DNA of 64,000 bases, taken from Planctomycetota bacterium. Lineage in GTDB: Bacteria; Planctomycetota; UBA1135. The stretch spans positions 186,001-250,000 of the forward strand of contig SHNF01000009.1 in assembly GCA_004295085.1 (NCBI GenBank). The letters run 5' to 3'. The notes beneath the pieces are model-generated. The model ran no database searches, was not told where the DNA came from, and was given only the letters and a program-made list of their open reading frames with translations. Made by a program: the position numbers and the translations under genes. Of this stretch, positions 1 through 64,000 are shown in pieces (the stretch's first letter is position 1; every line of letters starts with the position of its first letter).

Positions 1-98
1 TCCTGCCGCCGGAGGGGCATGAGCACGCGCACCACCCCGGCGTGCCGCACGAGCACGGCACGCGGGCCCGGGTGCAGATCGACGCCGCCGGCGATTAG
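1..98 (+). CDS. C-terminal fragment of an unidentified protein, His-rich tail
   Basis: A reading frame enters from the left edge and stops at TAG (96-98). The roughly 31 visible residues are rich in histidine (GHEHAHHPGVPHEHG), as in metal-binding tails of chaperones such as UreE, HypB or SlyD, but nothing identifies the family. The stop overlaps the stop of the converging esterase gene by two bases. With so little sequence this could also be non-coding. Confidence 0.35.
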   Translation, partial: LPPEGHEHAHHPGVPHEHGTRARVQIDAAGD

Positions 99-1108
99 GC
101 GAGCGCGCGCAGCAAGTACGGCAGGCTGATCTCGTAGCGGTGGTCGGTGTCGCGGTGGCCGCCGGGGAAGAACTCGGCGCGATAGGGCACGGCGGCCGCG
201 GTCAGGCGCTGCGACAGCCGGCGCAGGCCCCAGTTCAGCCCGTACTCGTCGCTCTCGCCGGCGTCGAGGTACAGGGCGCGGAGCTGCTTCAGCGCATCGG
301 TGTTGTGGCTGTCTTCCGCCATGCGGACCGGGTCGTGCGCGAACCAGCGCTCCATCACGTCGGAGCGCAGCGCGCCGTTTTCCGGGTCCACGGGCAGGTC
401 GAAGCCGAGCGGGGACCGCGGGTTGGGCGAGTAGACGGCCGCCAGCGCGAGCAGGGAAATGGCCTGGAACTCCTGCGCGTCCAGGCGCAGGCCGGGCAGG
501 GCGCGCAGGAAGGCCGCAGGGCCGCCGTGGCGGTGCCAGGCCTGCAGCGCGCCGATCAGGTCGCTGAAACAGGCGAACTCGAAGCCCATGTCGCCGCTGT
601 GGCTGCCGGCCGCGGCGAAGAAGCCCGGGTTGCGCATGGCCAGGGTGAGCGCGCCGTAGCCGCCGCTGGACTTGCCGACCACGATGCGCCGCCCGGCGCC
701 GCCGCAGCCATGCTCGCGCTCGAGCGCGGGCACCAGCTCGTCGCGCAGCAGGTCCTCGTAATGTCCGGTGCCCGCGGAGTTCTGGTACTGGCTGCCGCCG
801 TAGCGCGTCTCGCAGGAAGGCCACAGGAACACGGCGGGCGGGATCCGGTCCTGCGCCATGAGGCGGGCCGTGCGCTCGGGCAGGTTCTCGCGCAGGAAAT
901 CCACGTTCAGGACGCGGTGGCCGAAGCTTGTGTAGCCGCCGAGGACCAGGACCAGCGGCAGTCCGGCGCAGGCGCCGGGCGGCAGGAGCAGCGGGTGGTG
1001 GCGCAGCGCCGGATCGCCGAGCGGGTTGCCGCGGAGAATCCGGCTGTCGTGCGTGAAGAGGGTAAGCCGGGCGCCCCCCGGCAGCGCGCGCTCGTAGTGG
1101 AAGCTCAT
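95..1108 (-). CDS. Putative esterase, enterochelin-esterase-like alpha/beta hydrolase
   Basis: This 337-residue protein belongs to the putative esterase family (PF00756, enterobactin esterase/antigen 85-like). The nucleophile elbow G-K-S-S-G-G places the catalytic serine at about residue 147. The likely catalytic histidine lies near residue 318 in FPGGHRDTDH. No signal peptide is visible, so it is probably cytoplasmic. I chose ATG at 1108 (MSFHYERAL) because the family alignment begins there; the open frame further upstream is antisense to other genes. The substrate is unknown, but an ester or carbohydrate ester is plausible. The gene is monocistronic and converges on the fragment at the left edge. 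Confidence 0.75.
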   Translation of the reverse strand: MSFHYERALPGGARLTLFTHDSRILRGNPLGDPALRHHPLLLPPGACAGLPLVLVLGGYTSFGHRVLNVDFLRENLPERTARLMAQDRIPPAVFLWPSCETRYGGSQYQNSAGTGHYEDLLRDELVPALEREHGCGGAGRRIVVGKSSGGYGALTLAMRNPGFFAAAGSHSGDMGFEFACFSDLIGALQAWHRHGGPAAFLRALPGLRLDAQEFQAISLLALAAVYSPNPRSPLGFDLPVDPENGALRSDVMERWFAHDPVRMAEDSHNTDALKQLRALYLDAGESDEYGLNWGLRRLSQRLTAAAVPYRAEFFPGGHRDTDHRYEISLPYLLRALA

Positions 1109-1122
1109 GCGGGGGGACTCGC

Positions 1123-1128
1123 TATCCT
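1123..1128 (+). promoter_or_regulatory. -10-like TATCCT upstream of decayed membrane-protein gene
   Basis: The hexamer TATCCT ends 11 nt before the ATG at 1140 and no Shine-Dalgarno sequence lies between. The geometry matches other start-proximal -10 boxes in this window. No convincing -35 is visible. Confidence 0.3.
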
Positions 1129-1139
1129 CGATGCTCGCA

Positions 1140-1282
1140 ATGTACGAGCATCGCAAGCAGCTCCTGGCCCCGCCCGAGGTCTCCCGGGCGCGCCTGACCC
1201 GCAACGGCTGTTCTCGGGCTTGGTGATCCTCGCTCCGGTCTGCCACAGCCTCCTGCACCGCTTCCACGCGGAGATCGACTGA
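1140..1282 (+). pseudogene. Remnant of a small two-helix membrane protein (MYEHR family)
   Basis: The stretch starts with MYEHRKQLLAPPEVSRAR and, in a different frame, ends with LFSGLVILAPVCHSLLHRFHAEID before TGA at 1280-1282. From memory these are the N- and C-terminal signatures of a widespread small membrane protein of roughly 110-120 residues. The middle, which should hold the first transmembrane helix and most of the second, is missing and the two ends are out of frame. I read this as one internal deletion plus frameshift. A start-proximal -10 box is still present. Family recognition is from memory and not verified by search. Confidence 0.55.
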
Positions 1283-1339
1283 AGTGGCGGACCCACGCCC
1301 CGGCGCAAGCGTAGCCTGGGAATACCCACGAACCGGCGC

Positions 1340-2170
1340 ATGACGCCCACCCCTCCGCCCCTGCCTTCGGGCGCGCGCGTGTACCCGCGCCGCTCCCACG
1401 AGATCGACTTCCGGATCCACGGCGACGACATGCAGTTCATCGAAGTGGACCTGGATCCAGGCGAGACCGTCATCGCCGAGGCCGGCTCCATGATGTTCAT
1501 GAGCGATGGGATCCGCATGGAGACCGTGTTCGGCGACCCGAGCCAGCCGCAGCAGGACTTCTTCGGCAAGCTGCTCAGCGCCGGCAAGCGTGTGCTGACC
1601 GGTGAATCGCTGTTCATGACCACGTTCACGGCGGGCGGGCCGCGCCGGGAGACCATCGCCTTCGCGGCGCCATACCCCGGCAAGATCGTGGAGTTCGACC
1701 TGCGCGAGCTGGGCGGCGAGCTGCTGTGCCAGAAGGACTCGTTCCTGTGCGCGGCCAAGGGCGTCACCATCGGCATCGCCTTCACCAAGCGCTTCGGCGC
1801 CGGATTGTTCGGCGGCGAGGGCTTCATCCTGCAGCGGCTCGCCGGCGACGGCCTGGCCTTCATGAACGCCGGCGGCATGGTGCTGCGGCGCACGCTCGCC
1901 CCGGGCGAGCGGCTGCGCGTGGACACCGGCTGCATCGTGGGCTTCCAGCCCTCCGTGGACTACGACATCCAGTTCGTGGGCGGCTTCAAGAACACGCTGT
2001 TCGGGGGCGAAGGCCTGTTCTTCGCCACGCTGCGCGGGCCGGGCGACATCTGGCTGCAGTCGCTGCCGTTCTCGCGCCTGGCCGGCCGCATCGCCCGCGC
2101 CGTGCTGTTCCGCAAGGAAGAGGGCTCGGTGCTCGGCGGCCTCGGCAACCTTTTCGACGGGCGGGAGTAG
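1340..2170 (+). CDS. AIM24/TIGR00266 family protein
   Basis: This 276-residue protein matches the AIM24/TIGR00266 family, a beta-rich fold of unknown biochemical role (the yeast member is mitochondrial). Diagnostic segments include [20 protein letters not shown] near residue 40, [13 protein letters not shown] around residue 90, and repeated glycine-rich strands such as [15 protein letters not shown] and [15 protein letters not shown]. No signal peptide or membrane segment is seen. It ends one base before the zwf start, so the two are probably co-transcribed. A link to central carbon metabolism is only positional. Confidence 0.8.
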
Positions 2171-2171
2171 C

Positions 2172-3701
<1,530 letters not shown>

Positions 3702-3828
3702 GTCCCGGCCAGCTTCTATCTCGTAGCGGACAGGTACCGCCCGTGAAACCTGCTGCAAGCGGGCGGCAAGACCGGCTTCCACCTGCCAAAGCTCGCGCGG
3801 CCTGCAAAGGTTCGAGTTGCGCGATTGC

Positions 3829-3852
3829 TTCCAGGTTTCCGCAAGAGTGGAA
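3829..3852. repeat. Hairpin repeat copy 1 (TTCCAGGTTT-CCGC type, imperfect)
   Basis: The 18-mer GCTTCCAGGTTTCCGCAA here recurs exactly at about 37947. In this copy the right arm is AAGAGTGGAA, so the stem pairs at its outer five and inner three positions with a bulge between. It lies in the 223-bp zwf-tkt gap, about 75 nt before tkt. An 18-mer shared by chance in 64 kb is unlikely. Confidence 0.55.
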
Positions 3853-3893
3853 GGGAGCTGCCGGCATGGTGCTGCCGGGAGGCGCCGGTCCGC

Positions 3894-3899
3894 TATGCT
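3894..3899 (+). promoter_or_regulatory. -10-like TATGCT upstream of tkt
   Basis: TATGCT lies 25 nt before the tkt ATG, leaving room for a short leader that carries the CAGGAG ribosome-binding site at 3915-3920. No clear -35. This suggests tkt and gnd can be transcribed separately from zwf. Confidence 0.3.
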
Positions 3900-3924
3900 G
3901 GCACGCCCGGACGCCAGGAGAGCA

Positions 3925-5949
3925 ATGCCCAAGCCCTTCGACGACGTTGACCGGCTCGCGGTGAACACGCTGCGGGTGCTCGCCATTGACGCGGTGGAGC
4001 AGGCAGACAGCGGACACCCCGGGCTGCCCCTCGGGGCGGCGCCCATGGCGTACACGCTGTGGCAGAGGGAGCTGAAGTTCGATCCGTCGGACCCGAAGTG
4101 GCCGGACCGGGACCGCTTCGTGCTCAGCGCGGGGCACGGTTCGATGCTCTTGTACGGCCTGCTGCACTGCTACGGCTTCCCGCTGAGCATGGAGGAGATC
4201 CGGAATTTCCGCCAGCTCGGCAGCAGGACGCCGGGGCACCCGGAGCAGCACCTGACGCCGGGCGTGGAGGCCACGACGGGGCCGCTGGGACAGGGAGCGG
4301 GCGTGGCGGTGGGCATGGCCATCGCGGAGCGGCACCTGGCGGCGCGCTTCAACCGCCCCGGGCACGAGATCGTGAACCACACCACGTTCGCGCTGGTGAG
4401 CGACGGCGACCTGATGGAAGGCGTCAGCGCCGAGGCCGGCTCGCTGGCGGGGCACTTGCGGCTCGGGAAGCTGATCTATCTGTATGACAGCAACCGCGTG
4501 TCGCTGGATGCGCCGACCAGCGTCACGTTCACGGAGGACGTGGGCAGGCGCTACGCGGCGTACGGCTGGCAGGTGCTGAAGGTGGCCGACGGCGACCATG
4601 ACCTGGTGGGGCTGCAGGCGGCGATCCGCAAGGCGAGGCGCGAGACGCGCAAGCCCAGCCTGATCATCGTCCACACGACCATCGGCTACGGCTCGCCGCA
4701 CAAGGCGGGCACGTTCGAGGCGCACGGGGCGCCGCTGGGCCAGGAGGAGGCGCGGCTGACCAAGCAGGCGCTGGGCTGGGATCCCGGCCGGGAGTTCCAC
4801 GTGCCGGAGGCGGCCGCCGCGCGCTTCGCCGAGACGGCGCGGCGCGGAGCGCGCGCGCGCAGGAAGTGGGCGAAGCAGCTCGCGGAGTACACGGCCGCGT
4901 TCCCGGACCTGGCGCAGGAATGGGAGCAGGCGCTCACGTTGACTCCCCCGCCCGGCTGGGACCAGGAGATCCCGCGCTTCCAGGCCGGCGAGTCCGTCGC
5001 CACGCGCGTGGCGGCGGGCAAGGTGGAGAACGCGGTCGCGAAGCGCGTGCCGTTCCTGATCGGCGGCGACGCCGACCTGGGCGGGTCCACCAAGACTCCG
5101 ATCTCGGGCGGAGGGGATTTCGACGGCCAGACCGGCTCGGGCCGCAACCTGCACTTCGGCGTGCGCGAGCACGCCATGGGCGCGATCTGCAACGGCATGG
5201 CGTACCACGGCGGCGCGCGCCCGTTCGCGGCCACCTTCCTGCAGTTCAGCGATTACATGCGGCCGCCGGTGCGGCTGGCGAGCCTGGACCACCTGCCGGT
5301 GATCTACGTGTGGACGCACGACAGCATCGGGCTGGGCGAGGACGGGCCCACGCACCAGCCGGTGGAGCACCTGTGGGCGCTGCGCGCGATCCCGGGGCTG
5401 CGCGTGATCCGGCCATGCGACGCCAACGAGGCCGCGGAGGCCTGGAGGTTCGTGATCGCGCACCCGCAGCGCCCGGCGGCGCTGGTGCTGTCGCGGCAGA
5501 ACCTGCCGGTGCTGGACCGCGCGCGCTGCGCGGCCGCGTCGGGGCTGGCGCGCGGCGGCTACGTGCTCGCGGACGGCGAACCGGAGCCGGACCTGGTCCT
5601 GATCGCCACAGGCTCGGAGGTGCACCTGGCGCTGGGCGCGCGCGAGCGCCTGGCCCAGGAGGGCGTGAAGGCGCGGGTCGTGTCCATGCCGTGCGTCGAG
5701 CTGTTCGAGGAGCAGGAGGCTGCGTACCGCGAGCAGGTGCTGCCCCCGTCCGTGGGCGCGCGCGTGGCGGTGGAGGCCGGCCGCGCGCTGGGCTGGTGGA
5801 AGCACGTGGGCGAGCGCGGCGTGGCCGTCGGCGTGGAGAAGTTCGGCGCCTCGGCGCCGGCCAAGGTCCTGTTCGCGGAATACGCCTTCACCGTGGAGAA
5901 CGTGGTGGCCGCGGCGCGGCAGGCCCTGCGCAACGTGGTCACGGCATGA
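3925..5949 (+). CDS. tkt: Transketolase
   Basis: This thiamine-diphosphate enzyme moves two-carbon units between sugar phosphates in the non-oxidative pentose phosphate pathway. At 674 residues it has the usual length. The N-terminal [17 protein letters not shown] motif, the TPP/Mg2+ motif SDGDLMEG near residue 160, and the pyrimidine-domain segment [19 protein letters not shown] are intact, including the catalytic Glu of REHAMG. I chose ATG 3925 because CAGGAG sits just upstream and the protein then begins with the family's [18 protein letters not shown]. Its stop overlaps the gnd start (ATGA), so translation is coupled. A start upstream at 3817 would add a segment without family similarity. 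Confidence 0.95.
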
Positions 5950-7361
5950 AGCCGGCCGCCCTGGGCTTGATCGGGCTGGGCACGATGGGTCGCAACCTGG
6001 GGCTCAACGCCGCCGAGCACGGCTTCCCCGTGTGCGCCTGGGCGCGCAAGCCGGAGCAGATGGAGCGCTTCCGGAGCGAAGGACCGGACCTCGACCTGCG
6101 CGCCGCCGCCAGCCTGCCGGCGCTGGTGGCTGCGCTGGAGCGGCCGCGCCGCATCCTGCTGATGGTGACCGCCGGCGCGGCCGTGGACGAGGTCATCGCC
6201 CAGCTCGCGCCGCTGCTGGAGCCGGGCGACATCCTGATCGACGGCGGCAACTCGCACTTCGCCGACACGCGCCGGCGCGAAGCTGCGCTGCGCGCCCGAG
6301 GGCTGGAATTCATGGGTGTGGGGATTTCTGGCGGCGAGGAGGGCGCGCGCCGCGGGCCCTCCGTCATGCCGGGAGGCACGGTGGAGGCCTGGCAGCGCAC
6401 GCGGCCCTTGTTCGAGGCCATTGCGGCGCGTTCGCCGCTGGGCGTGTGCGTCACGCACGTCGGGCCGGACGGCGCCGGGCACTTCGTGAAGATGGTGCAC
6501 AACGGCATCGAGTACGCCGACCTGCAGTTCCTGGCCGAGGCTTACGACCTCATGAGCCGCGGCTGCGGCATGCGCGCGGGCGATGTCGCGGCGGTGTTCG
6601 CCGAGTGGAACCGCGGCGAGCTGGAGTCCTTCCTGGTCGAGCTGGCGGCGCGCGTGCTGGCGGTGGTCGACGGCGAGACCGGCCGGCCGCTGGTGGAGCT
6701 GGTCCTGGACCAGGCCGAGCAGAAGGGCACCGGCCGCTGGACCGTGCAGGCGGCGCTGGAGCTGGGAGTGCCGGTCCCCTGCATCACCGCCGGCGTGGAC
6801 GCGCGCGCGCTGTCCAGTCGCAAGGGGGAGCGCGTGCAGGCTGCGCGCAAGCTGCCGGTGGACGTCACGGGCCGGCCTCCAGCGCGCGCGCTGTTCCTGA
6901 ACGCGCTGCGCGACGCCCTCCTGTGCGCGCGCGTCTGCGCCTACGCGCAGGGGCTGGACCTGATCGGCGCCGGCTCGCGCGCCTACGGCTGGAACATCGA
7001 CACCAGCGAGATGGCGCGCATCTGGACCGGAGGCTGCATCATCCGCGCGCGGCTGCTGGTCCCGATCCGCGAGGCCTTCCGGCGCCGGCCGGACCTGCCG
7101 CACCTGCTCCTGGACGCGGACATCGGCGCCCGCGCCGCGGCCGCGCAGGGCGGGCTGCGTGCGGCGCTGCAGGCGGCCACTGCGCTCGGCCTCCCGGCCG
7201 GAGCCATGTCCGCCGCGCTGGGCTACTTCGACGCCTACCGCAGCGAGCGCCTGCCGCTGAACCTCACGCAGGCCATGCGCGACGCCTTCGGCAGCCACGG
7301 CTACGTGCGCGCCGACCTGCCGGCGCGCGGGCCGCAGCACTCGAGTTGGGGTCCGATGTAA
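5946..7361 (+). CDS. gnd: 6-phosphogluconate dehydrogenase (decarboxylating)
   Basis: It oxidatively decarboxylates 6-phosphogluconate to ribulose-5-phosphate, producing NAD(P)H and CO2. The 471-residue protein starts with the dinucleotide-binding motif [20 protein letters not shown]. It carries the signature [19 protein letters not shown] near residues 127-145 and the catalytic Lys/Asn segment [13 protein letters not shown] near residue 180. The C-terminal all-helical domain is complete, ending near [10 protein letters not shown]. The start overlaps the tkt stop as ATGA, forming a tight tkt-gnd pair. Confidence 0.95.
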
Positions 7362-7362
7362 C

Positions 7363-7377
7363 CATCCGCCGCGGATG
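7363..7377. terminator. Short palindrome between convergent gnd and mscS genes
   Basis: CATCCG-CCG-CGGATG forms a perfect 6-bp stem with a 3-nt loop in the 17-bp gap between two converging stops. The position suits a bidirectional terminator. No T-tract follows on either strand, so termination strength is uncertain. Confidence 0.4.
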
Positions 7378-7378
7378 C

Positions 7379-8512
7379 TTACACCGGACCCCTGACAAGC
7401 ACCGTCCGCGTCGGGTAGGCGAACTCGATCCCTTTGGCGGCGAAGCGCTCCAGGATGCCGGTGTTGATGCGCTCCTGGGCGTCCATGTAGCGGTCGTAGT
7501 CCGGCGAGTCCAGCATGTACATGATCTCGTACTGCAGGGCAGATTCGCCGAAGGTCTTGAGGTGCGCGCGGCCGTACCGGCAGTCCGGGGTGGCCGAGAC
7601 CACCTCCTTGACGATCGCGGGGATCGCCGCCAGCTTCTCCTTCGGCGTCTCGTAGGCCACCCCGATGCCGAACACGATGCGCCGCTCCTGCATGCGCTTG
7701 AAGTTGCGGATGCGGCTGCCGAGCAGGTCGCTGTTGCTGGCGATGATCTGTTCGCCGCCGGTGCTGCGCAGGCGCGTGGACTTGAGCCCGATCTCCTCCA
7801 CCGTGCCCGTGAAGTCGCCGATCACGATGGCGTCGCCGATCTCGAACGGCTTGTCCAGGATGATGGTCAGCGAGGCGAACAGGTCGCCCAGGATGTTCTG
7901 CAGCGCCAGGGCCACGGCGATGCCGCCCACGCCCAGGCCGGCCACCGCCGCGGTCACGTCCACTCCCAGGTTGTCCAGGGCCAGGAGCACGATCAGGGAC
8001 CAGACGACCAGCCGGCTCAGGAAGCCGAAGACGCCGGCCAGCGCCTTGCGCGAGGGATCGGTGCCCGCGCGCCGGTTCAGCATCGCGTGGATGGCGAAAC
8101 CAACCACATGCCCGGCCCAGAAGCCGAGCTGCAGCAGCACGCCCAGGGTCACCACGCGCTGGAAGATGACGCGCGTGTCCCCCGGCAGCGCCAGCGAGTG
8201 CGAGGCGACGAACGCCGCCATCAGCACCAGGAAGAAGCCCCTGGTCTTCTCGATCAGCTGGACCGCCAGGTCGTCGAGCTGGGTCTGGGTGTGCTGGGCC
8301 CACTTCTTGATCCGGCTGACGATGACGCTCTTGATCAGGAGCAGCGCCAGGAGCACCACCAGGAACACCCCGGCGGCCACGATCCAGCGCGTCACGGTGT
8401 TGCCCAGGTAGACGCGGTCCAGGAACCCGGCGGGCTCGTCGGGCGCCTGGGCGCCGGTTTCCGCGGCGGCCGGCACCCCGTCCTGGAGTATTTGGAGCAG
8501 CAGCGTCAGCAT
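7379..8512 (-). CDS. Small-conductance mechanosensitive channel, MscS family
   Basis: This 377-residue inner-membrane protein should open under membrane tension to release solutes. Membrane helices are visible near residues 43-63, 95-110, 120-140 and 165-180. The pore-lining TM3 segment is rich in Gly/Ala (AAVAGLGVGGIAVALALQN), followed by the MscS beta-domain (FEIGDAIVIGDFTGTVEEIG) and the C-terminal alpha/beta domain. The start ATG 8512 is the first methionine preceding a plausible N-terminus. It is transcribed alone, converging on gnd and divergent from mltA. Confidence 0.9.
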   Translation of the reverse strand: MLTLLLQILQDGVPAAAETGAQAPDEPAGFLDRVYLGNTVTRWIVAAGVFLVVLLALLLIKSVIVSRIKKWAQHTQTQLDDLAVQLIEKTRGFFLVLMAAFVASHSLALPGDTRVIFQRVVTLGVLLQLGFWAGHVVGFAIHAMLNRRAGTDPSRKALAGVFGFLSRLVVWSLIVLLALDNLGVDVTAAVAGLGVGGIAVALALQNILGDLFASLTIILDKPFEIGDAIVIGDFTGTVEEIGLKSTRLRSTGGEQIIASNSDLLGSRIRNFKRMQERRIVFGIGVAYETPKEKLAAIPAIVKEVVSATPDCRYGRAHLKTFGESALQYEIMYMLDSPDYDRYMDAQERINTGILERFAAKGIEFAYPTRTVLVRGPV

Positions 8513-8602
8513 GGTTTCCGGGGCGAGAGTGTCAGCGCGGGCGCGCCGGATTGCAACCGCCGCGCTTGAACCGGCGCCGCCCCGCAGATTAGCCTTCCCG
8601 GC

Positions 8603-9817
8603 ATGCGCATGCCGACCCTGTACGCGCTGGCGGCGATGCTCGCCGCCGGCTGCGCCGCCCGCAACGACGTCGCCCCCCAGCCCGGAAGCCCGCTGGACGA
8701 CTTCACCCGGGAGCTGCCGCCCGGCGAGCTGGGGCTGAGCCCTCTGCCCCCCGGCGCCCCGTTGCCGGACTTCTCCATCGCCTGGAACGACCGGGCGCGC
8801 CTGGCCGAGTCCGTGCGCCACTCCCTGGACTACCTGGGCGCTCCTTCGTCGCAGAAGCATTTCCCCTACGGCGAGATCACCCACGAGCGCATGGTGGCCT
8901 CGCTGGAGCGCTTCCTGGAGCTGCTGGAGACCAGCACCGGTGCCGACCAGTTCCGCGCCAGCATGGTGGCCGAGTTCGAGGTCTGGATGGCGCGCGGGCG
9001 CAGCAACACCGGCGACGTGCTCTTCACCGGCTACTGCCGCCCGATCCTGCGCGGCGCCCGCGAGCGCGGCGGCGCCTACCAGTACCCCCTGTACGGCGCT
9101 CCCGACGACCTGGTCAAGGGGGAGGACGGCGCGATCCTGGGCCGGCGTACCGAAGGCGACGACGTGGTCCCCTATTACACGACCTCCGAGCTGCTGCAGA
9201 ACCGCCACCTGGACGGCAAGGAGATCGTGTGGCTGGACGACCCCTTCGACGCCTACATCGCCCAGGTGCAGGGTTCGGCGCTCATCCAGCTTCCCGACGG
9301 CAGCATGATGGAAGTGGGCTACGCCGGCAAGAACGGCCACGAGTACCGCAGCATCGGCATGATCCTGGTGGACGAGGGCCGGATCGCCCGGTCGCAGCTC
9401 AGCCTGGCCACGCTGCGCGACTACTTCCGCAAGAACCCGTCCGAGGTGGACCGCGTCATCCCCATGAACCCCTCGTTCGTGTTCTTCCAGCCCACCACCG
9501 GCGGCCCCTACGGCTCGCTGGGCCAGGCCGTCACCGACATGCGCACGCTGGCCACGGACAAGGACATCTTCCCGCGCGGCGGCTTGTGCTACGTCGAGGT
9601 GCGCCTGCCCGCCTACGATGCGCAGGAGCGGCTCATCCAGCGCCCGATGCGCTTCTTCGCCAGCGACCAGGACCGCGGCGGCGCCATCAAGTCGGCCGGG
9701 CGCAGCGACGTCTTCATCGGCACCGGCGACGCCGCCACCGCGCGCGCCGGCCACGTGCTGTCCATCGGCCGCCTCTACTACCTGTTCCTCAAAGCCGAGC
9801 GCGTGCCGGTCGGCTAG
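8603..9817 (+). CDS. mltA: Membrane-bound lytic murein transglycosylase A, lipoprotein
   Basis: It cleaves peptidoglycan to anhydro-muropeptides at the outer membrane. The 404-residue protein begins with a lipoprotein signal (MRMPTLYALAAMLAAGCAA) whose lipobox LAAGC gives a lipidated Cys17. MltA-specific segments are present: LFTGYCRPILRG near 145, WLDDPFDAYIAQVQGSALIQL around 215, and SIGMILVDEG. The catalytic Asp region SDQDRGGAIKSAGRSDVF lies near residues 355-372, close to the Escherichia coli consensus. A peptidoglycan hydrolase implies a peptidoglycan wall and an outer membrane. Confidence 0.92.
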   Translation: MRMPTLYALAAMLAAGCAARNDVAPQPGSPLDDFTRELPPGELGLSPLPPGAPLPDFSIAWNDRARLAESVRHSLDYLGAPSSQKHFPYGEITHERMVASLERFLELLETSTGADQFRASMVAEFEVWMARGRSNTGDVLFTGYCRPILRGARERGGAYQYPLYGAPDDLVKGEDGAILGRRTEGDDVVPYYTTSELLQNRHLDGKEIVWLDDPFDAYIAQVQGSALIQLPDGSMMEVGYAGKNGHEYRSIGMILVDEGRIARSQLSLATLRDYFRKNPSEVDRVIPMNPSFVFFQPTTGGPYGSLGQAVTDMRTLATDKDIFPRGGLCYVEVRLPAYDAQERLIQRPMRFFASDQDRGGAIKSAGRSDVFIGTGDAATARAGHVLSIGRLYYLFLKAERVPVG

Positions 9818-9820
9818 CCG

Positions 9821-10243
9821 CTACTCGCCGACCAGCTCGTACTGGCCCTGGCCGGCCTCGCGCAGCCGGCCCTGGCGCACCAGCTCCTCCCACACCTCGC
9901 GCGGGAAGCCCGGCGGCGGCGCGATGGCCACGATCGAGGACTTGCGGCCCTTGCTGAACGGGCCCGCGCCGATGCGCGACTCGTCGTCGAGCTGCAGCGC
10001 GCGCAGGTGCTTGCGGAAGGCCTTGAGGGCCTGCTTCACGTGCACGGTGGCTTCGGAGCCCTTGTCCACCGACAAGGCGGCGAGCGCATCCACGTCCTGT
10101 GCGCCCACGATCGCCTCCACACGCTCGGGCTCCAGCCCGGACGCCTGCAGCACCCGCCGCGCCCGCTCCCAGATCGGCGCGGCCTGGCCCGGCTCATGGC
10201 ACAGCCGCAGCCCGGCGACGATCTCCTTCAGCTCCTGGGACAT
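9821..10243 (-). CDS. Hypothetical protein, 140 residues
   Basis: I do not recognise this small soluble protein. It has no signal peptide or membrane helix. The N-terminal half is helical (MSQELKEIVAGLRLCHEPGQAAPIW). A middle part contains KQALKAFRKHLRALQLDDESRIG. The C-terminus FPREVWEELVRQGRLREAGQGQYELV resembles a winged-helix wing or a short DNA-binding helical pair. It converges on mltA with a three-base gap. A purine-rich GGAGGGGG tract upstream could serve as ribosome-binding site. Codon use resembles the neighbours, so it is probably a real gene. Confidence 0.65.
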   Translation of the reverse strand: MSQELKEIVAGLRLCHEPGQAAPIWERARRVLQASGLEPERVEAIVGAQDVDALAALSVDKGSEATVHVKQALKAFRKHLRALQLDDESRIGAGPFSKGRKSSIVAIAPPPGFPREVWEELVRQGRLREAGQGQYELVGE

Positions 10244-10266
10244 GGCTCTCCGATCCCCCCTCCAGC

Positions 10267-10272
10267 AGCATA
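10267..10272 (-). promoter_or_regulatory. -10-like TATGCT upstream of the 140-aa gene
   Basis: The minus strand reads TATGCT 23 nt before the start codon at 10243, with a GGAGG tract between. This is the same hexamer and spacing class as at tkt. Confidence 0.25.
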
Positions 10273-10288
10273 GCGGCCACCCAGCAGC

Positions 10289-13200
10289 TCAGTCCCCGCT
10301 CGCGACCATGGCGTGCACAACGGGCCCGGGGCATGAGAACGTGTAGGTTCCGGAGTCGACGGCAAAGACCGCGGCGTCGGGTTCGGCGCGCAGGAAGCGG
10401 ACACCGCGGGCGCGGGCGGCCGCAACACCGCTCTCCATGACGCTGGCGGCGTCGGTGGTCGGGACGAAGACCGTCGCGGTCGTGTTCGGCGGGATGGTGA
10501 CGCCCAGGGTGAGGACGTCACCGTCGAGCCGCCATTCGGTCGCGATGCGGCCGCGGATGGAGTCGTAGCCGACCTTGGCCCAGGCCAGGCCGCCGCCGGG
10601 CCGGGGCCGGATCGCGATCTCGCGGAAGCCGGGGGCCGCCGGGCGGATGCCGCCGATGTTCTCGAACATCCATTGCGTGACCGCGCCGAAGGCGTAGTGC
10701 GCAAACGAGTTCATGCCGGGATCCTGGAACCCCTTCTCCGGAGTCCAGCCGTCCCAGCGCTCCCAGATGCTGGTGGCTCCGTTGCGGATGGTGAAGCCCC
10801 AGGAGGGGAAGGTCTCGTTGAGCAGCAGCCGGTAGGCCACGTCCATGCGCCCGATCTTCTCGAGCACCAGCATGAGGTCCTTGGTGCCGACGAAGCCGGT
10901 GGAGAGGTGCCAGCCGCGCTCGCGGATGCGCTCGACCAGGTGCGCCGCCGCCTGCGCGCGCCGTTCGCCATCCACGAGGTCGAAGGCCAGCGCCAGCACG
11001 TAGGCGCACTGCGTGTCGCCCTTGACGCGGCCGTCGGCGGCGACGTGGGCCCGGTTGAAGGCCTGCTTGATGCCTTCGTAGAGATTCCAGTAGCGCCTGG
11101 CGTCCTCGGCACGGCCCAGCTCCTCGGCGCCGCGCGCCATGAGGCGCGCGCAGCCGGCGAAGTACGCGGTGTAGATGACGTCGTGGGGCGTGTCGGCGTT
11201 GATCGCGACCCAGTCGCCGAAGCATTGGAACTGGGCGGGGGGCAGGAGGCCGACGCTGCGTCCCTCGCAGAAAGCGAGGAAGCGCGCCATGGAGTCGTAG
11301 TGGCGCGCGAGCAGGCGGCGGTCGCCGTAGACCTCGTACACGGCCCAGGGACAGATGACGCCGGCGTCGGCCCAGGCCGGCCCGCCGTCGTCGCCGGCCA
11401 CCTTCAGCGGGGCGACCATGGGGAACTGGCCGTCGGCGCGCTGGGCGTCCACCAGGTCCACCAGCCACTTGTCGTAGAAGGCCTGGGCGTCGGCGACGAA
11501 GGTGGCGGTGCGGATGTAGGCCTGGGCGTCGCCGGTCCAGCCGAGCCGCTCGTCGCGCTGCGGGCAGTCGGTGGGCACGTCGATGAAGTTGGCGCGCTGC
11601 GTCCACAGCGTGTTGCTGTACAGGCGGTTCAGCAGCGGGTTGGAAGTCTCGAAGCTGCCGGCGATGGGCGTGTCGCTGCTCAGCGCCACGCCGACCACGG
11701 TGTCCGGGCCGGGCTTGCGGCCCAGGCCGGAGACCTCGATGTACTGGAAGCCGTGGAAAGTGAAGCGCGGCTCCCATTCCTCCGCGCCGCCGCCCTGGCA
11801 GATGTAGGTGTCCGTGGCCCGGGCGCCGCGCAGGTTGGTCGTGTACAGCGTGCCGTCGGGGCTGAGGCGCTCGGCGTAGCGCAGCGTGATCTTCTGGCCG
11901 GGGGATCCCTGGACCTTGATCCGGGCCACGCCCGCGATGTTCTGGCCCAGGTCCAGCACGTAGGTGTCCGGCGCCACTTCCGTGACCGTGCGCGGCTCCA
12001 GCACCGCGACCGCGCGCACGGGATAGCCCGGATGCGGCGCGCAGGCCACCTGGATGCCGTCGAACTCCTGCGCCGGGTCCCAGGAGGTGATCGCGCGGCG
12101 CGCGTCGCAGGTCTCGCCCATCAGGAAGTCGGCTTCCAGCAAGGGGCCGGCCGCGGCCTGCCAGCTCGCGTCGGTGGCGACCACGGAGCGGCCGCCGTCC
12201 GCGTGCTCGATCACGAGCTGCGCGCGCAGGCGCGGCGAGCGGCCGTAGTGGTTGCGCTGCCCGCCGTAGCCCACGTAGCCCGCGTACCAGCCGTCGGCCA
12301 GGACCGCGCCCAGCGTGTTCGCGCCCTCCCGCAGCAGGTCGCTGACGTCGTAGGTGTTGTAGTACACGCGCTTCGTGTAGTCGGTCCACCCGGGCGTGAA
12401 GTAATCGTCCCCGACGCGCTCGCCGTTCACGTACATCTGGTACAGACCCAGGGCCGAGGCATACAGCGTGGCGCGCTTCACGTCCTGGTCCTGCCGGAAC
12501 TCCTTGCGCAGGAAGCGCGGCGGCGGCAGGAACAGCCCGGACTGGCCGATGCGGCCCCAGGGGCCGCCGCCGTGCTCGGCCACGATCCGCGCGGCCATCC
12601 AGCCGCGCTCGTCGAAGTCGGCGCTGGTCCAACCCTCCGCGACCTGATCGCTGCAGCGCCAGTCCGCGTCGGTCGCGAAGGACCAGCCGCCGCCCGCGCC
12701 GACCGTCAGCTTCGCGATGACCCCGGCCGGACTCGGCGCGGCATTCCGGGCGGCGATCGCGATCACGTTGTCGCCGGGATGCAGCAGCGCGGCCACCTCC
12801 ACGTCGCCGCCGTGGCGCCATCCGTCCAGCTCGTCCGCGTTCTCGTAGACCTTCTGGCCGTTGAGGAACACTTCGCAATGGTTGTCCACCGAGACGATCA
12901 GGCGCGCCGTTTCCGCAGGCTCCGGCACGCTGAAGCGGCCGCGGAACCAGCGCTCCGCCGCCGGCGCGTTCTGGGCGTCATCGCCCGGGAACCAGATCCA
13001 CTGCGCGCCGTCGAAGCCGGCGGCGTCGTCCTTGACCTGCAGCGGCACGTCGTAGCCGATCCAGCGCGCCTGCCAGTCCGACGGCTCGAGCAAGCCCATG
13101 GACCAGGCGGCGACTTCGCTCCATGCCGAGGCCTTGCCGTCCTGGTCCCATACGCGCACCTTCCAGCGCACCTGCTGGCCGGAGGTGAGCGGCGGTCCCG

Positions 13201-13483
13201 CGTACTCGATGTCCACCGTCGCGCTGGACGTCACCTTGCCGGTATCCCACAGCGGCGCGCCCTCCGAGACGGCCAGCACCTGATACGCGCTCTGGCTCAA
13301 GCCGCGGGCGGCGGGATCCGCCGCCTCCAGCCTCCAGTCCAGCCGCGGCGTGCGCGTCTCGATCCCCAGAGGCTCCACCAGGTGCTCGCAGCGCAGCTGC
13401 GTGGCGCGCAGGCTTCCATCCTGGGCAGGAGGGAGCGCCTGGCAGGCGCCGAGAAGCAGGAGCAGGACGGAGGGGGGCCGCAT
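10289..13483 (-). CDS. Alpha-L-rhamnosidase, GH78 lipoprotein
   Basis: It releases L-rhamnose from rhamnosides outside the cytoplasm. The 1064-residue protein starts with a lipoprotein signal (MRPPSVLLLLLGAC, lipobox LGAC). The domain order is typical of bacterial GH78: N-terminal fibronectin-like and beta-sandwich domains, the DUF4981/Bac_rhamnosid_N-type sandwich around 340-480, a catalytic (alpha/alpha)6 barrel, and a C-terminal beta domain. The signature DCPQRDERLGWTGD lies near residues 637-650 and holds catalytic acidic residues. It is separated from the rhamnose catabolic operon by the vapBC pair and has its own -10-like box. It would feed the importer and the catabolic enzymes of the same strand. 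Confidence 0.92.
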   Translation of the reverse strand: MRPPSVLLLLLGACQALPPAQDGSLRATQLRCEHLVEPLGIETRTPRLDWRLEAADPAARGLSQSAYQVLAVSEGAPLWDTGKVTSSATVDIEYAGPPLTSGQQVRWKVRVWDQDGKASAWSEVAAWSMGLLEPSDWQARWIGYDVPLQVKDDAAGFDGAQWIWFPGDDAQNAPAAERWFRGRFSVPEPAETARLIVSVDNHCEVFLNGQKVYENADELDGWRHGGDVEVAALLHPGDNVIAIAARNAAPSPAGVIAKLTVGAGGGWSFATDADWRCSDQVAEGWTSADFDERGWMAARIVAEHGGGPWGRIGQSGLFLPPPRFLRKEFRQDQDVKRATLYASALGLYQMYVNGERVGDDYFTPGWTDYTKRVYYNTYDVSDLLREGANTLGAVLADGWYAGYVGYGGQRNHYGRSPRLRAQLVIEHADGGRSVVATDASWQAAAGPLLEADFLMGETCDARRAITSWDPAQEFDGIQVACAPHPGYPVRAVAVLEPRTVTEVAPDTYVLDLGQNIAGVARIKVQGSPGQKITLRYAERLSPDGTLYTTNLRGARATDTYICQGGGAEEWEPRFTFHGFQYIEVSGLGRKPGPDTVVGVALSSDTPIAGSFETSNPLLNRLYSNTLWTQRANFIDVPTDCPQRDERLGWTGDAQAYIRTATFVADAQAFYDKWLVDLVDAQRADGQFPMVAPLKVAGDDGGPAWADAGVICPWAVYEVYGDRRLLARHYDSMARFLAFCEGRSVGLLPPAQFQCFGDWVAINADTPHDVIYTAYFAGCARLMARGAEELGRAEDARRYWNLYEGIKQAFNRAHVAADGRVKGDTQCAYVLALAFDLVDGERRAQAAAHLVERIRERGWHLSTGFVGTKDLMLVLEKIGRMDVAYRLLLNETFPSWGFTIRNGATSIWERWDGWTPEKGFQDPGMNSFAHYAFGAVTQWMFENIGGIRPAAPGFREIAIRPRPGGGLAWAKVGYDSIRGRIATEWRLDGDVLTLGVTIPPNTTATVFVPTTDAASVMESGVAAARARGVRFLRAEPDAAVFAVDSGTYTFSCPGPVVHAMVASGD

Positions 13484-13491
13484 GGGCCCTC

Positions 13492-13497
13492 ATGGTA
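13492..13497 (-). promoter_or_regulatory. -10-like TACCAT upstream of the rhamnosidase
   Basis: On the minus strand TACCAT ends 8 nt before the ATG at 13483 and no ribosome-binding site intervenes, so the transcript may be leaderless. The box lies only a few bases past the vapC stop at 13503. Confidence 0.3.
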
Positions 13498-13502
13498 GAG
13501 GC

Positions 13503-13874
13503 TCATGCGGAAACGAATCGGACGCCTTTGCGACCCTTGAAGTCACGGTCCTGCGTCCACAGAGTCGCATCGAAGGCCCGCGCAGTCGCCAGGATCACGC
13601 TATCGGCAAGCGGCAGACGCTCCTGAACGCTCAAACGCGCTGCAGCAAGGGCAAGGGTCGAATCCAGATCGACGACCGTTCCCTGATGCATGAGAGCAAT
13701 AGCTTGCAGCGCAATGGCATCACCTCGCTGCTGCGAAACTCGCTTGAACACTTCGAACAGGCTCAAAGTCGGAACCATCAGCCTCGCAGTGTCTTCGATG
13801 GCTGGAGCAAAGAAGCTGGCGTTTCTGGCGTTGGCAAAGTATTCGAGCCAGCCGGATGAATCGACCACATTCAT
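13503..13874 (-). CDS. vapC: VapC-like PIN-domain toxin
   Basis: This 123-residue protein has the PIN-domain ribonuclease pattern: D5 in MNVVDSSGWLEYF, E41 in LFEVFKR, D91 in LPLADSVILATARAF, and D109 in LWTQDRDF. These four acidic residues coordinate the catalytic metal, and the VapC family cleaves tRNA or rRNA. It overlaps the antitoxin gene upstream by ATGA. The stretch is visibly less GC-biased than its neighbours and sits between rhamnosidase and rhamnulokinase, consistent with acquisition by transfer. Confidence 0.9.
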   Translation of the reverse strand: MNVVDSSGWLEYFANARNASFFAPAIEDTARLMVPTLSLFEVFKRVSQQRGDAIALQAIALMHQGTVVDLDSTLALAAARLSVQERLPLADSVILATARAFDATLWTQDRDFKGRKGVRFVSA

Positions 13875-14077
13875 ACACGGTCCGCTTCCCGATCTACTGT
13901 CGTATCGATCCCCCGCAAGAATCCCCGCATCCGCCTTAGGCGGCGCACCGGAATGAGTTCGATGCGGTCGTCGTAGACGATGGCCTGTACCTTCTGCCCT
14001 GGGCGCAGGCGCAGCAGCTCCCGGACCGCCTTGGGGATTACGATCTGGTACTTCGGCGAGATGGTGACGGTCTCCAT
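13871..14077 (-). CDS. vapB: VapB-like AbrB/SpoVT-fold antitoxin
   Basis: This 68-residue protein begins with the swapped-hairpin AbrB DNA-binding fold (VTISPKYQIVIPKAVRELLRLRPGQKV), followed by a short tail likely to bind the toxin. It should bind its own promoter and neutralise VapC. It is the first gene of the pair, is translationally coupled to vapC, and is served by a perfect sigma-70 promoter. Confidence 0.9.
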   Translation of the reverse strand: METVTISPKYQIVIPKAVRELLRLRPGQKVQAIVYDDRIELIPVRRLRRMRGFLRGIDTTVDREADRV

Positions 14078-14083
14078 GGCTGC

Positions 14084-14121
14084 TATCGATGAGCAGAACG
14101 ACTTACGAAGATTATATCGAT
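14084..14121. promoter_or_regulatory. Candidate vapBC operator: two TATCGAT boxes
   Basis: TATCGAT occurs at 14084-14090 and 14115-14121, starts 31 bp apart, about three helical turns. The core ATCGAT is self-complementary. The distal box abuts the promoter -10, so binding of a VapB dimer there would block transcription. Autoregulation is family knowledge; the operator assignment is inference. Confidence 0.4.
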
Positions 14122-14138
14122 CATAGAAGTGATGTCAA
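14111..14138 (-). promoter_or_regulatory. Perfect sigma-70 promoter of vapBC
   Basis: The minus strand carries TTGACA (14138-14133) and TATAAT (14116-14111) separated by 16 bp, both exact consensus hexamers. The start codon of vapB is 33 nt downstream of the -10. It is the best promoter match I found in the window. Confidence 0.8.
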
Positions 14139-14184
14139 GGCCGGGACTTCCGCGGAGAAGAGCGCAGATTGTGCCGAGCTCCCG

Positions 14185-15606
14185 CTAGCACCTCATTCCT
14201 GCACATGGACGGAAGCTGCGCAACTGGAACGCGCGCGCGACGAAGCTGCGGGCGGACGCGGGATCGGGAAGGGCGCCGTCGGCGACGGCCTGCACCAGGA
14301 GATTGCCGATGGCCGCCGCCTCCACCGGACCGGCGCGCACCGGCAGGCCGCAGGCGTCGGCCGTCGCCTGGTTCAGGAAGTCGTTCTGGCTGCCGCCGCC
14401 GACGATGTGGATGCCCTGGATGGTGCGTCCCGTGAGCGCTTCCAACTTGCGCACGACCTCGGCGTAACGGCGCGCCAGCGATTCCAGGATCGCCTTGGCG
14501 ACCTCCAGAGGGTCCTCCACAGGTTTCTGACAAGTCTCCCTGAAATAGCCAAGCACCGCCTCCAGCATGTCCGGCGGGTTCAGGAAGCGCGGATCGTCCG
14601 GATCGATGAAAAGCGCGCCGGGAGGCGCCCCCGCGAGGCGCGCCGAGATCTCGTCGTGGGGCAGGCGGACTCCGCGCTGCTCCCAGGCCTTGCGGCAGCC
14701 TTCCAGGATCCACAGCCCCATCACGTTCTTGAGGAAGCGCGTCGTGCGGAACGCGCCGGCTTCATTGGTGAAGTTGGCTGCGAGCGCCTCCGCCGTGAGG
14801 ACGGGCGCGGGCAGCTCCAAGCCGACCATGGACCAGGTGCCGGAGGAGATGTACGCCCAACCGTCCTCGAGCGGCGTTCCGATCACGGCGCTGGCGGTGT
14901 CGTGCGTCGCCGGCGCGATGACACGGACATCCGGAAGGCCGAGTCTGCGCTGCAGCAGGGGGTCGAGCGCACCCAGGTCGGTCCCCGGCGATACCAGCGG
15001 CGGCATCACGTCGGCCGGGACGCCGACGGCTTCCAGGAGCTGCGGATCCCAGCGGCGAGTGCCGGCATTCAGGAGTTGCGTCGTGCTGGCGTTCGTTTCC
15101 TCTCCCGACTCGGAATCGCAAAGCCGATTGTGCACCAGGTCGGGAATCATGAGAAGGCGCCGGGCCTCCTGTGGCCACTCCTTGCTTTGCATCTGTGCGC
15201 AAAGCTGCACGGACGTGTTGATCGGCATGAACTGGATGCCGGTGCGCGCATAGATGTCGTTCCTGGGCGCGCGCTGGAGCAGCGCATCGAGGATTCCTGC
15301 CGTGCGTCCGTCGCGGTAGGAAACCGGATCCTCCAGGAGCTCACCGTCCTCGTCCAGCAGGCCGTAGTCCACGCCCCACCCGTCCACGCCGATACTGCGC
15401 GGCGGCGCGCCGGAGGCCGCGCGCAGGCCCGCGCACACGCCGCGCCACAGCGCCTCGAAGTCCCAGCGCTCGTGGCCGGCGCTGACGCGCGGGCCGTAGT
15501 GGAAGCGGTGCAGGATCCCGAGCTCGAGCCCGTCGTCGTGGAAACGGCCCAGGACCACGCGCCCGCTGCCGGCGCCCAGGTCCACGGCTGCGTAAGCGCG
15601 CTGCAT
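14185..15606 (-). CDS. rhaB: Rhamnulokinase
   Basis: It phosphorylates L-rhamnulose to L-rhamnulose-1-phosphate with ATP. The 473-residue protein is a FGGY-type kinase. The N-terminal phosphate-binding loop VDLGAGSGRVVLGRF, IGVDGWGVDYGLLD with the catalytic aspartate near residue 77, ATHDTASAVIGTP near 251, and the C-terminal IHIVGGGSQNDFLNQATAD are all characteristic of RhaB. The gene follows the isomerase gene by 7 bp, is the last of the catabolic run, and precedes the inserted vapBC pair. Confidence 0.93.
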   Translation of the reverse strand: MQRAYAAVDLGAGSGRVVLGRFHDDGLELGILHRFHYGPRVSAGHERWDFEALWRGVCAGLRAASGAPPRSIGVDGWGVDYGLLDEDGELLEDPVSYRDGRTAGILDALLQRAPRNDIYARTGIQFMPINTSVQLCAQMQSKEWPQEARRLLMIPDLVHNRLCDSESGEETNASTTQLLNAGTRRWDPQLLEAVGVPADVMPPLVSPGTDLGALDPLLQRRLGLPDVRVIAPATHDTASAVIGTPLEDGWAYISSGTWSMVGLELPAPVLTAEALAANFTNEAGAFRTTRFLKNVMGLWILEGCRKAWEQRGVRLPHDEISARLAGAPPGALFIDPDDPRFLNPPDMLEAVLGYFRETCQKPVEDPLEVAKAILESLARRYAEVVRKLEALTGRTIQGIHIVGGGSQNDFLNQATADACGLPVRAGPVEAAAIGNLLVQAVADGALPDPASARSFVARAFQLRSFRPCAGMRC

Positions 15607-15613
15607 GCGCCGG

Positions 15614-16909
15614 CTAGACGATCCCGGAGCCGCCGCGGCGCGCCTGCGGCCGCTCCGCGTCCTTGCGCGCGCGGTAGCCGCTGGCGCGGAAGCAGCCGAC
15701 CGGATCGATGGCGCCGCCGGCGCGCCGCCGCGCCTCGGCCAGGAGCGGCGCGACGTCGGTGGTGAACGCCTCCTTGAGGCTGCGGTGCGCCATGAGCGCG
15801 TCGTTGGCCTCCTGATGGCGCCGCAGCGCCGCGCGATCCACCAGCAGCGCCTGCACGTGGGCCCGCTGCAGCTCCATGGCGCTGGCCATGAGCGACTCCA
15901 GCGGATCGGTGACGTTGTGCGACTGGTCGAGCATGTAGGCCGGATGGAAGGCCGAATCGCGCTGCGCGGCGTCCACCAGCTCGTGGAAGATCAGGAACAA
16001 TTGGAAGGGGTGGATGGAGCCGCTGTCCAGGTCGTCGTCGCCGTACTTGCTGTCGTTGAAGTGGAAGCCGCCCAGCTTCCCGAACTGGATCAGGCGCGAC
16101 ACGATCATCTCGATGTTGGTGTTGGGCGCGTGATGGCCCAGGTCCACCAGGCACAGCGCCTGCGGCCCGAGCTCGCGCGCGCACCAGTAGCTGGTGCCCC
16201 AGTCGTTGAGGACGGTGGCGTAGAAGGCCGGCTCGTACAGCTTGTGCTCCAGGAAGAGCCGCCAGTCCGCCGGCAGCGCCGCGTAGATGCGGCGCGCACT
16301 GTCCAGGTAGCGCTCCAGCGCGTCGCGGAAGTTGTGCTGACCCGGGAGGTTGGCGCCGTCGCCAATCCAGAGCGTGAGCGCCTTGCTGCCCAGCCGCCGG
16401 CCGATGTCGATGCAGCGCAGGTTGTGCTCGATGGCCTGGCGGCGCACCGCCGGATCTGTGTGGGTGAGGCTGCCGTGCTTGTAGGAGTGTGCTTGACCGG
16501 CCTGGTCCTGGAACGTATTCGAGTTCATCGCGTCGAAGCCGAGCCCGCGCTCCCGCGCGTATTCCGCCAGCTCCGCCGCGTCCTCCGGCGCGTCCCAGGG
16601 GATGTGCAGCGAGACCGTGGGCGTGCAGCGCACCAGCGCGTGCACCGTGGCGCAGTCGTCCAGCTTCTCGAGGACGTCGCGCGGCTCGCCCGGCCCCGGG
16701 AAGCGGGCGAAGCGCGTGCCGCCGGTGCCGACGCCCCAGGACGGGACCGCCACCGCGAAGCCGGAGGCCAGGCGCAGCAGCTCCTCCGCGTCCACGCCGC
16801 GGCGCGCCAGCCGCTCTGCGAGCTGGCGGAAGTCCGGTTCCACGGCGCGCTGCACGGCACGGTTGTGCTGCTCGACGAAGTCCGGAGCGATCCGGAAGGC
16901 GCCGCTCAT
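15614..16909 (-). CDS. rhaI: L-rhamnose isomerase, RhaI type
   Basis: It interconverts L-rhamnose and L-rhamnulose. The 431-residue TIM-barrel protein resembles the Pseudomonas stutzeri/Gram-positive RhaI class rather than Escherichia coli RhaA. Likely metal ligands are the glutamate in FLEHKLYEPAFY, the Asp and His in LVDLGHHAPNTNIEM, and the aspartates in FHFNDSKYGDDDLDSG. ATG 16909 is chosen because it overlaps the preceding stop as ATGA. The frame remains open far upstream, but that part is antisense to the neighbouring gene. Confidence 0.92.
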   Translation of the reverse strand: MSGAFRIAPDFVEQHNRAVQRAVEPDFRQLAERLARRGVDAEELLRLASGFAVAVPSWGVGTGGTRFARFPGPGEPRDVLEKLDDCATVHALVRCTPTVSLHIPWDAPEDAAELAEYARERGLGFDAMNSNTFQDQAGQAHSYKHGSLTHTDPAVRRQAIEHNLRCIDIGRRLGSKALTLWIGDGANLPGQHNFRDALERYLDSARRIYAALPADWRLFLEHKLYEPAFYATVLNDWGTSYWCARELGPQALCLVDLGHHAPNTNIEMIVSRLIQFGKLGGFHFNDSKYGDDDLDSGSIHPFQLFLIFHELVDAAQRDSAFHPAYMLDQSHNVTDPLESLMASAMELQRAHVQALLVDRAALRRHQEANDALMAHRSLKEAFTTDVAPLLAEARRRAGGAIDPVGCFRASGYRARKDAERPQARRGGSGIV

Positions 16910-18990
16910 CGCGGAAACGCAGTCAGGTTGCCCGCGTCCACGTTCAGGATGTTGCCTGTGGACTTGGCCGACAGGTCGGAGGCGAAGAAATACACGGCTT
17001 CGGCGACGTCCTCCGGGTACACGCTCCGCTTCAGCAGGCTGCGCTCGCGGTAGTGGCGCTCGAGGTCCTGCTCCTCGACGCCGTAGGCCTGCGCCCGCTC
17101 CTTGCGCCAGGCGCCGCTCCAGATGCGCGAGCCGCGCAGCACCGCGTCCGGGTTCACGACGTTGCAGCGGATGCCGGCCTCGGCGCCCTCCAGCGCCAGG
17201 CAGCGCGCCAGGTGCAGCTCCGCGGCCTTGGCGCTGTTGTACGCGGCCGCCTGCGTGGAGGCGGCCAGCGCGTTCTTGGAGCCGACGAACACGATGGAGC
17301 CGCCGAGTCCCTGGCGCTTCATCAGCTTGAACGCCTCGCGCGACACCAGGAAATAGCCCTGGACCAGGATGTCCATGTTGCGCTGCCACAGCTCGACGCT
17401 CGTGTCCTCGAACGGCGCCGAGGAAGCGATGCCGGCGTTCGACACCAGGACGTCCAGGCCTCCGAAGTGCAGCGCGCAGGACTCGACCGCGGCCGCGACC
17501 TCCGCCTCCCGCGTGACGTCGGCCGTGACGCCGCGCACGTTGTCGGCGCCGAAGCGCGTGTCCAGCTCCGCGTGCGCGGACTCGAGCGCCTGCGCGTCGA
17601 TGTCGCACAGCACCACGCATGCTCCTTCCGCGAGCAGCCGCGCCGCGACCGCGCGCCCGATCCCGCCGCCCCCGCCGGTCACCAGCGCCACCCGGCCGGC
17701 CAGGCTCTTCGGCGGCGGCATGCGCTGCAGCTTGGCTTCCTCCAGCGGCCAATACTCGATGCCGAAGGCTTCGCGCTCGTCCAGTCCGGCGTAATCGCTC
17801 ACGGCGGTGGCGCCGCGCATCACGCGGATCGCGTTGACGTAGAACTCGGCCGCCACGCGCGCCGTCGCCTTGTCCCTGGCGAAGGTCAGCATGCCGGCGC
17901 CGGGGACCAGGATGACCACGGGGTTCGGGTCGCGCAGCGGCGGCGAATCCGGCCGCTTGCAGCGCTCGTAGTACGCGGCGTAGTCGCGGCAGTAGCCTTC
18001 CACCCGCTCCTTCACGTCGCCCGCGTCCGCGGGCACCACGAGCGGGCGGATCTTGGTGCGCAGGAAGTGGTCGGGGCAGGACGTGCCCTTGGCCGCCAGT
18101 TCCTCCAGCCGCTTCGAGCCCACGAACTCGAGCACGTCCGGCGCGTCCGTGAAATGCCCGATCTTGCGGCGCTCGCGCCCGACCGCTCCGCGCAGCAGCG
18201 GCAGGAGGCGCAGGACGATCTCCTGGCGCCGCTCCGCGTCCAGGGTCTCCGCCACGGCGCCGCCGAACGCCGGCCCGCGCGCCCTCTCCGCCAGGTACCC
18301 GGTCGCGCGCCGGATCACGCGCAGCGTGTTCTCGTAGCACTCCTTCGAGGTCTCGCCCCAGGTGAACAGGCCGTGGCCGCCGAGCACGATGCCACGCAGC
18401 TCCGGCCGGGCCCGGCACGCCGCCTCCAGCTTCAGCGCCAGGTCGAAGCCCGGCCGCTGCCACGGAAGCCAGCCCAGCTCTCCGCCCCAGATCTCGCGCG
18501 TCAGCCGCTCGCCGTCCCGCGACGCCGCGACGGCGATGACGTCGTCCGGATGCATGTGGTCCACGTGCCGGTGCGGGATGAAGGCGTGCAGCGGCGTGTC
18601 GATGCTGGCCGGGCGCGGATTCAGGTTGAAGGTGCAGTGGCCGAGCAGCGGCACCATCGCGTCCTCGTGCTCGAGCCCGCGGTACAGCTCCTTCAAAGAC
18701 ACGAGCTTGCCCAGGTACAGCGTGGCGAAGCCGTCGAGCTGCATGGAGCCGAGGTCGCCGCCCGAACCCTTCACCCACAGCACCGTCACGGTCGCGCCGG
18801 TCAGCGGATCGCGGTCCGGGATCTTGGCCGAGGTGTTCCCGCCCGCGAAATTGGTCACCCGCAGGTCGCTGCCCAGCAGCTGGGACCGGTACAGCAGCAA
18901 CTGCGCTTCCGTGAATCCGTGCGCGACGCTCTCGTCCCAACGGGACGCTACCTCGGCAGGCTCCGCCGTGCCGGTCTTCATCGGGCGCAT
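16906..18990 (-). CDS. Bifunctional rhamnulose-1-phosphate aldolase/lactaldehyde dehydrogenase
   Basis: The N-terminal part (about 1-400) is a class II aldolase domain with zinc-ligand histidines in PHRHVDHMHPDD and GGHGLFTWGET. It would split rhamnulose-1-phosphate to dihydroxyacetone phosphate and L-lactaldehyde. The C-terminal part is a short-chain dehydrogenase with the nucleotide loop VTGGGGGIGRAV and the catalytic YNSAK, oxidising lactaldehyde to lactate. This is the RhaEW/YuxG arrangement. I chose ATG 18990 because the preceding 24 codons of the longer frame (ATG 19062, 13 bp after the previous gene) show no family similarity; ATG 18981 is also possible. Confidence 0.9.
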   Translation of the reverse strand: MRPMKTGTAEPAEVASRWDESVAHGFTEAQLLLYRSQLLGSDLRVTNFAGGNTSAKIPDRDPLTGATVTVLWVKGSGGDLGSMQLDGFATLYLGKLVSLKELYRGLEHEDAMVPLLGHCTFNLNPRPASIDTPLHAFIPHRHVDHMHPDDVIAVAASRDGERLTREIWGGELGWLPWQRPGFDLALKLEAACRARPELRGIVLGGHGLFTWGETSKECYENTLRVIRRATGYLAERARGPAFGGAVAETLDAERRQEIVLRLLPLLRGAVGRERRKIGHFTDAPDVLEFVGSKRLEELAAKGTSCPDHFLRTKIRPLVVPADAGDVKERVEGYCRDYAAYYERCKRPDSPPLRDPNPVVILVPGAGMLTFARDKATARVAAEFYVNAIRVMRGATAVSDYAGLDEREAFGIEYWPLEEAKLQRMPPPKSLAGRVALVTGGGGGIGRAVAARLLAEGACVVLCDIDAQALESAHAELDTRFGADNVRGVTADVTREAEVAAAVESCALHFGGLDVLVSNAGIASSAPFEDTSVELWQRNMDILVQGYFLVSREAFKLMKRQGLGGSIVFVGSKNALAASTQAAAYNSAKAAELHLARCLALEGAEAGIRCNVVNPDAVLRGSRIWSGAWRKERAQAYGVEEQDLERHYRERSLLKRSVYPEDVAEAVYFFASDLSAKSTGNILNVDAGNLTAFPR

Positions 18991-19074
18991 CGTAGCCTGT
19001 CCCTCGGACCGTGGTGGTTGGGTGCCGGAATGGACGCCAACCTCCAGGGAACCGGCGGACATGCCTCCGCCAGC

Positions 19075-20982
19075 CTAGAAGTCGAACTGGTCGATGTTGG
19101 ACGCGTCGAAGCGGAACGGGGCGCCGAGCAGCACGTCGGCGCCGCGCACTTCGATGCTGCCCAGGCGACCGGCCGCAAGCGCCGTGGAGCCGGCCCTCAG
19201 CCGCCCGTCGTGCAGCGCCACGGCCGCCTGCACGGTGAGATAGCCGAGGTCCACGGTGTTCCACAGGATGATGCTGTCGATGATGCCCGCGTGCACGTAG
19301 GAGCGGCACAGGCTCGGCACCGAGAGGCCGATGACCTTGACCTCGCTGCCTTCCTGCTTCACGGCCTCGGCCGAGCCGGGCACGGCCGCGGCGGCGATGG
19401 TCATGATCAGGCGCACCTCGGGGTAGGCGCGCAGGATGTTGCGGGTCTCGGTCAGCGCGCGGTCGCGCAGGCCGTCGCTGGGCCGGATCACGGCGATCCG
19501 CAGGTCCGACCAGCGCTCGGCCAGGCGCGCGCGGATGTGCTCGATCCAGGCGTTCTGGTTGGCGGCGGTGAGCGAGGCGGTGACGATCGCGAAGCTGCCC
19601 GCGCCGCCGAGCACGCGCCCGGCCTCGTCCGCCAGCGCGTGGCCGATGCCTTCCGGCGTGGCCTGGTTTATGAAGAAGTCGCGCGCGTCGGGCTCCGCGT
19701 CCGCGTCCCAGGTCAGGACCGGGATGCCGCGCTCGCGCGCCTTCCGCAGCACCGTGCTGATCGCGGGCGCGTTCTCCACGCTCACCGCGATGACGTCCAC
19801 GCCGCGCGTGATCCAGCCTTCGACGATCTCGTTCTGGCGGGCCGCGTCGGTGTCGTTGGGGCCGTCCCAGAGCAGCTCGACGCCCAGCTCGCCGGCCGCG
19901 GCCTCGGCCCCCGCGCGGCATGACACGAAGTAGGGATCGCTCTTGTTCTTCGGCATGAGGGCGACGAGCGGCTGTCCGGACCCGGCGCCGCCGTCCCGGC
20001 TCCAGGCCAGGAAGGCGAGGCCGCCGAGCACCGCGGCCGGAACGAGGACCCGGGCGCCGGCCAGGCGCGGCTTCGCGCGCCCCTCCAGCAGCACCGCGCC
20101 GACCAGCAGCACGCCGAGCAGGATGGAGGCGAGCTCGGTCGGCTGCCCGGAGAGCAGCAGGCCGTTCTGCAGCACGGCGATCGTGAGCAGGCTCAGCAGC
20201 GTGCCCGGCACGGTGCCACGCCCGCCGGAGATCGGTGTGCCTCCGAGGGCGACGATCGTGACCGCGAGCAGCTCGTAGCCGGTCCCTGCGTCGGCCTTTG
20301 CCTGCCCGAGGTGCGAGACGTACAGGATCCCGGCGAGCGCCGCCGCCGCGCCCGAGATCGCGTACACGCCGAGCAGGCAGCGGCGCACCGGCACGCCGGC
20401 GTAGCGCGCCCCTTCCACGGAGAAGCCGATGGCGACCAGCCGGCGTCCGAAGGGCGCGCGGTGCAGCAGCAGCCAGCCGGCGGCCGCGGCGGCGGCCAGG
20501 ACCAGGAGCTGCGGCGGCAGGAAGCCGAACCAGTAGCCCTGGCCGAATTGCAGAAAAGAGGGCGCAAAGCCGGAATAGACCGCATAGCCGCCGGTCCAGG
20601 CCTCCGCAACTCCGCGCGCGAGCGCCATGGTGGCGAGCGTCACCACGAGCGGCGGCACCTGCGCCAGCGCGATCAGGACACCGTTGCAGAGGCCGACCAG
20701 CGCCCCGAAGACCAGCGCGGCGGCGCACGCGAGAAGAAGCGGCACACCGTGCGCGTGCAGGTCGCCGAGCAAGACGGCCGTGAGGCCCATCACCGCGCCC
20801 ACCGAGAGATCGATGCCGCCCGCCGTCATGACGAGCGTCATGCCGAGCGCGAGCAGGCCGAGCTCGGCCGTGGCACGCCCGATCTCCAGGCCGTTCTGCA
20901 GGCTCAGGAAGCTGTCCGCGAGCAGCGCGAACAGCGCGATCTCCAGCAGGAGCAGCAGCGGGAGCACGCGGCGCTCAGGCAC
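19075..20982 (-). CDS. Rhamnose ABC importer: permease fused to sugar-binding protein
   Basis: Residues 1-305 form a CUT2-family permease with about nine hydrophobic helices, GGIDLSVGAVMGLTAVLLGD near 55, and the ATPase-contact loop ALGGTPISGGRGTVPGTL at 246-263. A further hydrophobic helix (311-327) is followed by a complete type I periplasmic binding domain (337-635). That domain opens with LVALMPKNKSDPYFVSCRAGA and contains NDTDAARQNEIVEGWI and DVIAVSVENA, as in the rhamnose-binding protein RhaS. The last helix would thus tether the receptor outside the membrane. GTG 20982 overlaps the stop of the other permease gene by 8 bp. No stop or frameshift separates the two halves. Confidence 0.88.
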   Translation of the reverse strand: MPERRVLPLLLLLEIALFALLADSFLSLQNGLEIGRATAELGLLALGMTLVMTAGGIDLSVGAVMGLTAVLLGDLHAHGVPLLLACAAALVFGALVGLCNGVLIALAQVPPLVVTLATMALARGVAEAWTGGYAVYSGFAPSFLQFGQGYWFGFLPPQLLVLAAAAAAGWLLLHRAPFGRRLVAIGFSVEGARYAGVPVRRCLLGVYAISGAAAALAGILYVSHLGQAKADAGTGYELLAVTIVALGGTPISGGRGTVPGTLLSLLTIAVLQNGLLLSGQPTELASILLGVLLVGAVLLEGRAKPRLAGARVLVPAAVLGGLAFLAWSRDGGAGSGQPLVALMPKNKSDPYFVSCRAGAEAAAGELGVELLWDGPNDTDAARQNEIVEGWITRGVDVIAVSVENAPAISTVLRKARERGIPVLTWDADAEPDARDFFINQATPEGIGHALADEAGRVLGGAGSFAIVTASLTAANQNAWIEHIRARLAERWSDLRIAVIRPSDGLRDRALTETRNILRAYPEVRLIMTIAAAAVPGSAEAVKQEGSEVKVIGLSVPSLCRSYVHAGIIDSIILWNTVDLGYLTVQAAVALHDGRLRAGSTALAAGRLGSIEVRGADVLLGAPFRFDASNIDQFDF

Positions 20983-21916
20983 GGGCTCCGCTCCTCCGCG
21001 CCCACAGCAGCGAATCCAGCGTCACCGCCGCCAGGATGATCCCGCCCTGGATCGCCCGCTCCCAGGCCGCGTCCACGCGCAGGAACACCAGCATCGTGCC
21101 GATCACGCTCAGCAGCGCCACGCCGAGCAGCGTCCCGACCAGGCTGCCGCGCCCACCCTGGATCGAGACGCCTCCCACGATGACGCAGGCGATCACCTTC
21201 AGCTCGAATCCGATCCCGGCCTCGATCTCGACGGCCGGGTAGCGCGGGAAGCTCAACAGCGCCGCCGCCGCCACGAAGGCCCCCATGGCGACGAAGACCC
21301 CGAACACGACGCCTTCCGGCCGTATGCCGGCCAGCCGCGCCGCCTCCGCGTCGCCGCCGGTCGCGAGCACGGCCCGGCCCCAGCTCGTCCAGCGCAGGAA
21401 CAGCAGCGCGAGCAGGAACAGCAACGCCGCGGCGGCCATGAACACGGCCTGACCCGCGTCCTGGGACAGTCCGAACCAGGGGAAGGAGGGCGGCAGGTCG
21501 GCCACCCACGCGCCGCCGCTGAGCCAGCGCAGCGTTCCGCGCAGCACGGCCATGCCGGCCAGCGTCGCGATGATGGCCGGCACGCGCAGGCGTGCCACCA
21601 GCAGGCCGTTCAGCGCGCCGATGGCGCCGCCGGCGGCCAGGGTGACCGGAATGAACAGAACGGGCGGCAGCCCGGCCCTGGCGAGCAGGCCCATGAGCAC
21701 CCCGCAGACCGCGAACTGCGCTCCGACGGAGATGTCGATCTGTCCCGCCAGCATCAGGAAGGTCATCCCGACCGAGGCGACCAGCAGCGGCAGCGTGTCG
21801 ACCAGCCAGTTGCGCAGGTTGGCGGCGTCGTAGAACTCCGGCGCGGCGATCGCGACCGCCCCCGCCAGCAAGGCCAGCACGACCCCCAGCGCGGCTTCGC
21901 GGCGCCAGCGCTCCAT
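20975..21916 (-). CDS. rhaP: Rhamnose ABC importer permease
   Basis: This 313-residue CUT2-family permease (PF02653) is the second membrane subunit of the sugar importer. Segments FLMLAGQIDISVGAQFAVCG near residue 53 and VIVGGVSIQGGRGSLVGTLLGV near 238 match the permease signature. About nine hydrophobic helices are visible. Its ATG shares one base with the ATPase stop (TGATG), so translation is coupled. It would pair with the permease half of the downstream fusion protein. Confidence 0.9.
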   Translation of the reverse strand: MERWRREAALGVVLALLAGAVAIAAPEFYDAANLRNWLVDTLPLLVASVGMTFLMLAGQIDISVGAQFAVCGVLMGLLARAGLPPVLFIPVTLAAGGAIGALNGLLVARLRVPAIIATLAGMAVLRGTLRWLSGGAWVADLPPSFPWFGLSQDAGQAVFMAAAALLFLLALLFLRWTSWGRAVLATGGDAEAARLAGIRPEGVVFGVFVAMGAFVAAAALLSFPRYPAVEIEAGIGFELKVIACVIVGGVSIQGGRGSLVGTLLGVALLSVIGTMLVFLRVDAAWERAIQGGIILAAVTLDSLLWARRSGARA

Positions 21917-23478
21917 CAAGCTGCTCCCTCGAGACCCAATGCCAGCGACATCACCGCTTCCTGGCTCGCGCCCGCCCGCGGCAGCGCGCCGGCCACGCGC
22001 CCGCGCCGCAGCACCACGATGCGGTCGGACAGCTCCAGCAGCTCGGGCAGGTCGGAAGAGATCAACAGCACCGCGCAGCCCTTGGCAGCCGCCTCCAGGA
22101 TCAGTCCGTGGATCTCCTGCCTTCCGCCCACGTCGATCCCCTGGGTCGGCTCGTCCAACACGAGCACGCGCGGCTCGCAGGCCAGCCAGCGCGCCAGCGC
22201 CACCTTCTGCTGATTGCCGCCCGAAAGCGCTGCAACCTCGGTCTGTGGCGACGGCACCTTGATGCGGAGCCGCTCGATCCAGCGGCGAGCGAAGGCCAAC
22301 TCTCCTTCGCGATCCAGCAGCCCGCGCCGCGTGTGCGCCTCCAGCCGCGGCAGCGTCAGGTTCTCGCTGACGTCGAGCGCCGGCAGCACGCCGTGCCGCC
22401 GCCGGTCCTCCGGCACGCAGGCGATCCCGCAGGCCAGCGCATCCTTCGGTGACCGCGGCTTGATCACGCCACCACCCACGCGCACTTCCCCGCCCTGGAA
22501 CGGCGCCAGGCCGACCAGGCAGCGCGCCAGCTCGGTGCGGCCCGCCCCGACCAGCCCGCCAAGCCCCACGATCTCGCCCGCGCGCACCTGCAGCGAGATG
22601 TCGTGCAGCCCAGCCTCCCGTGACGTCAATCCCGCCACCTCGAGCAGGACCGGCCCCGCAGCTCCTGCCCCGCGCGCCTGCGGCTCCGCCAGCTCGCGCC
22701 CCACCATGTGCGCCACCAGCGCCGGGCGCGTCAGCTCCGCCATCGGCGCGCTCCAGACCAGCCGGCCGTCGCGTAGCACACTGACCCGGTCGGCGATCCG
22801 CTCCACTTCCTCCAGCCGATGCGAGATGTACAGGATGCCCGCGCCGCGCTCGCGCAGGCGCAACAGAATCTGCAGCAGGCGCTCGGACTCGGTGCGCGCG
22901 AGCACCGCCGTCGGTTCGTCCAGGATCAGGATGGGCGCCTCGCTGCGCAGCGCCCGCGCGATCTCCACCAGTTGCTGCTGCGCCGGCGCCAGCTCGCGCA
23001 CCAGCGCGCCCGGATCCACGCCGGCCTCCACCCGCGCCAGCAACTCGGCGGCGCGCCGGCGCCGCGCCCGCCAGTCCAGCAGAGGCCCGTCGCTGCCGAT
23101 CAGCAGGTTCTCCGCCACGGTCAGCTCGCCGAACAGTGCGGGCTGCTGGTAGATCACAGCGACGCCCAGCTCCCGCGCCCGCCGCGGCGAGTGCGACTCC
23201 ACGCGCCGCCCCTGGATCTCCAGGGTCCCCGCGTCCGGCGCGTGGGCGCCGGTGATGACCTTGATCAGCGTGCTCTTGCCGGCCCCGTTCTCCCCCACCA
23301 GCGCGTGCACCTCGCCCGGCCGCAGGTCCAGGGACACGTCGCGCAGGGCCGCCACGGCGCCAAACGACTTGGAGATCCCTCGCAGGCACAAGAGCGTGCG
23401 AGCCTCCCGCCCGTGGAGGGGAGCGTCCACGCCGGCATTCTGCAACTCCCGGCCGGGCGACGCGAGGACCCGTCGCAA
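21916..23478 (-). CDS. rhaT: Rhamnose ABC importer ATPase, two cassettes
   Basis: This protein of up to 520 residues contains two ABC domains. The first has Walker A GENGAGKST near residue 63, signature LAPAQQQLVEIARAL, and Walker B ILILDEPTAVL. The second has a degenerate Walker A (GGLVGAGRTE), signature LSGGNQQKVALAR and Walker B VLVLDEPTQGIDVG, as is normal for CUT2 ATPases. The start is uncertain: TTG 23478 is the longest frame, GTG 23430 lies within the poorly conserved leader, and TTG 23391 follows a good GGGAGG motif and would give MCLRGISKSFG. It is the first gene of the rhamnose operon and divergent from the porin gene. Confidence 0.88.
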   Translation of the reverse strand: MRRVLASPGRELQNAGVDAPLHGREARTLLCLRGISKSFGAVAALRDVSLDLRPGEVHALVGENGAGKSTLIKVITGAHAPDAGTLEIQGRRVESHSPRRARELGVAVIYQQPALFGELTVAENLLIGSDGPLLDWRARRRRAAELLARVEAGVDPGALVRELAPAQQQLVEIARALRSEAPILILDEPTAVLARTESERLLQILLRLRERGAGILYISHRLEEVERIADRVSVLRDGRLVWSAPMAELTRPALVAHMVGRELAEPQARGAGAAGPVLLEVAGLTSREAGLHDISLQVRAGEIVGLGGLVGAGRTELARCLVGLAPFQGGEVRVGGGVIKPRSPKDALACGIACVPEDRRRHGVLPALDVSENLTLPRLEAHTRRGLLDREGELAFARRWIERLRIKVPSPQTEVAALSGGNQQKVALARWLACEPRVLVLDEPTQGIDVGGRQEIHGLILEAAAKGCAVLLISSDLPELLELSDRIVVLRRGRVAGALPRAGASQEAVMSLALGLEGAA

Positions 23479-23595
23479 CCTCGGGAGCGATCACTCGTGC
23501 GCGCCGCGAACCAGCGGTTCCGAGCTCGGCCTGCATCCAGTCGAACCCCGCAACATCACGTACTGCGGCACTTCCAGAACCGAGCCCCATCCTGC

Positions 23596-23601
23596 TATAC
23601 T
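23596..23601 (+). promoter_or_regulatory. -10-like TATACT in the rhaT-porin gap
   Basis: TATACT is a good -10 match. A transcript from here would have a leader of roughly 100 nt containing the 13-bp repeats before the porin ATG at 23707. No convincing -35 is visible. Confidence 0.3.
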
Positions 23602-23627
23602 CAACCTCACGCAAGGTGCGAAGCAGG

Positions 23628-23687
23628 TTGACAAGCCGTGTTGACAAGCCGTGTTGACAAGCCGTGTTGACAAGCCGTGTTGACAAG
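23628..23687. repeat. 13-bp tandem repeat TTGACAAGCCGTG, 4.6 copies
   Basis: Four exact units of TTGACAAGCCGTG (23628-23679) are followed by a partial unit TTGACAAG (23680-23687). The array ends just before GGAGAAGGAGAG and the porin start. Each unit contains the consensus -35 hexamer TTGACA and a GTGTTG pair in a new reading frame, since 13 is not a multiple of three. Perfect identity suggests recent expansion by slippage. Confidence 0.9.
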
Positions 23688-23706
23688 GAGAAGGAGAGAG
23701 CAGGAA

Positions 23707-24882
23707 ATGCGAACGCCTCGCGGTGGTTTCACGTCGCGGATCGTCGGGGCCTTGATCCTCGCGAGCCCGAGTCTCGCGGCCCAGCAGACCGGCCAAGATC
23801 AGCAGGCCGGAGCAGAGGTCGAGCCCACGCCCAAGGGCATCCAGTGGACGACGGGCGACTACAAGTGGAAGATCGGGGGCTACATCAAGGTCGATGTGAT
23901 CCACGACTTCGACGAGATCGGCTCGACCGACTTCTTCGACGTGCGCACGATCCCGACGGCGGGCGCGAACGAGCCGGGCGACAGCACGCGCATTCACGCG
24001 CGCCAGACGCGCCTGAACCTTGATGTCACCGGCCCGACCTCGGCGGGCGCCTTCCGGGCCTTCTTCGAGGGCGACTTCTTCAGCGACCAGAACGGCTTCC
24101 GCATGCGCCACGCCTACGGCACGGTCGGTCACGTGCTCGGCGGGCAGACCTGGTCCACGTTCATGGACGAGAACGCGATGCCCGAGACGCTCGACTTCGA
24201 GTCGCCGGTCGCGTTCCCGCTCATCCGCCAGGCGCAAGTCCGCTGGACGCAAGAGCTGGAGAATGGGAACTACTTCGCCGTCTCGCTCGAGGACCCCGAC
24301 TCCGACGTGATCCCGGCCGCCGGCCTTACGGGCGAGACCGACGAGCCTCTCCCCGACTTGAACGCGCGCGTACACCTGAAGAACCCGCTCGGTCACGTCC
24401 AGCTCGGCCTGTTCAGCGGCATGGCGCGCTTCGACCCCGGCACGGGCTCGACCAACGACGCCTGGCTGTGGGGCGCGAACCTCTCGACCAAGCTCACCAC
24501 GTGGGGCTCCGACAACGCCATCGCGCAGATCACCTACGGCGAGGGCGTCGCGCGCTACCGCGGCGGCAACACGGCCGCGTACGACGCGAACGGCAACCTC
24601 GACGCGATCCCAACGCTCGGAATCCTCGGCTCATATCAGCACTACTGGGCGGAAGACTTTCGCAGCTCGGTCGGCTACAGCTGGGGCGACGGCGACGTCC
24701 CCAGCGGCGCGCCGCCGGCCACCACCACCGAGCAGCTCCAGTACGGCTTCGCCAACCTCATCTGGCAGTTCGCCGACCGGGCCTGGGTCGGCATCGAGTA
24801 CCTCTACGGCGAACGCCAGACGTTTGACAACGCGGACGGCACCGCGCACCGCATCCAGATCTCCCTGCGCTTCGACATCTGA
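23707..24882 (+). CDS. DcaP-like outer-membrane porin
   Basis: This 391-residue protein has a Sec signal (hydrophobic stretch IVGALILASPSLA, cleavage near AAQQ) and ends in phenylalanine-rich beta strands (IQISLRFDI), typical of outer-membrane barrels. GDYKWKIGGYIKVDVIHDFDEIG, the RQTRLNLDVTGPTSAG strand and GHVLGGQTWSTFMDENAMPETLDFE resemble the trimeric DcaP family, which passes dicarboxylates and other small anions. GGAGAAGGAGAG lies upstream of ATG 23707. A GTG in the last repeat unit (23677) is in frame but would place charged residues before the signal. It may bring substrates to the decarboxylase/antiporter genes downstream. Confidence 0.8.
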   Translation: MRTPRGGFTSRIVGALILASPSLAAQQTGQDQQAGAEVEPTPKGIQWTTGDYKWKIGGYIKVDVIHDFDEIGSTDFFDVRTIPTAGANEPGDSTRIHARQTRLNLDVTGPTSAGAFRAFFEGDFFSDQNGFRMRHAYGTVGHVLGGQTWSTFMDENAMPETLDFESPVAFPLIRQAQVRWTQELENGNYFAVSLEDPDSDVIPAAGLTGETDEPLPDLNARVHLKNPLGHVQLGLFSGMARFDPGTGSTNDAWLWGANLSTKLTTWGSDNAIAQITYGEGVARYRGGNTAAYDANGNLDAIPTLGILGSYQHYWAEDFRSSVGYSWGDGDVPSGAPPATTTEQLQYGFANLIWQFADRAWVGIEYLYGERQTFDNADGTAHRIQISLRFDI

Positions 24883-24958
24883 GTCCAAGACCCACCATCT
24901 CCCCTCCCCCCAGTCCCCGTGAGTCCAGCTGCCGGACAGCGACGGAGAAGCTTTCCCG

Positions 24959-27811
24959 ATGAAGCCCGTTCCTCACAAGACCACGCCGCGCTCCGCGACC
25001 ATGGCCACGAACCCCGAAGCCGCCGCTGACCTCGACCACTTCTTCTCCGTGATCGCCGCGCGCCTGGATCGCTGGCGCGAGCTCGGCAAGGCCGCGCAGG
25101 CCTGGGCCGCACAGGGCGCCGGGAAGGCGGGCGCGGCCTCGAAGGCGGAGTGCGCGCGGCAGCTCGAGCAGCTCACGCCCTTCGAGTCGCTGCAGGCCTT
25201 TCCCGGTCTGCGCCTGCTGCAGGCGCTCGAAGAGCGCGTGAGCTCGGGCGACGCGCACGCGGCCGCGCGGCTGGTGCAGCGCGTGTCCAGCGCGCTCATG
25301 TCGCGCAGCTATCGCGGCGAGAGCGGCGACCTCGAGCCGGAGGAGGACGGGGGGGCGGGCGAGCGCGCCCTGCCCACCGCCCCGCGCGAGGCGGCGGCGC
25401 GGCCGTACTTCGAGGTGCTCTTCGTCTCGCCGGCGCCGCTGTCGCGCCGGCAGGCGCAGGTGCAGCAGGTGCGCAAGCTGCGCCGGCCGCAGGACGAGTT
25501 CATCTACGAGCCGGTGTTCGTGGGCAGCTTCGAGGACGCGGTCCTGGGCGTGATCGTGAACACGAACCTGGAGGCGGTCGTGATCTACGACGGCTTCCCG
25601 TACGAGTCCGTGTTCGACGTGCCGCTCTTCAAGAGCTGGCTCTCCTCGCGCCTCCCGGCCTCCATCACGGCGAGCGCGGGCGCCGACCTCGGGCTGCTGC
25701 TCGCGCGCGCAGTGCAGGCGATCCGGCCGGAGCTCGACGTGTACCTCCTGGCCGATCGCAAGCCGGACGAGATCGTCTCGGACCCCGCCGCGGCCGGCCT
25801 GCGGCGCGTGTTCTACGCGGTCGAGGAGCCGCTCGAGATCCACCTCTCGATCCTGGCCGGCGTGGCCGACCGCTGCCGCACGCCCTACTTCGACAACCTC
25901 AAGAAGTACGCGCAGAAGCCGGTCGGCACCTTCCACGCGCTGCCCATCGCGCGCGGCAAGTCGATCTTCCGCTCGAACTGGATCCGTGACATGGGCGAGT
26001 TCTACGGCCCCACCCTGTTCCTGGCCGAATCCTCGGCCACGACCGGCGGCCTGGACAGCCTGCTCGAGCCCACCGGCAACATCAAGCTGGCCCAGGACGC
26101 GGCGGCGCGCGCGTTCGGCGCCGACCACGTCTACTTCGTGACGAACGGCACCTCGACCTCGAACAAGATGGTGCACCAGGCGCTGCTCGAGCCAGGCGAC
26201 ATCGTCATCGCCGACCGCAACTGCCACAAGTCGCACCACTACGGCATGGTGCTCGCGGGCGCGCAGCCCTACTACGTCGAGGCCTTCCCGCTGGTCGCGT
26301 ACTCGATGTACGGCGCCGTGCCGGTGCGCGCGATCAAGCAGGCGCTGCTCGACCTCAAGGCGGCCAAGCGCCTCGGCAAGGTGAAGCTGGTCACGCTCAC
26401 CAACTGCACCTTCGACGGCCACGTGTACGACACGCGCCGGGTGATGGAGGAGTGCCTGGCGATCAAGCCCGACCTGGTCTTCCTGTGGGACGAGGCCTGG
26501 TTCGGCTTCGCGCGCTTCTCGCCCTTCTACCGCCCGCGCACGGCCATGGGCGCGCGCGCCGCGCTGAAGGAGGCCTTTGCCGATCCCGAGTACCTGAAGC
26601 GCTACCAGGCCCAGGAGAAGCAGCTCGGCGCCGACCTCGACCCCAAGGACAAGCGCGTGCTCGACACGCGCCTGATCCCCGACCCGCGCAAGGCCAAGCT
26701 GCGCGTGTACCAGACCAACTCGACCCACAAGTCGATGTCGGCGCTGCGCCAGGGCTCGATGGTCCTGGTCGGCGACGAGGAGTTCGCGAAGCAGGAGCAG
26801 GCCTTCAAGGAGGCGGTGTTCACGCACGCCTCGACCTCCCCCAACCTGCAGATCATCGCCTCGCTGGACGTCGCGCGGCGCCAGATGGAGCTCGAGGGCT
26901 ACGAGCTGGTGATGGCCGCGGTCCAGAACGCGCTCGAGATCCGGCGCGCGGTGAACCACCACCCGCTCGTGTCCAGGTACTTCCGCGTGCTGGAGCCGGA
27001 GGAGATGATCCCGGCCGGATTCCGGCCCTCGGGCTTCGCGAGCTTCACCGAGGGCGGCGGCTCCTGGGTCGACGCGCTCAAAGCCTTCCGCGAGGACGAG
27101 TTCGTGCTCGATCCCACGCGCCTGACGCTCGTGTGCGGCACGGCAGGCTTCGACGGCACGCAGTTCAAGAACTTCCTGGCGGCCGAGTATGAAATCCAGC
27201 TCAACAAGACCTCGCGTAACTCGGTCCTCTTGCAGACCAACATCAACAACACCCGCAGCGACGTCGCCAACCTGCTCAAGGTCCTGGTCGAGATCTCCAA
27301 GGGGATCGAGGAGCGCCTGAAGAGCGGCGGCGAGCCCGCGCGCGCGGCCTTCGCGGCGCGCGTGAAGGCGCTGATGGAGGACGTGCCCGACCTGCCGAAC
27401 TTCAGCCGCTTCCACGACCGCTTCCGCGACGACCCGAAGGGCAGGACGCTGGAGGGCGACATGCGCGCGGCGTTCTACGTCGCCTACGACTCCGAGCGCT
27501 GCGAGCATGTCAAGCTGATGAGCCCCGAGATCGACCAGCGCCTGAAGTCCGGTCCGCCGCTCGTCTCGGCGCACTTCGTGATCCCCTACCCGCCGGGCTT
27601 CCCGATCATGGTGCCCGGCCAGGTGATCGCCGCCGACACGATCGAGTTCATGCGCAAGCTCGACGTGAAGGAGATCCACGGCTACGACGCCAGCCTGGGG
27701 TTGAAGCTGATCCGGCCCGCGGTGCTGGGCAAGAGCGGCGGCAAGTCGCGCGCCGCCGTGCCCGGCCACCGGGCGCCCGTACCCGTTTCCCGAAGGAGGT
27801 CACGGTCATGA
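24959..27811 (+). CDS. Orn/Lys/Arg-type PLP-dependent decarboxylase, long form
   Basis: It should decarboxylate a basic or related amino acid, consuming a cytoplasmic proton. Fold-type I motifs are intact: [19 protein letters not shown] with D419, FLWDEAWFG with D511 for the pyridine nitrogen, and [14 protein letters not shown] with the Schiff-base lysine at about 591. The 950-residue length exceeds the usual 710-760. Part of the excess is an N-terminal helical region (1-150) before the receiver-like wing domain, and there is a basic C-terminal tail. Substrate cannot be read from sequence. The stop overlaps the antiporter start (ATGA), so the two products are made together. ATG 25001 ([12 protein letters not shown]) is an alternative start. 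Confidence 0.85.
27793..27800 (+). promoter_or_regulatory. Consensus Shine-Dalgarno AAGGAGGT before aspT
   Basis: AAGGAGGT lies 7 nt before the antiporter ATG, inside the 3' end of the decarboxylase gene. It is a full anti-16S match and fixes the start at 27808. Confidence 0.85.
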
Positions 27812-29505
27812 TCGACTGGTTCCTGACGACACTGAAGACCTACCCGGAGATCGCGATCTTCCTCGCGCTCGCGCTCGGGTTCTACTTCGGCAAGTTCAAG
27901 TTCCGGGGCATCGGCCTGGGATCGGTGACTGCGACCCTGCTGGCCGGCGTCCTGATCGGGCAGATCGGGATCACGATCTCGCAGCCCCTCAAGGCGACGG
28001 TCTTCCTCCTGTTCCTGTTCGCCGTCGGCTACGGGGTCGGGCCGCAGTTCGTGCGCGGCGTGGCGAAGGACGGACTGCCGCAGGCGCTCTTCTCGGTGGT
28101 CCAGTGCCTGTTCTGCCTGATCGTCCCCTTCGTGATCGCGAAGATCGCCGGCTACGACCTCGGCTATGCCGCGGGCATGTACTCGGGGTCGCAGACGATC
28201 TCCGCCGCCATGGGCCTCTCGACCGACGCCATCGGCCGCCTGGGCCTGCCGGCCGAGCAGAGCCAGCCGCTGCTGGACGCGATGCCCATCGCCTACGCGG
28301 TGACGTACATGTTCGGCACCGTCGGATCGGCGATCGTGATCGCCGTGCTCGGGCCGGCCCTGTTCCGCATCAACCTGCAGGCCGCCTGCAAGGACTATGA
28401 GGAGAAGCAGGGCGGCGGCCAGGCCAAGGAGATGGGCGGCGCCGGCTCGGCCTGGCACAAGTGGGTCGTGCGCGCCTTCCACGTCAAGCCGGACGGCAAG
28501 GTCAAGGGCCTGCGGGCCGTCGAGGCCGAGGCGCTGGTGAAGGATGCGCGCCTCTTCGTCCTGCGTGTCCGCCACGAGGGCAAGGTCGAGGAGGCGACCG
28601 CGGACACGGTCCTCCAAGCCGGTGATGTCGTGGCGGTCGCCGGCCCGCGCGAGGCGCTCGTGAAGGTGATCGGCGAGGGCGCGCAGGAGGTCGAGGACCC
28701 GGAGCTCCTGAACGTGCCCATCGAGGGCGTCGACGTCTACGTCACCAGCAAGGAAGTCGACGGCAAGACGCTGGCCGAGCTGGCCGAGCGCCCCGGTGCG
28801 CGCGGGGTCTTCCTGCGCAAGATCGTGCGCGGCGCGACCGCCACGTCGATCCCGATCCTGCCGAACACGCAGATCCAGCGCGGGGACATCCTCACCATCG
28901 TCGGCCGCACCCAGGACACCGCGGCGGCCGCCAAGATGCTGGGCGTGGCGGACCGGCCGACCGACGTGGCCGACGTGGCCTTCATCGGGGCCGGGATCGC
29001 GCTGGGCGCGCTCGTCGGCGCGCTGGTCCTGAAGCTCGGAGGCGTTCCGCTGACGCTGTCGACCGCCGGCGGCGCGCTCATCGCCGGGATCGTGCTGGGC
29101 TGGCTGCGCTCGATCCGCCCGTCCTTCGGGCGCATCCCGACGCCCACGGTCTGGTTCATGAACAACGTGGGCCTCAACATCTTCATCGCCATTGTCGGCA
29201 TCTCGGCCGGACCGGGCTTCGTCAACGGCCTGAAGACGCAGGGCGTGAGCCTCTTCCTCTGGGGGGCGGTGGCCACCACGATCCCGCTCATCGCCGGCAT
29301 GTTCGTGGGCAAGTTCTTCTTCCGCTTCCACGACGCGCTCCTGTTCGGAATCGTTTCGGGGGCGCGCACGACCACTGCATCCCTCGGCCTGGTCTGCGAC
29401 TCGGCGAAGAGCCAGATCCCGGCGCTCGGTTACACGGTCACGTACGCCGTCGGCAACACGCTGCTCACGATCTGGGGCATGGTCCTCATCATCCTGCTGT
29501 CGTGA
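27808..29505 (+). CDS. aspT: Aspartate:alanine antiporter (AspT/YidE family)
   Basis: This 565-residue inner-membrane protein belongs to the AspT family, which exchanges an amino acid for its decarboxylation product. The N-terminal membrane domain (about 1-195) and C-terminal domain (390-565) have matching motifs, [15 protein letters not shown] and [14 protein letters not shown]. They are separated by a cytoplasmic part with two TrkA-C (RCK_C) domains around residues 225-380 ([14 protein letters not shown] and [14 protein letters not shown]). The gene is translationally coupled to the decarboxylase upstream, and an AspD gene lies 2 kb downstream. Aspartate/alanine is the precedent, but a different couple for the upstream decarboxylase is possible. 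Confidence 0.9.
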
Positions 29506-30029
29506 GGTCAAGCCTCTTCCTCGCCCTGGCCGCGGCCGTGACGGCCTGCGAACCGGCGGCGGAGGCGCCGCAGTCACAGGCAACCGCCGGCGATTGGCTG
29601 GAGTTCGAAGGCTCCTGGAACGCCGCCGGCAGCCGTCAGACCATCTCCCTCGGCGCGGACCGCGTCGGATCCATCGTGCACCTGCGGGGGACGATGCTGC
29701 TCGCGGGTCCGGGGCGCCCCGGCACGGGATTCCATTCCGAGGTGATCGCGCTCGTCGACAGCGCCACGGGCCTCGTGGGCCGCGGCGTCTGGAAGGACGA
29801 GCGCGGCGACCAGGTGTTCAGCGAGCTCCAGGGTGAGGGCACCGCGGAACGCAACCACATCACGGGGAACATCCTGGGCGGGACGGGACGCTACGCGGGC
29901 GCTACGGGCTCCTACGAGTTTTCCTGGCAGTGGGTGATGGATGCCGAGGACGGCCATATCCAGGGCCGCGCGGTCGACCTGAAGGGGCGCGTCCGGCCCG
30001 GCCCCGGATCGGAAGGCGCGCCCCGATGA
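29502..30029 (+). CDS. Small lipoprotein with AOC-barrel-like C-terminus
   Basis: This 175-residue protein starts with GTG overlapping the aspT stop (GTGA). A lipoprotein signal ends in the lipobox-like VTAC at residues 13-16. The mature part is beta-rich and contains [19 protein letters not shown], a pattern reminiscent of allene-oxide-cyclase/dirigent-type barrels. I do not know its function. Overlaps with both neighbouring genes place it firmly in the transporter operon. Confidence 0.7.
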
Positions 30030-31426
30030 CCGCAGCACTGCGCCTGAAGCGAGCGGCGCCGTTCGCGATCGCGCTCGTCATCTGGTTCCTCCCCGTTCCG
30101 GCCGGACTCACCGCGCCGGCCTGGCACCTGTTCGCAGTCTTCGCCGCGGCCATCGCGTCGGTGCTGCTCGGCGCGTTCCCGCTGCTCACAGCGTCGATGC
30201 TGGCCGTGGGCGCGGTCGTGCTCACCGGGACGATCACGCCGGCGCAGGCCTATTCGGGCTTCGCCAACTCGAGCGTGCTGCTCGTGGTGGTCGCGTTCAT
30301 CGTCGCGCAGGCCGTGGTGAAGTCAGGGCTCGGCCGGCGGATCAGCCTCCTCATGGTGAGCCGCTTCGGCGGCTCCTCACTCGGGCTCGCCTACAGCATC
30401 GTGCTGACCGACGCGGCCATCGCGCCGGCCTTTCCCAGCAACACGGCGCGCGGCGGCGTGCTCTTCCCGATCGTGCTGTCGGTCGCCAAGGGGACGGGAT
30501 CCAATCCCGATGACCCCAAAGGTCGGCGGCTCGGCGGCTACCTCATGTTCTGCGCGATGGCGGGCCTCGCGCTCTCCTCCGCGCTCTGGATGACGGCCAC
30601 CTCTGCCAACCCGATCGCCGTGCAGATCGCGCAGAAGGCCGGGCTCGAGATCGACTTCGGCAAGTGGCTGCTCGCCTCGGCGGTGCCCTCGCTGCTCGCG
30701 ATCGGGCTGCTGCCCCTGCTCGTCGCGAAGATCTTCCCGCCGGGCGTGGGCAAGACCCCCGAGGCACCCCCGGCGGCGCGCAAGGAACTCGCCACCATGG
30801 GGAGGATGTCGCGCGACGAGTGGATCACGGCCGTGACCTTCGTGTTGATGGTCGCCGGCTGGGTGTTCGGTCACAAGCTGGACCTCAACACGACCAGCGT
30901 CGCATTCATGGGCTTCGGCGTGCTGCTGTTCCTGGGCGTGATCACCCCCGATGACATCACCAAGCAGGGCGACACGCTGACGACTTTCCTCTGGCTCGCC
31001 GTGCTCTTCGCGATGAGCGCGCAGCTGAACGAACTCGGCTTCATGGGCTACGTCGGCGAGCGCCTCGCCGCGGGCCTCGGCGGCCTGTCCTGGACGATCC
31101 TGTACGTGACGCTGATCGCGCTCTACGTCTTCATCCACTACCTGTTCGTGAGCCAGACCTCGCAGGTGCTGGCGTTGTTCGGCGTCTTCCTCGACGTCGG
31201 CACGCGCGGCGGGGTGCCCCTGCCTCTGATGTCCTTCGGGCTGCTCTTCGCGAGCAGCTACTTCTCGGTGATCACGCCGCAGGGCGGGAGCCAGAACATC
31301 ATCTTCGCGGCGAGCGGGTACCTCACGCAGCGCGAGCTCTACAAGCTGGGCCTGCTCATCACCCTCGCCTTCCTCGCGGTGTACCTGCTGATCGGGTCGC
31401 CGTGGGTGTACTTCGTCATGGGTTGA
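30026..31426 (+). CDS. SLC13/DASS-family anion transporter
   Basis: This 466-residue protein has about eleven hydrophobic helices and the divalent-anion:sodium symporter pattern. FPSNTARGGVLFPI holds the first SNT motif near residue 135, ALWMTATSANPIAVQIA the second conserved segment near 190, and SVITPQGGSQNIIF the C-terminal one near 415. The closest type in my recollection is the 2-oxoglutarate/malate translocator group. ATG 30026 overlaps the previous stop as ATGA. Located between aspT and aspD, it may carry the dicarboxylate or keto-acid partner of aspartate metabolism. Confidence 0.85.
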   Translation: MTAALRLKRAAPFAIALVIWFLPVPAGLTAPAWHLFAVFAAAIASVLLGAFPLLTASMLAVGAVVLTGTITPAQAYSGFANSSVLLVVVAFIVAQAVVKSGLGRRISLLMVSRFGGSSLGLAYSIVLTDAAIAPAFPSNTARGGVLFPIVLSVAKGTGSNPDDPKGRRLGGYLMFCAMAGLALSSALWMTATSANPIAVQIAQKAGLEIDFGKWLLASAVPSLLAIGLLPLLVAKIFPPGVGKTPEAPPAARKELATMGRMSRDEWITAVTFVLMVAGWVFGHKLDLNTTSVAFMGFGVLLFLGVITPDDITKQGDTLTTFLWLAVLFAMSAQLNELGFMGYVGERLAAGLGGLSWTILYVTLIALYVFIHYLFVSQTSQVLALFGVFLDVGTRGGVPLPLMSFGLLFASSYFSVITPQGGSQNIIFAASGYLTQRELYKLGLLITLAFLAVYLLIGSPWVYFVMG

Positions 31427-31484
31427 CCATGGCCACACCCGAATCTACCCTCAAGGACCCCTCCAACACTCACGAGATGAAACC

Positions 31485-33176
31485 ATGGACGACCTGACAC
31501 TCCGGAAGTACGAAAAACTGGGTCCGTTCGAGATCAAGGACTTCCTCGCCAAGGTCGCGTCGAAGGCCGCGCAGGAATCGGCCGTCACCTACCTCAATGC
31601 CGGCCGCGGCAACCCGAACTGGGTCGCGACCGAGCCGCGCGAGGCCTTCTTCCTTCTCGGGCAGTTCGCGGTCACCGAGTGCAAGCGCGTGCTCGACCTG
31701 CCGCCCGGCGTGGGCGGCATGCCCAAGGCCTCGGGGATCTCGGGCCGGCTCGAGGCCTGGCTGACGAAGCACGCCGACACGCCGGGGGCGTCGTTCCTGC
31801 AGGCGATGGTGCCCTGGGCAGTGAAGAGGTTCGGCTTCGACCCCGACAAGTTCGTGCACGAGCTCGTGGACTCGATCATCGGCGACCACTATCCGGTGCC
31901 AGACCGCATGCTGGTCCACAACGAGCAGGTCGTCCACGAGTACCTGCAGTGGGCCATGTGCGGCGAGCCGCGGCCGAAGGGCAAGTTCAAGATCTACGCG
32001 GTCGAGGGCGGCACCGCCGCCATGTGCTACATCTTCAAGTCGCTCAAGTGCAACCGCCTGCTCAACCCCGGCGACACGATCGCACTGGGTGTGCCGATCT
32101 TCACGCCCTACCTCGAGATGGCGCACCTCGAGGACTACGACCTGCACTTCGTCGAGGTGCACGCAAAGCAGGAAGTCCGGTTCCAGTACCCGGACGAGGA
32201 GCTCGAGAAGCTCCTCGACCCCAAGGTCAAGGCGTTCTTCATCGTCAATCCGGGCAACCCGTTCGCCGTGGCGCTCGCGCCCGAGACGATCAAGACGATC
32301 GGCAACGTGCTCAAGAAGCGGCCGGACCTGATGCTCCTGACCGACGACGTGTACGGCACGTTCGTGCCGGGCTTCCGTTCGCTGCTGGGGGCGTTCCCGC
32401 GCAACACCATCGGCGTCTACTCGTACAGCAAGTACTTCGGCTGCACGGGGTGGCGCCTGGGCGCGGTCGCGGTGCACGAGGACAACATCTTCGACGAGAA
32501 GATCGCAGCGCATCCGGAGCCGATCCGCAAGGTGCTGGACAAGCGCTACGGCACGCTGACGCTCGAGCCCCGCAAGATCGCGTTCATCGACCGCATCGTG
32601 GCGGACAGCCGCGACGTGGCGCTGAACCACACGGCCGGCCTGTCGCTCCCGCAGCAGGTGATGATGACGCTGTTCTCGGCCAGCGAGCTGATGGACGAGA
32701 AGAAGGCTTACCAGAAGGCCTGCATCGGCATCGTCAGGAAGCGCGTCGAGGCGACCATCGAGGGGCTGGGGATCGAGGTCAGTCCGAACGAGCTCTTCGA
32801 CTGCTACTACGGCCTGATCGACTTCGAGTTCTTCGCCCGCAAGTACTTGGGCGAGGACATGGTCAAGTGGCTGAAGGCCAACGTCCACCCGCTCGACATC
32901 GTGTTCCGTCTGGCCGAGGACCACGGCATCGTGCTGCTCAACGGCAGCGGCTTCGCCGCTCCTGACTGGTCCGTGCGCATCTCCTTCGCGAACCTCGAGG
33001 ATCACGTGTACGACGACATCGGCCGCGCCGTGCGCGCCATCGCGCGCAGCTACAGGCAGGCCTACGAGGCGGCCGGCGGGAAGACCGGCAAGCCGGCGCC
33101 CGCGCGGCCGGCGGCCGGCGGCAAGAAACGCAAGCCGGGCGCCTCGAGGAAGAAGGCGCGTGGAGCAGCGCGGTGA
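31485..33176 (+). CDS. aspD: Bifunctional aspartate transaminase/aspartate 4-decarboxylase
   Basis: AspD converts L-aspartate to L-alanine plus CO2 and also transaminates. The protein has the long N-terminal arm of the family (VTYLNAGRGNPNW), the pyridine-binding segment FFIVNPGNPFAVAL, LLTDDVYGTFVPGF, and the PLP lysine K316 in YSYSKYFGCTGWRLGA. About 530 residues match the normal length. Beyond them is a Lys/Ala/Pro-rich basic tail (KTGKPAPARPAAGGKKRKPG and on), histone-H1-like, not expected in AspD. With AspT it forms a decarboxylation/antiport cycle. It starts 58 bp after the SLC13-type gene. Confidence 0.9.
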   Translation: MDDLTLRKYEKLGPFEIKDFLAKVASKAAQESAVTYLNAGRGNPNWVATEPREAFFLLGQFAVTECKRVLDLPPGVGGMPKASGISGRLEAWLTKHADTPGASFLQAMVPWAVKRFGFDPDKFVHELVDSIIGDHYPVPDRMLVHNEQVVHEYLQWAMCGEPRPKGKFKIYAVEGGTAAMCYIFKSLKCNRLLNPGDTIALGVPIFTPYLEMAHLEDYDLHFVEVHAKQEVRFQYPDEELEKLLDPKVKAFFIVNPGNPFAVALAPETIKTIGNVLKKRPDLMLLTDDVYGTFVPGFRSLLGAFPRNTIGVYSYSKYFGCTGWRLGAVAVHEDNIFDEKIAAHPEPIRKVLDKRYGTLTLEPRKIAFIDRIVADSRDVALNHTAGLSLPQQVMMTLFSASELMDEKKAYQKACIGIVRKRVEATIEGLGIEVSPNELFDCYYGLIDFEFFARKYLGEDMVKWLKANVHPLDIVFRLAEDHGIVLLNGSGFAAPDWSVRISFANLEDHVYDDIGRAVRAIARSYRQAYEAAGGKTGKPAPARPAAGGKKRKPGASRKKARGAAR

Positions 33177-33185
33177 CGCCGCTGA

Positions 33186-33301
33186 GGGTCAGAGACACCC
33201 TTTCTGACCCAGTGGCATGATCTTGTTGGCGCGGGTAACCGCGCTGGCCGGCGTCCATGGTGACGCAGGTTCCAGAGATCCTGGAATGGGTGTCTGTGAC
33301 C
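33186..33301. repeat. MITE-like palindromic element, 116 bp
   Basis: GGGTCAGAGACACCC (33186-33200) and GGGTGTCTGTGACCC (33287-33301) are inverted repeats matching at 14 of 15 positions. Inside, GGGTCAGA/TCTGACCC forms an 8-bp stem at the left, and TTCCAG/CTGGAA a 6-bp stem at 33269-33285. No ORF lies inside and no target-site duplication is obvious. It could be a non-autonomous element or a structured terminator after aspD. Confidence 0.55.
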
Positions 33302-33321
33302 CCAACAATTGCACCCGACCC

Positions 33322-33327
33322 TACAAT
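33322..33327 (+). promoter_or_regulatory. -10-like TACAAT upstream of the rhodanese-MBL gene
   Basis: TACAAT ends 12 nt before the ATG at 33340 with no ribosome-binding site between, compatible with a leaderless transcript starting at the sulfur operon. Confidence 0.35.
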
Positions 33328-33339
33328 CACGGCCAGCGC

Positions 33340-34479
33340 ATGATCACGACGGCCCGAGAGCTCTACCAGCAGATCCAGGCGCGGCGGCCTCCGCTGCTCC
33401 TGGACGTGCGCAACGAGGACGAGTTTGCGCGCTGGAAGGTGGAGGGCGCGCATCCGGTCGAGACGCTCAACCTGCCCTACTTCGCCTTCGTCGAGGACGA
33501 GCCGGGATCGGTGGCGAAGGTGAAGGACTGGCTGGCCGGACGCGCGCCCGAGCTGGTGGTCATCTGCGCCAAGGGCGGCTCCTCGGAGTTCGTGGCCGAG
33601 GTGCTGCGCGGCCACAGCCTGTCCGCGCAGAACCTGGAAGGCGGGATGATCGCCTGGGGCGGGCAGACCGTGCGGAGCGAGATCCCGTCCAGTCCCGTGC
33701 GCGTGCTCCAGATCCTGCGTTTCGGCAAAGGCTGCCTGTCCTACGTCCTCAGCGCCGGCTCCGACGCCGTGATCGTGGACCCGCACCGGCACATGGACGA
33801 GTACGGCGCACTCCTGCACGAGCATGGACTGCGCCTGCGCGCCGTGATCGACACGCACCTGCACGCCGACCACGTGTCCGGGGCGCCGGCCCTGGCGCAG
33901 TCGGCGTCCGTCCCCTGTTTCGGCCACCGCGACGACTTCGAGCACGCCTCGTTCTCGTTCGAACCCATCACGGACCGTGCGCCGCTGCGCATCGGCGCCC
34001 TCGATCTCGCCCCGGTGCGCTTCCTGCACTCGCCCGGGCACACGCCGGGCAGCACCAGCCTGCTCGTGAACGACAAGCTGCTCCTCACCGGCGACACCTT
34101 GTTCGTGGGCGGCGTGGGGCGCCCGGATCTGGCCGGAAAGGCCGCGGAATGGGGCCGCGAGCTGCACCGGACGCTCCAGGAGCGGCTGCGGCCGCTCGGC
34201 GACGATGTCCTGGTGCTCCCGGCGCACAGCGCCGGGCCACAGGAAGCGCGCGCCGACGGCACGGTCGCGGCGCCGCTCGGCGCGCTGCGCCAGCGCAATC
34301 CGGCGCTGCGCACCGATGCAGCCACGTTCGTGGAAGAGGCCGTGCGCTCCGCCGGCGCGGCTCCGGAGGCGTACGCGCGCATCCGGGAGGCCAATATGGG
34401 ACACTGGAGCGCGTCGGAGGACGAGCTGGCCGAGCTGGAATTCGGCAAGAACGAGTGCGCCATGGCCAGGAGGCATTGA
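33340..34479 (+). CDS. Rhodanese-metallo-beta-lactamase fusion, persulfide dioxygenase-like
   Basis: The 379-residue protein has an N-terminal rhodanese domain (1-115) with its active-site loop CAKGGSSE at C76. A metallo-beta-lactamase domain (about 125-300) follows, with the metal motif H173-L-H-A-D-H178, then HSPGHTPGSTSLLV and LLLTGDTLFVGG. It probably handles glutathione or protein persulfides. The order is reversed relative to the common persulfide dioxygenase-rhodanese fusions. The last roughly 60 residues are helical with no clear assignment. ATG 33340 is chosen because it opens the rhodanese domain; the longer frame reads through the MITE-like element. It is followed at once by tusA. 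Confidence 0.85.
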   Translation: MITTARELYQQIQARRPPLLLDVRNEDEFARWKVEGAHPVETLNLPYFAFVEDEPGSVAKVKDWLAGRAPELVVICAKGGSSEFVAEVLRGHSLSAQNLEGGMIAWGGQTVRSEIPSSPVRVLQILRFGKGCLSYVLSAGSDAVIVDPHRHMDEYGALLHEHGLRLRAVIDTHLHADHVSGAPALAQSASVPCFGHRDDFEHASFSFEPITDRAPLRIGALDLAPVRFLHSPGHTPGSTSLLVNDKLLLTGDTLFVGGVGRPDLAGKAAEWGRELHRTLQERLRPLGDDVLVLPAHSAGPQEARADGTVAAPLGALRQRNPALRTDAATFVEEAVRSAGAAPEAYARIREANMGHWSASEDELAELEFGKNECAMARRH

Positions 34480-34480
34480 G

Positions 34481-34747
34481 ATGAGCGACACGAAGGAAAC
34501 GATCCCGGCCCGCACGCTGGACGCGCGCGGGCTCAAGTGCCCGATGCCGATCGTGCGCGCTAAAAAGGAAATGGATACGCTTGCCGCCGGCCAGGTGCTG
34601 GAAGTGATCGCCACCGACCCGGGCTCGGTGCTGGACTTCCAGGGCTGGATGAAGGCCGCCGCGGCCTACGAGCTGCTGAAACAGGACGAAGGCAGGGACG
34701 AGCAGGGACGCACGATCTACATCCACCTCATCCGGAAGAAGTCATGA
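34481..34747 (+). CDS. tusA: TusA-family sulfur carrier
   Basis: The 88-residue protein has the TusA signature LDARGLKCPMPIVRAKKEM with the persulfide-carrying C20 in a CPMP motif. It should accept sulfane sulfur from the rhodanese and pass it on. It starts one base after the previous stop, and AGGAGG lies just upstream. Its stop overlaps the next start as ATGA. Confidence 0.9.
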   Translation: MSDTKETIPARTLDARGLKCPMPIVRAKKEMDTLAAGQVLEVIATDPGSVLDFQGWMKAAAAYELLKQDEGRDEQGRTIYIHLIRKKS

Positions 34748-35298
34748 GCGCGCAGACCGCCACTGCAATCGATCCCGAGGTCAAGGCCTACGTGGACCGG
34801 CGCATCGCCGAGCTTCAGGCGCAATTGCCGGACAATCGCGTCACGCTGGTGGTCTTCTCCGGCGAGCTGGACCGCCAGCTCGCCTCGCTCGTCATCGCCA
34901 CCGGCGCCGCCGCCATGGGGATGGAGGTCTCGATCTTCTACACCTTCTGGGGCCTCAGCGCGCTCAAGAAGGAAGTACATCTCTCCGGCAAGGGCCTCAA
35001 GGAGAAGATGTTCGCGCTCATGACGCCGTCGCGGCTGGAGAAGCTGCCGGTCTCGAAGCTGAACTTCGGCGGCGTCGGCCGCGTGATGCTCACGTCCATG
35101 ATGAAGGACAAGGAGATCACCTCCATCGGCGAGCTGTTCGCCATGGCGCGCGAGATGGGCGTCAATATGATCGCCTGCACCATGTCCATGGACGTGATGG
35201 GGATCACGAAGGACGAGCTGCTCGACGGCGTCGAGCTGGGCGGCGTGGCCACGTTCCTCGGCGACGCCTCCCGCTCCCGCACCGCGCTCTTCATCTAG
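34744..35298 (+). CDS. DsrE/DsrF-like protein
   Basis: This 184-residue protein belongs to the DsrE/F/H-like peroxiredoxin-fold family (DsrE2 type), with TLVVFSGELDRQLASLVIATGAAAMGMEV near residue 33 and WGLSALKK. It carries hydrophobic stretches around 50-70 and 105-140. A cysteine at about residue 144 (MIACTMSMDVMG) is a candidate sulfur-binding residue. Linked rhodanese, TusA and DsrE genes form a common sulfur-trafficking unit. Its stop overlaps the converging ABC permease stop. Confidence 0.85.
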   Translation: MSAQTATAIDPEVKAYVDRRIAELQAQLPDNRVTLVVFSGELDRQLASLVIATGAAAMGMEVSIFYTFWGLSALKKEVHLSGKGLKEKMFALMTPSRLEKLPVSKLNFGGVGRVMLTSMMKDKEITSIGELFAMAREMGVNMIACTMSMDVMGITKDELLDGVELGGVATFLGDASRSRTALFI

Positions 35299-36092
35299 CT
35301 CGAAGCCGAGGAGTAGCGGCGGATGGCGGTGCGCCACACGAGGCGGCTGGCGAGCAGGAACGCGGCGGCGACGGCGAGCGCGGTCAGCGCGCCGCGCGGG
35401 CTCAGCAGGCCGCGCAAGGCCAGGGCGGGATACGTGGTCATCATGCCCACGGGCAGGATGAAGGTCAGGAACACGCGCACGGCGCCGGTGTAGAAGACCA
35501 CGGGGAAGCGGCCGGTGTCGAGCACGCTGATCAGGAGGAAGGACAGGTTGTCCACGCGCACGAACCAGAACGATGTGCTGACGATGAAGACGTAGATGCT
35601 GTAGAGGATGGCGGTGGCGCAGAGGAGCAGCAGCAGTGCGACGCCGGCCTGCGCCGGCCCGGGCGGATCGGGCAGGCGCGCGGCCATCACGCCGGCCAGC
35701 GCCAGGCCCACGCCGATGTGCGGCAGCTTGAGCGGCGTGCTGCGCGCCACGCTGACCATGAGCTGGGCGTCCAGCGGTTTCAGCAGCACGTAGTCGAGCG
35801 TGCCGCGGCGCACGAGCTGCACCACGCTGCCGAGGTTGGGGTGGATGAAGCCCTCGAGGATGCCCTGCAGCGCGATGAAGACGCCGACCACGATCAGGCA
35901 CTCGTTGAAGCTCCAGCCCTCGATGCCCTCGCGGTAGTCGTAGGCCACGATCAGCGGGACGACGGTGAAGCCGGTCCAGAGCAGGGACACGATGCCTTCA
36001 CCCAGGAAGGACAGGCGGTACTGCATGGCCGTCATCCAGGCGGCGCGCATCTGGGCGCGCACGGCGCGCAGGATCTGGCGCAGGCGCTTCAT
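35295..36092 (-). CDS. ABC-2 family exporter permease, second subunit
   Basis: This 265-residue protein has six predicted membrane helices and matches the ABC-2 membrane component group exemplified by PF06182. Motifs include MRAAWMTAMQYRLSFLGEGI at the N-terminus and LVRRGTLDYVLLKPLDAQLMVS near residue 95. ATG 36092 overlaps the upstream permease stop (ATGA). It is the last gene of a three-gene exporter operon. Confidence 0.85.
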   Translation of the reverse strand: MKRLRQILRAVRAQMRAAWMTAMQYRLSFLGEGIVSLLWTGFTVVPLIVAYDYREGIEGWSFNECLIVVGVFIALQGILEGFIHPNLGSVVQLVRRGTLDYVLLKPLDAQLMVSVARSTPLKLPHIGVGLALAGVMAARLPDPPGPAQAGVALLLLLCATAILYSIYVFIVSTSFWFVRVDNLSFLLISVLDTGRFPVVFYTGAVRVFLTFILPVGMMTTYPALALRGLLSPRGALTALAVAAAFLLASRLVWRTAIRRYSSASS

Positions 36093-36891
36093 GCGCCGTA
36101 GGCCTCGTAGCGGCGGATGCCGTGGCGCCAGGACCAGCGCGCCAGCGCCGCGCAGATCACCGCCCAGGCCAGCTGGTGGGCCATGGGCGCGAGCACCGCG
36201 GCGCCGTGGAGCTGGCCGGTGATGATGGAGACGGGCGTCTGGATGATGGCGCGGAACGGCAGCCATTGCACGACGCTCAGGATGCCCGCGGGCATGAGGT
36301 CCAGGGGGAAGAGGTAGCCGGAAAACAGCGTGAACAGGCCGTAGAAGCCCATGTAGATGCCGCCGGACTGCTCGGTGTAGAAGCACAGCGCGCCGAAACA
36401 GACCTGGATGAAGAAGTAGACCATCCAGCCGAGCGCGAGCGCGGCGGCCGCGGCGGGCACGTCGGCCCAGGCCAGGCCCAGGGCCAGCTCCGGCCGCCAC
36501 AGGCAGATGCAGGTGATGATGGGGACCAGCACCAGCATGCGGAAGGGCACGGCGGCCAGGTTCTCGGCCGCCGACAGCCACAAGGGACCGAGCGGCTTGA
36601 GCAGCGCCGGCGAGATGCTGCCGGTGCGGATCTGCTCGTTGAGGTCCCACACCACCCAGGCCGTGGTGAGCTGGCGCACGATCAGCGTGCCGGCGAAGTA
36701 CCCGGCGAAGGCGTTCTGGTCGTAGCCGCCGACCGGCCCGGTGGCCGCCACGCGGTCCCAGATGAACATCATCAGGAGCGGCATGGTGGCGGTGAGCGCC
36801 CAGATGACCAGCTCCACGCGGTAGCTGACCATCTCGGCCAGGCCGGTCTTCAGCAGCGAGGGGAAGGCGCGCGCCGCCGCCGCGTAGGTGT

Positions 36892-36895
<4 letters not shown>
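36089..36895 (-). CDS. ABC-2 family exporter permease, first subunit
   Basis: This 268-residue membrane protein resembles its downstream neighbour in layout: a short N-terminal amphipathic region (AFPSLLKTGLAEMVSYRVELV), six helices, and the segment LNEQIRTGSISPALLKPLGPLW typical of this ABC-2 group. GTG 36895 overlaps the ATPase stop (GTGA). The two permeases probably form a heterodimer. The exported substrate is unknown. Confidence 0.85.
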
Positions 36896-37863
<968 letters not shown>

Positions 37864-37947
37864 GCGCTCGTTCCTAGGATCCGCAGGCTCCGATCCAACA
37901 TCCTACTTGGCGCGCCGGCGGCGCCGGGGCCGCGCTTGCGCCGCCGC

Positions 37948-37971
37948 TTCCAGGTTTCCGCAAACCTGGAA
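37948..37971. repeat. Hairpin repeat copy 2 (perfect 10-bp stem)
   Basis: TTCCAGGTTT-CCGC-AAACCTGGAA is a perfect 10-bp inverted repeat with a 4-nt loop. It shares an 18-mer with 3828-3844. It lies in the 275-bp gap between the exporter ATPase and the DUF2203 gene, about 170 nt before the latter. Nothing else recognisable is in that gap apart from a -10-like box. Confidence 0.6.
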
Positions 37972-38122
37972 ATGAACTGGCGCAGGACGCGCGGCATCCG
38001 CCTCCTGGAATCCGCCCCCCATGCCCGCTGGATGGCTTCGCCCGCACGCTGCGGCTGGACGAAGTGCGCCGGCGCGGGCGGCGGGACTGCGCTTTGTGGT
38101 CCGCCTCAAGGACCGGCCGTCT

Positions 38123-38128
38123 TAAGCT
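38123..38128 (+). promoter_or_regulatory. -10-like TAAGCT upstream of the DUF2203 gene
   Basis: TAAGCT ends 10 nt before the ATG at 38139 with no ribosome-binding site between, again a start-proximal geometry. Confidence 0.3.
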
Positions 38129-38138
38129 ATGCCTCCCC

Positions 38139-38531
38139 ATGGACGGGATGGAATACCGGTACTTCACGGTGGCGGAGGCGCGCGAGCTGCTGCCTCAGGT
38201 GCGCCGCCACATGAACCGCATCCAGGCCGCCAAGGAAGCCATCCTCAAGGTGAGTCCGGAGCAGTGGCCGGCGCTGGAGAAGGCCATGGGCAACGGCGGC
38301 GCCGCTGCGGTGACGCAGGCGCTGCAGCACACCCAGGTCCTGGAACGCGCCGTACGCAGCATCCTGAAGCTGGGCGTGCAGATCAAGGATCTGGACAAGG
38401 GCCTGCTCGACTTCCCAAGCCTGCGCGAGGGCCGCGAGGTCAGCCTGTGCTGGATGCACGGCGAGGACGACATCCGCTGGTGGCACGAGACCGACGCGGG
38501 CTTCGCCGGCCGCCAGCCCCTCGACGAGTAG
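38139..38531 (+). CDS. DUF2203 family protein
   Basis: The 130-residue soluble protein matches DUF2203: YFTVAEARELLPQVRRHMNRI at the N-terminus, VQIKDLDKGLLDFPSLREGREVSLCW around residues 80-105, and WHETDAGFAGRQPLDE at the end. Biochemical function is unknown. The first half is a helical hairpin. It starts a three-gene unit with a Gfo/Idh oxidoreductase and an MBL-fold protein. Confidence 0.85.
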   Translation: MDGMEYRYFTVAEARELLPQVRRHMNRIQAAKEAILKVSPEQWPALEKAMGNGGAAAVTQALQHTQVLERAVRSILKLGVQIKDLDKGLLDFPSLREGREVSLCWMHGEDDIRWWHETDAGFAGRQPLDE

Positions 38532-38533
38532 CC

Positions 38534-39661
38534 GTGGGCTTCCTGCGCCACGTCCCCGGCGCCCGGCGCACCGATCCGCCGCAGCCGGCCCCCGTGCGCA
38601 AGGGCGTGGGCGTGCTGGGCCTGCACGAGGGCCGCACCTTGCTCGTGGGGCTGGATCGCTGCCGTTACGCGTACGCCGTGGCGGGATGCGACCTGGACCC
38701 GGACAAGATCGAAGCGTCCAGGAAGGAGCGGCCGGACCTGTTCTACACCGCGGACTACGGCGAGCTGCTGGCGCGGCCGGAAGTGGAGATCGTGGCCATC
38801 TACACGCCGGACCACCTGCACGGGCGGCACGTCGTGGCCGCGTTCGAGGCCGGCAAGGACGTCCTCTGCACCAAGCCCCTGGTCAACAGCATGGAGGACG
38901 CCCGGCGCGTGCTGGAGGCGGGGAAAAGGACCGGGAAAAGACTGCTGGTGGGCCAGTCCACGCGCTTCTTCGAGCCCTTTTTGCGCCAGCGAGCGGCGTG
39001 CGAGCGCGGCGAGATCGGCGCGATCGAGCTGCTGGACGCGCACTACATCCACCGCATGGACTGGTTCTATCGGAAGAGCCCGTGGGCGGTCACGGAGACC
39101 GACTGGGTGTTCCTGGGACTGAGCCATCCGGTGGATCTCGCGCGCTGGTACCTGGGGCCGATCGCGGAGGTTCATGCGTATTCGTACCGCTCCCAATTGG
39201 GGCAGAGCGTGGGCTTGAAGGGCAACGACGTCTACATCGTCAACCTGAAGGCCGCGGACGGCCGCATCGGCCGCGTGATGGGCCACTACGGCCTGGAGGA
39301 GCTGCCGAGCGCGCGCAACTGCATCGAGCTGGTGCTGTACGGCAGCAAGGGCACGAGCCAGGCGCAGTACCACGACATGCGCTACCGCCACACCGCGCCC
39401 GACGGCAGCGAGGTGACCGAGGACCCGCTGTACGCGCTGCGCCACTACTACTTCAACAGCGAAGTGCACGGGATGCACTACGGCGAGTTCGCCAACTACG
39501 CCGACGCCTTCGCCCGGGCGCTGCTGGAACGGCGCGACCTGGCTCCCGGCCTCGAGGAAGGGCTCGAGACCTTCTGCGTGATGGAGGCGGTGCGCCGCTC
39601 CGCCGCCGCCGGACACCCCACCCAGCTGCAGCCGCTGCTGCAAGAGGCAGGCCTCGCATGA
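38534..39661 (+). CDS. Gfo/Idh/MocA family oxidoreductase
   Basis: This 375-residue protein has an N-terminal nucleotide-binding domain (VGVLGLHEGRTLLVGL; VEIVAIYTPDHLHGRHVVAAFEAGKDVLCTKP with the catalytic-type Lys-Pro, about residues 88-120) and a C-terminal alpha/beta domain. The conserved segment TDWVFLGLSHPVDLARWYLGP lies near residue 190. It probably oxidises a sugar or cyclitol with NAD(P). Start GTG 38534 lies 2 bp after the DUF2203 stop; the stop overlaps the next ATG as ATGA. Confidence 0.88.
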   Translation: MGFLRHVPGARRTDPPQPAPVRKGVGVLGLHEGRTLLVGLDRCRYAYAVAGCDLDPDKIEASRKERPDLFYTADYGELLARPEVEIVAIYTPDHLHGRHVVAAFEAGKDVLCTKPLVNSMEDARRVLEAGKRTGKRLLVGQSTRFFEPFLRQRAACERGEIGAIELLDAHYIHRMDWFYRKSPWAVTETDWVFLGLSHPVDLARWYLGPIAEVHAYSYRSQLGQSVGLKGNDVYIVNLKAADGRIGRVMGHYGLEELPSARNCIELVLYGSKGTSQAQYHDMRYRHTAPDGSEVTEDPLYALRHYYFNSEVHGMHYGEFANYADAFARALLERRDLAPGLEEGLETFCVMEAVRRSAAAGHPTQLQPLLQEAGLA

Positions 39662-40293
39662 CCGAACCCACCACCGTCGCCCGGGAGGTGCGCGAGGTCG
39701 CGCCCGGGGTGCTGCACTGGTCGCTGCACGACGACCGGATCGATTTCCGGAGCGAGGCCTATGCCGTGCTGGCGCCCATGCGGACGGTGCTGGTGGACCC
39801 GCTGCCCTTGAGCGAGGAGCTGCTTGACCGGTTCCAGAACGTGGTGGCGATCGTGCTGACCTCGCCCTCGCACCAGCGCGCCACCTGGCGCTACCGCGAG
39901 CGCTTCAACTGCCCGGTGTTCGCGCCGCGCGGCGGCGAGGGCCTGGAAGGCAAGCCGGACAAGGAGTACCGGCACGACGCGCAGCTTCCGGGCAACCTGT
40001 GGGCCTTGCACGCGCCCGGGCCGGATCCGGCCCACCACGTCCTGCAGATCGAGCGGCGCGACATGGGCCCGATCCTGTTCCTGGGCGACCTGCTGATGCG
40101 CGGAGACTCCGGCCCGCTGCGCTTCCTGCCGGCGCAGCACCAGAAGGACCCGGCGCGCAGCCGCGAGAGCCTCCAGCTGCTGCTGGACCTGAAGCCGGAC
40201 GTGGTCTGCCCCGGCCACGGAGCGCCGTTCCCGTCGGGCGGAGCGGAGGCCCTGCTCGAGGCGGCGCACAGCGGGGCGGATTTCGGCGGCTAG
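39658..40293 (+). CDS. Degenerate metallo-beta-lactamase-fold protein
   Basis: The 211-residue protein follows the MBL fold (VREVAPGVLHWSL, AVLAPMRTVLVDPLP, FLGDLLMRGDSG, VVCPGHGAPF), but the HxHxDH metal motif is replaced by SPSHQR at residues 69-74. The C-terminal GHG and GD motifs persist. It is probably non-hydrolytic or binds metal differently. It is coupled to the oxidoreductase by ATGA. The family is seen; the function is unknown. Confidence 0.75.
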   Translation: MTEPTTVAREVREVAPGVLHWSLHDDRIDFRSEAYAVLAPMRTVLVDPLPLSEELLDRFQNVVAIVLTSPSHQRATWRYRERFNCPVFAPRGGEGLEGKPDKEYRHDAQLPGNLWALHAPGPDPAHHVLQIERRDMGPILFLGDLLMRGDSGPLRFLPAQHQKDPARSRESLQLLLDLKPDVVCPGHGAPFPSGGAEALLEAAHSGADFGG

Positions 40294-40304
40294 CGGCGCG
40301 CTCC

Positions 40305-40310
40305 TAGACT
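40305..40310 (+). promoter_or_regulatory. -10-like TAGACT upstream of glgE
   Basis: TAGACT ends 9 nt before the GTG start at 40320 in a 26-bp gap and no ribosome-binding site is present. A leaderless glgE transcript heading the five-gene operon is likely. Confidence 0.4.
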
Positions 40311-40319
40311 GCCCTGCGC

Positions 40320-42308
40320 GTGCAAGACAACGAGCGGCTGGTTCGCGTCGTGATCGAAAGGGTGGCGCCCGTCGTGGACTGCGGCCGCTTCCCGGTCAGG
40401 CGCGTCACCGGCGAGAGCGTGGTGGTGGAGGCCGACGTGTTCGCGGACGGCCACGACGAGCTGGGCTGCGTGCTGCGCTACCGCCCGGAGGACGAGACGG
40501 CGTGGCGTGAGACCCGCATGCAGCCGCTCGGCAACGACCGCTGGCGCGGCGAGTTCGTCGTGGATTCCCTGGGCCGCTGGCACTACCGCCTGGAGGGATG
40601 GGTGGACGCCTTCGAGACCTGGCGGCGCGACCTGTTCAAGCGCCGCGCGTCCGGGCAGGACCTGGCCGCGGAGCTGCTCGTGGGCGCGGAGCTGGCGGCG
40701 GCGGCGGCGGCGCGCGCGCGCAGCGCGGACCGCGAGCGGCTGCGCCAGTACGCCCGCTTCCTGCGCTCGGACCAGGCGCAGGAGGCGCGCGCCGAGCAGG
40801 CGCTGGACGATGACCTGGACGGCCTGATGCGCCTCTATCCCGACCGGCGCCGCGCCACGCGCTCCCGGGAGCTGGCGGTGCACGTGGAGGTGCCGCGGGC
40901 GCGCTACAGCACCTGGTACGAGATGTTCCCGCGCTCGTGCGCGGAGACGGCGGGACGCCACGGCACGTTCCGCGACGTGGAGCGGCTGCTGACGTACGTC
41001 GAGGAGCTTGGCTTCGACGTGCTGTACCTGCCGCCGATCCATCCGATCGGCCGCACGCAGCGCAAGGGGCGCAACAACGCCGCGCAGGCCCTTGCGGGCG
41101 AGCCGGGCAGCCCGTGGGCCATCGGCGGGCCGGAGGGCGGGCACAAGGCGCTGCACCCGGAGCTGGGCAGCCTGGAGGACTTCCGCGCCCTGGTGGCGGC
41201 GGCGCGCGCGCGCGGGATCGAGGTGGCCCTGGACATCGCCTTCCAGTGCGCGCCGGACCATCCGTACGTGCGGGAGCATGCGGAGTGGTTCCGCCGCCGT
41301 CCCGACGGCAGCGTCCGCCACGCCGAGAACCCGCCCAAGAAGTACGAGGACATCTACCCCTTCGACTTCGACACGGAGCACGCGCCAGCGCTGTGGGAGG
41401 AGCTGAAGAGCGTGTTCGAGTTCTGGATCGGGCAGGGCGTGCGCGTGTTTCGCGTGGACAATCCGCACACCAAGCCGTTCGCGTTCTGGGAGTGGTGCCT
41501 GGACGGGCTCCAGCGCCAGCACCGCGACGTCATCTTCCTGTCCGAGGCGTTCACGCGGCCGCGCGTCATGTACCGGCTGGCCAAGCTGGGCTTCAGCCAG
41601 TCGTACACGTATTTCGCCTGGCGCAACGGCAAGAGCGAGTTGGAGCAGTACTTCACCGAGCTGACGCAGACCGAGGTGCGCGAGTTCTTCCGCCCCAACC
41701 TGTGGCCGAACACGCCGGACATCCTTACCGAGGCGCTGCAGGCCGGTGGGCGCCCGGCCTTCTTGGGACGCTACGTGCTGGCGGCGACGCTGGGGGCGTC
41801 CTGCGGCGTGTACGGCCCGGCGTTCGAGCTGATGGAGAACAAGCCGCGCAGCCCGGGCAGCGAGGAATACCTGGACTCGGAGAAGTACGAGATCCGGCAC
41901 TGGGACCGCGGACGGCCCGACAGCCTGGCGGATTTCATCGCCCTGGTGAACCGCATCCGGCGCGAGAACCCGGCGCTGCACTCCGACCGCAGCCTGCGCT
42001 TCCACCGCGCCGACAGCGACTTCATCACGGTGTACAGCAAGGTCACGCCGGACCGCGCCAACGCCATCCTGACCGCCGTCAACCTGGATTTCCACCACAC
42101 CCACGCGTCGTTGGTGCACCTGGACCTCCCGGCGCTGGGCCTGGACGGCGACGAGCGCTTCCAGGTCCACGACCTGCTGTCCGGGGCGCGCTACGTGTGG
42201 CAGGGCGCCCGCAACTACGTGGAGCTGAACCCGCACGAGTGCCCGGCCCACGTGTTCCGCATCCGCCGCCAGGTGCGCAGCGAGCGCGACTTCGACTACT
42301 TCGCCTGA
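40320..42308 (+). CDS. glgE: Alpha-1,4-glucan:maltose-1-phosphate maltosyltransferase
   Basis: GlgE (GH13_3) extends alpha-1,4-glucans using maltose-1-phosphate as donor. The 662-residue protein has the N-terminal beta and helical domains (1-190) and the catalytic barrel starting at [11 protein letters not shown]. The nucleophile is D380 in [10 protein letters not shown] and the acid/base is E409 in FLSEAFTRP, both in family-specific motifs. Length matches Streptomyces and Mycobacterium GlgE. GTG 40320 is the start. Its stop shares a base with the treS start (TGATG). The donor is made by the maltokinase half of the next gene. Confidence 0.94.
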
Positions 42309-45300
42309 TGGAGCCCGATCCCCTCTGGTACAAGGACGCCGTGCTCTATGAGCTGCACGTGCGCGCGTTCTACGACAGCGCCGGCGACGGCATCGGCGAT
42401 TTCGGCGGCCTGACGCGCAAGCTGGACTACCTGGAGGACCTGGGCGTCACGGCGGTGTGGCTGCTGCCGTTCTATCCCTCGCCGCTGCGCGACGACGGCT
42501 ACGACATCGCCGACTACGAGGACGTGCATCCCGACTACGGCACGCTCCCGCACTTCCGCGCGTTCCTGAGGGAGGCGCACCGGCGCGGGATCCGGGTCAT
42601 CACCGAGCTGGTGGTCAACCACACCTCCGACCAGCACCCGTGGTTCCAGCGGGCGCGGCGCGCGCCTCCCGGCAGCAAGGAGCGCGACTTCTACGTGTGG
42701 AGCGACACGCCGGAGAAGTACAAGGAGGCGCGCATCATCTTCAAGGACTTCGAGCCTTCCAACTGGACCTGGGACCCGGTGGCGAAGGCGTACTACTGGC
42801 ACCGGTTCTACGCGCACCAGCCGGACCTCAACTACGACAACCCGGCGGTCAAGGAGGCGGTATTCCGCGTGATGGAGAAGTGGATGGCCATGGGCGTGGA
42901 CGGGATGCGCCTGGACGCCATCCCCTACCTGTACGAGCGCGAGGGCGGCAACTGCGAGAACCTGCCCGAAGGGCACCAGTTTCTCCGGGAGCTGCGCGCG
43001 CGCGTGGACCGCAAGTTCCCGGGGCGGGTGTTCGTGGCCGAGGCCAATCAGTGGCCGGAGGACGCATCGGCGTACTTCGGCAACGGCGACGAGTGCCACA
43101 TGAACTTCCATTTCCCGCTCATGCCGCGCCTGTACATGGCGCTGCAGATGGAGGACCGGTTCCCGATCGTGGACATCCTGCAGCAGACGCCGCCCATCCC
43201 CGAGAACTGCCAGTGGGCCATGTTCCTGCGCAACCACGACGAGCTGACCCTGGAGATGGTGACCGAGGAGGAGCGGGACTACATGTGGCGCACCTACGCC
43301 CGCGACCCCAAGGCCCGCATCAACCTGGGCATCCGCCGGCGGCTGGCGCCGCTCCTGAACAACAACCGGCGCAAGATCGAGCTGATGAACAGCCTGCTGC
43401 TGGCCATGCCCGGAACCCCCGTCATCTACTACGGTGACGAGATCGGCATGGGCGACAACTTCTACCTGGGCGACCGCAACGGCGTGCGCACGCCGATGCA
43501 GTGGAACGGCGACCGCAACGCCGGCTTCTCCTCGGGCAATCCCCAGCGCCTGTACCTGCCGGTGATCACGGAGCCGGAGTACCACTTCGAGTCCGTGAAC
43601 GTGGAAGCGCAGCTCAACAATCCCAGCTCGCTGCTGTGGTGGATGAAGCGCCTCATCGCCCTGCGCAAGCGCCATCGCGCCTTCGGCCGCGGCGAGCTCG
43701 AGTTCCTGCACCCGGACAACCCGCGCGTGCTGGCCTTCGTGCGCCGCTTCCAGGACGAGCGCATCCTGGTCGTGGCCAACCTGTCCCGCTTCACCCAGGC
43801 CGCGCAGATGGACCTGTCGGCGCACAAGGGCTGCGTGCCGGTGGAGCTGTTCGGCCGCTCGCGCTTCCCGGTGGTGGGCGAGGCACCCTACCTGTTCACC
43901 CTGGGCCCGCACTCCTTCTACTGGTTCGCGCTGCAGGCGCCCGCGGCCCCGGGAGCGGCCGCGCCGCAGCTCGAGAAGCTGCCCGAGCTGAACCTGCCGG
44001 AGTCGCTGCAGTCCGCGCTGGAGGGCGACGAGCGCGAGGCGATCGAAGCCCTGCTGCCCGACTTCCTGCGGCGACAGCGCTGGTTCGGCGCCAAGAGCCG
44101 CACGATCCAGCACGCCCAGATCCGGGAGGCGCTGCCGGTGGAGCTGGGCGATCAGGGCCGGGCGGCGCTGTGCCTGGTGCAGGTCGCCTACGCCGAATCG
44201 GAGGCGCAGATGTACCAGGTGCCGCTGATGCTGTCCTTCGGGGCGGCCGCGGACAAGCTGCGCGAGCAGCACCGTCACGGCGTGCTGGCGGCCGCGCGCG
44301 TGCGCGGCCGCGACGACCTCGCCCTGCTGCACGACGCCGCCTACGAGCCGGCGTTCCCGCGCGCGCTGCTGGTGGCCATGGCGCGGCAGCGGTCGGCCGG
44401 CGGCTGGAACGGCCGGCTGCACGCGTCCAGCGCCCGCCTGCTGCGCGAGGCCGGCCAGCGCGTCGCGCACCTGCCGGCCACGGTGCTGGCCGGCGAGCAG
44501 AGCAACACCTCGTTCGCGCTGGGCCAGCGCTTCGTGCTCAAGCTGTTCCGGCGCGTGGACGAAGGCGTCAATCCGGATTTCGAGGTCAGCCGCTTCCTCA
44601 GCGAGCAGGTGGGCTTCCCGCACGCCCCACCCTTCGCCGGGGCCCTGGAATACCGCGCGCACGGCCACGAGCACACCCTGGGCGTCCTGCACGGCTTCGT
44701 CGCCAACGAGGGCGACGCCTGGAGCTACACGCTGGGCCACCTGGACCGCTACTTCGAGCAGGTCGTCAGCCGCCGCGGCGGCTACGGCGGCGTGGGCGCG
44801 CCGCCGGTCCTGCCCGCCGGTCTGCTGGACCGGTCCGGCGCCGAGCTGTCCGCGGCCAGCACGGAGCTGGTCGGCGGCTACCTGGAAGCGGCGCGGCTGC
44901 TCGGGCAGCGCACCGCGGCGCTGCACATCGCACTGGCCTCGGAGACCGCCGACCCGGCGTTCGCGCCCGAGCCTTTCGGCGCCCTGTACCAGCGCGGCCT
45001 CTATCAATCCATGCGCAACCTGGCCGGGCGCACGCTGCAGAACCTGAACGCGCGCCTGTCCGGGCTGGCGGAGCCGGCGCGTTCCGCGGCGGCGGCCGTG
45101 CTGGCGCGCCGCGACGCGATCCTCAACCTGTTCCGCGCGCTCACCAACCGCCCCATCACCGCCTGGCGCATCCGCATCCACGGCGACTACCACCTGGGCC
45201 AGGTGCTGTGGACCGGCAAGGACTTCGTGATCCTGGACTTCGAGGGCGAGGTCACCCGCCCGATCGGCGAGCGCCGCATCAAGCGCAACGCCCTGCGCGA

Positions 45301-45640
45301 CGTGGTCGCCATGCTGCGTTCCTTCAACTATGCCACCCACGCGGCGCAGCTGCGCCAGGAGAAGCTGGGTGTCGTGCCCGCCTCGCGCCTGCCGCAGCTC
45401 GAGCCCTGGGGCCGGCACTGGAACGATGCCGTCACCGGCGTGTTCCTGCGCGCCTATCTCGCCCAGGCCGGCAAATCGCGGTTCCTGCCGCAGGCGCGGG
45501 AGGAGCTGGAAGCACTGCTGGCGCTGTACCAGCTGGAGCGCGCGCTGTACGAGGTCGGCTACGAGATGGACCACCGTCCCGACTGGCTGCAGATCCCGCT
45601 CCAGGGCATCCTCCAGCTCCTGCAAGACAAGGTACGGTGA
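42308..45640 (+). CDS. treS: Trehalose synthase-maltokinase fusion
   Basis: Residues 1 to about 550 are trehalose synthase (GH13_16), which isomerises trehalose to maltose. Catalytic residues are D203 in [10 protein letters not shown] and E245 in [11 protein letters not shown], with the third acidic residue in [10 protein letters not shown]. Residues about 570-1110 are a maltokinase (Pep2/Mak type) with an N-cap ([18 protein letters not shown]), a catalytic loop [12 protein letters not shown] near residue 959, and the metal site ILDFEGE. The fusion channels maltose directly into maltose-1-phosphate for GlgE. Such fusions are known. Its stop overlaps the malQ start as GTGA. Confidence 0.94.
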
Positions 45641-47576
45641 CGGCCGCTCCCGCCGGCCGCGCGCTGGCCGCGCTGGCGCGCCGCCACGGCGTCGCCACGA
45701 GCTATCGTGACGCGCAAGGACACCTGCGCCGCGCGACCCCGGAGGCGCTGCGCGCGGTCCTGCACGCCCTGGGCGCCGGATCGCCGCCGCGGCGGCCCGC
45801 CGCCGTCGAGCCGGTCATCGTGGCCTGGGACGGCAGCCTCGGCGCGCTGGGGCTGCGCCTCACGCCGGCGCTGCGCGGGCGCGTGCGCTGGAGCGTGCGC
45901 CGGGAGGACGGCGCCGAGGAATCCGGCTGCGCCTCCCGAGACGGCCACGGCCGGCTGCGCATCGCGCGGCGTTTTCCGCTCGGCTACCACCGGTTGACGG
46001 TGGACGCCGGAGGGGAGCAGCACCGCTCCCTGCTGCTGTGCGCGCCGCGGCGCGCCTTCGGTCCGGAGGATGAGCGCGCCTGGGGCGTCTTGCTGCCGCT
46101 CTACGCGCTGCGCTCGTCGCAGAACTGGGGCTGCGGAGAATACGCGGACCTGGCCGGCCTGGCGCGCTGGACCGCCCGGCTGGGGGGGGCGTACGTCGGT
46201 ACCCTGCCGCTCCTGCCCGCGTTCCTGGACCGGCCGTTCGAGCCCAGTCCTTACGCTCCCGTCAGCCGGCTGTTCTGGAACGAGGCGTACCTCCACCTGG
46301 ACGCGCTCCCGGAGTTCCGGCCCTCCCTGCGGCCCGCGGCGGCGCAACTGGCGCGGGCGCGCGCCGCCGGGCTCGTGGACTGGAAGACCCTGTGGTCGTG
46401 GAAGCGCCGCGCCCTCGCCGGCGCGCTGCGCACGCTGCTGGCGCGGCCCGGCGCGCGGCGCGAGCAGTTCCTGCGCTTCGAGGCGGAGCACGAGGACGTC
46501 ATGGACTACGCGCGCTTCCGCGCCGCCGGCGAACGCCAGGGATGCGGCTGGCGCGCCTGGCCTCGGCGGCTGGCGGCCGGCCGCCTGCGCGCGGGGGACT
46601 TCGACCCGCAGGCGGCGCGCACGTACGCGTACGCCCAGTGGCTGTGCGGCGAACAGATCGCGGCGGCGCAGGGAACGCGCGGAGCGCGGCGCCTGTACCT
46701 GGACCTGCCGCTGGGCGTGCACGGCGACGGCTACGACACCTGGCGCTTCCGCGACGAGTTCGCGGCCGGAGTGAGCGGCGGCGCGCCCCCCGACCCGCTG
46801 GCGCCGCACGGCCAGGACTGGAGCTTCGCACCGCTGCACCCGCAGCGCATGCGCGAGCACGGCTACCGCTACCTGCGCGCCTGCCTGCGCCACCACCTCG
46901 CGGTCGCCGGCGCGCTGCGCGTGGACCACGCCCTGGGCCTGCACCGGCTGTTCTGGGTGCCGCACGGCATGCCCGCGGCCCGCGGCGTGTACGTGCGTTA
47001 TCCCGCCGCGGAGCTGTACGCCGTGCTGTGCCTGGAGTCGCAGCGCCACCGCGCGCGCATCGTGGGCGAGGACCTGGGCACCGTGCCCCCGGAGGTGCGG
47101 CCGGCCATGCAGCGCCACGGCGTCGCGCGCATGTACGTGCTGCCGTTCGAGGCCTCGGGCCAGCCGCGCCGGCCCTTGCGGCCGGTGCCCGCGGGGGCGG
47201 CGGCGTGCCTGAACACGCACGACCTGCCCCCTTTCGCCGCCTTCTGGAGCGCGGCGCGGCGCACGTCCTGGGGCCGGGCGCTGGCAGACTACCTGCGCCG
47301 GCAGGGCCTGCTGGAGGCGTGCGAAGCCGGCGGCGGAGCCGGCGCCGACGCCGTCCTGCGGGCCTGCCTGCGCTGGCTGGGGGCGAGCCCCGCGGCGCTG
47401 GTGCCCGTCAGTCTGGAGGACTTGTGGCTGGAGACGCGGCCGCAGAACGTGCCGGGAACGGGCATGGAGGCCTCCAACTGGCGCCGGAAGGCGCGCCGGA
47501 GCCTGGAACAGATGCGCCGCGACCGCAAGATGTTGGCCGTGCTGCGCCAGCTGCGACGTGCCCGCGAGTCGGCTTC

Positions 47577-47580
<4 letters not shown>
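45637..47580 (+). CDS. malQ: 4-alpha-glucanotransferase
   Basis: MalQ (GH77) transfers glucan segments between alpha-1,4-glucans. The 647-residue protein has an N-terminal module (about 1-145) and the catalytic domain beginning at [19 protein letters not shown]. Nucleophile D430 in [15 protein letters not shown], acid/base E478 in VGEDLGTVP, and NTHDLPPF are intact. GTG 45637 overlaps treS and its stop overlaps glgB as ATGA. It would disproportionate oligosaccharides released from the glucan. Confidence 0.92.
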
Positions 47581-49489
<1,909 letters not shown>

Positions 49490-49493
<4 letters not shown>

Positions 49494-51919
49494 GCCAGCG
49501 CTACGTCTGCATCCACGGGCACTTCTACCAGCCGCCGCGCGAGAACCCGTGGCTGGAAGCGGTGGAGCAGCAGGACTCGGCCCACCCCTACCACGACTGG
49601 AACGAGCGGGTCAGCGCCGAGTGCTACGCGCCCAACGCGGCCTCGCGCATCCTGGACGCGCAGGGCCGCATCACCCGCATCGTCAACAACTACGAGCGCA
49701 TCAGCTGCAACTTCGGCCCCACCCTGCTTTCCTGGCTGGAGCCGAACGACCCCGCCACCTACCAGGCGATCCTGGCCGCGGACCAGGACAGCCGCGGCCG
49801 CTTCTCCGGGCACGGCTCCGCGATCGCGCAGGCCTACAACCACTCCATCCTGCCGCTGTGCACCCGGCGCGACCAGGTGACGCAGGTGCGCTGGGGCGTC
49901 CGCGACTTCGAGTGGCGCTTCGAGCGCAAGCCGGAAGGCATGTGGCTGCCGGAGACGGCGGTCGACGTGCGGACCCTGGAGGCCCTGGCGGAACACGGCA
50001 TCTTGTTCACGATCCTGGCGCCGCACCAGGCGGCGGCCGTGCGCCGCAAGCCCGACGGCCCCTGGGAGGACGTGCGCGGCGGCCGCGTGGACACGCGCCG
50101 CGCCTACGAGTGCGCGCTGCCTTCCGGCCGCCGCATCGCCCTCTTCTTCTACGACGGCCCTGCCGCCCGCGCCGTTGCCTTCGAAGACCTGCTGCGCAGC
50201 GGCGACGCCTTCGCCAGGCGTCTCACGGCGGCGTTCCCGGACGCCGACGCCGGCCCGCAGCTCAGCCACATCGCCACCGACGGCGAGACCTACGGCCACC
50301 ACCACCGCTACGGCGAGATGGCGCTGGCCTATGCGCTCAACCAGTTCGAGGACGGCGGTCCGGCCCGCCTGACCAACTACGCCGAGTTCCTGGAGCGCTT
50401 CCCACCGCAGCACGAAGTGCAGATCCTCGAGCACACGTCCTGGAGCTGCGCCCACGGCGTCGAGCGCTGGCGCTCCGGCTGCGGCTGCAGCACCGGCGGC
50501 AGTCCCGGCTGGAACCAGGCCTGGCGCGGCCCCCTCCGCCAGTCCATCGACTGGCTGCGCGACCAGCTCGCTCCCCTCTACGAGCAGAAGGCCGCCGCGC
50601 TGCTGCAGGACCCGTGGGAGGCGCGCGACGGCTACATCGACGTGATCCTGGACCGCTCCAACGCCAGCCTGGAGCGCTTCTTCGCTGCCCACGCTCGCCG
50701 CGCGCTCAACGAGGAGGAGACGACCGACGCCCTGCGCCTGCTCGAGCTGCAGCGCCACGCGCTCCTCATGCAGACCAGTTGCGGCTGGTTCTTCGACGAC
50801 ATCGCCGGCATCGAGGCGGTGCAGGTGCTGCGCTACGCCGGCCGCGCCCTGCACCTGGCCCAGGACCTGTTCGGCGACCACCTCGAGGACCAGTTCCTCG
50901 CGCGCCTCGAGCCCGCCCGCAGCAACCGTCCCGAGGAAGGCGGCGCCCGCGACATCTGGGCCCGGCACGTCCAGCCCGCGCGCGTGGACCCGCCGAAGCT
51001 GGTGGCCGTCTACGCCATGTCCGCGCTGTTCGACGGCTACCCCGAGACCACGCGCCTGCACTGCTACAGCATCCGCCGCGAGCACTACCAGCACCTGGAG
51101 GCCGGCCGGGCGCAGCTCGCCGTGGGCGTCGCGGCCACGCGCAGCGAGATCACGCACGGGCGCGCCCGCCTCGGCTTCGCGGTCGTGCACATGGGCGACC
51201 ACACCTTGACCTGCGGCGTCAAGCCGGTCCAGAGCGCGGCCGAGCTCCAGCCCATTGCCCGCGAGTTCGTCGCGGCCTTCGACCGCGCCGACTTCCCGGC
51301 GCTGGTGCGCGCCCTGGACGCCCGCTTCGGAGCCTCCGTGCACACGCTGGCCTCGCTGTTCCCGGACATGCGGCGCAAGCTCCTCAACCGCATCCTCGCG
51401 CCCACCCTGGAAGAAGCCGAGAGCCGCTTCCGCCGCGTCTACGAGCAGCACACGCCCCTGATGCGCTACATCTCCGGGCTCGGCCTGCCGCTGCCCAAGG
51501 TACTCCAGATCACCGCCGAGTTCATCCTGAACGACAACCTGCAGCACGCCTTCGTGAGCCGCGCGCTCGACCTCGAGCACATCGCCGGCCTGCTCGACGA
51601 CGCGCGCGAGCAGCACATCCCGCTGGACCGCGCGGCGCTCGGCTTCGTCCTGGCCAGGACCCTGGAACACATGGCCTCCCAGCTCAGCCACGACGCCGCC
51701 AGCACCTCCGTCCTGCACGCCATGCGCGCGCTCGTCGCCATGGCGAAGGAGCACGCGCTCGACCTCAATCTCTGGAAGGTGCAGAACCGCTTCTACGAGC
51801 TCTCGGAGACCGTCGCTCCCGAGCTGCGCCGCAAGGCCGAGCAGGGCGACGCCGCCGCCGCCGCCTGGCTGGCCGAATTCTCCGCCTTCGGCACCAGCCT
51901 CGGCCTGGCGGTCGTCTGA
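49490..51919 (+). CDS. GH57/DUF3536 protein
   Basis: This 809-residue protein starts [17 protein letters not shown] and carries the GH57 nucleophile motif [10 protein letters not shown] with E155, and [16 protein letters not shown] for the second acidic residue. The C-terminal half is DUF3536. This kind of protein commonly accompanies glucan genes and probably acts on alpha-glucans, as amylase or branching-type enzyme; the exact reaction is unknown. GTG 49490 overlaps the glgB stop as GTGA. It is the last obvious enzyme of the operon. Confidence 0.88.
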
Positions 51920-51927
51920 GCCAATCA

Positions 51928-52224
51928 ATGACCTGCGAACACCTGATCGAGCTCGAACGGGCCCTAGCGCGCGCCGGATTCAAGGAGACCTTCCGCGGCC
52001 AGGCGTGGTCACAGAACTGCAGGGAATGGGTCTATTTCGACTGCCTCCTGCCCTCGGAGGCCATTCGCCGGAAGTTCGCCTTCGCCGATTGCGTGAAAGA
52101 CCATTCCCACCTCGGCACCCACGACGGCACGGAAGCTGGCTTCGTCTGCGACGTTCACAACGACGGCGTCATGGGTCGCCATCCAGCCTTCAGTGCCGGC
52201 GTCATGAGTTTCCATCCAGAGTAG
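51928..52224 (+). CDS. Small conserved hypothetical protein, 98 residues
   Basis: The protein begins MTCEHLIELERALARAG and includes REWVYFDCLLPSEAIRRKF and CVKDHSHLGTHDGTEAGFVCDVHNDGVMG. Five cysteines and several histidines suggest a possible metal site. It resembles small proteins I recall without function. ATG 51928 lies 8 bp after the GH57 stop, so it could be the last gene of the glucan operon. No signal peptide is visible. Confidence 0.7.
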   Translation: MTCEHLIELERALARAGFKETFRGQAWSQNCREWVYFDCLLPSEAIRRKFAFADCVKDHSHLGTHDGTEAGFVCDVHNDGVMGRHPAFSAGVMSFHPE

Positions 52225-52268
52225 GTTGCCGCCCAGCAACAAGCTCCAGGCAATCTTGTGTCCCGTGG

Positions 52269-52751
52269 ATGGACTGTTTGAATGAGAATCGCACTCCTGC
52301 GTTTTCTAACAGTAGCTGCGACTATCCGTCGCTATGACCGGATGGCCGCTACGTCGCGTTCTACAGCGACGCAAGCAACTTGGTGTCTGGCGACACGAAC
52401 GGCGTGCCTGACGTGTTCGTTCGCGACCGACTGGGGCCCTCGCTCACGAGATCAGGCTCATGTCCCGGTGTCATGACCTTCACGGCCTCAGGCTCGACAC
52501 CTGGCGGCGGCGTGGCCCTCGTGTGGGGAGCTGCGGGCGGCTTCACGATCCCGGCCGGCTATCCATGTGCGGGCATCCAGTTGGACATCGTGCCGCTGTT
52601 GACGCCACCGCCGGGCTACCTCCTCGCCACTGCCGACTCCTCGACAATCGCAACTGCCATGGTCACGGTTCCGGCGCGTGCCTGTGGCGTGGTTTTCATG
52701 CAGGCGCTAGACCTAACGACCTGCAGCAAGACCAACACGATGACCTTCTGA
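52269..52751 (+). pseudogene. Remnant of a secreted beta-propeller protein with in-frame TGA
   Basis: In a single frame the sequence reads SNSSCDYPSL, then TGA at 52335-52337, then PDGRYVAFYSDASNLVSGD and VPDVFVRDRL. This is one PD40/TolB-type propeller repeat with a stop where a serine belongs. A Cys-rich C-terminal domain follows to the stop at 52749-52751: SGSCPGVMTF, ATPGGG-like repeats, ACGVVFMQALDLTTC. The rest of the propeller and the signal peptide are missing. No start or ribosome-binding site precedes it. The 572-bp region 52225-52796 holds nothing else. Confidence 0.75.
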
Positions 52752-52784
52752 CGCCGCTCAGCAAGGCAGAGCACGCCGGCGCGG

Positions 52785-52790
52785 TAAAAT
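52785..52790 (+). promoter_or_regulatory. -10-like TAAAAT upstream of the DUF4185-like gene
   Basis: TAAAAT ends 6 nt before ATG 52797 and 9 nt before the in-frame ATG 52800. If leaderless, the second ATG matches the spacing seen at glgE. No -35 is clear. Confidence 0.35.
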
Positions 52791-52796
52791 ATCCGC

Positions 52797-54374
52797 ATGA
52801 TGACCGTCGGAGTAACTTCGCTCGCACTGTTCCTGGCAATTCTTCCCGATGCACGCCCGGGTGACTCGCGGCCGGGCGCCGAGATCACAGCGCAGGATGC
52901 GCCGAAGGAGGCGGCCGGGCCGTTCTTCCGCATCCGGGTCGTCGACGACGTCACATTGCGCGCAGTCCCGCTGGTCGAGCTGCGCATGGTCGACGGCACG
53001 TCCTTCGTCACCGACAGCGCCGGCGCCGTCGCCTTCTACGAACCGGGCCTCATGGGCAAGGAGCTGTTCTTCCACGTCTCCAGCCACGGCTACGAGTACC
53101 CGGCGGACTACTTCGGCTACCGCGGCGTGCGGCTGACGCCGGTCCCGGGCGGCAGCGCGACCATTCCGATCCGGCGCATCAACCTCGCCGAGCGGCTCTA
53201 CCGCATCACCGGCATCGGCATCTACCGCGACAGCCGGCTGCTCGGCGATCCGCTGCCCCTCGCCGAACCGCTGATCAACGGCCTGGTGGCCGGGCAGGAC
53301 AGCGCGCTGGCCGTGCCGCACAACGGCCGGCTCTACTGGTTCTGGGGTGACACCGGCCGGCCGGCCTACCCGCTCGGCAACTTCAAGACCTCGGGCGCGA
53401 CTTCGCAGCTTCCCGGCAGCGGCGGGCTCGACCCCGGTGTGGGGATCGACCTGGCGTACTACGTGGACGCCAGCGGCTTCAGCCGGCAGATGGCGCCGAT
53501 CGGCGACTCCGGGGTCGTGTGGCTGTCCGGGCTGCAGACCGCGCCGGACCGGAGCGGCATCGAGCGCATGTTCGCGCACTTCACGCGCCTGCAGGGGCTG
53601 GGCTCGCCCATCGAGCACGGCCTCGCCCTCTGGAATGAATCCACGGAGGTCTTCGACAAGGTCTCCAACATCCCGCTCGACAACCCGCTGCACCCGGAGG
53701 GCTCGGCCCCCTTCAAGCACGTCGACGGGGGCATCGAGTACATCTACTTCGGCAACCCCTACCCGAACCTGCGCGTCCGCGCCGAGCTCGAGCTCATCGG
53801 CCGGCCCGACCAGTACCAGGGCTACACGCCGCTGCTCGCCGGCACGCGCTTCGCCGGCGCCGGCACGCAGCTCGAGCGCGACACGCAAGGCGAGCTCGTG
53901 TGGGCCTGGAAGTCCGACACGCCGCCGCTGAATCCGGCGCAGCAACGGGAGCTCGTCACGGCCGACTTGATGGAGCGCAGCGAGTCGCCCTACCGCCTGG
54001 CCGACGCCGACACCGGCAAGCAGATCAGCGAGCACAACGGAACCGTGGCCTGGAACGCGTACCGCCAGCGCTGGATCATGATCCTCGGCCAGTCCTTCGG
54101 CAGCACATCGTTCCTGGGCGAGATCTACTACGCCGAGTCCAAGAACATCGAGGGCCCCTGGATACAGGCGCGCAAGATCGTCACCCACGACGACTACAGC
54201 TTCTACAACGTCGCGCAGCGCCCCTTCTTCGACCAGGACGGCGGCCGCCTCATCCACTTCGAAGGCACCTACACGATGAGCTTCTCCGGCACCGAGACCG
54301 CGACCCCGCGCTACGACTACAACCAGATCATGTACCGCCTGGACCTCTCGGATCCGCGCCTGTTCGCGCCGTAG
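52797..54374 (+). CDS. Secreted DUF4185-like beta-propeller protein with N-terminal carrier domain
   Basis: The 525-residue protein begins with a hydrophobic signal-like segment (MMTVGVTSLALFLAILPDA). A beta-sandwich region follows (FRIRVVDDVTLRAVPLVELRMVDGTSF, 45-130), resembling carboxypeptidase regulatory-like domains. The main part has the motif HNGRLYWFWGDTGRPAYPLGN near residue 180, HVDGGIEYIYFG near 310, and NQIMYRLDLSDPRLF at the end. WFWGDT is typical of DUF4185/propeller glycosidase-like proteins. I recall similar proteins in planctomycetes, without known substrate. It may bind or process a glycan. Either ATG 52797 or 52800 may be used. Confidence 0.8.
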   Translation: MMTVGVTSLALFLAILPDARPGDSRPGAEITAQDAPKEAAGPFFRIRVVDDVTLRAVPLVELRMVDGTSFVTDSAGAVAFYEPGLMGKELFFHVSSHGYEYPADYFGYRGVRLTPVPGGSATIPIRRINLAERLYRITGIGIYRDSRLLGDPLPLAEPLINGLVAGQDSALAVPHNGRLYWFWGDTGRPAYPLGNFKTSGATSQLPGSGGLDPGVGIDLAYYVDASGFSRQMAPIGDSGVVWLSGLQTAPDRSGIERMFAHFTRLQGLGSPIEHGLALWNESTEVFDKVSNIPLDNPLHPEGSAPFKHVDGGIEYIYFGNPYPNLRVRAELELIGRPDQYQGYTPLLAGTRFAGAGTQLERDTQGELVWAWKSDTPPLNPAQQRELVTADLMERSESPYRLADADTGKQISEHNGTVAWNAYRQRWIMILGQSFGSTSFLGEIYYAESKNIEGPWIQARKIVTHDDYSFYNVAQRPFFDQDGGRLIHFEGTYTMSFSGTETATPRYDYNQIMYRLDLSDPRLFAP

Positions 54375-54409
54375 CACGACAACGGGCGCAAGGCCGCCGC
54401 CGTTGGCCG

Positions 54410-54415
54410 TACGAT
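54410..54415 (+). promoter_or_regulatory. -10-like TACGAT upstream of the small membrane protein gene
   Basis: TACGAT lies 31 nt before ATG 54447, and a GAGAGGAG ribosome-binding site is positioned before the ATG. A normal short-leader promoter is possible. Confidence 0.25.
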
Positions 54416-54446
54416 TCAGGTCCGGAAGCCGAGAGGAGCCGGACCA

Positions 54447-54905
54447 ATGGCTGCAGAGACCAACATCTCGCACACCGACGTGCCCCGCGCCGCCACGGCC
54501 ACGCCGGCGCGGTCGGCGCGATGGCACCTCCTCGTCGGCGGGACCACTCTTGTCATCTTCCTCGCCACCGGCGCCTACATGCGTCTGCGCGAGCCTGCCG
54601 TTTCGACCCTGGAGCCGGGGATGCGCCTGATGTTCATCTCGCGGCACATCTACATCCTGGCCGCGGCGCTGCTCCATCTGGTCCTGGGCACGTACGTGCG
54701 GCCGGCGGCAACGCGACGGGCGCGCGCGATCCAAGCCGTCGGGTCACTGCTCCTGGTGGTGGCTTCCGCATTGCTGATCGCAGCATTCGTCGTAGAACCC
54801 GTGGCCGGCCGCTCCCGTACGCTCGTGAGCAGCTGCGGCCTCTATGCCCTCTTCGCCGGGACGTTGCTGCACGCAAGCACCGCGCTGCGAAGGCGGAGCG
54901 CCTGA
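54447..54905 (+). CDS. Small four-helix membrane protein
   Basis: The 152-residue protein has four hydrophobic stretches near residues 27-43, 60-80, 95-112 and 125-142, separated by charged loops. No family is recognised. The arrangement suggests an integral inner-membrane protein. A GAGGAG ribosome-binding site precedes ATG 54447. It is followed 24 bp later by a hydrolase gene, which may be co-transcribed. Confidence 0.65.
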   Translation: MAAETNISHTDVPRAATATPARSARWHLLVGGTTLVIFLATGAYMRLREPAVSTLEPGMRLMFISRHIYILAAALLHLVLGTYVRPAATRRARAIQAVGSLLLVVASALLIAAFVVEPVAGRSRTLVSSCGLYALFAGTLLHASTALRRRSA

Positions 54906-54929
54906 CGAAACGTCCGAACTCCGTCCTCG

Positions 54930-55988
54930 ATGAGCGAGTACGACCCCTTCGCACGCGGCGGATTCCCCGCCGGAGTCCGCACCATTCCGGCGCACGACAC
55001 GGCGCGCGACCGTGTCTTTCCCTGCGAGATCTGGTATCCGGCAGCACCGCAGCATGCCGGCCATGATCTGGCGCCGGGCAGCCAGGACTCTTTCACGGCC
55101 CCTCCGGGGAACGCATCGCGGAGCCAAGCCGCGGTGCGCGATGCCGCTGCCCTTCCCGGAGACTACCCGCTAAGCGTCTTCTCCCACCCCAGCGGAAGCG
55201 ATCGAAGAGCGGCCACATTCCTGTGCACCCATCTGTGCAGCCATGGTCATGTGGTCGCGGCGCTGGACCACTCGGAGGTGGTTGCGCCGGAGCTGGCCCG
55301 CAAGACCAACGAGGCCTCCGAACAGACCTCCGCGCGCTGGCAGGCCCTGATTGCGAGCCGTGTGCCCGACATTCGCTTCCTTCTCGACCACATGCTTGGC
55401 GGTGCGACACTGGACTTTGGAATCCACGTGGATCCCGGCCGGATCGGCGTCGTCGGGCATAGCCTGGGAGGCTGGACCGCGCTGGCTGCGACCGAGGTCG
55501 ACCGGCGCATCCGCGCCGTGGTGGCGCTGGCGCCGGCCGGGGCTTCCATCCGGAAGCCGGGGATCCTCCCGGTGACGCTCGGTTTCCACTGGGGACGTGA
55601 CGTCCCAGCGCTGTACCTGGTCGCCGAGAACGACACTTCATTGCCGCTTGCCGGCATGCACGAGCTGTTCCAGCGCACTCCGGGGACGAAGCGGATGATG
55701 ATCCTGCGGCGTGCCGACCACGCCCACTTCATGGACAACACCGAGGAAGTGCACGAATCCTTCCGGACCATGCCGCTGGCCGGAGACCTGGCCGAGCTGC
55801 AGAAGGAGATGCGACCCATCGCGGAGCTCTGCTCCGGCGAGGAAGCTCACCTGTTCGCGCGCGGGCTCACTCTCTGCCACATGGATGCGACGCTCAGGCG
55901 GCAAGAGGATGCGCAACGCTTCCTGGCCGGCGACCTGGAAGCCAGCCTGGCGGAACGGGGCATCGACGCGATCGACCATCGAACTTGA
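54930..55988 (+). CDS. Alpha/beta hydrolase, PAF-acetylhydrolase/dienelactone type
   Basis: The 352-residue protein has the nucleophile elbow GVVGHSLGGWTA with S178, an upstream LSVFSHPSGSDRRAATFL oxyanion-type segment near residue 85, and a likely acid Asp and His downstream (ENDTSLPL and RADHAHFMD). No signal peptide is seen. The substrate is unknown, though lipid or ester hydrolysis is plausible. ATG 54930 is chosen because it begins the first recognisable hydrolase strand. It precedes the ergothioneine pair. Confidence 0.75.
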   Translation: MSEYDPFARGGFPAGVRTIPAHDTARDRVFPCEIWYPAAPQHAGHDLAPGSQDSFTAPPGNASRSQAAVRDAAALPGDYPLSVFSHPSGSDRRAATFLCTHLCSHGHVVAALDHSEVVAPELARKTNEASEQTSARWQALIASRVPDIRFLLDHMLGGATLDFGIHVDPGRIGVVGHSLGGWTALAATEVDRRIRAVVALAPAGASIRKPGILPVTLGFHWGRDVPALYLVAENDTSLPLAGMHELFQRTPGTKRMMILRRADHAHFMDNTEEVHESFRTMPLAGDLAELQKEMRPIAELCSGEEAHLFARGLTLCHMDATLRRQEDAQRFLAGDLEASLAERGIDAIDHRT

Positions 55989-56036
55989 CGCCTGGAGCGA
56001 AGGAGTGGAGCATCCAGATCGCCCCCAGGCTGGCGC

Positions 56037-56042
56037 TACACT
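56037..56042 (+). promoter_or_regulatory. -10-like TACACT upstream of egtB
   Basis: TACACT ends 11 nt before ATG 56054 in the gap after the hydrolase gene, with no ribosome-binding site. It supports that start over the longer frame. Confidence 0.35.
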
Positions 56043-56053
56043 GCCGGTGGCTG

Positions 56054-57367
56054 ATGGAACGGGCAATCAACCGATCCGAAGAGCTGGCGCGGCTCGCGGA
56101 GTGCGCGGGGGACGCGCGGCGGCGCACGGTGGAGCTGGTCTGGGACCTGGATGATGGGCAGTTCCTGGGGCCGCTGCTCCCGATCGTGAACCCGCCGCTG
56201 TGGGAGGTGGCGCACGTGGCCTGGTTCCAGGAGCGCTGGATGCTGCGCCGTCGCGGCGAGCGCAGCCTGGCAGGAGCCAATGCCGACGCCTTGTACGACA
56301 GCGCGGAGGTGCACCACGGCGCACGCTGGAGCATCCCGCTGCTGCCGCGCGCCGCGGTCCTGGACTACCTGCAGGCGGTGCATGAGAAGGTGGCGGACCG
56401 GCTGCGCGCGGGGGATCTCGGCGAGGAAGACGTGTACTTCCTGCAGCTCGCGACATATCACGAGGACATGCACGCGGAGGCGTTCACGTACACGCGCCAG
56501 ACGCTCGGGTATCCGGCCCCGCGGCTCAGCGGCAGCGGCAGTCCTCCGGCCGGCAACGGCACCGCCCCCTGCGCGTGGAGCGATGACGTCGAGATCGCGG
56601 GCGGGGTTTACACGCTCGGCAGCCGCCCGCAGCAGGGCTTTCTATTCGACAACGAGAAGTGGGCGCACCCGGTCGAGGTCGAGCCCTTCCGGATGGCGCG
56701 GTGTCCGGTGAGCCAGGCCGATTTCGCGGCTTTCGCGGACGCGGGTGGATACCAGCGGCGCGCGTTCTGGAGCGCGGAGGGCTGGGCCTGGCGCGAGCGT
56801 GCGTGCGCGCACCAGCCCGTGTACTGGCGGCGGGGCGCGGCCGGCCGCTGGGAGCGCCGGCATTTCGACGCGTGGGTGCCGCTCGAGCCCGCGCTGCCGG
56901 CCGTGCACGTGAACTGGCACGAGGCGGAAGCCTGGTGCCGCTGGGCAGGGCGGCGGCTGCCGAGCGAGGCCGAGTGGGAGGTGGCCGCGTCCGGCAGTCC
57001 GGCTTCGGCGGCGGTGAAGCACCGCTATCCGTGGGGCGAGGAGGCGCGGCCGGAGCTGGCGCACACGGACTGGAAGGCGCTCGGATGCGCGCCGGTCACG
57101 GCGCTGCAGGAGAGCGCCAGCGGCTTCGGCTGCCGGCAGATGATCGGCAACGTGTGGGAGTGGACGGCCAGCGACTTCGCGCCCTATCCGGGATTCTCGG
57201 CCGATCCGTACGCGGCGTACTCGCGGCCCTGGTTCGGCACGCACAAGGTGCTGCGCGGGGGGTCCTGGGCCACCACCGGCCGGCTGGCGCGCAACGCGTT
57301 CCGGAACTTCTATCGGCCGGAGCGGCGCGATATCTTCGCCGGCTTCCGCAGCTGCGCCCCGCGCTGA
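56054..57367 (+). CDS. egtB: EgtB-family non-heme iron sulfoxide synthase
   Basis: The family couples a thiol (or selenol) to trimethylhistidine using iron and oxygen. The 437-residue protein has an N-terminal DinB-like half with H54 in PLWEVAHVAWFQERW and the metal motif H136-EDM-H140-A-E142. The C-terminal formylglycine-generating-enzyme-type half contains VHVNWHEAEAWCRWAGRRLPSEAEWE and IGNVWEWTASDF. The NPPLWEVAHVAWFQERW type and the ADALYDSA segment resemble what I recall of selenoneine synthase SenA and its EgtB relatives more than the common SPxKWHLAHTTWFFE type. ATG 56054 is chosen because the frame upstream lacks similarity. egtD follows by 3 bp. Confidence 0.88.
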   Translation: MERAINRSEELARLAECAGDARRRTVELVWDLDDGQFLGPLLPIVNPPLWEVAHVAWFQERWMLRRRGERSLAGANADALYDSAEVHHGARWSIPLLPRAAVLDYLQAVHEKVADRLRAGDLGEEDVYFLQLATYHEDMHAEAFTYTRQTLGYPAPRLSGSGSPPAGNGTAPCAWSDDVEIAGGVYTLGSRPQQGFLFDNEKWAHPVEVEPFRMARCPVSQADFAAFADAGGYQRRAFWSAEGWAWRERACAHQPVYWRRGAAGRWERRHFDAWVPLEPALPAVHVNWHEAEAWCRWAGRRLPSEAEWEVAASGSPASAAVKHRYPWGEEARPELAHTDWKALGCAPVTALQESASGFGCRQMIGNVWEWTASDFAPYPGFSADPYAAYSRPWFGTHKVLRGGSWATTGRLARNAFRNFYRPERRDIFAGFRSCAPR

Positions 57368-57370
57368 ACC

Positions 57371-58363
57371 ATGGAATCCACGCCCTCCGCGCCACGCTTC
57401 GCGCTGATCGCCGCCGGCGAGCCGGTGGTGGAAGACTTCGCCCGCGAGGTGCAGGCCGGGCTGGGCGGGTTCCCGAAATCGCTGCCGTGCCGCTTCTTCT
57501 ACGACGCGGAGGGCTCGCGCCTGTTCGAGGAGATCTGCAAGCTGAAGGAGTATTACATCCCGGCGGCGGAGGAGGAGATCCTGCGCAAGCACGCCGGCGA
57601 GATCGCCGCCTCGGTGCCGGCCGGCGCCATGCTGGTGGAGCTGGGCAGCGGCTGCGCCGAGAAGACGCGGGTGCTCATCGAGGCCTTGCTGCGCCGCGGC
57701 GGGGCGCTGCACTTCGTGCCCATCGACATCTCGCGCAGCGCCCTGGAAGGCTGCGCCGCGCGCCTGCTGGCGCTGCACCCGGCGCTGCACGTCTCGGCGG
57801 TCTGCGGCGAGTATCGCGCCGGGCTGGCGCACCTGCGCCGGCATTTCCAGGGGCCCAAGCTGGTGCTGTGGCTCGGCTCCAACATCGGCAACTTCGACCG
57901 CGGCGAGGCCGCCGAGTTCCTGGGCCAGGTGGGCCGGGCGCTGCGGCCGGACGACCGCGTGCTGGTCGGCGTGGACCTGCGCAAGGACAAGGAGACGCTG
58001 CGGTCGGCCTATGACGACCCCAAGGGCGTCACGGCACGCTTCAACAGGAACATCCTGAGCCGCATCAACCGCGAGCTGGGCGGGCATTTCGATCTGCAGA
58101 AGTTCCGCCACGTCGCCTACTACAACGAGAGCGCGGGACGGGTCGAAATGTTTCTGGTGAGCACGGCGGCGCAGCGCGTGCAGATCGAGAAGCTCGAGCT
58201 GGTCGTGGACTTCAAGAACGGCGAGGCCGTGCACACGGAGGACTCGTACAAATACTCCCCGGAGGAGATCGAGGCGCTGGCGCAGGCCGGCGGCCTGCGC
58301 ATCCTGCAGGCCTGGACGGACGGCCCCGAGCGCTTCCGCTCGGTGCTGCTGGCGCCGGCATAG
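57371..58363 (+). CDS. egtD: L-histidine N-alpha-methyltransferase
   Basis: EgtD trimethylates histidine to hercynine with S-adenosylmethionine. The 330-residue protein begins the fold at FAREVQAGLGGFPKSLPCRFFYDAEGSRLFEEI, has the SAM motif LVELGSGCAEKTRVLI near 90, LVLWLGSNIGNFDR near 160, and the C-terminal SYKYSPEEIEALAQAGGL. The Asn/Tyr positions typical of EgtD appear present. It sits 3 bp after egtB, so the pair forms an ergothioneine-type route. No egtA, egtC or egtE-like lyase is seen in the window. Confidence 0.93.
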   Translation: MESTPSAPRFALIAAGEPVVEDFAREVQAGLGGFPKSLPCRFFYDAEGSRLFEEICKLKEYYIPAAEEEILRKHAGEIAASVPAGAMLVELGSGCAEKTRVLIEALLRRGGALHFVPIDISRSALEGCAARLLALHPALHVSAVCGEYRAGLAHLRRHFQGPKLVLWLGSNIGNFDRGEAAEFLGQVGRALRPDDRVLVGVDLRKDKETLRSAYDDPKGVTARFNRNILSRINRELGGHFDLQKFRHVAYYNESAGRVEMFLVSTAAQRVQIEKLELVVDFKNGEAVHTEDSYKYSPEEIEALAQAGGLRILQAWTDGPERFRSVLLAPA

Positions 58364-58373
58364 CGACCGCCGG

Positions 58374-58808
58374 TCAGGCCTTGCCGGAGAAGAGCGGGCG
58401 CTTCTTGCCGGTCTCCACGTAGCCCTTGAGGTAGAACATGAGCGCGCCCCAGGTGGTGTTGCACAGCCGGAACCAGCCCTTGGTGGAGCGCCAGCCGGCG
58501 TGCGTGAAGCGCAGCTCCGTGCCGCCGCCCTTGCGCCGCTTCAGCTTGAAGCGCAGCCGTGTCCCCTTCCACTCCTTGTCGTCGCCGAGGCAGCGCCACT
58601 CGACGCGCTTGCCCGGCGCCAGCTTGACGATGCGCATGCGGAACACCGTGGCGCCGCCGCCGAAGCCGAAGACGGCGACGCTGCGCACGCGCGCCTGTGC
58701 CTTCGCGTCGCCGGTCCACCAGCCTTGCAGCCCCGGGGCCGTGGTCAGGGCGCGGTACACCTTCGCCGGCGCCGCCTCGATCGCGATGGCGTGCAGCATG
58801 TCGGCCAT
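58374..58808 (-). CDS. SRPBCC (START/Bet v1) domain protein
   Basis: The 144-residue protein has the Activator of Hsp90 ATPase homologue 1-like/SRPBCC pattern: AIEAAPAKVYRALTTAPGLQGWWTGDA at the N-terminus and LRFTHAGWRSTKGWFRLCNTTWGALMFYLKGYVETG at the C-terminus. This fold forms a hydrophobic ligand cavity; the ligand is unknown. ATG 58808 is chosen for the start; a TATCAT box lies 6 nt upstream on this strand. It converges on egtD and diverges from the HDAC-like gene. Confidence 0.82.
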   Translation of the reverse strand: MADMLHAIAIEAAPAKVYRALTTAPGLQGWWTGDAKAQARVRSVAVFGFGGGATVFRMRIVKLAPGKRVEWRCLGDDKEWKGTRLRFKLKRRKGGGTELRFTHAGWRSTKGWFRLCNTTWGALMFYLKGYVETGKKRPLFSGKA

Positions 58809-58828
58809 CCGGACATGATAGGCGGGAC

Positions 58829-59860
58829 GTGGACACACTTCTGCTGAGCGACGAGCGCTTTCTCCTGCACGATCCAGGGCCAGGGCATCCCGAGAACCCG
58901 GAGCGGCTGCGCGCGGTGCACGCGGACCTGCGGCGCCGGCCGCTGGCGGGCGTCCGCAGCGCGCAGCCGCGGCGCGCCAGCGCGCCGGAGCTGCGCCGCG
59001 TGCACACGCAGGAGCACTTGCTGCGGATTGCAGCGACCGCCGGTCGAGGGAGTGCGATCCTGGATCCGGACACCGCCACCAGCGCCGATTCCTACGAGGT
59101 GGCGCTGCTGGCCGCCGGCGCCGCCGTGCAGGGCGCGGAGGAGGTCGTCGCCGGGCGCGCGGCCGGCGCTTTCGCGCTGGTACGGCCACCAGGGCACCAC
59201 GCCGAGGCCGACGCGGCCATGGGCTTCTGCCTGTTCAACAACGTGGCCGTGGCCGCGGCGCACGCAGCGGCGGAGCTGGGCTGCCGGCGCGTGCTGGTGC
59301 TGGACCCTGACGTCCACCACGGCAACGGCACCCAGCGCAGCTTCTACGAACGCCGCGACGTCCTGTTCGTCAGCAGCCACCGCTTCCCGTTCTATCCCGG
59401 GACCGGCTGGTTCGACGAGACGGGAGCGGGAGCGGGGCTCGGCTACAGCGTGAACCTGCCCATGCCGCCGCGGCTGGGCGACGCCGACTTCCTACACCTG
59501 TATCGGGAAGTGGTCGGACCGGTGGTGGAGGAGCATCAGCCGGACCTGATCCTGGTTTCCGCCGGCTTCGACACCTGGCAGCACGATCCACTCGGGGGCA
59601 TGCGCATGACGGAGCGGGGATACGCGGCCATGTTCTCGTTGTTCCGGAGCTGGGCCGACCGCTTCTGTCCGGGGCGCATCGCCTGCGCGCTGGAAGGCGG
59701 CTACGACCCCGCAGGACTGTCCGCGGGCGTGCGCGCGGCGCTGGAGGCGCTGGCGGGGAGGAACGCGGAGCTGGAGGGGGCGCCGTGCGCCGAGGCGCTG
59801 GAAATCGCGAGAAGGGCGCGGGTCGGCCTCGCGCCCTTCTGGAAGTCGCTGCGCGGCTGA
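58829..59860 (+). CDS. Histone-deacetylase-family amidohydrolase
   Basis: This zinc-dependent deacetylase family acts on acetylated proteins, polyamines or acetoin-related substrates. The 343-residue protein carries HPENPERLRAVHADL near residue 20, ALVRPPGHHAEADAAMGFCLFNN (110-135, with the His-His pair), LVLDPDVHHGNGTQ near 155 for the zinc Asp and His, and SAGFDTWQHDPLGGM near 250. The layout matches bacterial AcuC/APAH-type class II enzymes. The proposed GTG start at 58829 (VDTLLLSDERFLLHDPGPG) begins just before the first conserved residues; the longer open frame is antisense to the neighbouring gene. Confidence 0.88.
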   Translation: MDTLLLSDERFLLHDPGPGHPENPERLRAVHADLRRRPLAGVRSAQPRRASAPELRRVHTQEHLLRIAATAGRGSAILDPDTATSADSYEVALLAAGAAVQGAEEVVAGRAAGAFALVRPPGHHAEADAAMGFCLFNNVAVAAAHAAAELGCRRVLVLDPDVHHGNGTQRSFYERRDVLFVSSHRFPFYPGTGWFDETGAGAGLGYSVNLPMPPRLGDADFLHLYREVVGPVVEEHQPDLILVSAGFDTWQHDPLGGMRMTERGYAAMFSLFRSWADRFCPGRIACALEGGYDPAGLSAGVRAALEALAGRNAELEGAPCAEALEIARRARVGLAPFWKSLRG

Positions 59861-59867
59861 AGCGCGC

Positions 59868-61724
59868 TCAGTACTCCTCGACCGCGTGCCCGGGCGCTGC
59901 CATGCTGTGCACTTGCCGCGCCTGCATCCAGGCGGCGGCGCCGCCCCCGGCGAGCGCGGCCATGGGCAGCACCAGACCGGTGGGCGAGTAGGTCTCGGAG
60001 TAGAGGCCCTCGTCGACGACGCCGCGGCGCGTGAACATGCCGAACAGGTGCCGCGTGAACACCTCGGTGCGCGGCCAGTTGCCGACGTCCACCGGGACCT
60101 GCGCCGGCAGCGCCGGCGTGAACGACTGCATCGCCGGCACGGTGTTGTCGAGCAGGAAGCCGGCCAGGCCGCGGAAGTCGAGGTAGCCGATGCTCTGGAG
60201 CTGCATGCCGCCGGGAGCGCCGCTCCTGCGACCGGCCAGGGCCGCGAAGTCCGGGTTCTGCGACAGCTTGGGACCGTTGCCGCGCACGTTGGCCAGGAAG
60301 TTCTTGGCGGACTGCGGCCACAAGGTGACCAGCAGGTAGCGGTCCATGACCACCCAGCTCGGCCGCAAGGCCACGGCATCCATCTGCTCGCGCCATTGCG
60401 GGGAGCGCGCCAGGTCCATGTAGCGGATCGTGTCCTGCCCGAACTTCACCGTGCGCACCTGCGCGCCCTTGAAGCCGGACAGCAGCAGCTTCTCCAGGAT
60501 GCCCTGCAGGCCGGCGGGGTCGGAGGATTCGACCAGCAGGTGGACGTCGGGGATGAGCCCGTGCTCGGGGAAGCTGAGGCACAGGGCCGCCTCCGGCCCG
60601 AGCTTGGCCAGGAGGTCGTCGCGCAGCTTGAAGCCAAGGTGGGCCTCGCCCTGGGCGATGTGCTGCTCGAGCATGGCCTTGGCGCCCGGGTGCACCGACT
60701 CGGCCAGGTTCAGCCACCAGTCGTACATGCCGGTGTAGGACACGGTCCAGGCGCTGTAGAAGCCGGTTCCGGCCGGGACCATGTCCAGGGTCTGCAGGCG
60801 GTCACGCGGCGCCAGGAGCTGGCGCATCGGGCTGTTGGGTACGAAGCCCACGTACAGGCGGTCCCACAGGCCGGCCCCGTCCAGGTCCTCGCCGAAGGCC
60901 AGGCTGCGGTACGGGATCAAGGGCAGGAACTGTGCGGCTTCCGGCGGCATGGCGCCGGACGCCTGCAGCATGCGCAGGATGCCGGCGACGTCCGCGTAGG
61001 CGTACACGACGGTGTTGGCCCGGTGCGTGCGCATCCAGGACTCCTGGAAGCCGGCGCTGGCCGCCAGGCCGGGAGCGCCGCTCTTGCGCCGCGCCAGGCA
61101 TCCGGCCAGGGTGTCGCGGCTGCTCGCGAAGATCAGCCCGGCGCCGTCCACGACGTAATACAGCGGAAACAGCATGTCCTGCAGCTGCATGCGGCGCACG
61201 GTGACGCCCTCGACCGCTTCGTCGCTGAACGCGGCGACCTGGTTGGACACGGCCAGGTTTTCCAGCGCGCTCATGACGGCGGCGATCGCATCCGGATCCT
61301 CGGCATAGTCCCAGGTGAAGACCGCGTCCGGGATGTCCCAGGCGCCGGTGCCCGCCTCGTTGCTGCCGTGGATCTGCCCGCACCAGGTGGCGGTGATGCG
61401 GCCGCGCAGCAGCGCGTCCACCGCCTCGGGCGGGATGCCGAGCATGCCCTGCATCTGCATCATGCCCATCTGCCAGAACGGTCCGGCCATCTGCAGCGCG
61501 TTCTGGAAGAACTGCTGCATCTCCGGCTCGTTCCAGATCTTGGCCAGGGCCAGCTCCTCGCCGGCGCGCGAGCACGGGCCGCCGTTGATCTCCACGTGGA
61601 CGATGGAGTTCGGGGGCAGCCAGCGCACGACCTCGTCGCCTCCCTGGGCCGGAACGTAGGCGGCGAGAAGCGGGGTGGAAGCAGCGACCAGCAGCAGGCG
61701 GGGCAGCAAACGCGACGTGAACAT
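59868..61724 (-). CDS. Secreted DUF3352-like protein
   Basis: The 618-residue protein has a signal peptide (MFTSRLLPRLLLVAASTPLLAAYVPAQ) and a large, repetitive alpha/beta body. Segments such as WLPPNSIVHVEINGG, LYYVVDGAGLIFASSRDTLAGCL, LLVESSDPAGLQGILEKLLLSGF and WVVMDRYLLVTLWPQSAKNFL resemble DUF3352-type proteins, whose function is unknown. A hydrophobic C-terminal segment (LVLPMAALAGGGAAAW) could anchor it. ATG 61724 follows a GGAGGAACCCCG ribosome-binding site. It converges on the HDAC-like gene. Confidence 0.7.
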   Translation of the reverse strand: MFTSRLLPRLLLVAASTPLLAAYVPAQGGDEVVRWLPPNSIVHVEINGGPCSRAGEELALAKIWNEPEMQQFFQNALQMAGPFWQMGMMQMQGMLGIPPEAVDALLRGRITATWCGQIHGSNEAGTGAWDIPDAVFTWDYAEDPDAIAAVMSALENLAVSNQVAAFSDEAVEGVTVRRMQLQDMLFPLYYVVDGAGLIFASSRDTLAGCLARRKSGAPGLAASAGFQESWMRTHRANTVVYAYADVAGILRMLQASGAMPPEAAQFLPLIPYRSLAFGEDLDGAGLWDRLYVGFVPNSPMRQLLAPRDRLQTLDMVPAGTGFYSAWTVSYTGMYDWWLNLAESVHPGAKAMLEQHIAQGEAHLGFKLRDDLLAKLGPEAALCLSFPEHGLIPDVHLLVESSDPAGLQGILEKLLLSGFKGAQVRTVKFGQDTIRYMDLARSPQWREQMDAVALRPSWVVMDRYLLVTLWPQSAKNFLANVRGNGPKLSQNPDFAALAGRRSGAPGGMQLQSIGYLDFRGLAGFLLDNTVPAMQSFTPALPAQVPVDVGNWPRTEVFTRHLFGMFTRRGVVDEGLYSETYSPTGLVLPMAALAGGGAAAWMQARQVHSMAAPGHAVEEY

Positions 61725-61763
61725 CGGGGTTCCTCCGCGAAAACGGCCCAGCAGGATAACGGC

Positions 61764-61769
61764 ATTGTA
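61764..61769 (-). promoter_or_regulatory. -10-like TACAAT upstream of the DUF3352-like gene
   Basis: On the minus strand TACAAT lies 39 nt before ATG 61724, leaving a leader with a GGAGG ribosome-binding site. This is the ordinary leadered arrangement, in contrast to several neighbours. Confidence 0.35.
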
Positions 61770-61812
61770 CAGCGGCCGCCGCCCCCTCCTTCGGTCGGCG
61801 GCCCCGGCAGTT

Positions 61813-62688
61813 TCAGTCGGCGGCGCCGTCGCCCGCGGGCGACCACCAGGCATGGGCCATTCCCGGCGTCGTGCGGCCGGCATGCGGCCCGCCGTCCCGC
61901 TGGATCAGGATGGCCCCGCCGAGACCCCCGAAGTCGCGTTCCAGCCGCTTCAATCCGGCATCCAAGGCCGTTTGCGGGTCCTGGCCGGCGGCCAGGGCGT
62001 CGGCCAGCCGGGCCGCGAACACGCCGCGGATGAAGGCCTCGCCCTCGCCTGTGGCGCTCACGGCGCAGCGCGCGTCGGCATAGGTGCCGGCGCCGCACAG
62101 CGGCGCGTCGCCCACGCGGCCCGGGGTCTTGCCCATGGTTCCGCCCGTGCTCGTGGCTGCCGCCAAGCGCGCCTGCCGGTCGCGCGCGACCGCGCCCACC
62201 GTGCCGCCGGCCCAGTTGCAGGCGCCGCCGCTGGCCAGGGCCCGCTCCAGGGCGCGGCGGGAGCCCTCCACCACCATGGACTCGTTGGGGAGGCGCCGGA
62301 AGCCCTGGCTCTCGGCCCAGCGCGCCGCGTCCTCCGCGACCAGCAGCACTTCCGGCGCCGCCAGCAGGCGCTGCGCGATGCGCACCGGGTTCTTGAACGC
62401 CGGCAGCGCCGCCACGGCGCCGATCTTGCGCGTGGCGCCGTCCATGACCGCCGCATCCAGGGCCGCGCGCCCGTCACGGTCCAGGGCGCAGCCGGTGCCG
62501 GCGTTGTAGACCTCGTCGTCCTCCAGCGCCTCCACCGCGGCGCAGGCGGCCTCCACCGCCGAGCCACCCGCGGCCAGGACCGCGCCCCCGCGGCGCGCCG
62601 CCAGCAGGCATCCTTCCCGGTGCCGCGGCCGCAGCGCCGCCGGGACATCGCCGGCGCCGCCGTGGACCAGAATGAGGGGCTCGGTCAT
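61813..62688 (-). CDS. Isoaspartyl peptidase/L-asparaginase, Ntn-hydrolase
   Basis: The 291-residue protein is a plant-type asparaginase (Ntn hydrolase) that self-cleaves before a threonine. LILVHGGAGDVP at the N-terminus, YNAGTGCALDRDGRAALDAAVMDG near residue 60-85, and the autoprocessing site WAGGTVGAVARD with T163 are intact. GRVGDAPLCGAGTYAD near residue 190 forms the substrate site. It removes isoaspartyl residues or hydrolyses asparagine. It shares a 54-bp divergent gap with the GH3 gene. Confidence 0.9.
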   Translation of the reverse strand: MTEPLILVHGGAGDVPAALRPRHREGCLLAARRGGAVLAAGGSAVEAACAAVEALEDDEVYNAGTGCALDRDGRAALDAAVMDGATRKIGAVAALPAFKNPVRIAQRLLAAPEVLLVAEDAARWAESQGFRRLPNESMVVEGSRRALERALASGGACNWAGGTVGAVARDRQARLAAATSTGGTMGKTPGRVGDAPLCGAGTYADARCAVSATGEGEAFIRGVFAARLADALAAGQDPQTALDAGLKRLERDFGGLGGAILIQRDGGPHAGRTTPGMAHAWWSPAGDGAAD

Positions 62689-62697
62689 GGCGGCGGG

Positions 62698-62703
62698 ATT
62701 CTA
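62698..62703 (-). promoter_or_regulatory. -10-like TAGAAT upstream of the isoaspartyl peptidase
   Basis: On the minus strand TAGAAT ends 9 nt before ATG 62688, with no ribosome-binding site between, matching glgE in spacing. Confidence 0.4.
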
Positions 62704-62724
62704 GAAACGGCCGTGCAGCGCCCC

Positions 62725-62730
62725 TAGAGT
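62725..62730 (+). promoter_or_regulatory. -10-like TAGAGT upstream of the GH3 gene
   Basis: TAGAGT ends 12 nt before ATG 62743, without a ribosome-binding site. It lies 21 bp from the opposing box of the isoaspartyl peptidase gene. Confidence 0.35.
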
Positions 62731-62742
62731 GCTTGTTCCGCA

Positions 62743-64000
62743 ATGGCCGGCGCGCTCACCGACTGCCTCGTGGCTCCCGCGATCCGCCTGCACAAGGGCG
62801 AAGGTCTGGCCGAAGGTCTGCGCTGCCTGCGTGAGTTCGATCCACGGGTCTTCCTGATCTTCGGCGGCGAAGCCGAGGACGTGCAGTGGCTGCACGAGAC
62901 GCTGGAGGACCAGGCCGGCCACCCCATCCTGTTCTGCGCCGACCTCGAGCGCGGGGCCGGCGAGCAGTTCGAGGGCCTGACGCCCCTGCCCGACGCTTAC
63001 GCGCTCAATATCCTCGGGGCCGAGGCCTGCTACGACGCCGGCCACCGCACCGCCGCCGAGGCCGCCAAGGCCGGCGTGCGCTGGATCCTGGCGCCGGTCC
63101 TGGACCTGCACCGGAGCGGCAGGGACGCGGTCAACTCCCCCATCGTGGGCCACCGCGCCTTCCACGGCGATCCCAAGCACGTGGTGGAGCTGGCCGCGGC
63201 CTGGCTGAAGGGCTGCGCCGACGCCGGGGGCATCTCCTGCGGCAAGCACTTCCCGGGGCACGGCGCCTGCCCGCAGGACAGCCATACCGAGAAGGCGGTG
63301 GCGGCCGAGGACCTGGGCCCGCACCTGGAACCGTTCAAGGCCCTCCTGAAGCAGCTTCCGACCATCATGGCCGGCCATATCCACTGTCCCATGCTGGACG
63401 ACGACGACCTTCCCGCCAGCCGCTCGGCCAAGGTGCTGTCCATCCTGCGCAAGCAATGGGGCTACAAGGGGCTGGTGGTCAGCGACTCCCTGCGCATGAC
63501 CGGTTACGGCGACGGCCCGCATGAGCAGCTGGCGATGGAGTCCCTGCACGCCGGCGTGGACCTGCTGCTCGACCCCGAGGACCCGGTGGTGCTGGCCATC
63601 AGCCTGCGCGACGCGCTGCAGCGCGGCGACCTGGACGCGGGGCGCGTGGAGGAGGCGGCGGCGCGCGTGCACCAGTTGCAGCGCCGGGCCGGGGACCTCC
63701 CGGTGGCGCAGCCCAAGCCCCTCATGCTGGGTGCCGGCAGCAAGCGCCTCCTGAAGCCGCTGCCCGGCGGCTCGCCCGGCAAGCACCTGCCGCAGCCGGA
63801 ACTCGCGCTGTGGCTGAGCGGCACGCGCGACACGGCGCGTTTCCTGGAGGACTGGGGCGTCCAGGCCATGCTGTCCAGCGCGCCGCCGCCGGCCAAGCTG
63901 CCCGAAGCCGTGCTGGTGATCTGGGGCGCGTCCGCCGGGCGCGGGCTGCCACCCCTGCCCCACAACTGGGTCGAGGCCATCACCAAGCAGCACACCATCC
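62743..64000 (+). CDS. Glycoside hydrolase family 3 enzyme, NagZ-like, truncated by the window end
   Basis: About 419 residues are visible and the frame is still open at the right edge. GH3 N-terminal-domain motifs include FLIFGGEAEDVQWLHETL, ILAPVLDLHRSGRDAVNSPIVGHRAFHGD, GISCGKHFPGHGACPQDSHTE near residue 165 (the NagZ-type KHFPGHG...DSH motif), and LVVSDSLRM with a candidate nucleophile at D248. It probably hydrolyses N-acetylglucosaminides or other beta-glycosides. No signal peptide is visible, as in cytoplasmic NagZ, though the length suggests additional C-terminal domains. Confidence 0.85.
   Translation, partial: MAGALTDCLVAPAIRLHKGEGLAEGLRCLREFDPRVFLIFGGEAEDVQWLHETLEDQAGHPILFCADLERGAGEQFEGLTPLPDAYALNILGAEACYDAGHRTAAEAAKAGVRWILAPVLDLHRSGRDAVNSPIVGHRAFHGDPKHVVELAAAWLKGCADAGGISCGKHFPGHGACPQDSHTEKAVAAEDLGPHLEPFKALLKQLPTIMAGHIHCPMLDDDDLPASRSAKVLSILRKQWGYKGLVVSDSLRMTGYGDGPHEQLAMESLHAGVDLLLDPEDPVVLAISLRDALQRGDLDAGRVEEAAARVHQLQRRAGDLPVAQPKPLMLGAGSKRLLKPLPGGSPGKHLPQPELALWLSGTRDTARFLEDWGVQAMLSSAPPPAKLPEAVLVIWGASAGRGLPPLPHNWVEAITKQHTI

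Follow-up and report, generated by a model that had tools for sequence, protein, structure and literature searches.

A gene that joins a CUT2-type sugar permease to its sugar-binding receptor, found in the 64,000-nucleotide stretch of DNA analysed here (hereafter the window), is a true fusion and a derived member of a large family that has received little notice. The family represents a new form of receptor-translocator fusion, and its surprising part is a predicted internal start at the junction between the two domains. This family, found mainly in the Acidobacteriota and Planctomycetota, probably supplies its transporters with both a tethered and a free, membrane-anchored receptor by means of a selected internal start, and several of its lineages, that of the window among them, appear to have turned independently to the tethered form only. 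The fusion of the window is quite likely part of a rhamnose ABC importer that keeps a single receptor tethered next to its pore; it would be descended from a gene with a two-form receptor, and would now be made as the fusion only.

The fusion gene of the window and its operon

The fusion gene is located on the minus strand, a point left unstated in the preliminary description, and runs from position 20982 down to 19075; it starts with a GTG codon and encodes 635 amino acids without an internal stop. The plus-strand reading of 19075-20982 contains a stop and shows no likeness to permease or receptor domains, and was hence rejected. The permease part (residues 1-305; 20068..20982) carries a BPD_transp_2 domain (PF02653) at residues 39-296 that scores 143.8 bits against a Pfam cut-off of 26.8, and the receptor part (residues 339-635 and the stop codon; 19075..19968) carries a Peripla_BP_4 domain (PF13407) at residues 340-593 with 186 bits against a cut-off of 35.1. 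An AlphaFold2 model built on a 60-row alignment (mean pLDDT 89.8; pTM 0.81) exhibits the permease helices, a further predicted transmembrane helix at residues 310-328 (19999..20055), and a receptor that begins with a strand at residue 339; helix and receptor are connected by a short tether (residues 329-338; 19969..19998) of 10 residues by hydropathy. Confidence in this model is lowest at the junction (pLDDT 52-69 per ten-residue block over residues 301-340). Open frame, Pfam matches and model bear out the original reading of a permease-receptor fusion in one 635-residue frame, and the domain borders proposed at that time (extra helix 311-327, receptor 337-635) match those of the model. As a single chain that holds both a receptor and a membrane domain, the protein is a receptor-translocator fusion; it is not a member of the OpuA or GlnP families, as the sole Pfam families matched were PF02653, PF13407 and PF00532. 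Foldseek aligned the model best with 4kvf, a rhamnose-binding protein (TM 0.89 on the target), followed by 5bq3, which is also rhamnose-binding, and LsrB, while the permease half, when searched by sequence against solved structures, gave no match.

Upstream of the fusion gene, and overlapping its start by 8 bases, lies the gene for a second CUT2 permease (permease-1; 20975..21916, minus strand; PF02653, 129.4 bits, cut-off 26.8), the likely pore partner, which is indeed a separate, unfused gene as had been claimed. It is accompanied by a gene on the same strand (21916..23478) for a sugar-importer-type double ATPase, with two ABC_tran (PF00005) stretches and an AraG/XylG likeness in NCBIfam that stays below the cut-offs. 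The window thus holds the PF02653 permeases, the PF13407 receptor and the double ATPase of a CUT2-type sugar ABC importer in one operon. Downstream of the fusion, likewise on the minus strand, follow genes for a bifunctional rhamnulose-1-phosphate aldolase/short-chain dehydrogenase (16906..19062; TIGR02632, 1009.5 bits, cut-off 567.75), an L-rhamnose isomerase (15614..16900; TIGR02629, 680.5 bits, cut-off 646.75), a rhamnulokinase-like kinase (14185..15606; TIGR02627, 454.5 bits, below the cut-off of 527.95), and an alpha-L-rhamnosidase (10289..13483; PF17389, 394 bits, plus another four rhamnosidase domains). These neighbouring rhamnose-catabolism genes confirm the rhamnose context described previously. 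RhaS is the best NCBIfam match of the receptor, which nevertheless misses the RhaS equivalog cut-off (TIGR02637; 226.5 versus 342.25 bits), and it is consequently only from the operon that we infer rhamnose as the substrate of the importer. Among 81 related loci, whose flanking DNA is often short, just 15 contain a rhamnose enzyme with at least 40% identity in that DNA.

Several other features of this region were recorded. A toxin-antitoxin-like pair (13503-14077, minus strand), consisting of a PIN-domain protein (PF01850) and a MazE-like antitoxin (PF04014), is placed between the kinase and rhamnosidase genes, and a very long antisense frame on the plus strand (16489-19923; 1144 amino acids) lies opposite the operon, presumably as a mere product of the high G+C content. 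Divergent from the importer operon is a gene for a DcaP-like outer-membrane porin (23677-24882; PF19577); between the two lies a perfect tandem repeat (23627-23687) with 4.7 copies of a 13-base unit, perhaps the binding site of a regulator. Positions 24959-33176 on the plus strand encode, in a row, an Orn/Lys/Arg-decarboxylase-like enzyme, an Asp-Al_Ex exchanger, a Na_sulph_symp transporter, and an aminotransferase-fold enzyme, and this cluster looks like one for amino-acid decarboxylation and exchange.

Distribution of the permease-receptor fusion

The preliminary description presented the fusion as an exception. The fusion is real, but its architecture is widespread: in a protein search with 6484 hits among 7993 candidates scored, both domains were found in one chain in all 120 matches listed. 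Twelve of these 120 proteins are 974-1023 amino acids long, and the database proteins P0002, P0004, P0058 and P0076, when examined, proved to be permease-permease-receptor triple fusions in which the sequence [M/V][K/R]NSQ, discussed below, is still present at the second junction. The AlphaFold2 model of P0002 (pLDDT 85.1; pTM 0.82) shows the permease helices twice, together with a long extra helix and the receptor. Triple fusions are known from database proteins only; apparent cases in the genome loci L075, L094 and L113 were rejected, as permease-1, although contained in the overlong open frame there, is read in a different frame.

When species genomes were scanned, 80 of 130 relatives were kept; these were mostly Acidobacteriota, along with some Planctomycetota and Gemmatimonadetes. 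Permease and receptor form a single open frame in 83 of 83 loci (the 80 relatives plus L001, L005 and L006), and the fusion protein's own cluster comprises 2 sequences on 12 contigs; a local frameshift or an assembly error, proposed earlier as grounds on which the fusion might be refuted, is thereby excluded. Most examples stem from metagenome assemblies, which would suit an artefact, but the fusion is also encoded by the genomes of the isolates Terriglobus roseus, Edaphobacter modestus, Granulicella sp. and KBS 146, and we regard the probability of an artefactual origin as negligible. In 64 loci with at least 3.5 kb of upstream DNA, a strict count gives the ATPase in 61 and permease-1 in 60; three of the four loci apparently missing permease-1 (L075, L094, L113) do carry it inside the overlong frame.

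Samples of phyla and of the window's order were queried with the receptor half only. In the Acidobacteriota, the phylum of Terriglobus, the receptor was matched in 24 of 396 genomes, and 21 of these 24 loci carry the whole permease in frame. Of the remaining three, L130 is cut by a contig end with the permease tail in frame, L128 is unfused, and L124 has a permease disrupted by a frame-changing deletion, so that only the permease end is in frame with the receptor, and keeps a GTG codon and a Shine-Dalgarno sequence at the junction; it is either a natural case or an assembly fault. Within the window's own phylum, 11 of 392 genomes matched; the receptors of the window and L139 are fused, and those of L140-L148 are separate. 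Inspection of the latter by eye revealed a lipobox-like cysteine in L141, L142, L144, L146 and L147, and a cleavable-looking signal in L143, L145 and L148. All three matches among the 154 genomes of the window's order are fused. This is also the order of G040, the genome behind the Planctomycetota locus L091, within which locus L006 of the same genome is contained. As L128 and L140-L148 show, members of the wider family can also do without the fusion.

The candidate internal start at the domain junction

The receptor half of most fused relatives begins with [M/V][K/R]NSQ, followed by a hydrophobic helix and then by SN..LVRSL. For the analysis of this junction, 120 rows were reduced to 107 by the removal of 13 duplicates, 97 of them fused or with a fused permease end and 10 separate; L006, a copy of L091, and L112, which lacks the receptor end and has a visible junction ATG, were set aside. 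A search for x[KR]Nx[QH] plus a hydrophobic stretch, with x unconstrained, found the motif in 69 of the 97 fused non-redundant loci, and the codon at position x was GTG in 47, ATG in 22, and no other in any of the 69. An earlier, looser motif search had given 5 odd codons among 68, in loci without [KR]Nx[QH]; the stricter search gives none. Among 66 alignment columns with at least 20 valines, the junction column is the only one with GTG throughout (47 of 47, 100%); the next best reaches 75%, and the median is 41%. On the tree, ATG and GTG were exchanged at the junction at least 8 times. The Acidobacteriota sample taken by itself gives the same picture, with the motif in 12 of 24 loci, a start codon in 12 of 12, and a Shine-Dalgarno sequence in 11 of 12.

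A Shine-Dalgarno 4-mer is present at positions -17 to -5 of the junction start in 57 of the 69 loci and absent in 12, compared with 96 of the 1965 (5%) remaining in-frame ATG/GTG codons of these genes, and with 19 of 95 among those that follow at least two acidic residues; the mean duplex energy is -7.48 at the junction versus -2.86 in the controls and -3.84 in the acid-matched controls. The five residues before the start vary (58 distinct strings in 69 loci), and the Shine-Dalgarno core falls in two reading frames, in 37 and 21 loci, respectively. Glutamate at positions -5 and -4 before the start is encoded by GAG 61 times and GAA 19 times, while elsewhere the two codons are used 761 and 763 times. 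Segments of 50 nt centred on the start have a mean folding value of -7.6 at 51% GC, against -11.3 to -18.0 at 59-70% GC in 16 neighbouring segments; once the effect of GC has been removed by regression, the start retains a residual of +2.2, a value that the segment at -30 shows as well. No such dip in folding was found in 26 start-less fused loci. Since the loci are related and p-values overstate their independence, we place weight on the pattern and not on p-values. Junction codon, Shine-Dalgarno sequence and weak folding are, as far as sequences can tell, features characteristic of a selected start codon.

A purine-rich stretch directly precedes the membrane helix in every motif-bearing gene, and one might therefore suppose that it merely slows the ribosome for the insertion of the extra helix, with no initiation taking place. 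Such pausing requires neither an ATG or GTG next to it, as found in 69 of 69 loci, nor weakly folded mRNA, and the start-less forms possess the helix without the purine-rich stretch; we consider this explanation rather improbable. A somewhat better, still small, chance can be given to the idea that the start is a fossil, in which case a receptor gene that was once separate would have become fused to the permease when a stop codon was lost, leaving its old start and ribosome-binding site unused. The motif does resemble the beginning of a stand-alone anchored receptor, and L140 and L151 encode an anchor-like receptor as a separate gene, with two other open reading frames between the receptor and its permease (L151, 7031-12358). 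L140 demonstrates that an anchor-like receptor can be encoded separately as a free protein, an arrangement that may be either ancestral or derived (tree support 88). A fossil, however, would not be expected to keep switching between ATG and GTG without ever becoming another codon, nor to keep its Shine-Dalgarno sequence, choice of glutamate codons and weak folding across both Acidobacteriota and Planctomycetota; in the start-less lineages, motif, Shine-Dalgarno sequence and weak folding are missing together.

The reading that we prefer, a start in use, has to be seen together with the state of the frame in front of it. From the end of the permease to the internal start, the linker measures 16 to 57 codons, with 26 different lengths in the 69 loci, and its 1826 codons contain no stop where 59.6 would be expected from base composition; these counts are approximate, since a motif was used to define where the permease ends. 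Fused frame and internal start thus both appear to be maintained, and this is best explained by two products: the start-bearing genes are predicted to yield the tethered fusion together with a free receptor, for which the same helix would serve as N-terminal anchor.

Probable loss of the start, proposed function and known systems

In most relatives, the counterpart of the window's extra helix opens with the internal start codon, which is absent in the window. No in-frame ATG, GTG or TTG codon with a Shine-Dalgarno sequence was found near the extra helix of the window gene, and its junction mRNA is strongly folded (-18 to -31); lacking the internal start, this gene is predicted to provide the receptor as a fusion only. 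A receptor tree was calculated from 152 sequences (114 with the start, 28 start-less, 10 unfused), in which database rows were labelled by the protein motif, P0032 was labelled start-bearing by hand, and L124 was counted as a fused start row, here and in the tether set, despite its lack of the motif. The window is the sole start-less row in a clade of 40 rows (SH-aLRT 100), the other 39 of which keep the start, as does the row most similar to it, P0003 (80% identity). The start-less label changes 7 times on the tree, at least 3 of these changes being forced by well-supported branches, and the start was therefore likely lost several times, including, to judge from these comparisons, in the lineage of the window. 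The fusion genes of the isolates named above (Terriglobus, Edaphobacter, Granulicella and KBS 146) are start-less as well. Given that start and ribosome-binding site sit exactly at the junction in most relatives examined, the window gene likely descends from a two-form gene. The stretch between helix and receptor has a median of 13.5 residues in start-less forms (7-22, n=28) and 24.5 in start-bearing ones (13-42, n=114), a difference that is not significant by a sign test with just 3 well-supported independent pairs; a shorter reach might suffice for a receptor that does not act in trans.

The receptor might instead be released from the fusion after translation, with the extra helix acting as a cleaved signal. 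An A-W-S stretch just past the helix in the window, which we presume signal peptidase might accept, speaks for this; yet the SN..LVRSL sequence conserved at that place in the relatives offers no typical cleavage site by eye, and with a cysteine near the helix end in only 1 of 96 fused loci, a lipoprotein-type cut is unlikely. We regard such processing as very unlikely overall.

For the tethered receptor that we favour, the following picture can be drawn. The permease would end in the cytoplasm, so that the extra helix would cross the membrane and place the receptor in the periplasm, where it would stand on its short tether. Permease-1 and the fusion would pair as a heterodimer to form the pore, which would give one receptor per pore; the receptor would close on the sugar and hand it to the pore, with transport being driven by the double ATPase. 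The earlier proposal of one tethered receptor per transporter can thus be retained as a prediction for start-less forms such as that of the window, but not for most relatives examined, in which the internal start would add untethered receptors, anchored by the same helix and serving transporters in trans, and receptors would consequently outnumber transporters.

Receptor tethering versus an excess of free receptors is an old question that has been studied mostly in OpuA and GlnPQ. One family now seems to offer a natural comparison: some of its members would obtain both forms from one gene, others the tethered form only, and L128 and L140-L148 encode the receptor separately. If one junction codon were exchanged for a synonymous one, the free form should disappear without any alteration of the fusion protein, and the question of tethered versus free receptors can in this way be put directly to the test. 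Our data also suggest that genome annotation may overlook a second product in many genes of the fusion family.

A literature search, covering mostly the top open-access results, found neither a CUT2 permease-receptor fusion nor an internal start within such a gene. In the rhamnose ABC importer known from Rhizobium leguminosarum, RhaSTPQ (RhaFGHJ), receptor and permeases are encoded by separate genes (PMC3870299), in keeping with the earlier statement that rhamnose importers normally employ a separate receptor and permease. As in the window, its rhamnose operon provides a receptor, a double ATPase and two permeases; in the window, by contrast, one permease is continuous with the receptor, whose score does not reach the RhaS cut-off. 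Binding-protein-dependent importers with a receptor fused to a membrane subunit are also found among the TRAP transporters, where such fusions are mentioned as rare (PMC8276074); these are secondary transporters with membrane subunits unrelated to those of the window.

Internal starts with a comparable outcome are known from a type I-B CRISPR system, in which Cas11b is produced separately from the downstream portion of a longer gene (PMC11899642), and from enterobacteria, in which paired N-terminal forms, arcB among them, are reported (PMC11005335). Those internal starts are experimentally shown, whereas ours are predicted, and the second product here would be a membrane-anchored transport receptor. 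In the well-studied OpuA and GlnPQ, as in the fusion of the window, a receptor domain is covalently joined to a membrane subunit. They belong to other importer families (for glycine betaine and amino acids) and have two receptor domains, OpuA being described as homodimeric (PMC8199443), whereas the partner permease in the window is a different, unfused protein.
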